Positions 1-30,028 of a stretch of DNA of 30,028 nucleotides are shown one piece after another (the stretch's first letter is position 1; each line of letters opens with the position of its first letter). Source of the stretch: a virus; the IMG/VR virus record IMGVR_UViG_3300031963_000669, positions 1-30,028 of that record. One strand, 5' to 3'. The position numbers were made by a program, and so were the translations under genes. Below the pieces are notes generated by a model that did no database searches, was not told the origin of the DNA, and was given only the letters and a program-made list of their open reading frames with translations.

Positions 1-534
1 TTAACATGTAACTATCTTGAACGTATCATCGATCCCCTTCAATCCCGATGTCAAGTATTAAAAATTACTCCTCCATCTAAAAAGGAAGTAGCACAACATA
101 TAGCTGGTATTTTAGAACAGGAAAATATCAATTATGAATTAAATGACTTGGTTTTAGTTGTTAATAAACATTATCCTGATGTTAGAAAAATACTTAACAC
201 CTGCCAAGTAAATACAGTTGAAGGTAAGTTAACCATTGATAAAGCGCTAATAGCATCAAATAGTTATACAGATGCTATTCTAAAAGAACTTAAATCAGCA
301 AATAAAAGTAGTTTTAAAAACATTAGACAAATACTTGCTGATAGTAATTTAAGTGACTTTGATGAAATCTATAGATTTCTATATGATAATTTAGATGAAT
401 ATACAAAAGATGGTGTTCAACAAGCAATGATTATCATTGAAATAGAAAATTATATGTACCACGCCAATTTTAGAATTGATAAAGAGATTTCAGTTATGGC
501 TTTAATTAGTAAAATTTTACAAACAATACAATAA
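1..534 (+). CDS. Clamp-loader ATPase subunit (T4 gp44 / RFC small-subunit like), 5' end outside window
   Basis: C-terminal part of the AAA+ ATPase that opens and loads the sliding clamp at primer ends for the phage replisome. The frame is open from base 1, so the gene starts upstream; the first ATG-like start inside the window would cut the protein. At codons 2-3 there is the T-C-N sensor-1 signature and at codons 9-17 IIDPLQSRC, the RFC/gp44 'SRC' arginine-finger motif that reaches the neighbouring subunit's ATP. The rest (about 160 residues) is helical and fits the lid and collar domains of T4 gp44. A gp62-like partner lies 230 bases downstream, as in T4 where 44 and 62 form one complex. 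The motifs are seen directly; the family assignment is firm, exact subunit naming is by analogy with T4. Confidence 0.9.
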   Translation, partial: LTCNYLERIIDPLQSRCQVLKITPPSKKEVAQHIAGILEQENINYELNDLVLVVNKHYPDVRKILNTCQVNTVEGKLTIDKALIASNSYTDAILKELKSANKSSFKNIRQILADSNLSDFDEIYRFLYDNLDEYTKDGVQQAMIIIEIENYMYHANFRIDKEISVMALISKILQTIQ

Positions 535-535
535 A

Positions 536-778
536 ATGAGTAAAACAGAAAAACCAATCAATGTCAATGTTGACATTAAGGCTTCAACGCCTGTTATTTC
601 ACCTGATGGCAATCATATTTTTGCTGAAGGAGTAATCATTCGTAAAGTATCTAAATTTGTAGCTGGCACATCTGAAGATGCTATTATTCCTATTCCTGTA
701 ATGTATGATGTAAAAACAGGTAAAGTGTTAGTAGAGTTGTTGCCTAAAGAACTCCGAGACGAGTATGCAAATATTTGA
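536..778 (+). CDS. Unknown 80-residue protein between the two clamp-loader genes
   Basis: Starts one base after the clamp-loader stop codon and overlaps the next gene by 14 bases, so it is almost surely co-translated with the clamp-loader subunits. The protein is small, soluble, rich in beta-branched residues and without Cys, signal peptide or membrane segment. It has an N-terminal charged stretch (MSKTEKPINVNVDIK) and a C-terminal acidic/basic helix (PKELRDEYA). I do not recognise a family. In T4 gene 62 follows gene 44 directly, so the position of this gene inside the pair is unusual. A role as a small replisome accessory is only a guess from the neighbours. Confidence 0.75.
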   Translation: MSKTEKPINVNVDIKASTPVISPDGNHIFAEGVIIRKVSKFVAGTSEDAIIPIPVMYDVKTGKVLVELLPKELRDEYANI

Positions 779-1175
779 TTGGCTTAAGCAAATCACTTAC
801 GAAAAACAATCTTGGGACTCATTTACTGAGGAAGACAAAACATCATTTAATCCTTATTTGATCCACCGCTTCCTCAGTATGAATCCTGAGTATATTGAAT
901 TTGTAAACCTGATTCAAAATATTCCTTACACTGAAAAGGAAAAAATATATAAACTATATTTATATATGATTCCAAAGAAAAACATGTTTTTAAAATATAT
1001 TAAATCAAATAGAACCAAAACTAAAGAAGAGCTATTACAGCATATAGCTTCTCATTATGAATGTTCTCTACGTGAGGCGTATGAGTATTATCATATGCAT
1101 CATAGTGATACTATTAAGAATATTTTAAAGAAAAGAGGTGTTGATGATAAAGAAATTAAAAAGTTATTAAAATAA
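765..1175 (+). CDS. Clamp-loader accessory subunit (T4 gp62-like)
   Basis: A 136-residue protein that most likely stabilises the gp44-type ATPase ring and links it to the sliding clamp. The N-terminus (IFDWLKQITYEKQSW, then FNPYLIHRFLSMNPEYI at about residues 28-44) has the pattern I associate with gp62 homologues of T4-like marine phages: a short aromatic helix followed by 'xNPY-I-RFLSM'. The remainder is helical and Lys-rich. It begins inside the end of the preceding gene (14-base overlap) and is followed one base later by the next ORF. The family is very divergent, so the call depends on this motif plus position after a gp44 homologue; T4 gp62 itself is somewhat longer (187 residues). Confidence 0.75.
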   Translation: MQIFDWLKQITYEKQSWDSFTEEDKTSFNPYLIHRFLSMNPEYIEFVNLIQNIPYTEKEKIYKLYLYMIPKKNMFLKYIKSNRTKTKEELLQHIASHYECSLREAYEYYHMHHSDTIKNILKKRGVDDKEIKKLLK

Positions 1176-1176
1176 A

Positions 1177-1374
1177 ATGGACAGTATAGTAACATCAGTT
1201 ATAAAACAATTCGAAGAACGTAGTATCAAAGGTAAAGAAAAGTATGGTACTGATTTAGATAGAGAAGATTTAGCATTAATAGATTGGATAGAACATGCTA
1301 AACAAGAGCATATGGATGCTATTCTATATCTAGAAAAACTTAAACAACAATACCTTAAAGAACTTGAATCGTGA
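1177..1374 (+). CDS. Small all-helical protein, possibly MazG-like
   Basis: A 65-residue highly charged helical protein. Residues 14-30 read RSIKGKEKYGTDLDRED, then a second helix contains an EHAKQEHMDAILYL segment whose E-x4-E-x2-D spacing recalls the metal-binding helices of all-alpha NTP pyrophosphatases (MazG family). It is much shorter than a full MazG domain, so the resemblance may be superficial. It sits between the gp62-like gene (one base away) and the nuclease gene, whose GTG start overlaps its TGA stop by three bases, suggesting translational coupling. Function not established. Confidence 0.7.
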   Translation: MDSIVTSVIKQFEERSIKGKEKYGTDLDREDLALIDWIEHAKQEHMDAILYLEKLKQQYLKELES

Positions 1375-2300
1375 AAATACCTTCTATAGTAAAAACGATT
1401 CAGAAACAACCTATACAGGAAATTAACTATGCGTTCCACAAAACAATTTCTTATAGTCAGTTTTCTATCTATCATGAGTGTCCTCATAAATGGAAACTAC
1501 AATACAAAGATGGCTTACAAGAATATTCATCTACTATCCATACTGTTTTCGGAACCGCTATGCATAGTACCATTCAGCATTATCTCACTTTAGCATATAA
1601 TGAAAGTGCTGCGGCAGCTGATAGGTTTGATTTAGAAACATTTTTTGAAGATGAATTTAGAAAAACATACCTAGAAGAATACAAAGCAAATAAAGATACT
1701 CACTTCACTAGTGCAGTTGAAATGAGAGAATTTTTTGATGATGGTATAGCTATTCTAAATTACTTTAAGAAAAAACGAGGTAATTACTTTAGTAAACGTG
1801 GATGGTATTTAGTTGCTTGTGAGTTACCTATTGTTATAACGCCTAATAACGCGTTTAAAAACGTTTTATACAAGGGTTATATTGATATGGTAATGTATCA
1901 TGAACCTACAAATACCTTTAAAATATACGACTTTAAAACATCAACTCGAGGATGGAATGAAGATGCTAAGAAAGATGAGCGTAAACAGTTCCAATTGTTA
2001 TTTTATAAAAAATACTTTGGAGAGCAGTATGGTGTTCCTGAAGATAATATTGATGTTGAGTTTATTATATTAAAAAGAAAAATATGGGAGGAAAGTGAAT
2101 ATCCTCAAAGTCGAATCCAAGAATTTGCTCCTCCAAGTGGTAAAATTAAAATGAAAAAAGCATTAACTGCTATAAATAACTTTATAAATGAATGTTTTAA
2201 TATAGACGGAACATACAAAGACACATTACATCTTGCAACACCTAGCAAAAACTGCCAATGGTGTCCTTTCAATGAGAGGAAAGATCTTTGTAACAAATAG
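1371..2300 (+). CDS. PD-(D/E)XK nuclease of the RecB/Cas4 type with probable Fe-S cluster
   Basis: A 309-residue nuclease of the RecB/AddB/Cas4 superfamily, likely an exonuclease acting in phage recombination or host DNA breakdown. Core residues in order: GTAMH (61-65, motif-I His), E151, D172 in GYIDMV, D187 and K189 in YDFKT, and Q208/Y212 in the QFQLLFY helix (the QxxxY motif typical of RecB nucleases). Four Cys, one near the N-terminus (C37 in HECPHKW) and three at the C-terminus (C295, C298, C307), match the 4Fe-4S staple of Cas4 and AddB. The chosen start is a GTG that overlaps the upstream TGA (GTGA); the next in-frame ATG would lie past the first Cys. No helicase domain is present. 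The fold is confident; the biological substrate is not. Confidence 0.88.
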   Translation: MKIPSIVKTIQKQPIQEINYAFHKTISYSQFSIYHECPHKWKLQYKDGLQEYSSTIHTVFGTAMHSTIQHYLTLAYNESAAAADRFDLETFFEDEFRKTYLEEYKANKDTHFTSAVEMREFFDDGIAILNYFKKKRGNYFSKRGWYLVACELPIVITPNNAFKNVLYKGYIDMVMYHEPTNTFKIYDFKTSTRGWNEDAKKDERKQFQLLFYKKYFGEQYGVPEDNIDVEFIILKRKIWEESEYPQSRIQEFAPPSGKIKMKKALTAINNFINECFNIDGTYKDTLHLATPSKNCQWCPFNERKDLCNK

Positions 2301-2304
2301 TGTT

Positions 2305-2326
2305 TTTGTATATATTTATATACAAA
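2305..2326 (+). promoter_or_regulatory. Perfect 22-bp palindrome, likely operator of the RHH gene
   Basis: The half-sites TTTGTATATA and TATATACAAA flank a central TT and are exact reverse complements. The palindrome lies 7 bases before the start codon of a ribbon-helix-helix protein and right after the nuclease stop. Such regulators usually bind symmetric operators overlapping their own promoters, so autoregulation is likely. It could also form an RNA hairpin. Confidence 0.6.
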
Positions 2327-2333
2327 TGATGTT

Positions 2334-2519
2334 ATGGATAAAAAGGATATGACACTAACAAGCGTTAAAGTTCAAAGCGACTTGTTTGAAGATTTTAAAT
2401 TAGAATGTGTTAAGCGAAAATTTTCTTTACAAAAGCTTGTAGATAGAGCAGTCCATTTGTATCTTACATCAGATGAATTTAGAAAATCAATTCACAATCA
2501 CAATAATTTAAATCGATAA
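2334..2519 (+). CDS. Ribbon-helix-helix (CopG/Arc-type) DNA-binding protein
   Basis: A 61-residue protein with the short beta-strand then two-helix plan of RHH repressors. Residues 7-14 (TLTSVKVQ) give the strand that would pair in a dimer and touch the major groove, followed by a first helix (LFEDFKLECVKR) and, after the turn FSLQ, a second helix (KLVDRAVHLYLTS). The spacing and the final 'LYL-S-EFRK' fit CopG/MetJ-like proteins. It is the first gene after a 22-bp perfect palindrome and the first of the long run of glycan genes, so it is a good candidate for controlling that cassette. It could instead be an antitoxin, but no toxin gene is next to it. Confidence 0.75.
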   Translation: MDKKDMTLTSVKVQSDLFEDFKLECVKRKFSLQKLVDRAVHLYLTSDEFRKSIHNHNNLNR

Positions 2520-2526
2520 AAGTTTT

Positions 2527-3963
2527 ATGAATCAAAGTTTTGCGTATTTGCCTCAAAATGAGAGGAAAAAAATACTTTTGATTTGTGATGACATTCGAGT
2601 ACACTCAGGTGTAGCAACTGTCGCTCGCGAATTAGTATTAAACACAGCCCAGCATTTTAATTGGGTTAATGTAGGAGGTGCTATTAACCACCCAGAACAA
2701 GGTAAACGATTAGATCTATCACCTGATACTAATAAGAATACCGGTTTAACTGATAGTTCTATTATTCTATATCCAACTAACGGATATGGAGATGCTAGGT
2801 TAGTTAGACATTTGATCCAAATGGAAAAACCAGATGCTATTTTCTTGATTACAGATCCAAGATACTTTATTTGGTTGTTCCAAATTGAAAATGAGATTAG
2901 AAAGAAAATGCCTATTATCTATCTTAACATTTGGGATGACTATCCAGCTCCAATGTATAATAGATCATATTATGAGTCATGTGATGCTCTATTAGCTATC
3001 TCTAAACAAACTAAAAATATTAATACTTTAGTATTAGGTGATAAAGCTAAAAATAAAGTTATTGAATATGTACCTCATGGTTTAAATGAAAATATTTTTA
3101 AACCACTTGATGTTAATACACATGAATTAAAGGAATTTAAAAAGAAATTATTTGGAGGTAAAGAAATTGATTTTGCTTTATTCTTTAACTCTCGAAACAT
3201 TCGAAGAAAACAAATTCCAGATACAATGTTAGCTTATAAGTTATTTGTTGATGGATTGCCTGAGGAACAAGCTAAAAAATGTGCTTTTGTATTACATACT
3301 CAAGTAGTAGATGATAATGGTACTGACTTAGAAGCAGTAAGAGAATTGTTATTTGGTGATGACAAAAAATATAATATTATTTTCTCCCCAGCAATGCTCC
3401 CAGCAGATCAAATGAATCTGCTCTATAATAGCACTGACTGTCAGATCCTATTAACTAACAATGAAGGTTGGGGATTAAGTTTAACTGAATCACTATTAGT
3501 AGGAAATCCAATTATAGCAAATGTTACTGGAGGAATGCAAGACCAAATGCGCTTCAGTAAAAAAGGTAAATGGATTGATTTTGATGCTAAGTTCCCCTCA
3601 AACCATAATGGTACAGTTAAAGAACATGGTGAATGGGCGTTTCCAGTTTACCCAACTAACCGCTCAATTCAAGGTTCACCATTAACACCTTACATTTGGG
3701 ATGATAGATGTAATGCAGAAGATGCAGCTGCTCAGATTAAGACATTATATGATTTGTCTAAAGAAGAAAGAAAAGCTTATGGTTTGAAAGGACGTGAATG
3801 GGCTTTATCAGATGAAGCAGGATTTACAGCTTCAAATATGGGTAAAAAAGTAATTACCACTTTAGATAAGTTATTTAAAACTTGGAAACCAAGAGAAAAA
3901 TATGAGTTAGTAAATGCTAACGAAGTTAAACCTAAAACAGTACCTCACAAATTAGTTTATTAA
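2527..3963 (+). CDS. GT4-type glycosyltransferase (group 1, GT-B fold)
   Basis: A 478-residue enzyme predicted to move a sugar from a nucleotide donor to an acceptor in the cytoplasm. The N-terminal domain opens with KKILLICDD (14-22) and a Gly-containing loop (HSGVATVARE), as in GT-B acceptor domains. The donor domain has the phosphate-binding NSRNIRRKQ (221-229) and the EGWGLSLTE stretch, in which E313 and E321 form the EX7E motif of GT4 retaining enzymes. No signal peptide or membrane segment is seen. It starts seven bases after the RHH gene and is followed 14 bases later by a second GT4 enzyme. Sugar and acceptor cannot be read from sequence. Confidence 0.9.
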   Translation: MNQSFAYLPQNERKKILLICDDIRVHSGVATVARELVLNTAQHFNWVNVGGAINHPEQGKRLDLSPDTNKNTGLTDSSIILYPTNGYGDARLVRHLIQMEKPDAIFLITDPRYFIWLFQIENEIRKKMPIIYLNIWDDYPAPMYNRSYYESCDALLAISKQTKNINTLVLGDKAKNKVIEYVPHGLNENIFKPLDVNTHELKEFKKKLFGGKEIDFALFFNSRNIRRKQIPDTMLAYKLFVDGLPEEQAKKCAFVLHTQVVDDNGTDLEAVRELLFGDDKKYNIIFSPAMLPADQMNLLYNSTDCQILLTNNEGWGLSLTESLLVGNPIIANVTGGMQDQMRFSKKGKWIDFDAKFPSNHNGTVKEHGEWAFPVYPTNRSIQGSPLTPYIWDDRCNAEDAAAQIKTLYDLSKEERKAYGLKGREWALSDEAGFTASNMGKKVITTLDKLFKTWKPREKYELVNANEVKPKTVPHKLVY

Positions 3964-3977
3964 TACCAAAAAGTTAT

Positions 3978-5288
3978 ATGAAACCATTATTTTTTATTAG
4001 CTGTCCTATCGACACATATAGTGGATACGGAGCACGTTCTCGAGATTTAGTTAAAGCTATCATTGAGACAGACAAATATGATGTTAAAGTTATTCCTCAA
4101 ATGTGGGGCAATACACCTTGGGGTTTTATTGAAGACAATCCTGAATGGGAATTTTTAACACCTCATTTATGGGCACAGCCTCAACTCCCAAAACAACCTG
4201 AAGTATGGATGCAGATTACAATTCCAAGTGAATTTCAACCAATTGGTAAATTTAATATTGGAGTAACAGCGGGTATTGAAACAACATTATCACCTGGTGA
4301 CTGGATTGAAGGTATTAATAGAATGAATTTAACATTAACATCTTCTGAGCATTCAAAAGAAACATTTGTTAAAACTGTACTTCAAAAAGTAGATCAACGT
4401 ACTAATCAAACAGTAGGACAACTTCAAGTTGAAAAACCAATTGAAGTGTTATTTGAAGGTGCTAACACTGATATCTATAAACCACTTGATACAGTAGAAT
4501 CATTTCCTGAATTAACTGATATTAAAGAAAAATTTTGTTATTTGTTTGTAGGTCACTGGATTAATGGTGACTTAGGCGAAGATAGAAAAAATGTTGGTTT
4601 GTTGATTAAAGCGTTTTATGAAACCTTTAAAAACAAAAAACAAAAACCAGCACTTATTTTAAAAACATCTCAAATAGGTTCTTCATATTTGGATAGAGAT
4701 GAGATTTTAAAGAAAATCACTATGATCAAGAAAACAGTTAATTCAACTGATCTACCAAATGTTTATCTATTACATGGTGAATTCACTGATATTGAGATGA
4801 ATGAGTTGTATAACCACTCTAAAGTGAAAGCAATGATTAACCTTACCAAAGGTGAAGGTTATGGTCGTCCATTATTAGAGTTTAGCTTAACTAAAAAACC
4901 AATTATTACTACCAATTGGAGTGGTCATAAAGATTTCTTAGACGAAAAATTCACTACTATGCTTCCCGGTACTATGGCTAATGTTCATCCAAGTGCTGCT
5001 AATAACTGGTTGTTAAAAGAATCACAATGGTTTAATGTTGATACAGGGCATGTAGGACATCATTTAAAGAATATGTTTGAAAATTATAAATCATATACTG
5101 ATGGTGCTAAGCGTCAAGCATATAAGAGTAAAAATGAATTTAGTTGGGATAAAATGAAGGATAAAGTAAGTCAATTATTTGATCAATATATTCCTGAATT
5201 TCCAAAACAGATACAATTAAAACTTCCTCAATTAAAGAAAATTGAATTACCAAAACTTAAAAAAGTAGAAGAAAATGTCGCCGGATAA
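3978..5288 (+). CDS. Second GT4-type glycosyltransferase
   Basis: A 436-residue GT-B enzyme distinct from its upstream neighbour. Residues 10-20 (PIDTYSGYGAR) form the acceptor-side Gly loop. YLFVGHW near 188-194 starts the donor domain, EDRKN (201-205) supplies the phosphate-binding Arg-Lys, and GEGYGRPLLE holds the EX7E pair E293/E301. The C-terminal 30 residues repeat a Lys-Leu-Pro pattern (LPQLKKIELPKLKKVEE), which looks like a flexible or membrane-surface-binding tail rather than part of the fold. The tail overlaps the next gene by 14 bases. No export signal is present, so action in the cytoplasm is expected. Confidence 0.9.
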   Translation: MKPLFFISCPIDTYSGYGARSRDLVKAIIETDKYDVKVIPQMWGNTPWGFIEDNPEWEFLTPHLWAQPQLPKQPEVWMQITIPSEFQPIGKFNIGVTAGIETTLSPGDWIEGINRMNLTLTSSEHSKETFVKTVLQKVDQRTNQTVGQLQVEKPIEVLFEGANTDIYKPLDTVESFPELTDIKEKFCYLFVGHWINGDLGEDRKNVGLLIKAFYETFKNKKQKPALILKTSQIGSSYLDRDEILKKITMIKKTVNSTDLPNVYLLHGEFTDIEMNELYNHSKVKAMINLTKGEGYGRPLLEFSLTKKPIITTNWSGHKDFLDEKFTTMLPGTMANVHPSAANNWLLKESQWFNVDTGHVGHHLKNMFENYKSYTDGAKRQAYKSKNEFSWDKMKDKVSQLFDQYIPEFPKQIQLKLPQLKKIELPKLKKVEENVAG

Positions 5289-5736
5289 AATTATAACTTG
5301 CCCTAAATCAGGAGGTGATCTGTGTTACGAAACACAGGTTACTCCTGAAATAACAAATTGGATGTCTCTATCTTGTGGTTATTGGACTAATAGTTTAATG
5401 ACTAAAGATAGTGATTTCTATAATGAACAAATGGAAGTACTACCTGAGTTGTATAAAGCATTAGCTTGGGAAGATCCAACTACTGGTTTAACCTGGCTAC
5501 CACAAACAATTAATCATCCAACCCAAGGTATGGTATTTGCAAATGGAGCCACTGCTGATAATTGGAAATGGGCTGCTGTTAAAGCAACTAAAGTAACAGA
5601 AGAGGAAAAAGAAAAATACCCAATCCCAAAACAACCAGGTAAATTCTATGAATACAGAATGAATATGGATACACTTCATCATTTTGAAGAAAGAGAATTT
5701 ATAGATGCTTTAGAATATGTTGGCCTATTAGGATAA
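5275..5736 (+). CDS. Conserved-looking hypothetical protein, 153 residues
   Basis: The ATG lies inside the end of the upstream glycosyltransferase gene. The N-terminus has CPKSGGDLCYE, where two Cys eight residues apart could bind metal, followed by a Trp/Tyr/Gly-rich segment (NWMSLSCGYWTNSLM). The middle is rich in Trp and Pro and the end is acidic and helical. It is soluble, with no signal peptide. I do not recognise the family. It is embedded between glycosyltransferases and could be an accessory of the same pathway or an unrelated cargo gene. Confidence 0.7.
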   Translation: MSPDKIITCPKSGGDLCYETQVTPEITNWMSLSCGYWTNSLMTKDSDFYNEQMEVLPELYKALAWEDPTTGLTWLPQTINHPTQGMVFANGATADNWKWAAVKATKVTEEEKEKYPIPKQPGKFYEYRMNMDTLHHFEEREFIDALEYVGLLG

Positions 5737-5755
5737 TCTATTATATTAGGATTAT

Positions 5756-6379
5756 ATGAAAATTAGTTATGCTATTACAGTTTGTAATGAACTGGAAGAA
5801 GTTAAACGTCTTATTGAGTTTCTGTATTTAAATAAAAGACAAGAAGATGAAATTTGTGTTTTAGTAGATAAACCTAAAGCATCTAAAGAATTACTTTTTG
5901 AACTTTATAAATATGAAACTACTAGATGGATTATCTTAAAAGAAAGTGAATTTAAAGAACATTTTGCTAATTGGAAAAACCAATTAATGGACATATGCTC
6001 GGGCAGTTATATCTTTCAGATTGATGCTGATGAAATTCCTCACATTAACTTAATGCAGAATCTACCAGCATTATTAGAAGAAAATCAATTAATTGATATG
6101 ATCAGAGTACCTAGAGTTAATACTGTAGAAGGATTAACTGAAGAACATGTACAGAAATGGGGATGGAATGTGAATGAAAAAGGATGGGTAAATTGGGCAG
6201 ATTGGCAAATGCGTATTTATAAAAATACTCCTGATATTAAATGGAAAAATAAAGTTCACGAAGTTTTAGATGGATTTAAAACACATGGAATGCTTCCTAT
6301 AGAAGAAGAGTGGGCTTTATACCATCCCAAAACAATAGAACGCCAACAAAAGCAAAACAATTATTATGAATCTATTTAA
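5756..6379 (+). CDS. GT2-type glycosyltransferase (GT-A fold)
   Basis: A 207-residue GT-A enzyme. It starts with ISYAITVCNE, the first strand of GT2 proteins, and carries the metal/nucleotide motif D90-A-D92-E93 within YIFQIDADEIP. The following region (RVPRVNTVEGL, then WADWQMRIYKN and KVHEVLDG) fits the acceptor-loop and the R-V-H-E pattern of GT2 enzymes of the WaaE/KdtX kind, which act on lipopolysaccharide cores or short glycans. The gene is short, ending soon after the catalytic fold, without membrane helices. It overlaps the next gene by 14 bases. Confidence 0.87.
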   Translation: MKISYAITVCNELEEVKRLIEFLYLNKRQEDEICVLVDKPKASKELLFELYKYETTRWIILKESEFKEHFANWKNQLMDICSGSYIFQIDADEIPHINLMQNLPALLEENQLIDMIRVPRVNTVEGLTEEHVQKWGWNVNEKGWVNWADWQMRIYKNTPDIKWKNKVHEVLDGFKTHGMLPIEEEWALYHPKTIERQQKQNNYYESI

Positions 6380-6965
6380 AGTAACTGATTACTTTTATCC
6401 TCACTCAATATTAGATATTGGGGCTAATATTGGACAATTTCATTCATTATGTAAGCATTATTTTCCAAACAGTAATGTGTTTTCTATTGAAGCCTCAGAT
6501 GAATGTGAACCTTATCTTAAACAAATCACAGACCAATATTGTATTGGGTTATTAACTAAAGATAATTTAGAATATGATTTTTACAGTTTAAAATCTAATC
6601 CTATAAATACTGGAAATTCTATATATAAAGAATTAACTCATCATTATTCTGAAGATCAATTAAATATAATAAGAAAAAAAGGAATTAAACTAGATGATTT
6701 ATTTAAACCAGGATCAGAATTTGATTTAATAAAAATAGATACTCAAGGATCAGAATTAGATATAATAAGTGGAGGAGAAAATTTATGTAGTAAAGCTAAA
6801 GGTATACTATTGGAAGTATCATTAACTCAATATAATGAAAATTCTCCATTATATAATGAAGTAATAGAATTCATGGATAATTTTGGATTTAAAATAGGAG
6901 AAATATTGGATGAAGTTAATAATCATATTGTACATCAACAAGATATTTTATTTATAAAAAAATAA
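6366..6965 (+). CDS. FkbM-family SAM-dependent methyltransferase
   Basis: A 199-residue Rossmann-fold methyltransferase, expected to O-methylate a sugar. LDIGANIGQF (16-25) is the SAM-binding glycine loop, IEAS (41-44) ends strand 2 with the acid that holds the ribose, and IDTQGSE (about 124-130) is the 'D-x-E/Q-G-x-E' signature of the FkbM family. It is embedded in the glycan cassette, overlaps the upstream GT2 gene, and its TAA shares a base with the ATG of the next gene. O-methyl capping of surface or virion glycans is the usual role of such enzymes when linked to glycosyltransferases; the acceptor here is unknown. Confidence 0.87.
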   Translation: MNLFKVTDYFYPHSILDIGANIGQFHSLCKHYFPNSNVFSIEASDECEPYLKQITDQYCIGLLTKDNLEYDFYSLKSNPINTGNSIYKELTHHYSEDQLNIIRKKGIKLDDLFKPGSEFDLIKIDTQGSELDIISGGENLCSKAKGILLEVSLTQYNENSPLYNEVIEFMDNFGFKIGEILDEVNNHIVHQQDILFIKK

Positions 6966-7954
6966 TGAAAACAGTTTTATTCTTTGACTTACATCTTAAT
7001 GAAAGAGGATGCAGTGTATCAACTTATGATTATGCTCATTATAATGAGGTTATACTAGGTAATAAATCAATAATAGCATCATATAAAACAGCTGAATTGA
7101 CTACTTATAATAAAATTAAAAACAGATTCCCAGAAGTATATCTTGTTGATAAGTTTAGTGATTTAGAAAATATAAAATGCGACTATGTTTATAACCAAAA
7201 GGCTGGTCATTATGATGGTGATTTAGTATCAACTGCTAAAAACTTAGTTCACGCTGTATTTCCTGCTTATGCCCCACATGGAGATGTATATGCCTATATA
7301 TCTGAATGGTTAGCTACTGGCATAAAACAAGGAAGTATCAAATGTGAATTCACATCAACCCCAGATCCATCTACTATAAAAAATGAATTATTATATGTTC
7401 CATACATGGTAGATTTACCTAAAATAAATAATGATTTTAAAGATTTTTTTAATATTAAAAAAGAAGAATTAGTTATTGGATGGTATGGAGGTATTAATAG
7501 TTTTGATGGAGAATTAGGTATAGCTAAACAAGTTGTGATAGATGTAGCTAAAAAAAGAAAAGATATTAAATTTATATTTGTAAACCAAGAAGCATTTTGT
7601 AATGAAGAAAATACAATATTTGTTGAAGGTACAACAGATTTAGAACAAAAAACTACATTTATAAACACATGTGATATGATGCTTCACGCTCGAGGTAGAG
7701 GTGAAACTTTTGGTTTAGCTGTAGCTGAATTTTCTATTAGAAATAAACCTATAATCACATATGGTAATTCTCGAGAAAGAAATCACATAATAACTTTAGG
7801 TGATAAAGGATTTTATTATTATGATTATAATTCATTATATAATATTCTCATGAATATTCAAAAATCTGATTTGAAAGGAAAAGAATGGAATTGTTACCAA
7901 TCACACACACCAGAAAAAGTAATGGAAAAATTTAATAATATATTTTTAATATGA
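6965..7954 (+). CDS. GT-B glycosyltransferase, GT4-like
   Basis: A 329-residue protein whose C-terminal half has the GT4 donor site: IGWYGGINSF begins the donor domain, and GRGETFGLAVAEFS contains the EX7E pair. The N-terminal domain is less typical, starting KTVLFFDLHLNERGCS, and its HYDGDL and APHGDVY segments may form the acceptor site. The Tyr/Asn/Lys-rich composition follows the extreme AT-richness of this stretch of the cassette. The start shares a base with the upstream stop and the end overlaps the next start (ATGA), so translation is probably coupled. Confidence 0.85.
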   Translation: MKTVLFFDLHLNERGCSVSTYDYAHYNEVILGNKSIIASYKTAELTTYNKIKNRFPEVYLVDKFSDLENIKCDYVYNQKAGHYDGDLVSTAKNLVHAVFPAYAPHGDVYAYISEWLATGIKQGSIKCEFTSTPDPSTIKNELLYVPYMVDLPKINNDFKDFFNIKKEELVIGWYGGINSFDGELGIAKQVVIDVAKKRKDIKFIFVNQEAFCNEENTIFVEGTTDLEQKTTFINTCDMMLHARGRGETFGLAVAEFSIRNKPIITYGNSRERNHIITLGDKGFYYYDYNSLYNILMNIQKSDLKGKEWNCYQSHTPEKVMEKFNNIFLI

Positions 7955-9807
7955 ATATAATAATTCCCATTGGTGGAGTAGGACAACGTTTTAAAGATGA
8001 GGGTTATGATATGCCTAAACCTTTAATTAATGTGTTGGGGAAACCTATGATTTATAAAGTTATAGATAACCTTAAAATTAAAAACACAGATAGGATTTAT
8101 ATTATTTATCATAACCATTTAAAGGAATTTAATTTTGAAACATTAATTAAATTCTGGTTTCCTAATAAAAACATATCTTTTATACCATTAGATCACCTAA
8201 CCCGAGGAGCATCAGAAACTGTTTTAAGAGGTTTAGAAACATTTACATTTGAAGAATTACAAGAGAATACATTAATATTAGATTGTGATACTTTTTATAA
8301 TGAAGATATAATTAGTAAATATAAATCTAGTGATAACAAAAATGTTGTATTTTATTTCAATGACACAACTCCCACACCTATATTTTCATATATTACTCTT
8401 AAAGATAATATTGTAGTTGATATTAAAGAAAAAGTTAAAATCTCAAACAATGCTAATACGGGCGCATATGGTTTTGAAAATGGCCAAGTATTAAAAAAGT
8501 ATTGTTCTGAAGTTTTAAATTTAGGTAATGAACTTTATATATCCCATGTTTACAATAAGATGATTATTGATGGGAATACAATACAAGGAAATGAAATTAA
8601 AGATTTTCATTGTGTTGGAACTCCATTACAATTAAAAGTATACTGCAATCAAAATAAAGACAAAGCATCAGAATTAAGAGTCTGCTTTGATTTAGATAAT
8701 ACTTTAGTGACCCACCCTACTATACCAGGTGATTATTCATCAGTATTACCTATACAGCGTAATATAAACTACTTAAAACTACTAAAATCATTAGGTCATA
8801 CTATTATTATTTATACCGCCCGTAGAATGAAAACTCATAAAGGTAATGTGGGGGCTATTATAGCAGATGTAGGTAAAATAACATTTGAATCATTAGATAA
8901 ATTCAATATCCCATATGATGAAATTCATTTTGGTAAACCGTATGCTAATTTTTATATAGATGACTTAGCTGTAAATGCTAACTCTTCATTAGATAAAGCT
9001 ATAGGAATATATGATACTAATACTCCATCTAGAAGTTTTAATAAAGTTGAATATAATGGTGATACTGTAACCAAAACCACATCCAATAATGGTGAAATAT
9101 ACTGGTACCAAAACATCCCAGGCCCAGCTAAAAAATATTTCCCAAAAGTATTAAATATAGTAGATAATAAAATCACTTTAGAAAACATAAATGGAGTCAG
9201 TTATTCTTATCTTTATATTAATAAATCTTTAACTGAGGATGATATCACAAAATTAGCTCTAGCTTTAGCTGATATTAGTACTAGTAGACAACCTTCAGAA
9301 ATAGATATTTATGCTAATTATTCTAAAAAATTATTATCACGTTACAATAATAATTTAGAAATCTATAGTAAGTATCCTTCATCAAAATATATTTTTGAAA
9401 CTATAAATAATAAATTAATAGAATATGAAACAAATAAAGAAGGTTATTTAACTATAATTCATGGGGATCCAGTTTTCACTAATATTTTAAAAACAGAAAC
9501 TGGGATTAAGCTTATTGATATGAGAGGTAAAGTAGGAGATGAATTAACAATTTTTGGAGACGCCTACTATGATTTAGCTAAAATATATCAATCATTAATA
9601 GGGTATGATTATATTTTAAATAATATAGAAATAGATGTTTTGTACACTCAAAAGTTAATAAAACATTTTGAATCCCAATTCCAAGAAGTTAATTTAAATA
9701 AAATAAAACTAATAACAGCTAGTTTATTATTTTCTCTTTTACCATTACATGAAGAAAATGAAGAACAATTCAATAAATATTTTAAACTAATTGAAAATTT
9801 AATATGA
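7951..9807 (+). CDS. Three-domain fusion: sugar/choline-type nucleotidyltransferase, HAD phosphatase-like, and APH/choline-kinase-like kinase
   Basis: A 618-residue protein with three recognisable enzymes in one chain. Residues 1-230 are a nucleotidyltransferase: IIPIGGVGQRF (4-14) is the NTP-binding loop, MPKPL (21-25) has the conserved Lys, and D111-C-D113 the metal site. Residues 243-350 are a HAD-superfamily domain: D247-L-D249 nucleophile and acid-base pair in CFDLDNT, TAR (289-291), K329, and D337-D338. Residues 360-618 are a phosphotransferase of the aminoglycoside/choline kinase fold: HGDPVFTNI (504-512, catalytic D506 and N511) and ID (522-523) as the metal-binding Asp. LicA/LicC-like combinations make CDP-choline for phosphocholine decoration; by analogy this protein could phosphorylate and activate a small alcohol or sugar. 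It is the only activated-precursor enzyme seen in the cassette. Confidence 0.88.
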   Translation: MNIIIPIGGVGQRFKDEGYDMPKPLINVLGKPMIYKVIDNLKIKNTDRIYIIYHNHLKEFNFETLIKFWFPNKNISFIPLDHLTRGASETVLRGLETFTFEELQENTLILDCDTFYNEDIISKYKSSDNKNVVFYFNDTTPTPIFSYITLKDNIVVDIKEKVKISNNANTGAYGFENGQVLKKYCSEVLNLGNELYISHVYNKMIIDGNTIQGNEIKDFHCVGTPLQLKVYCNQNKDKASELRVCFDLDNTLVTHPTIPGDYSSVLPIQRNINYLKLLKSLGHTIIIYTARRMKTHKGNVGAIIADVGKITFESLDKFNIPYDEIHFGKPYANFYIDDLAVNANSSLDKAIGIYDTNTPSRSFNKVEYNGDTVTKTTSNNGEIYWYQNIPGPAKKYFPKVLNIVDNKITLENINGVSYSYLYINKSLTEDDITKLALALADISTSRQPSEIDIYANYSKKLLSRYNNNLEIYSKYPSSKYIFETINNKLIEYETNKEGYLTIIHGDPVFTNILKTETGIKLIDMRGKVGDELTIFGDAYYDLAKIYQSLIGYDYILNNIEIDVLYTQKLIKHFESQFQEVNLNKIKLITASLLFSLLPLHEENEEQFNKYFKLIENLI

Positions 9808-10880
9808 TCATCCAGTTTGACATCCCAAACAACCCACATAAACATAGACAATTCTGTACAATATTAGATAATGTTTATTTAACACATCATAATAAAGATA
9901 CTAGTAATGGATCAGCTGTAGGATTAATATCTATAACCCATGATGGTAAATTAGTAAAAGCAGGTATTGATAAAGACACTCAAAAGTTAGGTAGTAAAGA
10001 AATATATTACGAAAATGGATTTAATAACTCTACTGACTATGATGAGGTAATAGATGAAAATGTATTTTTATTATATGATGATGCTGGAGTGAATTACTTA
10101 CATTCATTTTTTGATCTGTTTGGTAGATGTCTTTATTTTGATATTTTAAAACAAGAAAAAAACATTAAACTTGGACTCTCAGAAGAATTTTGGACTGACT
10201 CAGGAAAAAATGATTTTATTAAACAATGGTTAAAATTATATTATGGAGATGATTTAGAAATAATATCTTTTAAAAAAGGAAAAACATATAAAATTAAACA
10301 AATAATTCTTTCTAATTGTCTTTATTGGTCTCCTGAACATACAGGTCATCAACCTATAATGGAGTTAATAAAAAAAACAGTTGAGAAGATTCAACCTATT
10401 GAAGTTAAAGCTAATGGATGTTATATATCTAGACAGGACACTATTAAATATGGTTGGTTTCATCCTCGAGAAATGGTTAATGAATTAGAATTAATTGAGA
10501 AAATTCAATCTGAGTTGAATTATGATATAATTGAGCTTATGAATTATAATTTAATTGAAAAGATTCAAATTTTTAAATCATATAAAAATATTATCCAACA
10601 GAGTAGTGCTTCAAATGTTAACATATTATTTTCCCCTAAAGGAGTAAATAATATAATATTAACTAATCCAAAACTAGGACCTTGGTTAAATTACAAATGT
10701 CAAGAATTTTCAACTGTTTCTGGGTGTAATTTATTAATATTAGAAGATATAGGTGAATTAATTCTAAACTCAGCACAACCTGATAAAAATGATCTTAATA
10801 ATTTTCCTTGGAAGATTACAGACATAGATGGGGTTATAGATATCCTTAAACAAATAGATAGTGAAATTATTTGGAGTTAA
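9804..10880 (+). CDS. GT61-like (DUF563) glycosyltransferase
   Basis: A 358-residue protein. The segment GCYISRQDT (205-213), then PREMVNELELIEKIQ (221-235), matches the 'Y-I-S-R-x-(x)-R-x-x-x-N-E' core of GT61 enzymes. It is followed by a segment on 'EKIQIFKSYKNIIQQSSASNVNILF' lines in which SSASNVNILF takes the place of the family's GxHGAxLTNxxF loop, so the His-Gly is replaced. That altered loop is a reason for caution about activity or donor use. The start codon overlaps the upstream stop (ATGA). A 29-base AT-only-like gap follows before the next gene. Confidence 0.72.
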   Translation: MIIQFDIPNNPHKHRQFCTILDNVYLTHHNKDTSNGSAVGLISITHDGKLVKAGIDKDTQKLGSKEIYYENGFNNSTDYDEVIDENVFLLYDDAGVNYLHSFFDLFGRCLYFDILKQEKNIKLGLSEEFWTDSGKNDFIKQWLKLYYGDDLEIISFKKGKTYKIKQIILSNCLYWSPEHTGHQPIMELIKKTVEKIQPIEVKANGCYISRQDTIKYGWFHPREMVNELELIEKIQSELNYDIIELMNYNLIEKIQIFKSYKNIIQQSSASNVNILFSPKGVNNIILTNPKLGPWLNYKCQEFSTVSGCNLLILEDIGELILNSAQPDKNDLNNFPWKITDIDGVIDILKQIDSEIIWS

Positions 10881-10909
10881 CATCTTATATTATTATATTA
10901 TAAATAAAA

Positions 10910-11806
10910 ATGAAGTACCATATTAGTATACACATAACACCATATGAAATAGACAATTATCAATTGTTTATTCATCAATTAAGACGTAATTTAAATTATA
11001 TAAACACTGATATTATTTTTAATCCTTGTTTAAATCTATCTAATTATTTTTATGATTGGGAAAATAGTACTTTAAAAAGTGAGTTTTTTATTCATAAATT
11101 TAATGAATTGAATAAAATACTAGATAAAAAAATAACATTAGATAGTATTATTAATTTTGATGATAAAATATTAGGAGCATTAGATTACAAACGAGAATTT
11201 ATTAAAACTTATAAAGATAAAGTAGATGCTTTTATTTGGTTTGATAGTGATATGATATTCCCTGATGATACAATTTATTATTTAATAAATTCATTTGAAG
11301 AAGCTAATCATAATAAATGTATTGTCACCCCCCAAATTGTTAGATTATGGGACACATCATGGGATATTATTGTAAACAAACAGTATTTAAACAGATCTTT
11401 ATCTTTTGACACATATGCTGATTTTGATGGATATGAATTATATACACCTACAGAAGATAAAGAATTAATTGAAAACCCAATATATACTAAATTTGCATCA
11501 GGATGGTGCAATTTATTATCATCAACTCTATTCAAAGAATATGTTGAATATTCTGAAAAATTAGGTCATTATGGAAAAGATGATACTTTTGCTATGTTTG
11601 TGTTAGACATGTATAAGAAAAAAGGTCATGATATAAAACAATTTATAGTACAAAATTTAGTTGTGACTGAAAATAATAAATTTAAAATATCATCTTATGA
11701 TGATTTAATTATAAAAAATACTAATATTAAGTCAAAAGAAACCTTTAGACAAGAGTCTGAGGATGGAATGAATTATGAATTAAACCAATTATATAAAACC
11801 ATTTAA
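10910..11806 (+). CDS. GT-A glycosyltransferase with DxD motif
   Basis: A 298-residue protein with a GT-A nucleotide-diphospho-sugar fold. DAFIWFDSDMIFPDD places the metal-binding D112-S-D114 at the end of a hydrophobic strand. Upstream (about 35-110) lies the donor-binding half; downstream ASGWCNLLSS and GHYGKDDTFAMFVLD look like the acceptor site and catalytic Asp of the anp1/GT62-like or GT2-like enzymes. There is no signal or membrane segment. It is extremely rich in Asn, Lys, Ile and Tyr. A 75-base stretch with a possible gene remnant follows. Confidence 0.82.
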   Translation: MKYHISIHITPYEIDNYQLFIHQLRRNLNYINTDIIFNPCLNLSNYFYDWENSTLKSEFFIHKFNELNKILDKKITLDSIINFDDKILGALDYKREFIKTYKDKVDAFIWFDSDMIFPDDTIYYLINSFEEANHNKCIVTPQIVRLWDTSWDIIVNKQYLNRSLSFDTYADFDGYELYTPTEDKELIENPIYTKFASGWCNLLSSTLFKEYVEYSEKLGHYGKDDTFAMFVLDMYKKKGHDIKQFIVQNLVVTENNKFKISSYDDLIIKNTNIKSKETFRQESEDGMNYELNQLYKTI

Positions 11807-11880
11807 AACAATTATACTTAAATAACAAATATACAACTGATGATTTAGGTTTTCCATCAGGATGTTACATAATAAAATAA
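11797..11880 (+). pseudogene. Possible relic of a coding sequence (about 27 codons)
   Basis: In the frame ending with TAA at 11878-11880 the sequence reads open from 11797 and ends ...TTDDLGFPSGCYIIK, which looks like a genuine protein C-terminus rather than random intergenic AT-rich DNA. There is no start codon and the preceding codon in frame is TAA. It lies between two glycan genes, so it may be the tail of a deleted enzyme. Weak evidence. Confidence 0.3.
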
Positions 11881-11881
11881 T

Positions 11882-12436
11882 ATGAGACATAATTTAGAAC
11901 AATTAGTTAATCAACTTTATCAGACATCATCTGATATAAATGAACATATTCCTACATTAATTAAATATGGACAAGAATGTGAACATATAACAGAAATGGG
12001 TGTTAGAGGGATATATTCAACATGGGCATTTTTAGCCGCTGCTCCTAAAAAATTAATAAGTTATGATTTAGAAGATCCTTCTAATTGGGGAGGAAATATT
12101 AATGATGTTTATGAAACAGCAGAATCATATAGTTTAAATTTTGAATTTATTAAAGCTAACGTTTTAGAAATTGAAATTGAAGAAACTGATTTTTTGTTTT
12201 TAGATACATGGCATGTATATGAACAAGTAAGAGATGAATTGAAATTACATGCTAAAAAAGTTAAAAAATATATTGGATTTCATGATATTGTTTCTTGGGG
12301 AGAAAAAGGAGAAACTGAAGGTCATAAAGGGATAAACTATGCTATTAATGAGTTTTTAGAAAATAATAATGAATGGAAAGTAAAAGAAAAATTTTTAAAT
12401 AATAATGGATTATTAATTATAGAAAAAATTAAATGA
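11882..12436 (+). CDS. Class I SAM-dependent methyltransferase (CmcI/Methyltransf_24-like)
   Basis: A 184-residue Rossmann methyltransferase. EMGVRGIYSTWAF (38-50) is the SAM loop, YDLED (61-65) ends strand 2, LFLDTWHVYEQVRDEL has the D-x2-H-x-Y of the CmcI-like group, and FHDIVSWG supplies a later His-Asp. Members of this group methylate sugars and other small hydroxyl groups, and often sit in glycan clusters. The start is one base after the preceding remnant; the end overlaps the next start by four bases (ATGA). The acceptor is unknown. Confidence 0.82.
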   Translation: MRHNLEQLVNQLYQTSSDINEHIPTLIKYGQECEHITEMGVRGIYSTWAFLAAAPKKLISYDLEDPSNWGGNINDVYETAESYSLNFEFIKANVLEIEIEETDFLFLDTWHVYEQVRDELKLHAKKVKKYIGFHDIVSWGEKGETEGHKGINYAINEFLENNNEWKVKEKFLNNNGLLIIEKIK

Positions 12437-13122
12437 AAATAATCTACCGCATCTCAGACACTGGTTATAATAAAGTAAAACCAGATTATATAAACAATGA
12501 AAATTGTTTAAAAAACTTTGTTTATATATTTGATAATCAAAATCTTGAAATTATAGCTGATAATTGTAGTGAAACTACATTGCGTATGATAATGAAATAT
12601 GTTCATCCTAACATGGTAAACATAGTATCTGTAGGTCATGGAGCCGGAACATTTAATTTAGCTTTAGATAAAGCGTTGAAATGGGATGATAATGAGATAG
12701 TTTATTTTGTAGAAAATGATTACCTACACAAACCAGGATCAGATAAAGTCCTTAAAGAAGGATTTGATTTAGGAGCATCTTTTGTATCACTATATGACCA
12801 CCCAGACAAATATAGGAGCCCAGAACAAGGTGGTAACCCATATTGTGATGGTGGAGCTGAAGATACTAGAGTGTATTTAACAGATTCATGTCATTGGAAA
12901 ATAACAAATAGTACAACTATGACATTCGCCTCTAAAGTATCAACTTTAAAACGAGTTGAACCTATATTAAGAAAATATACTCAAGGATCATATCCTGAAG
13001 ATTTTAAAATGTTTTTAGAATTAAGAGAACAAAACGAATTATTAATCACCTCAATCCCAGGTTACTCAACTCATGGAGAAACAGCTTGGTTATCACCTTT
13101 AACTAATTGGGATCAAATATGA
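12433..13122 (+). CDS. GT-A fold glycosyltransferase, unknown family
   Basis: A 229-residue protein starting KIIYRISDTGY. The segment EIVYFVENDYLHKPGSDKVL has a hydrophobic strand followed by E94-N-D96, in the position of the DxD metal motif of GT-A enzymes. CHWKITNSTTMTFASK and YPEDFKMFLELR may contribute to the acceptor pocket, and the end (SIPGYSTHGETAWLSP) has the conserved look of phage and giant-virus glycosyltransferases. No signal peptide. It is tied to both neighbours by ATGA overlaps. Confidence 0.72.
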   Translation: MKIIYRISDTGYNKVKPDYINNENCLKNFVYIFDNQNLEIIADNCSETTLRMIMKYVHPNMVNIVSVGHGAGTFNLALDKALKWDDNEIVYFVENDYLHKPGSDKVLKEGFDLGASFVSLYDHPDKYRSPEQGGNPYCDGGAEDTRVYLTDSCHWKITNSTTMTFASKVSTLKRVEPILRKYTQGSYPEDFKMFLELREQNELLITSIPGYSTHGETAWLSPLTNWDQI

Positions 13123-13883
13123 TAAGTGTAATTATACCAACATATAAATCACCAGATATTCTTGATTTATGCCTTCAATCAGCTATTAAAGGACAACAAA
13201 ATCAAAATCAAATTATAGTTGTTGTAGATGGGTTCTATGATTTAAATAAAGAAGTACTTGAAAAATGGGCTAAACATATTGACATTTTAAATTTAGAACA
13301 AAATGTAGGACTATGTAGAGGCACTAATTTAGGAGTTTATAATGCTCAATATGATAAAGTACTCATTGTAAATGATGATAATGTATTTCCTTTGAATTGG
13401 GATATTCATTTAGAAGCAGATTATATTGAAAATTCATTATTAACTCCTAATCAAATTGAACCATGCCCAAGTATGTTTCCTCAATTTCATATTAAGGATT
13501 TAGGGAAATCTGTTGATACATTTGATTTAAAACGTTTTCAAGAATATGAAAAAACTTTAAATGAAGTAGTATATAAAAAAACTCCTGAAGAAACAGGATC
13601 AACATTACCTATTTTTATGTCTAAAATAGATTATTTAAAAGTAGGAGGTTGGGATGAAAATTATGATTTAGGAATGGTAGCCGACTGGGATTTTTTCCTT
13701 AAATGCCAACTGTCAGGATTAAAAATGCTTAGAACTTATAACTGTCATTTTTATCATTTTGCTTCTGTATCCACTAATGGAGAAAAAAGACAAAAAGCAG
13801 AACAGAATGGTCATGAGTATGCCAAATATAAATGGGGTGATTATATAAAACATAATCCGCAAAATAATTTAAAGTTTTTATGA
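13119..13883 (+). CDS. GT2-type glycosyltransferase
   Basis: A 254-residue GT-A enzyme beginning MISVIIPTYKS, the classic first strand of GT2. VLIVNDDNVFP (81-91) holds the metal-binding acids (D86-D87), GGWDENYDLGMVADWDFFLK carries the G-G-(F/W)-D-E and the later acid-rich ED/WD catalytic region. I chose the ATG at 13119, which overlaps the upstream stop as ATGA; a TTG 12 bases earlier would add four residues that do not fit the family. The end overlaps the next gene (ATGA). Confidence 0.9.
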   Translation: MISVIIPTYKSPDILDLCLQSAIKGQQNQNQIIVVVDGFYDLNKEVLEKWAKHIDILNLEQNVGLCRGTNLGVYNAQYDKVLIVNDDNVFPLNWDIHLEADYIENSLLTPNQIEPCPSMFPQFHIKDLGKSVDTFDLKRFQEYEKTLNEVVYKKTPEETGSTLPIFMSKIDYLKVGGWDENYDLGMVADWDFFLKCQLSGLKMLRTYNCHFYHFASVSTNGEKRQKAEQNGHEYAKYKWGDYIKHNPQNNLKFL

Positions 13884-14551
13884 GGCTGTTAAAAGATATA
13901 ACACCTCGAAACTTTAACCACTTCTGCCAGCGAACAACTAACTATCAAAAATCTCAATTAAGACAAGATCTATTTGTATTGTTTGTTACTAATTTTAAAC
14001 AAGATGGTTATTTTATTGAAGCTGGGGCTAGTAATGGAGTCACATTCAGTAATACTTTTACTTTAGAAAAAAACTTTAATTGGAAAGGAATACTTATTGA
14101 ACCTAATATATATTGGGAAGAATCTTTAAGTAAAAATAGAACATGCCATATAGGCTATAAAGCACTTTGGAAAGAAAATAGTTCTGTTTTGTTTAATGAA
14201 ATTTTAAATAATCCTACTTTATCACATATATCAACTGTTGACCCAAGTAGTTGGATGTTTGATATTAACCAAGAGAAAAAACAGCAATATATAGTTCCAA
14301 GTATTACTTTATTAGATGTTTTAAACTACTATAACGCCCCAAATAACATAGATTATTTATCTTTAGACATTGAAGGATCAGAATATGATGTTTTAAGCAG
14401 TTTTGATTTTGAAACATATAATATTGAAATCATAACAGTTGAACACAACTATTCTCCTAATAGAGAAAAAATATTTAATTTATTACAAGATAGATACACT
14501 CGTGTGTTAACTGAAGTAAGTGGAAAAGAGGATTGGTATATTAAAAAATAG
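13880..14551 (+). CDS. Second FkbM-family methyltransferase
   Basis: A 223-residue methyltransferase of the FkbM type and last gene of the glycan cassette. SQLRQDLFVLF leads into GYFIEAGASNGVTFSNT, the SAM-binding loop, then GILIEPN, where the Glu holds the ribose, and LSLDIEGSEYDVL, the D-x-E-G-x-E signature. It is closer to the classic FkbM form than the copy at 6366 and only distantly similar to it, so the two probably methylate different positions. The stop codon TAG at 14549 overlaps the first base of the repeated promoter element. Confidence 0.9.
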   Translation: MRLLKDITPRNFNHFCQRTTNYQKSQLRQDLFVLFVTNFKQDGYFIEAGASNGVTFSNTFTLEKNFNWKGILIEPNIYWEESLSKNRTCHIGYKALWKENSSVLFNEILNNPTLSHISTVDPSSWMFDINQEKKQQYIVPSITLLDVLNYYNAPNNIDYLSLDIEGSEYDVLSSFDFETYNIEIITVEHNYSPNREKIFNLLQDRYTRVLTEVSGKEDWYIKK

Positions 14552-14583
14552 TTTGGCTTTCTAATTTTTTGAAGTTATATTTA
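14552..14583 (+). promoter_or_regulatory. Bacteroidota-type promoter, copy 1 of a repeated element
   Basis: TTTGG (-33 element) at 14552 and TATATTTA (-7 element, 14576-14583) are separated by 20 bases, matching the TTTG-N19-21-TAnnTTTG layout of Bacteroidota sigma-A promoters. The same block recurs at 17109 and 19399, with start codons 25-27 bases past the element origin of the -7 box. Copy 1 drives the genes from 14600. Confidence 0.75.
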
Positions 14584-14599
14584 GTTAAAATTAATAAGC

Positions 14600-14782
14600 A
14601 TGGAATATAACAATAGTGATTATTATTTCTACTCACACCTAGACCCAAATAAAGAACCTATTGGAACATGTAGAGCAGGTACTTTAGGTATAGCTGCTTA
14701 CTATTTTGCCTCTATGAAAGGCATGGATACTAAAGATTTTTTAAAATTATATTCTATAAGCATAAAGAATGAATCTAAATAA
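14600..14782 (+). CDS. Hypothetical 60-residue protein
   Basis: First gene after promoter copy 1. Aromatic-rich N-terminus (NNSDYYFYSHLDP) followed by GTCRAGTLGIAAYYFASMKGM, a small-residue-rich helix, and a short basic end. Not hydrophobic enough for a membrane span. It overlaps the next gene by 14 bases. No family recognised. Confidence 0.65.
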   Translation: MEYNNSDYYFYSHLDPNKEPIGTCRAGTLGIAAYYFASMKGMDTKDFLKLYSISIKNESK

Positions 14783-15158
14783 TTTTGGAAATAGATTAAA
14801 AATTAATCGAAACAAACAGTCTCAAGAAAAAGATGTGTTTGTTGAATTTGTTAATATGTTAGATGAATGTTGGGCTAGAACTAATTTTCTCCATGACCAT
14901 CTAAAAATTGACTTCTACAATTATGAAGAGTCATACTATAGCATCATTGAGAATCTTATTTATCTCAAATATGGAGATGAAGTAGGTGCTTTAATTTTAT
15001 GGTATGTATATGATAGATTTGATTCTGATGGTGAACTCCAAAAACTAGAAGTAACTATTCCTGGTAAAGCTAAAAAAGTATACACACTTAAGACAGCTCT
15101 TGATCTTTGGAATCTAATTGATAAAATAAATAAAGCAAATCAAAATAATAATTTATGA
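14769..15158 (+). CDS. Hypothetical 129-residue protein
   Basis: A soluble, helical protein with a charged N-terminus and a central FLHDHLKIDFYNYEESYYSIIENLIYLKYGD-type helical region (about 40-70), then a hydrophobic helix (VGALILWYVYDRF) that is amphipathic rather than clearly membrane-spanning. The DRFDSDGELQKLEV segment may be a loop-strand. The gene is translationally linked to both neighbours by short overlaps. Proteins of this composition are common in T4-like marine phages, but I cannot name a function. Confidence 0.7.
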   Translation: MNLNNFGNRLKINRNKQSQEKDVFVEFVNMLDECWARTNFLHDHLKIDFYNYEESYYSIIENLIYLKYGDEVGALILWYVYDRFDSDGELQKLEVTIPGKAKKVYTLKTALDLWNLIDKINKANQNNNL

Positions 15159-15532
15159 GTAGATACTGTAAAGTATGTGGCATTGAAATTGATCCTCGAA
15201 GACTAGCCATCCTCCCAGACACCCAAACCTGCACTCAACATTCAACAGCTGAGAAGAAAGTAGCAATGGTAGTCCAAATGGGAGAAGGTGATCACACATG
15301 GACTGAAACTTATGCTGTGGAAAGAGAAGTATATGATAAGATTCAAGAAGCAGAAAAGAATTTTAGAAAAACAACTACTCCTAAAAAACCAAAAGTTAAA
15401 CCAACTGAGGAAGAGGAAGCAGAATTATCTGTATTAGATGAATTAGAGGAGGAAGAATTGATTGAAGATGATGAGTTTATTGATGATGAAGATGATTACT
15501 CACATGATGAATACACTGAAGACGAAGACTAA
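15155..15532 (+). CDS. Small zinc-finger protein, DksA/TraR-like, with acidic tail
   Basis: A 125-residue protein. The N-terminus has C5-x2-C8 in YCKVCG, then IDPRRLAILPDTQTC with C26 and H29 (C-x2-H in place of C-x2-C). The 'C-G-x-x-I-x-x-x-R-L-x-x-x-P' pattern is that of DksA/TraR zinc fingers, which act on RNA polymerase. The last 40 residues are almost only Asp and Glu with few others. An acidic tail of this kind could mimic nucleic acid or bind a basic partner. It starts in an ATGA overlap and ends against the next gene. A role in transcription is an inference. Confidence 0.72.
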   Translation: MSRYCKVCGIEIDPRRLAILPDTQTCTQHSTAEKKVAMVVQMGEGDHTWTETYAVEREVYDKIQEAEKNFRKTTTPKKPKVKPTEEEEAELSVLDELEEEELIEDDEFIDDEDDYSHDEYTEDED

Positions 15533-16176
15533 TGCCTAAAGCAATACATTTAAGTAAAGAGCAAATTTTAGCAGCAATGGACAAGACAAAATCTGTCCGT
15601 GCTGCGGCTCGTTATTTGAATATATCATACCAACATCTTAAAAAATGGATGAAGGTGTATAAGGATGAAAACGGAGTAACTTTATTTGAAGCCCATAAGA
15701 ACCAATCAGGTAAAGGTATTCCTAAATTCTTATCAGCATCCCATTACAATAAAAAAGAACCAGCATTATTAGATATACTTGAAGGTAGAGTCAACCCAGC
15801 TCATTTTAACCCTCAAAAAATAAAGTATAGAATGATAACTGAGGGTTTCTTAAAAGAAGAATGTTATAATTGCGGATTCCATGAACGTCGAGTGTCTGAT
15901 TATAAAACCCCACTTGTCCTCCACTTTAAAAATGGTAACAAACAACATTACTCTTTAAATAATATGGAGATGTTATGTTACAATTGTTATTATTTAACTG
16001 TTGGAGACTTGTTTACTAATAAACAACTTGAGGGATTAGAAGATCATAAACCAATGAACCAAAGTGAAATAGATTGGGAAGTAGATGATTACACTCTCCA
16101 GCGTTTAAGAGAATTAGGTTTAGATAAATCTCATCCCCCAACCGATGATGGAAGTGAATTTATTAGTAGACTTTAA
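15532..16176 (+). CDS. HTH plus degenerate HNH/zinc domain protein
   Basis: A 214-residue protein. Residues 7-42 form a helix-turn-helix of the Fis/homeodomain-like type (ILAAMDKTKSVRAAARYLN, then SYQHLKKWM as recognition helix). Residues 108-158 have the treble-clef zinc scaffold of HNH endonucleases: C111-x2-C114 and C149-x2-C152 with LVLHFKNGN between. The expected DH/HH pair is replaced by H131-F132 and the terminal NCH by N-C-Y153, so key catalytic or metal His are lost. It is therefore likely a DNA-binding protein made from a homing-type nuclease scaffold, perhaps a regulator, rather than an active nuclease. Confidence 0.75.
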   Translation: MPKAIHLSKEQILAAMDKTKSVRAAARYLNISYQHLKKWMKVYKDENGVTLFEAHKNQSGKGIPKFLSASHYNKKEPALLDILEGRVNPAHFNPQKIKYRMITEGFLKEECYNCGFHERRVSDYKTPLVLHFKNGNKQHYSLNNMEMLCYNCYYLTVGDLFTNKQLEGLEDHKPMNQSEIDWEVDDYTLQRLRELGLDKSHPPTDDGSEFISRL

Positions 16177-16190
16177 ATATTTATTAGTAG

Positions 16191-16346
16191 ATGAAGAAGA
16201 AAAAACATAATGATATTATCAATGATTACGACAAAATTAAGTCTAAACATCTTGACAATCTAGCTAGCAAAATGTTAGCTAATGATGAGAAGATGAATAA
16301 ACTTAAAGGTAAAGACATTAACCCTAACTTTTTAGACTTATTTTAA
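16191..16346 (+). CDS. Small basic hypothetical protein, 51 residues
   Basis: ATG at 16191, stop TAA at 16344. The product starts MKKKKHNDII and is Lys/Asp/Asn-rich, helical, ending DINPNFLDLF. It fills the gap between two larger genes with 14 bases before and one base after, as expected of a real phage gene. No family recognised. Confidence 0.6.
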   Translation: MKKKKHNDIINDYDKIKSKHLDNLASKMLANDEKMNKLKGKDINPNFLDLF

Positions 16347-16347
16347 C

Positions 16348-16701
16348 ATGGCTATTGAGATAACATTAAATAACAGTGACGAGTTTCAAGATATGATTGA
16401 CAAGAAAGACTTCACCATATCTAAAGCTGTAGTTGAAACTATTTTAGCTAATCTGAATACTCGTAAAAAACATCTTCATGTACTATCAGTTAATTGTTTA
16501 GAAGATGGGGCCACATATGACATTACCCTGGAACGAAAATACTTTGCTGAGACATTACAAGAAAACTTAAAATACTATGTTGAGAAAGAACTCTATGAGG
16601 AGTGTTCTCAAATAGTAGAAGCTATAAATAAATTAAAAGAAAAAGAAGACAATGGCAGCAAAAACACAGACACAAACACTAAATCGAAAGCCAAGACGTA
16701 A
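16348..16701 (+). CDS. Hypothetical 117-residue protein
   Basis: A soluble protein with an alpha/beta N-terminal part (MAIEITLNNSDEF, HVLSVNCLEDGATYDITLERKYF) and a charged coiled-coil-like second half (residues 65-105), ending in a Lys/Thr-rich disordered tail. Its last 50 bases overlap the start of the next gene in another frame, a long overlap for this genome. No function known. Confidence 0.7.
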   Translation: MAIEITLNNSDEFQDMIDKKDFTISKAVVETILANLNTRKKHLHVLSVNCLEDGATYDITLERKYFAETLQENLKYYVEKELYEECSQIVEAINKLKEKEDNGSKNTDTNTKSKAKT

Positions 16702-16789
16702 ACGTCCAGGTGTTCACTCTAAAAAAAGAGCAAGCAAAATTAAAACAAGCAAACGTTATAAAAAGCCTTATAAAGGACAAGGCAAATAA
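16652..16789 (+). CDS. Tiny highly basic protein, 45 residues
   Basis: ATG at 16652, stop TAA at 16787. The product has LNRKPRRKRPGVHSKK (10-25) followed by SKIKTSKRYKKPYKGQGK; nearly half of it is Lys or Arg. Small proteins with a KPRRKRPGVHSK core and an SK-YKK-Y-GQG end recur, as far as I recall, in Bacteroidota and T4-like marine phages, which is why I accept this gene over a GTG-started alternative in another frame across the same bases. It probably binds nucleic acid, or is a structural/ribosome-like basic peptide. The 50-base overlap with the gene before means the Lys/Thr tail of that protein and this N-terminus share sequence. Confidence 0.72.
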   Translation: MAAKTQTQTLNRKPRRKRPGVHSKKRASKIKTSKRYKKPYKGQGK

Positions 16790-16802
16790 ATTAAATAAAG
16801 TT

Positions 16803-16961
16803 ATGAGTAAAAATTCAGCTATTCAAAATTATGAATGCGCTAAAGCATTCGCCCAGGTTATGGAATCAATTCGTAAAAAGAATCAACGCAATCAACAATC
16901 CAACCAACCAAGACAAAAAGTAGAAAAATACCATCCTGCTTTAAAGTACAATGGAGAGTAA
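16803..16961 (+). CDS. Small hypothetical protein, 52 residues
   Basis: Chosen start ATG at 16803 (MSKNSAIQNYECAKAF), which follows the basic 45-residue gene by 13 bases. A longer GTG-started reading of this frame would overlap that gene almost entirely and is rejected. The protein is helical with a Gln/Asn/Lys/Arg-rich end (RKKNQRNQQSNQPRQK). It overlaps the next gene by 11 bases. No family recognised. Confidence 0.62.
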   Translation: MSKNSAIQNYECAKAFAQVMESIRKKNQRNQQSNQPRQKVEKYHPALKYNGE

Positions 16962-17100
16962 TGTTTTAGCGTATTTTGATGAAATTCCTGATAAATACTT
17001 AGTCTTAATGGCTGAGTACAATTGGGGTAAGTTAGAAGAATTATGTACACTTCTAACACTAGATATTGAGATAGCCAATCAAGGGAGGTTAAGTAATTAA
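16951..17100 (+). CDS. Small acidic hypothetical protein, 49 residues
   Basis: ATG at 16951, stop TAA at 17098. The product is acidic and helical: NVLAYFDEIPDKYLVLMAEY, then WGKLEELCTLLTLDIEIANQ. The first half resembles a short helix-loop-helix. The stop codon lies inside a strong stem-loop that ends this transcription unit. No family recognised. Confidence 0.6.
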   Translation: MESNVLAYFDEIPDKYLVLMAEYNWGKLEELCTLLTLDIEIANQGRLSN

Positions 17101-17115
17101 CCCTCTTGTTTGGCT
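17073..17115 (+). terminator. Long stem-loop overlapping the next promoter
   Basis: AGCCAA (17073-17078) pairs with TTGGCT (17110-17115), CAAG (17080-17083) with CTTG (17105-17108), and GGTTAA (17087-17092) with TTAACC (17097-17102) around a GTAA loop, with one T-T mismatch and one bulged A. No U-run follows. It closes the 14600-17100 gene run and its right arm contains the -33 TTTGG box of promoter copy 2. Confidence 0.55.
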
Positions 17116-17140
17116 TCCCAAAACCTTGATGTTATATTTA
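17109..17140 (+). promoter_or_regulatory. Bacteroidota-type promoter, copy 2
   Basis: TTTGG at 17109 and TATATTTA at 17133-17140, again exactly 20 bases between the TTTG and the TATATTTA boxes. Sequence around both boxes is almost the same as copies 1 and 3 (GTTTGGCTT and TTGATGTTATATTTA). The start codon of the SWIM gene is at 17157. Confidence 0.78.
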
Positions 17141-17156
17141 GATATAATTAAAGGTT

Positions 17157-17486
17157 ATGATTGAACGTGAATATGAATTTAAAGATGGTAAACATTATGT
17201 TAAAGGTGGATTCACCCCACCTATGATAGTTGACTTAGTGACTAAGAAAGCTATTATACCTTGGTGGGTTAATGTACCATTAGACACCACTTTAGAGGAT
17301 GTTATTTGGGAGAGGGGTGATATGGAAATTATCAAACCGCAATCAAACATTATTGAAGTAGCCTCTAGTTCAGGTGAGGGTAAATACCAAATTAAAAAGA
17401 TAGGTAATAAGTACCAATGTAATTGTCCTGGTTATTGGAGAAGTAAAGATCGTATTTGTAAACACATTAAACAAATAATAAATTAA
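17157..17486 (+). CDS. Small SWIM zinc-finger protein
   Basis: A 109-residue protein. The C-terminus has YQCNCPGYWRSKDRICKHI, giving C88-x-C90-x10-C101-x-H103, the CxCxnCxH signature of SWIM zinc fingers, which mediate DNA or protein binding. The N-terminal 70 residues are strand-rich (EREYEFKDGKHYVKGG, then PWWVNVPLD) and unassigned. It is the first gene of the unit begun by promoter copy 2. SWIM proteins in phages may act with recombination or repair, but nothing here decides that. Confidence 0.8.
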   Translation: MIEREYEFKDGKHYVKGGFTPPMIVDLVTKKAIIPWWVNVPLDTTLEDVIWERGDMEIIKPQSNIIEVASSSGEGKYQIKKIGNKYQCNCPGYWRSKDRICKHIKQIIN

Positions 17487-17490
17487 GGTT

Positions 17491-17724
17491 ATGAAAAAAG
17501 TAGGAAAAATCACAAACACATGGAAACGAGCACTCCAACAAGTTCGCTCAAGTCAATTGAATGAAGCAATTGAAACACTAGATGAATGCCTATTGATTCT
17601 AACATTGGCGACTGAAGACAATGTTGAGGAACTAGATGGTGTAAGTGTTGATCTTTGGAAAACACGAGTATGGGTTAAACTAGAAGACTTAGACGCAGTA
17701 CCAGCTTATGATTCCTATATCTAA
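17491..17724 (+). CDS. Hypothetical 77-residue protein
   Basis: Basic N-terminus (MKKVGKITNTWKRALQQVRSS) followed by an acidic helical part (NEAIETLDECLLILTLATED) and a Trp-containing strand (VDLWKTRVWVKLEDL). Soluble. Four bases after the SWIM gene and overlapping the next by 17 bases. No family recognised. Confidence 0.65.
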   Translation: MKKVGKITNTWKRALQQVRSSQLNEAIETLDECLLILTLATEDNVEELDGVSVDLWKTRVWVKLEDLDAVPAYDSYI

Positions 17725-17929
17725 GAAAAAACTAGTAACTGAAGACCCAGATAGAAAACCATACATTGTATATAATGAACATTTACAAGTATGGGTGGGC
17801 CTGAAAGATGGAGGTCGAGTAGCCTTATTCTCAGATGAGTATGATGATGCTAAGCCGCTCCATTATGATCAACAGTTCAAAACACTACAGCGTATAGCTG
17901 GAAGTAAATTAGAAAGAGAATTCATATGA
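17708..17929 (+). CDS. Hypothetical 73-residue protein
   Basis: Small soluble strand-rich protein (KPYIVYNEHLQVWVGLKDGGRVALFSDEYDDA form a likely beta-hairpin pair) with a basic helix at the end. ATGA overlap with the following membrane-protein gene suggests coupled translation. No family recognised. Confidence 0.65.
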   Translation: MIPISKKKLVTEDPDRKPYIVYNEHLQVWVGLKDGGRVALFSDEYDDAKPLHYDQQFKTLQRIAGSKLEREFI

Positions 17930-18264
17930 AATTACTAATAGGGATAGGAGTTGGAGTGTTAGCTCAATTGTTAACATTCCTCCAGTTACAAGGTAGATGG
18001 AAGTTTCCTTGGATGAAAGATCACCCCCATATAATTGTATGGCTAGGTATTCCTATTTCCTATTTATTCATGTATTCTGTTCAATGTATGGTAGAACATT
18101 TTGGAGGACAACTTTGGCCTTCTAGACTAATAGGTTTTGCTATTGGAACTATTATTTTTACATTTATGTCTATAAGTTGGTTCAATGAACCTATTAGTAT
18201 GAAAACAGGTATCTGTTTACTATTAAGTGTTTGTATTTTATGTATTCAATTATTTATGAAATAA
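17926..18264 (+). CDS. Small integral membrane protein, about four helices (EmrE/DMT-like look)
   Basis: A 112-residue very hydrophobic protein with four predicted membrane spans: about 1-20, 37-57, 67-88 and 92-111. The third and fourth spans with RLIGFAIGTIIFTF, WFNEPISMKTG and LLLSVCILCIQLF resemble the last two helices of small multidrug resistance/drug-metabolite transporter proteins, where a Glu-Pro-(I/L) step precedes the final helix. The N-terminal Glu typical of SMR pumps is absent, so transport activity is doubtful. It would sit in the host inner membrane. Confidence 0.75.
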   Translation: MKLLIGIGVGVLAQLLTFLQLQGRWKFPWMKDHPHIIVWLGIPISYLFMYSVQCMVEHFGGQLWPSRLIGFAIGTIIFTFMSISWFNEPISMKTGICLLLSVCILCIQLFMK

Positions 18265-18265
18265 T

Positions 18266-18565
18266 ATGGCTGAGAAAACAGGTAATACTATAAAATTGTT
18301 TTATGACTTCCCTACTCAACTGAGTACTGAAGTGTTTAGTGGAGGTGATTGGAATCGAGTCACATGTCGTAATTTTAGAAGTTTCAATGGTCCAAGACGT
18401 ATTATGAAGTTTGATAGACAGAATCAATCATACTATGAAGATTATAATGGTCCTGTGTTTTTGTTTGAAACTAATATTAGGCTAAAAGACATGAACAAAA
18501 AAGGATATGTTTATCCTCATGACGCACCTCCTAAGGCTCAACCAAGACCTTATGAATATTTATAA
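18266..18565 (+). CDS. Hypothetical 99-residue protein
   Basis: Soluble, with aromatic and Arg-rich segments (GDWNRVTCRNFRSFNGPRRIM) and a Pro-rich end (HDAPPKAQPRPYEYL). No signal peptide. Starts one base after the membrane protein's stop. The final codons overlap an AATATTTATAAT motif found before several other genes in the window. No family recognised. Confidence 0.65.
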   Translation: MAEKTGNTIKLFYDFPTQLSTEVFSGGDWNRVTCRNFRSFNGPRRIMKFDRQNQSYYEDYNGPVFLFETNIRLKDMNKKGYVYPHDAPPKAQPRPYEYL

Positions 18566-18572
18566 TTAACTA

Positions 18573-18797
18573 ATGAAAAACCTAACCATGGACCCAACAG
18601 CAACTACTATGGAGTATATCATAAAGTCCGCTATTTATGAAAACAAAATGGAATTGATAACCCCATCCAGAGAGTACAGTGATAAAGAGGTAGCATATAT
18701 AAAAGGTTATATTCAAAGTTTAGAGGACATTTTAGAGGAGTTAACACTTTTGAACAAAGAGGAGTTAACTTCTATTTATAGAATATGTTTAAATTAA
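18573..18797 (+). CDS. Hypothetical 74-residue protein
   Basis: Two likely helices (TTMEYIIKSAIYENKMEL and SDKEVAYIKGYIQSLEDIL) then LLNKEELTSIYRICLN; acidic, soluble, possibly a small coiled-coil dimer. It is followed by a palindrome that may terminate the transcript or regulate the next gene. No family recognised. Confidence 0.62.
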   Translation: MKNLTMDPTATTMEYIIKSAIYENKMELITPSREYSDKEVAYIKGYIQSLEDILEELTLLNKEELTSIYRICLN

Positions 18798-18802
18798 TTG
18801 TA

Positions 18803-18824
18803 GGTATCGTATTTATACGGTACC
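18803..18824 (+). promoter_or_regulatory. 22-bp near-palindrome one base before a start codon
   Basis: GGTATCGT and ACGGTACC can pair (one G-U) around ATTTAT; as DNA it is a near-perfect 22-bp palindrome centred on TT, like the one at 2305. It ends one base before the ATG at 18826, so it could be an operator, a terminator for the preceding gene, or an RNA hairpin that limits translation. Confidence 0.45.
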
Positions 18825-18825
18825 C

Positions 18826-19041
18826 ATGGTTGAGCAATTATTAACATATCATTTCCATAAAGTGATAAGAGTAATTAACTCTTGTGAGACAGAAGAGCAT
18901 ATTTATGCTGCTAAGAAAATGATTAGTTGTTTTGTTAATTATTGGAAAGGCAAATTAAAAGTTGAAGTACTTAGACATTACTTGAAATACTTAAATATAC
19001 TGTTTAACTATAAAAAAAACTCTATCTTAAACCATGACTAA
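18826..19041 (+). CDS. Hypothetical 71-residue protein
   Basis: Basic helical protein with His/Tyr/Lys-rich segments (LLTYHFHKVIRVINSCE, then FVNYWKGKLKVEVLRHYLKYLNILFNY). Preceded by the near-palindrome at 18803 rather than a clear ribosome-binding site. Overlaps the next small gene by eight bases. No family recognised. Confidence 0.6.
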   Translation: MVEQLLTYHFHKVIRVINSCETEEHIYAAKKMISCFVNYWKGKLKVEVLRHYLKYLNILFNYKKNSILNHD

Positions 19042-19207
19042 TGAAGATCGTATTGAGGATATTTGCTTTTACGCCTACCAAAGAGGAGATTATGACCAAT
19101 TAATAGAATTGGTTATTAAAAGTGAAAAGAAAAATCCTCATAAACAAAGGATTGATCACTTTGAATATGCTAATTTTAAATTAAAAACTAGCTATATGCT
19201 GAAATAA
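19034..19207 (+). CDS. Small hypothetical protein, 57 residues
   Basis: ATG at 19034, stop TAA at 19205. The sequence MTNEDRIEDICFYAYQRGDYDQLIELVIKSE-like start is helical and acidic; the C-terminus is basic (NFKLKTSYMLK). The 'FYAYQRGDYDQLIEL' segment resembles a small helical repeat unit. It overlaps the preceding gene by eight bases and leaves 11 bases to the next, which supports it as real. Confidence 0.58.
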   Translation: MTNEDRIEDICFYAYQRGDYDQLIELVIKSEKKNPHKQRIDHFEYANFKLKTSYMLK

Positions 19208-19218
19208 AATTAAAAAAT

Positions 19219-19392
19219 ATGTGGTTTATATTTGCTTTATTGATTGTCCTTATAATTGGTGGAATATTCATGGATCTATCACACAGACTTGAAAAAGCCC
19301 CTAAATCGGAACATAAATACATCCAAATAATACATTGGGGTTTAATAATTCTTTTTTATATCACTATTATATATTGGATTCGTACTTGGTAA
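19219..19392 (+). CDS. Small two-helix membrane protein, 57 residues
   Basis: ATG at 19219, stop TAA at 19390. MWFIFALLIVLIIGGIFMDL is a first membrane span, HRLEKAPKSEHKYIQ a charged loop, and HWGLIILFYITIIYWI a second span. The plan of two spans with a short polar loop fits holin-like or other small phage membrane proteins, but nothing specific for lysis is seen. It ends just before promoter copy 3. Confidence 0.65.
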   Translation: MWFIFALLIVLIIGGIFMDLSHRLEKAPKSEHKYIQIIHWGLIILFYITIIYWIRTW

Positions 19393-19398
19393 AATAAG

Positions 19399-19430
19399 TT
19401 TGGCTTTCCAAGGTTTTGATGTTATATTTA
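19399..19430 (+). promoter_or_regulatory. Bacteroidota-type promoter, copy 3
   Basis: TTTGG at 19399 and TATATTTA at 19423-19430, the same 20-base spacing as copies 1 and 2. TTTGG is followed by CTTTCCAA, giving a short inverted repeat TTGG-CTTT-CCAA also present in copy 2. Drives the unit beginning at 19449. Confidence 0.78.
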
Positions 19431-19448
19431 TGATATAATTAAAAACAC

Positions 19449-19580
19449 ATGGAAAAGAATACATACAATGGATTATCTGAGCGTCATGTTGCTCAAATCA
19501 TCAGACGAAAAATGATTCAGAAAGCTAAACCATCAGGTAAGGCTTATAAAAGAGAAAAATATAAGTTTACAGGTGAATGA
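19449..19580 (+). CDS. Tiny basic protein, 43 residues
   Basis: ATG at 19449, stop TGA at 19578, overlapping the next ATG. The product MEKNTYNGLSERHVAQIIRRK continues with KMIQKAKPSGKAYKREKYKFTGE: Lys/Arg-rich, one helix plus a flexible tail, likely nucleic-acid binding. First gene after promoter copy 3. Confidence 0.6.
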   Translation: MEKNTYNGLSERHVAQIIRRKMIQKAKPSGKAYKREKYKFTGE

Positions 19581-19837
19581 AACAGTTATATTTTTATAAT
19601 GATAATGTTTATATGGTGTTGAGGGCTATCCCTATTAGTAACTTTTATAATAAAGAAGAACTAAACAGAGAATACCTCAATGGCTGGAAAGAATATTTAG
19701 GGGCTGATCATATATTAAAGACTGATACTAGGTTTTTATTTTGTGAAACAGTACCTGAACCAGAATGGAATGAAGTTATAAACGAAACACTAGTTACAGA
19801 TGAAGAACAGTTACAACCCGAACAGCAAGATATTTAG
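19577..19837 (+). CDS. Hypothetical 86-residue protein
   Basis: Starts in an ATGA overlap. Aromatic N-terminal half (MKQLYFYNDNVYMVLRAIPIS, then YLNGWKEYLGADHIL) and an acidic, Gln-rich tail (TDEEQLQPEQQDI). The tail is encoded in the 38 bases that also encode the first residues of the ClpP-like protease. No family recognised. Confidence 0.65.
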   Translation: MKQLYFYNDNVYMVLRAIPISNFYNKEELNREYLNGWKEYLGADHILKTDTRFLFCETVPEPEWNEVINETLVTDEEQLQPEQQDI

Positions 19838-20342
19838 AACAATTGTTTTAAGCGGTGAGATAGATGAATCATCTGTGAAGGATGCTATTCAAACAATCTC
19901 ATTTATAAATGAAATTGATGATGGTAAAGAGGTAGTTGAACCTATAAAACTAATTATTAATAGTTTAGGTGGTAATATACTTGATGGTTTTGCCTTAATT
20001 GGTGTTATAGAAAACTCATTTGTTCCTGTTTATACTTATGGTTATGGATCAATAATGTCAATGGCATTACCTATTCTAGTTGCTGGTGATAAACGTTTTG
20101 GTCACCCATTAGCTACATTTATGTATCATGAGTGTTTGGATAGTGTACCTTATGATAAGATGTCTATCATAAAGGAAAACATAGAAGAAACAGATCGATT
20201 GATGGATATGTATGATGACTATCTCATCTCCAGAACAACACTTACTCAGAAACAGTTAAATAAAGTCAAGAATAAAAAAACTGACTGGTATTTTGGCTCT
20301 GATGAAGCTCTTAGTTATAATATAATAAATGAAGTAATATGA
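19800..20342 (+). CDS. ClpP-like serine protease
   Basis: A 180-residue protein of the ClpP/crotonase-like fold. The order of motifs fits ClpP: IVLSGEID near the start, INSLGGNILDGFA (53-65), IMSMALPILVAG with the nucleophile S87, TFMYHE with H110, and TDWYFGSDEALSYNIIN with D162 and the family's 'D-x-x-F-x-x-x-E-A-x-x-x-x-I' ending. The triad Ser-His-Asp is thus intact. It is a little shorter than bacterial ClpP (about 195). In phages such proteases can process capsid or scaffold proteins, or may divert the host Clp machine. There are no head genes nearby, so the second type of role, or a general one, is more likely. Confidence 0.87.
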   Translation: MKNSYNPNSKIFRTIVLSGEIDESSVKDAIQTISFINEIDDGKEVVEPIKLIINSLGGNILDGFALIGVIENSFVPVYTYGYGSIMSMALPILVAGDKRFGHPLATFMYHECLDSVPYDKMSIIKENIEETDRLMDMYDDYLISRTTLTQKQLNKVKNKKTDWYFGSDEALSYNIINEVI

Positions 20343-20578
20343 AAGCAAAATTAACATTTGATTTAAATGATCTTGATGATCGTATGGAACATGAACGTTG
20401 TGTTAAATCAACTGACATGGCTCTTGTATTATGGGAGATAATGACTAACTCATACCGTGGTTTAACTAACGGGTATGATGAGGATGATAGTTACCATAAA
20501 GGTGTAGACGCTGTTTATGATCACCTAAAAGAATTGTTATATGAACATAATATTGATGTTGATAAATTAATCCGATGA
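20339..20578 (+). CDS. Hypothetical 79-residue acidic protein
   Basis: Small soluble acidic protein: FDLNDLDDRMEHERCVKSTDMALVLWEIM forms the first half, then a helix (DAVYDHLKELLYEHNIDVDKLI). The C-terminal helix-turn has the look of a small EF-hand-like or dimerising unit, without a clear motif. ATGA overlaps link it to both neighbours. No family recognised. Confidence 0.65.
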   Translation: MKAKLTFDLNDLDDRMEHERCVKSTDMALVLWEIMTNSYRGLTNGYDEDDSYHKGVDAVYDHLKELLYEHNIDVDKLIR

Positions 20579-21099
20579 ACCTAATTAATACTTTCACTTA
20601 CCCATTTAGGGACTTTTATAGACGTGTACGTAATGTACTACGATGGCTACCAACCATTTGGAAAGACAGAGACTGGGATAATAGCTACATAAATGAAATC
20701 TTAATCAGGAAGCTTGAGTTCACTCGAGACTTCTACCTATCAGATAAACCCTACAGTTTGGAGGCTAAAAAAACTGCTGATGAGATTCAAGAAGCTATTT
20801 CCCGTCTCCACCAAACTAAAGACTCATGGGACTTCTATGAAGCCCCAGCTATGGAACAATTAGAGGAAAAATGGGGTCTAACAGCTTTTAATTTTGAACC
20901 TTACGAGCATGATGAAAAGGGTAATGTACTTACTTATGAATTGAAGACAAAAATTGAAAAGGTAAATACTGAAGAAGAGGAAGAACAATATAGTAAAGAA
21001 TTTAGGAAAACAGTAAAAGAAGCTCGTGAACAGTATATGAAGGATAAGATTAAAGCATATAAATTTATAGCTAAAAATATAGACAAATGGTGGGATTAA
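20575..21099 (+). CDS. Conserved-looking hypothetical protein, 174 residues
   Basis: N-terminus is basic and aromatic (FRDFYRRVRNVLRWLP), then ILIRKLEFTRDFYLSDKP, a helical pair with many acidic residues, and a long charged coiled-coil end (about 128-170, KTKIEKVNTEEEEEQ onwards). The 'DRDWDNSYINEILIRKLEFTRDFY' core I have seen as a frequent feature of large phage genomes, but no function is known to me. Soluble; overlaps the next gene by 13 bases. Confidence 0.7.
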   Translation: MNLINTFTYPFRDFYRRVRNVLRWLPTIWKDRDWDNSYINEILIRKLEFTRDFYLSDKPYSLEAKKTADEIQEAISRLHQTKDSWDFYEAPAMEQLEEKWGLTAFNFEPYEHDEKGNVLTYELKTKIEKVNTEEEEEQYSKEFRKTVKEAREQYMKDKIKAYKFIAKNIDKWWD

Positions 21100-21458
21100 A
21101 AAAGAAATTAACATTATGGTGGGAAAAGAAAACTAACTTTAATCCCTATGGTGTTTGGCCTGAAGGTGCTTGTCCTGTACAAGCAGAAGGTTATACTGAA
21201 GACGGTAAGTGGTACTATTTTAGAGCAAGAGGTAGTCATATTCGGTTTGTGATTTGTGAGTCGGAAGAGGATTATAGTAATTGGCCTGACACTAAGTATC
21301 TCTTTGAAAGAGAATTAAATTATGGTGATGGTATGTTTCAAGCAGGTTGGATGTCTCATGAAGATGCTGTTCGTTTAACTACAGTATGGTTAAATGAGTA
21401 TTATGAAAAAACTCAAGAACTTAAATTAAACAAAAAATGGCTGAACAAACTGAAATAG
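21087..21458 (+). CDS. Hypothetical 123-residue protein
   Basis: A soluble protein starting basic (MVGLKKKLTLWWEKK) with a Trp/Tyr-rich strand region (DGKWYYFRARGSHIRFVICE) and a helical end. The aromatic strands suggest a small beta-sheet fold. It overlaps the GH16 gene by 22 bases. No family recognised. Confidence 0.65.
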   Translation: MVGLKKKLTLWWEKKTNFNPYGVWPEGACPVQAEGYTEDGKWYYFRARGSHIRFVICESEEDYSNWPDTKYLFERELNYGDGMFQAGWMSHEDAVRLTTVWLNEYYEKTQELKLNKKWLNKLK

Positions 21459-22126
21459 AATTCTCAGGTTACAAATGGCAATCAGGTAACAGATGGGGTA
21501 ATTATCATCCTAAAAATCCTACATATTGGTGTGATCCATCATGTGTAGATGTCACTAGTAATATTTTACGATTACAAACTAAACGCCATAAGATAGTAAC
21601 TTCAGATGCTGGTGTAATTGATATTGGAATTGGGTTGGTAACATCTGTAGATGATTTTGGCTACGGTAGATTTGAAGCTGAAGTAATGTTACCTAAAGGT
21701 ACAGGTTTATTCCCTGCATTTTGGTTATGGGGAGCAGATAGTTGGCCACCTGAAATTGACATATTTGAAGGTTGGAGTCGTAAAAGTGGTTTATATACTT
21801 CAAAATATATTCCCTACTTTAGTTTATCTTCAAATATTCATTATGGAGATTCAAATTATACTCATAAATCAATCAAATCCAAATCTCATATGGTCTGGAA
21901 AAGATTTGATAGATGTTATACTAAATTTGAATTAGATTGGTACCCAGATGAAATTATTATCTCATATGATAATATGATTGTGAGACGAATTGACAACATG
22001 GATGTACTTCAATGGTTTGAAAATAAAAAAATGCAAGTTGTATTTAACAACGGAGTAGACAACCCATCTGAGTACACTAATGATTCAGTAATGTTAGTTA
22101 AGAATTTTAAATACACAGAATGGTAA
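21437..22126 (+). CDS. Glycoside hydrolase family 16 enzyme
   Basis: A 229-residue beta-jelly-roll hydrolase that cuts beta-1,3/1,4-linked polysaccharides such as laminarin, lichenan, agar or carrageenan. GYGRFEAEVMLPKG and PAFWLWGA are typical GH16 strands, and PPEIDIFEGW holds the ExDxxE catalytic triad: nucleophile E106, D108 and acid/base E111. The FNNGV and SVMLVKNFKYTEW end strands complete the fold. There is no signal peptide and no carbohydrate-binding module, so the enzyme is either released at lysis, carried in the virion, or acts inside the cell. The start ATG lies in the end of the previous gene, and the end overlaps the next gene by seven bases. Substrate cannot be fixed from sequence. 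Confidence 0.88.
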   Translation: MAEQTEIEFSGYKWQSGNRWGNYHPKNPTYWCDPSCVDVTSNILRLQTKRHKIVTSDAGVIDIGIGLVTSVDDFGYGRFEAEVMLPKGTGLFPAFWLWGADSWPPEIDIFEGWSRKSGLYTSKYIPYFSLSSNIHYGDSNYTHKSIKSKSHMVWKRFDRCYTKFELDWYPDEIIISYDNMIVRRIDNMDVLQWFENKKMQVVFNNGVDNPSEYTNDSVMLVKNFKYTEW

Positions 22127-22662
22127 GGCAATTACTATTAATTTTATTTTTATTAGGAACTATAACCAGCTATAGCCAATCACGACGCCCTAAAAGTACT
22201 AAAAAACCTACTATTCAGGATGTTATAACTGAAAAGAAAACACCTGAAGACATTCTTAAAGAAGTTTATAAAGCTAGACTTGATTCCGCATCTCAATTTT
22301 CATATACTTGTATGCAGTATCTAGTTGAAACTAAAGTTGAACTTGATAGTGTTAAAAAATCAAATCAAACACTGTATGTTATAATTGATAGACAACTAGA
22401 CTCACTTGCCTCCGCCCGCAATAAAGAAAAACGAGCAATGCAAGTGATGTTAAAAGAACATTATAGAAAACGTTCCTGGGTTAAAGCATTTATTGGTCAA
22501 ACAGTTTTTGTAGGTGGAGCAGTAGGAGCATTTATAACAGGCGCTTGGATTCCTATAGGAATGGGAGTGTTAGTTGTAGAAGTATTTTTAATACTAGAAA
22601 GTAGATATAGTGAAGTAAAATTAGAAGATAATAAACAAGAACCAAAACGATATAAAATTTAA
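22120..22662 (+). CDS. Envelope protein: signal peptide, coiled coil, C-terminal hydrophobic hairpin
   Basis: A 180-residue protein. Residues 1-20 (MVRQLLLILFLLGTITSYSQ) look like a Sec signal peptide cleaved after Ser-Gln, common in Bacteroidota. Residues 40-115 are charged and helical, likely a periplasmic coiled coil. Residues 123-160 hold two adjacent hydrophobic segments (AFIGQTVFVGGAVGAFIT and PIGMGVLVVEVFLILE). This plan recalls a spanin or another lysis/envelope factor, but there is no lipobox Cys, so it is not a classic unimolecular spanin. It could also be a holin or an inner-membrane blocker of superinfection. Confidence 0.68.
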   Translation: MVRQLLLILFLLGTITSYSQSRRPKSTKKPTIQDVITEKKTPEDILKEVYKARLDSASQFSYTCMQYLVETKVELDSVKKSNQTLYVIIDRQLDSLASARNKEKRAMQVMLKEHYRKRSWVKAFIGQTVFVGGAVGAFITGAWIPIGMGVLVVEVFLILESRYSEVKLEDNKQEPKRYKI

Positions 22663-22666
22663 AATT

Positions 22667-22840
22667 ATGATAAACACAATTATTAGCTTAGCAATCTTAG
22701 GATTTGGATTAAATTATTATTTCAAATACCAAAACCTTAAAAAACAAATGTCTACACCTTCAACCACCCCAACAGGTGATGAGCCAAATGATACTACACA
22801 ACCAACAAGTGTACCTGAAAAACAAATAACAGATCTATAA
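22667..22840 (+). CDS. Small single-span membrane protein, 57 residues
   Basis: ATG at 22667, stop TAA at 22838. MINTIISLAILGFGLNYYFK is one membrane span, then a Thr/Pro-rich tail (STPSTTPTGDEPNDTTQPT) which would be flexible and exposed. It follows the signal-peptide protein by four bases and may work with it at the envelope, for example in lysis. No family recognised. Confidence 0.62.
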   Translation: MINTIISLAILGFGLNYYFKYQNLKKQMSTPSTTPTGDEPNDTTQPTSVPEKQITDL

Positions 22841-22846
22841 TAAGTT

Positions 22847-23041
22847 ATGACAGAAGAAAAAACATTAGTTGCAGACCATGATGAAGTTTTTACAATAGAC
22901 AAGTATTATTCCACAAAATTCCCAGGATATTATCAACTAGGTGGAAGTGAAGGAGTGCAAATTTATCTTGCAAAAAAACCAAAATGGTTTCATAGGAAAA
23001 TGATGAAACTATGCTTAGGATTGGAGTGGATTAACAATTAA
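22847..23041 (+). CDS. Hypothetical 64-residue protein
   Basis: Small soluble protein, acidic at the start (MTEEKTLVADHDEVFTIDKYY) and basic at the end (AKKPKWFHRKMMKLCLGLEW), with a Gly-rich strand in the middle (GYYQLGGSEGVQIYL). No family recognised. It is the last gene before thyA, 13 bases away. Confidence 0.62.
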   Translation: MTEEKTLVADHDEVFTIDKYYSTKFPGYYQLGGSEGVQIYLAKKPKWFHRKMMKLCLGLEWINN

Positions 23042-23054
23042 AAAACAACAAGTT

Positions 23055-24158
23055 ATGATATCAGATGATTTTCAAATTGGACCTAATGGTGCTTATGAGC
23101 GTGTAGGTAATGATTTAGACATAGCATACCAAGACCTACTACAAGACATTCTTGATAACGGAGTAGAAAAAGAAACTAGAAATGGAGGGACCATATCAGT
23201 ATTCGGAAGACAGATCAGACATAATATGCAAGATGGCTTTCCATTGCTTACAACTAAAAAGATGGCGTGGAAAACAATGGTAACTGAGTTGTTATGGTTT
23301 CTGAGAGGTGATACCAATATCAAATACCTTGTTGACAATAATTGTCATATCTGGGATGGTGATGCTTATAAAGCGTATTTAAAAAAATATGAAAAGGATA
23401 AACTTCATGGTGTTATTTATGAAAACGATGAAACCCAAAATAGACCTTTTTCAAAAGAAGAATTTATTAATTGGATTAAGAATAATGATAAGTTTTCAGA
23501 ATTATATGGTGAATTAGGGCCAATTTATGGAGCACAATGGAGAAACTGGTTAAATATTCCTGGTGAAGAAAATAAAGGCAGTAAAGACCAAATTGCAAAC
23601 TTAATCTCTGAACTCAAAACAAACCCAGACTCAAGACGACTAATGGTTTCAGCTTGGAATGTAGGTGAATTAGACCAAATGGTTCTTCCACCTTGCCATT
23701 ATGGATTTCAAGTTTATACAAGAGAGTTGAGTGATAAAGAAAGAGTTGCTATTTTTATGGAAAATAAAAGAACTAATAAGTTTGAAGATAATAATTGTGA
23801 TATACCTAAACGAGCAATCTCTTTAATGTGGAATCAACGTTCAGTAGATACGTTTTTAGGTTTACCATTCAACATTGCTAGTTATGGTTTACTACTTGAA
23901 ATCATTGCTAAAGAAGTTAATATGGTACCTGATGAATTGATTGGTAACTTAGGTGATGTGCATCTTTATAGTAACCATATTGAACAGGCTAAAGAGCAGA
24001 TTAATAGAACACCATTTGAATTACCTATAGTTAAATTAAGTTCGGGTCATAATCTAAGAGCTATTCTTAAAGGTAACTTTAATGAAATTGATCCTAATGA
24101 CATTATGTTAATCAATTATCAATCACACCCATCAATTAAAGCACCTTTATCAAATTGA
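23055..24158 (+). CDS. thyA: Thymidylate synthase (ThyA type)
   Basis: Converts dUMP to dTMP using methylene-tetrahydrofolate, supplying thymidine for phage DNA. Motifs are intact: FGRQIRHNMQDGFPLLTTKK (50-69), ELLWFLRGDTN, D192-S-R194-R195 (phosphate binding), LPPCHYGFQ with the nucleophile C214, QRSVDTFLGLPFNIASYG with D265 and N273, and DVHLYSNH with H303 and Y305. At 367 residues it is longer than E. coli ThyA (264): extra sequence lies mainly between residues about 105 and 150, where other long ThyA proteins also carry inserts. The ATG at 23055 is a good start, with 13 bases to the preceding gene. The last 13 codons are repeated, with one silent change, at 24841. Confidence 0.96.
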   Translation: MISDDFQIGPNGAYERVGNDLDIAYQDLLQDILDNGVEKETRNGGTISVFGRQIRHNMQDGFPLLTTKKMAWKTMVTELLWFLRGDTNIKYLVDNNCHIWDGDAYKAYLKKYEKDKLHGVIYENDETQNRPFSKEEFINWIKNNDKFSELYGELGPIYGAQWRNWLNIPGEENKGSKDQIANLISELKTNPDSRRLMVSAWNVGELDQMVLPPCHYGFQVYTRELSDKERVAIFMENKRTNKFEDNNCDIPKRAISLMWNQRSVDTFLGLPFNIASYGLLLEIIAKEVNMVPDELIGNLGDVHLYSNHIEQAKEQINRTPFELPIVKLSSGHNLRAILKGNFNEIDPNDIMLINYQSHPSIKAPLSN

Positions 24159-24159
24159 T
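24120..24159 (+). repeat. 40-bp direct repeat, left copy (3' end of thyA)
   Basis: The last 39 coding bases of thyA plus one. It matches 24841-24880 at 39 of 40 positions; the single difference changes TCA to TCT, both Ser, so the second copy would also encode SHPSIKAPLSN followed by a stop. The 681 bases between the copies carry two small genes. Confidence 0.85.
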
Positions 24160-24162
24160 ACA

Positions 24163-24176
24163 TATTTATAATAAAA
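24163..24176 (+). promoter_or_regulatory. TATTTATAATAAA-type motif, possible phage promoter
   Basis: TATTTATAATAAAA lies 7 bases before the ATG at 24184, right after the thyA repeat. Closely related blocks precede the lipoprotein (24922) and subtilase (25414) genes and end the gene at 18557. It may be a middle/late phage promoter, or just an AT-rich leader. Confidence 0.4.
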
Positions 24177-24183
24177 ATAAACT

Positions 24184-24582
24184 ATGAAAAAATCCGAACT
24201 ACAACAAATTATTAGAGAAGAGATCACTAAAATGTTAAATGGAGACATAAATGAATCTATGGATAAGGATAATTATAAAAAAATTACTGATGCTGTCAAT
24301 AATTATAAACAAGATATTAATAAAGCTTTAGTAGAAGGTTCAGACCATAGATATTGGAAAATACAAGTACTTCCAAATTATGATAATTTTATTGGTGGTT
24401 TTAATCTTCAAGCAACAGCTACTGATGCAGTAGATAGAAACATTGTTCTCGGGAAATATGAAATAAGAAAAACCATAGATAGTGTTAAGAAATTACCGTT
24501 TGTAAGTAAAGCTAAAGTATCTTCAGCTTATAATACAAAAATGTTAACTGTTATTTCTATAGGTCTAAAAATGAAAAAATGA
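24184..24582 (+). CDS. Hypothetical 132-residue protein with MKKSELQQII leader
   Basis: Begins MKKSELQQIIREEITKML, an amphipathic helix that is repeated almost unchanged at the start of the next reading frame. The body is mixed alpha/beta (HRYWKIQVLPNYDNFIGGFNLQA, then DRNIVLGKYEIRKTID and AKVSSAYNTKMLTVISIGLK), perhaps a small ferredoxin-like fold. No signal peptide. As far as I recall, the same type of leader opens several unrelated proteins in marine T4-like phages, which would suggest an added sorting or assembly tag, but I could not check this here. The gene lies wholly within the insert flanked by thyA repeats. Confidence 0.7.
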   Translation: MKKSELQQIIREEITKMLNGDINESMDKDNYKKITDAVNNYKQDINKALVEGSDHRYWKIQVLPNYDNFIGGFNLQATATDAVDRNIVLGKYEIRKTIDSVKKLPFVSKAKVSSAYNTKMLTVISIGLKMKK

Positions 24583-24833
24583 AAAAATCCGAACTACAAC
24601 AAATCATTAAGGAGGAAATTAGTAAGGTTTTAACTAAAAATCAACTTGTTAAAGACTTTAAAAAATAGATAGGAAAGGATAAAACTCCTACTTCTGCTGA
24701 TATCGACTACTATACCAGAGAATACAAACTCACTCCAGACCAAAAATCAATACTTAAAAAAATATTTCCTTCTGATGATATAAAAATCAAAAGTACAGGC
24801 CCTACCCCTGATACAAGATTTAGAAATAAATAA
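24579..24833 (+). pseudogene. Second MKKSELQQII gene, interrupted by an in-frame TAG
   Basis: From ATG 24579 the frame reads MKKSELQQIIKEEISKVLTK and on to DFKK, then a TAG at 24666-24668. After it the same frame stays open for 54 more codons (IGKDKTPTSADIDYYTRE, ... PTPDTRFRNK) to TAA at 24831-24833, and these codons look coding. One reading is a gene broken by a recent nonsense mutation; the other is amber read-through or a short 29-residue product. The first 26 bases equal those of the upstream gene, so the pair probably arose by duplication or by swapping bodies onto a common leader. Confidence 0.6.
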
Positions 24834-24840
24834 TAGTTGC

Positions 24841-24880
24841 CAATCACACCCATCAATTAAAGCACCTTTATCTAATTGAT
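24841..24880 (+). repeat. 40-bp direct repeat, right copy (extra thyA 3' end)
   Basis: Copy of thyA positions 24120-24159 with one silent base change. It has no open frame leading into it. It marks the right edge of the 681-bp insert that holds the MKKSELQQII gene pair. Confidence 0.85.
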
Positions 24881-24921
24881 TAAGTGTTTAGAGAAGCTTA
24901 GACAGGAGTCATAGGCTCATA

Positions 24922-24938
24922 TATGTATAATAAATAAA
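24922..24938 (+). promoter_or_regulatory. TATGTATAATAAATAAA motif, possible phage promoter
   Basis: TATGTATAATAAATAAA, a one-base variant of the 24163 and 25414 blocks, about 55 bases before the lipoprotein ATG. The 150 bases 24841-24991 contain the thyA repeat, this motif and no gene. Confidence 0.35.
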
Positions 24939-24991
24939 ACCACATTTGTTGTGAGTTAAATCTTAAGGTTTTGGGAATACACTTCAAAACC

Positions 24992-25330
24992 ATGAAAAAG
25001 ATATTTCCCACACTGATGATTTTGATAGCAATGCTATCATTCACCTCCTGCTACCTTCAACAAGAAGTTGAAGTAATCCGAAACAGAAAACAAAAAACTG
25101 AGCAGTTTGTTCATCAAAGACAAACTATTAGAGATGGCTTGTTTTCTAAAAATCGCAAACTAAGAGACCGACATCAATACTTCTATCATGACAGTGATGG
25201 TGGTTGGCACTTTAGACCTAGCCCTGATAGAAAGGACTTTATACACTACAAGAGAACTGGTGGTGTAAGAGGTACTGGGGGTAAAGTAAGAGTAATTAAA
25301 AGGGCTACTGTTGCCAAGCCTAGAAAGTAA
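24992..25330 (+). CDS. Small lipoprotein, basic, 112 residues
   Basis: I start it at the ATG 24992; a TTG 21 bases earlier adds seven residues in front of the signal and is less likely. MKKIFPTLMILIAMLSFTSC is a lipoprotein signal peptide with the lipid-modified Cys at residue 20 (LSFTS|C). The mature part is basic and hydrophilic: VEVIRNRKQKTEQF, then RDRHQYFYHDSDGGWHFRPS and a Lys/Arg-rich end. The protein should be anchored to the periplasmic face of a membrane or exported. Short basic phage lipoproteins can be outer-membrane spanin subunits or superinfection-exclusion factors; neither is proved. It opens the export block that runs to the end of the window. Confidence 0.78.
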   Translation: MKKIFPTLMILIAMLSFTSCYLQQEVEVIRNRKQKTEQFVHQRQTIRDGLFSKNRKLRDRHQYFYHDSDGGWHFRPSPDRKDFIHYKRTGGVRGTGGKVRVIKRATVAKPRK

Positions 25331-25348
25331 AGTCTTTCATCTATAAAA

Positions 25349-25427
25349 AATCGCGATTAGTCTCCTTCATAATTATGAATAGTTGATTGTTCATGATAGG
25401 ATTAGAATCTGAATATTTATAATAAAC
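25349..25427 (+). promoter_or_regulatory. Palindromes and TATTTATAATAAA motif before the protease gene
   Basis: The 112-base gap 25331-25442 holds two perfect palindromes, AATCGCGATT (25349-25358) and TTCATAATTATGAA (25366-25379), and the block TATTTATAATAAAC at 25414, which is shared with 24163. The last is 16 bases before the protease start and is the best promoter candidate; the palindromes may be regulator sites. Confidence 0.4.
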
Positions 25428-25442
25428 AAAAAATAAAAGTAT

Positions 25443-27731
25443 ATGAAAAAATTAATTTCCGTTCTGTTATTAACTGTTTTTTCAATTGTAAGTTTCTCTC
25501 AAAACTTAGCTGAAAACGTTAATAACCAAGTAATCTTAAAATACAAGCAAGGTACACCTTATAGACTTGTAGATGCATTCACTGAATTTTATAGTGTTCC
25601 TGTAGTTGCTCAATTTGATGCACTTGGGATGATTGTAGTACAATTTTCTGGTAACTATGATGATTTTTATAAGAACTGTTCTGATAGTGATTTATTTGAC
25701 ATTATAGAAAGAAACCAAATCCAGGAAATGAAAATGGATTATATTCCAAATGATCCTGAGTTTGCTGTTAGTTGGCATTTAAGACAAGCATCTGATAGAG
25801 ACATTGATGCTGATGAGGCTTGGGATTTACTCCCAACTGACAATCAATGGGTATCAGTAGCAATGTTTGACGGTGGTTTGGATATGACAATGCCTGAATT
25901 TGTAGGTAATGTTGATAGTCCGTTTAACGCTGTTAATGGCACAAGTGCTATCCCATATGTTAACTCAGAAGACAAACACGGTACCGCTTGTTCAGGTACC
26001 ATTGCCGCTAGAACAAATAATGGAGTTGGTGTTAGTAGTGTAGGTAATAACTTTGTAAGAGTTATGCCTGTTAATATTATGTCACAAGTATATGCCGGTG
26101 GTAATTTCGCTACCACATCTGCTATACAAATCGCAGCTGTTAACGCTGCTATAAACAATCCAAATTGTGTTGCTATCGCAATGTCATATGGTGGTAGTGG
26201 TTATTCAGCTGCTTTAGAAGCCGCTTTTCAATCTGCTAGAGTAAATGGTAGAGGTGGAAAAGGAATGATGGTATTTGCTTCTTCAGGTAATGGAAGCTCA
26301 GGTACTGCTGCTCAATACCCAGCTAATTATAATGGAGTATGGGGTGTTGGTGCAACAACAAGCACAGATCTTAGAGCATCATTCTCTAATTTTGGTCAGA
26401 TATGTGACATCTCAGCTCCTGGTACTCAAATTAGAACCACAGACCGTTTAGGTGCTGATGGTTATAATGCCACTGACTATACTTCAATTAGTGGTACTTC
26501 ATTTAGTTGCCCTATTACAGCTGCAGCTTCAGCTATTGTCGCTTACAAAAATTGGGAATTAACTGATGATGAGATTTTAGCCATATTGTCTAGTACCTGT
26601 GAGAAAGTAGGTGGTTATACTTACTCTAATGACCCAGCTTGGCCATTAAGTACTCGTAGTAATGAATTAGGATATGGCCGTATTAACCTTAAAAATGCTG
26701 TTATTGCCACACCAAACCCAGGTGGTACACCTCCACCTCCACCTCCAGTGTTAGTTTCTAATTACACAGTTAATAGTGTTGTTGTGACACCAACTAGTGT
26801 GAATTTAGGTGAAACTATTTTAGTGAATTATAACGCTATGGTGGCTGAAGAGCTCAATGTAACATCTACTTTTGCTACATTTGTACAAGTACAATATCGT
26901 TACTCAGCCAATTCAACCTACGGTGATGCTGATGATATCATTATTGGAGTTGATAGTGTAGGTTTAGGTGGTGGAATCAATTCAGTAACCAAATCATTCT
27001 CTTATAATGTTGGTGGAATGGCTGGTACACGTTATGTGTTTGTAACTATTAACTATGATAACACTGTTGAAGAATCTATTATCACAGACAATACTAGCTT
27101 CAAAGCATTTAATGTTGTTAACCCATCCATGTCAGGTACTGATGTAAGAATTGAATTAGTACAACCTGTAGCTAATCCTTGGACTACATCATTACAAATT
27201 GTGAACACACAATGGAGAGCAGTTAACACAGGTACAGTTCCTATTACTCAAATTAATTATACTAGACGTTGGGTTGATTGCACAGCAGCATTTGGATGTA
27301 TAACTAACGCTACTTGGAATGGTAATTTATTACCTGGTCAATCAACATTGTTACCTGCTAATAATTCTTATGTGAGTATTAACTTATGCCATCCAATTCG
27401 TTGTGCTGTACCAGTTGGTGCCTCAAATACATTTAGACTTGATATTGTAAGTGTTAATGGTAGTACTGGTGATGCTGATTTGGCTAATAATAGACTTGAT
27501 TTAGTATTTAATAGATTAGCAGCCAACCAAGAAGATATTATTGGTAACTATCCTTTAATAGATGACCCAAATGCTATTTTAATAGAGGATGACTATCCTG
27601 TCTCTATGGATATTTATACCATATCAGGCGCATTGTTAGATATTAATCGTTACAATGAATTACCTAGTGGTATGTACATCTTAAAAGCGAATTATTTAGA
27701 CCGCACTGAAACATTTAAGTGGGCTAAGTAA
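25443..27731 (+). CDS. Secreted subtilisin-like serine protease (S8) with type IX secretion sorting tail
   Basis: A 762-residue exported protease. Residues 1-19 are a signal peptide (MKKLISVLLLTVFSIVSFS). Residues 20-115 look like an inhibitory propeptide. The S8 domain (about 115-425) has the full catalytic set: D143 in AMFDGG, H179 in KHGTACSG, N283 in SSGNG and S353 in SGTSFSCP. A Pro-rich linker (GGTPPPPPPV, 427-436) leads to two beta-sandwich regions (about 440-690) with a CARDB-like look. The last 70 residues, with MDIYTISGALL, NELPSGMYILKA and the terminal TFKWAK, form a type A T9SS C-terminal domain, which targets proteins through the Bacteroidota outer membrane. A phage copy of such an enzyme could shave host surface proteins, block other phages, or aid release. 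Confidence 0.92.
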   Translation: MKKLISVLLLTVFSIVSFSQNLAENVNNQVILKYKQGTPYRLVDAFTEFYSVPVVAQFDALGMIVVQFSGNYDDFYKNCSDSDLFDIIERNQIQEMKMDYIPNDPEFAVSWHLRQASDRDIDADEAWDLLPTDNQWVSVAMFDGGLDMTMPEFVGNVDSPFNAVNGTSAIPYVNSEDKHGTACSGTIAARTNNGVGVSSVGNNFVRVMPVNIMSQVYAGGNFATTSAIQIAAVNAAINNPNCVAIAMSYGGSGYSAALEAAFQSARVNGRGGKGMMVFASSGNGSSGTAAQYPANYNGVWGVGATTSTDLRASFSNFGQICDISAPGTQIRTTDRLGADGYNATDYTSISGTSFSCPITAAASAIVAYKNWELTDDEILAILSSTCEKVGGYTYSNDPAWPLSTRSNELGYGRINLKNAVIATPNPGGTPPPPPPVLVSNYTVNSVVVTPTSVNLGETILVNYNAMVAEELNVTSTFATFVQVQYRYSANSTYGDADDIIIGVDSVGLGGGINSVTKSFSYNVGGMAGTRYVFVTINYDNTVEESIITDNTSFKAFNVVNPSMSGTDVRIELVQPVANPWTTSLQIVNTQWRAVNTGTVPITQINYTRRWVDCTAAFGCITNATWNGNLLPGQSTLLPANNSYVSINLCHPIRCAVPVGASNTFRLDIVSVNGSTGDADLANNRLDLVFNRLAANQEDIIGNYPLIDDPNAILIEDDYPVSMDIYTISGALLDINRYNELPSGMYILKANYLDRTETFKWAK

Positions 27732-27740
27732 TTAAGGTTG

Positions 27741-27780
27741 TTAGTTGCATTTAAGCCGTTACGACTGGCTAAGTAACTAA
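27741..27780 (+). terminator. Candidate stem-loop after the protease gene
   Basis: TTAGTT (27741-27746) pairs with AACTAA (27775-27780) and AGCC (27754-27757) with GGCT (27767-27770), with an unpaired stretch between. No U-run. The 3' arm also repeats the protease's final TGGCTAAGTAA. A weak terminator or processing site. Confidence 0.35.
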
Positions 27781-27793
27781 TTAAAACCAATAT

Positions 27794-28165
27794 ATGAAAC
27801 ACTTATTATTAGCTTTAATGCTAGCAATAGGTTTCGACACAAGTGCTCAAGTTGATGGAATGTTTGCTTTTAGTCTGGACAGTAACCAAGATACTGTTTA
27901 CAGTATGTACAATGCGTCTCCAGATATTAAAGATGAGTTAAAGGATCATTTACTTGAGATGTTTCATGGTTATGAATTAACAGACGGTGTATGGATAATA
28001 AATCTACCTAATAGTAATTCTAAGGTATTAGGTGATTTGTTTTTAACAGAAACCCAAACGTGTGTTTTATTTGATTTTTATGTTGACGAGGTAAAATACT
28101 CAGATGGTACAACTTACCAAGCTGAACGTTTCACCAAACCTCTTAGAACATTAAACAAATATTAA
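27794..28165 (+). CDS. Small secreted protein, 123 residues
   Basis: MKHLLLALMLAIGFDTSAQ is a signal peptide cleaved after Ala-Gln. The mature 104 residues are acidic and likely globular (MFAFSLDSNQDTVYSMYN, ... DGVWIINLPNSN, ... CVLFDFYVDEVKY), with one Cys. There is no lipobox and no T9SS tail, so the product should be periplasmic. Its first 14 coding bases equal those of the next gene, so the two share a leader. It lies between two proteins with T9SS tails and could be a chaperone or inhibitor for the protease, which is speculation. Confidence 0.75.
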   Translation: MKHLLLALMLAIGFDTSAQVDGMFAFSLDSNQDTVYSMYNASPDIKDELKDHLLEMFHGYELTDGVWIINLPNSNSKVLGDLFLTETQTCVLFDFYVDEVKYSDGTTYQAERFTKPLRTLNKY

Positions 28166-28169
28166 ACAC

Positions 28170-30028
28170 ATGAAACACTTATTTGCCATTTTAATGCTTC
28201 TGGCCACTGTAGTTGGTCAAGCGCAGTATCTCGCTGGTGCGGTTGATACAACATTTATTCTTAATAATGACGGAGTTCCATTCTCTACTAACGGCTATTT
28301 AAGAGCTATGGGAGTAGAAGTAGTTGGTAACTCCGTTTATTATGCTTTTGCTACTAGTCCTGGAGTACCTGCTATTAGAAAGTATGACTTTCAAGGTAAT
28401 GAGGATGAGAGTTGGTATACTAATCAAATGTCAACTTGGGGTACTCAATTTGCTACTACATATTTAGAACCTGAAAAAGATGCTACTGGTAATTATACTG
28501 GTAGTTTCTTTATCTGCGGTAGAAACAGTTTTAACTCTATGGCTGACCAAGGTGTTAGATTTTTAAATAAAATCAATGCTGATGGTACTAGAGATTTAAA
28601 CTTTGTTTGCCCTATTACAAGCTGGATTAATATTTGTTCTACTATTTATCATGATTGGGAGAATAATAAATTATATTATGCCTACCAAAATGGTAATAGC
28701 ACTACTCAAACAATTGTTAGCTGTGACCCAAACACAGGACAAACACTACAGACACTTACAATCCCAGGATCAAATGGATTAGTTAGTAAAATAGCTAAAA
28801 TTCCTAATAGCAATGATCTCATAGTTGGTGGTAGTGTTAGCTTCGCTCATAACGGACATGACTATATTAGCTTATTTAAATTAACAGAACAATTTACTAT
28901 TGCTCCACTTGAAGGCATTACTGATTTACCTTGTAGCTTTGTAGTAGCCGATTTATTGTTTGTTAATGATATGGATTGTGCTGGTAATGAAAATGGCTCA
29001 ATTAAAGCCTATATTGCTGGTAGTGGAAGCCAAATGGCAGGGGTTGATGGTCTTAGAGGAATCGCTCGATTTACTTTAAACAATGGAGTATGGAGTATTG
29101 ATGCTAATTATAATGCTGGATGTAGTGGGTCAATTAGTGATATTGCTTATTATAATTGTCATTTAATTGCTACTGGTAACTTTGCTAGTTCAATGCCTAC
29201 TGGTTTATATGCTCCATCTTGGACTCCTAAAGTAACTGCATTTACAAGTGAAGGACAACTTAGTCCTGAATTTCAAATGCAAAACATTGGATATGGTTTA
29301 GGAGGTGTTTACACCGCTGGTCTTGAAAATAATATAGGACAAGGCTCAGGTAGATGTTTAGCTGTTAATCCAAATGATGATGGTAATGATAGATGGGAAA
29401 TCTTTGTTGGTGGTGCTTTTGTTAATATAATACAAGCAGGTAGTTCTCGTACTGTACTTAAGTCCGCTAATTACATTGCTAAATTATATGGATTTAGAAA
29501 CACAGTTGACCCTAATTTCTCATATTGTTTAGATGGTAATACCATTTCAACATTTGATATGATTAATACTTCAGGATGTGAGAAATGGGAATTGTTTACT
29601 ACTACTAATCCACTTACTAATTGGACTTTAATTAGAACAGAAACAACTTATGACTTCACTGATACTGCTTTAGTTAAAGGTGTATGGTATAGACTTGTTA
29701 GAACAGTCACTGAGTGTGGTAGTTCATGTTCTTATGGGTATATTATTCATATGGATGCCTCAAACTGTAACCCATCACATACTGGAACTGAATTAAGAGC
29801 ATTAGTAGTTAAACCTCAACCTACAATCACACCCCAAGAAACAACCCCATCTGACATTTCAGTGTACCCAAACCCAACTTTAGGGTTAGTTACTGTAAAT
29901 GATGATTTTAAAGGAGCATTTAGAAATATAGATGTGTATAATTCTCTAGGCACTAAAGTATTAAGTACAACTACTAATATAGATGCTTATCAATTGAACA
30001 TAGATGAACTTCCTAGTGGAGTGTACAT
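28170..30028 (+). CDS. Large secreted delta-60-repeat-like protein with T9SS sorting tail, 3' end outside window
   Basis: ATG at 28170; the frame is open for 619 codons to the window edge. MKHLFAILMLLATVVGQAQ is a signal peptide. The body is rich in Gly, Asn, Thr and Tyr with repeating strand pairs; FLNKINADGTRDLNF and similar units (KVTAFTSEGQLSPEF, YIAKLYGFRNTVDPNF) match the 'I-x-x-L-x-x-D-G-x-x-D-x-x-F' pattern of delta-60 repeats, which build beta-propeller-like surface proteins. Near the end ISVYPNPTLGLVTV, then IDVYNSLGTKVL and DELPSGVY are the classic type A T9SS C-terminal domain, cut off a few residues before its expected end. The product is probably exported to the host surface or medium; a binding or decoy role is possible. 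Confidence 0.88.
   Translation, partial: MKHLFAILMLLATVVGQAQYLAGAVDTTFILNNDGVPFSTNGYLRAMGVEVVGNSVYYAFATSPGVPAIRKYDFQGNEDESWYTNQMSTWGTQFATTYLEPEKDATGNYTGSFFICGRNSFNSMADQGVRFLNKINADGTRDLNFVCPITSWINICSTIYHDWENNKLYYAYQNGNSTTQTIVSCDPNTGQTLQTLTIPGSNGLVSKIAKIPNSNDLIVGGSVSFAHNGHDYISLFKLTEQFTIAPLEGITDLPCSFVVADLLFVNDMDCAGNENGSIKAYIAGSGSQMAGVDGLRGIARFTLNNGVWSIDANYNAGCSGSISDIAYYNCHLIATGNFASSMPTGLYAPSWTPKVTAFTSEGQLSPEFQMQNIGYGLGGVYTAGLENNIGQGSGRCLAVNPNDDGNDRWEIFVGGAFVNIIQAGSSRTVLKSANYIAKLYGFRNTVDPNFSYCLDGNTISTFDMINTSGCEKWELFTTTNPLTNWTLIRTETTYDFTDTALVKGVWYRLVRTVTECGSSCSYGYIIHMDASNCNPSHTGTELRALVVKPQPTITPQETTPSDISVYPNPTLGLVTVNDDFKGAFRNIDVYNSLGTKVLSTTTNIDAYQLNIDELPSGVY

What the first reader, a model, noticed from the sequence alone, without database searches (positions are those of the whole stretch)
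25443..30028. Phage-encoded cargo for the host type IX secretion system
Two long proteins (subtilase at 25443, delta-60-like at 28170) have both a Sec signal peptide and a type A T9SS C-terminal domain, with motifs YPNP, (I/V)Y-x-S/L-G and LPSG-x-Y. T9SS is known as a Bacteroidota system for sending adhesins and proteases to the cell surface. Their presence in a T4-like phage suggests the virus hijacks T9SS during infection to alter the host surface, possibly to block competing phages, defeat host surface receptors, digest exudate or matrix, or aid release. They lie 0.9 kb after phage thyA with the same base use and a shared upstream motif, so contamination by host DNA is less likely.
Basis: partly seen in the sequence, partly recalled or inferred. 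Interest (0 to 1): 0.85.

Follow-up and report, generated by a model that had tools for sequence, protein, structure and literature searches.

The report
Phage cargo for host type-IX secretion
This virus of Bacteroidota bacteria carries genes for a protease and a second large protein that both look addressed for export through the bacterium's own type IX secretion machine; the idea is already published for other phages, but here the protease is an old, conserved gene of large T4-like phages, and some relatives also carry the bare address tag with nothing attached.

Summary
The C-terminal tail of the protein at 28170 is a curated type A T9SS sorting domain, cut by the contig end (35 bits; 53-55 bits in full-length homologues). 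The subtilase (25443-27731) has an intact catalytic set and a signal peptide, but only a shortened, sub-threshold tail (17.5 bits, cut-off 23): it has LPSG-x-Y and the last strand, but no YPNP. Contamination is excluded in practice: the subtilase lies in ten viral contigs (window plus nine), one of them (175 kb) carrying T4-type terminase, portal, capsid and sheath genes. It is under strong purifying selection (dN/dS 0.05-0.17), and the cellular relatives found are only about 23-39% identical. The delta-60 label has no HMM support.

Best explanation: late-acting surface effectors exported by Sec and then by the host T9SS, the protease trimming surface proteins. Export is likely but unproven; the role is inference. 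The idea is not new: T9SS-tagged phage proteins were reported in crAss-like phages (2019) and Cryophage (2020, with hijack proposed). New here: a conserved protease cargo in T4-like phages, type B tags in relatives, and "orphan" proteins consisting of a signal peptide plus a type B sorting domain only.

The parts
25443..27731 (+). secreted S8 subtilase (762 aa), core gene of this phage group
   Evidence: Peptidase_S8 101.8 bits; D143, H179, S353 and N283 invariant in 8 homologues; dN/dS 0.05-0.17
25443..25499 (+). Sec-type signal peptide of the subtilase, probable cut FS|QN
   Evidence: sequence; a crude rule, no SignalP available
25851..26609 (+). subtilase catalytic domain (residues 137-389)
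   Evidence: Pfam match
27597..27728 (+). reduced type A T9SS C-terminal domain: LPSG-x-Y motif and last strand kept, YPNP lost
   Evidence: TIGR04183 17.5 bits, below the cut-off of 23; same place in homologues; beats 9,998 of 10,000 shuffles
28170..30028 (+). large secreted protein with type A CTD, truncated by the contig end (637 aa in homologues); body of unknown fold
   Evidence: no Pfam hit outside the tail
28170..28223 (+). Sec-type signal peptide, probable cut QA|QY
   Evidence: sequence
29862..30026 (+). type A T9SS C-terminal domain (first ~54 of 72 model positions)
   Evidence: TIGR04183 35 bits and PF18962 33.8 bits, both over curated cut-offs
27794..28165 (+). 123-aa secreted protein between the two cargo genes, conserved in relatives; no CTD
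   Evidence: 94% and 86% identical in G001 and G002, 31-32% in G003 and G004; no Pfam hit
24992..25330 (+). small basic lipoprotein (lipobox LSFTSC) upstream of the subtilase
   Evidence: sequence; conserved in G001 and G002
25413..25430 (+). promoter-like motif TATTTATAATAAAC upstream of the subtilase, kept in G001 and G002
   Evidence: related core motif also at 24926
23055..24158 (+). phage thyA anchoring the locus
   Evidence: PHROG 160, 354 bits

Best explanation
The two genes encode phage-made surface effectors. Each is exported to the periplasm by Sec (inferred from the signal peptide), recognised through its C-terminal type A sorting domain and moved across the outer membrane by the host T9SS (inferred; sorting domain shown for 28170, marginal for the subtilase), then anchored or released. 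The subtilase most likely cuts host surface or matrix proteins late in infection. Its neighbours in relatives are envelope-attacking genes (lytic transglycosylase, endolysin), so the likeliest benefits are destroying surface receptors (superinfection exclusion, fewer progeny lost on debris) and easier release. The second protein is probably a surface-displayed binding or shielding protein present only in some members.
For: CTD over the curated cut-off on 28170 and its homologues; subtilase tail matched at the same place in homologues and above nearly all shuffles. Catalytic residues invariant. Same gene order in independent contigs. T4-type TerL, portal, capsid and sheath on the 175-kb relative; terminase on the 163-kb and 294-kb relatives. 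Purifying selection on both. Cellular subtilases found only at about 23-39% identity, so not a recent host pick-up. SLT transglycosylase downstream in G001, endolysin and secreted nuclease beside the subtilase in G004. Motifs D and E, the part that survives in the subtilase, suffice for export of a GFP fusion (last 22 residues of HBP35; PMC10202324). Gliding adhesins exported by the T9SS may serve as flavobacterial phage receptors (PMC13288928; PMC7345892).
Against: Subtilase tail is sub-threshold; in more distant relatives it fades further (G005 7.2 bits; G005, G006 and G009 have no TIGR04183 match), so its T9SS dependence may be partial or lost. No host assigned, no expression or secretion data. 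AlphaFold models too poor to confirm the folds (mean pLDDT 46 and 38). The role as receptor cutter is analogy only.
Confidence: 0.6

Rival explanations
1. The subtilase is a Sec-exported periplasmic or lysis-stage enzyme; its tail is a relict sorting domain inherited from a bacterial ancestor and T9SS is not used. It breaks periplasmic or outer-membrane proteins to aid lysis.
For: Tail below the cut-off in every homologue and undetected in the distant ones; lysis-type neighbours.
Against: The C-terminal motif is conserved at residue level among the closer homologues (ELPSG-x-Y-I and KWAK), and the tail is under purifying selection; the adjacent gene has a full CTD.
Confidence: 0.25
2. The proteins feed the infected cell or community: secreted hydrolase and binding protein acting as auxiliary metabolic genes that digest external protein.
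For: S8 proteases with T9SS tails are common nutritional enzymes of Bacteroidota (general knowledge); a GH16 gene lies at 21437.
Against: The GH16 has no signal peptide; the neighbours are envelope enzymes rather than uptake or metabolic genes.
Confidence: 0.15
3. Bacterial contamination, chimera or prophage-host junction.
For: Tails and signal peptides are bacterial in style.
Against: Same order in independent contigs from separate metagenomes, phage genes on both sides, terminase or structural genes on the large relatives.
Confidence: 0.02

Closest known systems
Cryophage T9SS cargo (PMC7468147, 2020)
   Same: Bacteroidota phage genes ending in type A T9SS sorting domains; hijack of host T9SS and superinfection exclusion proposed there
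   Different: 76-kb circular phage; cargo is endoglucanase, GH39 and PA14 proteins in hypervariable islands; here a conserved subtilase in large T4-like phages
T9SS sorting-domain ORFs upstream of the head genes in crAss-like phages (PMC6949934, 2019)
   Same: phage-encoded T9SS tags; comparable genes found here directly upstream of TerL and portal
   Different: a different phage group; those recovered here carry type B tags, no protease
Cellular Bacteroidota S8 proteases with T9SS type A sorting domain
   Same: signal peptide, S8 domain, C-terminal sorting domain
   Different: found only at about 23-39% identity, mostly over the catalytic half; the phage tail is shortened

Membership tests
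T9SS type A cargo (protein at 28170) | C-terminal TIGR04183/PF18962 domain over the curated cut-off | tested here: met
   35 and 33.8 bits though truncated; 53-55 bits in full-length homologues
T9SS type A cargo (subtilase) | C-terminal TIGR04183/PF18962 domain over the curated cut-off | tested here: not met
   17.5-19.4 bits in the window and homologues; better than 9,998 of 10,000 shuffles, so a reduced relative of the domain
T9SS type A cargo | Sec signal peptide | tested here: met
   by eye and a crude rule only; no SignalP
T9SS type A cargo | T9SS-dependent export | not testable with these tools
   needs experiment
Peptidase S8 | S8 domain with Asp-His-Ser and oxyanion Asn | tested here: met
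   101.8 bits; D143, H179, S353, N283 invariant
delta-60 repeat / DUF5122 beta-propeller | match to the repeat model | tested here: not met
   no Pfam hit outside the CTD at E 0.01; model confidence too low to judge the fold
Phage-encoded T9SS cargo (Cryophage kind) | cargo gene in a bona fide phage genome | tested here: met
   terminase or structural genes on relatives' contigs; synteny
T4-like phage | T4-type replication and structural genes | tested here: met
   clamp-loader subunits in the window; TerL, portal, major head protein, sheath in relative G004; the window itself holds no structural gene

The most novel reading that the evidence does not exclude
These phages do not only use the host T9SS but also jam it: three divergent relatives encode 111-113 aa proteins made of a signal peptide plus a type B sorting domain and nothing else. 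Such orphan tags could occupy the PorP/SprF partner and block display of host adhesins that serve as phage receptors, while tagged cargo remodels the surface. The window itself lacks the orphan gene.
Probability: 0.15. Interest if true: 0.8.

Novelty: new member of a known kind. Interest (0 to 1): 0.5.

Why it matters
It shows that T9SS-addressed proteins are not an oddity of one phage: a protease with such a tail is a conserved gene of large T4-like Bacteroidota phages, and type B tags occur in dozens of further viral contigs. It makes testable whether phages control what their host displays on its surface during infection, and offers candidate natural inhibitors of the T9SS.

Tried and rejected
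AlphaFold models of both proteins were too poor (pLDDT 46 and 38) for fold searches. PorP/SprF (PF11751) was not found in the phages, but the control was silent, so absence is not shown. Searches of INPHARED gave no relative of the second protein and only weak subtilase hits. Cryophage MT820023 is not in the collection, so no direct comparison. Contamination was tested through synteny and rejected. The count of short type B proteins in phage against cell (3 of 8 against 1 of 43 rows) is suggestive only: frames are non-independent and not all cellular rows were printed. Short frames also occur among cellular matches (type B: 101, 103 and 119 aa; type A: 87-120 aa), some perhaps at contig ends.

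Full report
What is in the window. The record is a 30,028-base IMG/VR contig and the window is all of it. It carries T4-type clamp-loader genes at one end and thyA at 23055-24158. Downstream follow a small lipoprotein gene, the subtilase gene (25443-27731), a 123-aa secreted protein, and a large secreted protein cut by the contig end (28170 onward).

The sorting domains. The 28170 protein ends in a type A T9SS domain that passes both curated thresholds although about 18 residues are missing. Two homologues complete it and score 53.5 and 55.4 bits. The subtilase tail is weaker: 17.5 bits against a cut-off of 23. Homologues match at the same C-terminal position. An HMM built from 28 cellular tails places the subtilase tails just behind the clear CTD proteins among 508 phage ORFs; the window copy alone is beaten by 2 of 10,000 shuffles. 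It keeps LPSG-x-Y and the last strand but has no YPNP. Published work says the last 22 residues of one P. gingivalis domain, holding motifs D and E, suffice for export of GFP (PMC10202324), so a reduced tail could work; this is inference.

It is phage DNA. Nine further viral contigs hold the subtilase, at 54-94% identity over the aligned full-length copies (one contig holds only the first 174 residues). The 40- and 52-kb relatives share gene order with the window over most of its length outside the glycosyltransferase block. A 163-kb relative has the same neighbours, though not the 28170 gene, and a terminase. A 175-kb relative carries T4-type terminase, portal, major head protein and tail sheath. 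The subtilase is under strong purifying selection (dN/dS 0.05-0.17), the 28170 gene less so (0.16-0.21). The cellular matches found are only about 23-39% identical, so this is an old phage lineage. The second protein was found only in the window and its two closest relatives: an accessory gene.

Context. In G001 the cargo genes are followed by an SLT transglycosylase; in G004 an endolysin and a secreted nuclease flank the subtilase. This suggests an envelope or lysis module and late action. Expression was not measured.

Type B tags and orphans. Relatives also encode type B (TIGR04131) proteins. Three divergent relatives (G001 26574-26915, G003 35020-35355, G006 = L041 3550-3885) encode 111-113 aa proteins that are a signal peptide plus the domain alone; the G001 and G003 copies pass the Pfam CHU_C cut-off, and the G006 copy passes TIGR04131. 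Literature: type B tags need a PorP/SprF partner, are probably not cleaved, and alone do not export GFP. A decoy or plug role is a speculation worth testing. Forty-nine viral contigs carry relatives of this domain, some directly upstream of TerL and portal genes; two phage genomes of 635 and 642 kb carry it too.

Prior knowledge. T9SS-tagged phage proteins are reported for Cryophage, with the hijack and superinfection-exclusion idea, and for crAss-like phages. Host gliding proteins displayed by the T9SS may be phage receptors. The finding is therefore a new member of a known kind, with a conserved protease cargo and the orphan tags as the new elements.

Noticed in passing
window 24120-24159 and 24841-24880; L042 4765-4818 and 5273-5326: The 3' end of thyA is repeated (40 nt, 98%) after an inserted stretch with a different small ORF; the same arrangement with another insert is seen in a relative, and most relatives have one copy. 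Looks like a gene-insertion site at the end of thyA.
   Followed up: partly
G001 26574-26915 (L015 6574-6915), G003 35020-35355 (L020 15020-15355), L041 3550-3885: Orphan type B T9SS sorting domains: signal peptide plus domain only, in three divergent phages.
   Followed up: partly
L100, L127 (and L146, fragment): A type B T9SS-tagged protein of 412-439 aa lies directly upstream of, or close to, a terminase gene (phrog_6681), with a portal gene following in L127.
   Followed up: partly
L111, L113, L117, L119: 998-1132 aa type B tagged proteins in contigs of 55-270 kb with a terminase gene.
   Followed up: partly
window 6366-14551: Block of sugar-related genes (glycosyltransferase-like, nucleotidyltransferase, methyltransferase-like) with lower GC (26%), mostly without counterparts in the closest relatives: a hypervariable island.
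   Followed up: no
window 21437-22126: GH16 glycosidase without signal peptide, kept in G001 and G003.
   Followed up: no
window 24184-24238 and 24579-24633: The start MKKSELQQII(R/K)EEI is repeated in two neighbouring small ORFs, the second short.
   Followed up: no
G003 40230-42598 and G004 8576-10852: Conserved three-gene cassette of secreted proteins (about 382, 187 and 189 aa), one type B tagged, one with a PKD domain.
   Followed up: no
G004 24599-25306: Secreted protein that looks like an outer-membrane barrel; no family hit.
   Followed up: no
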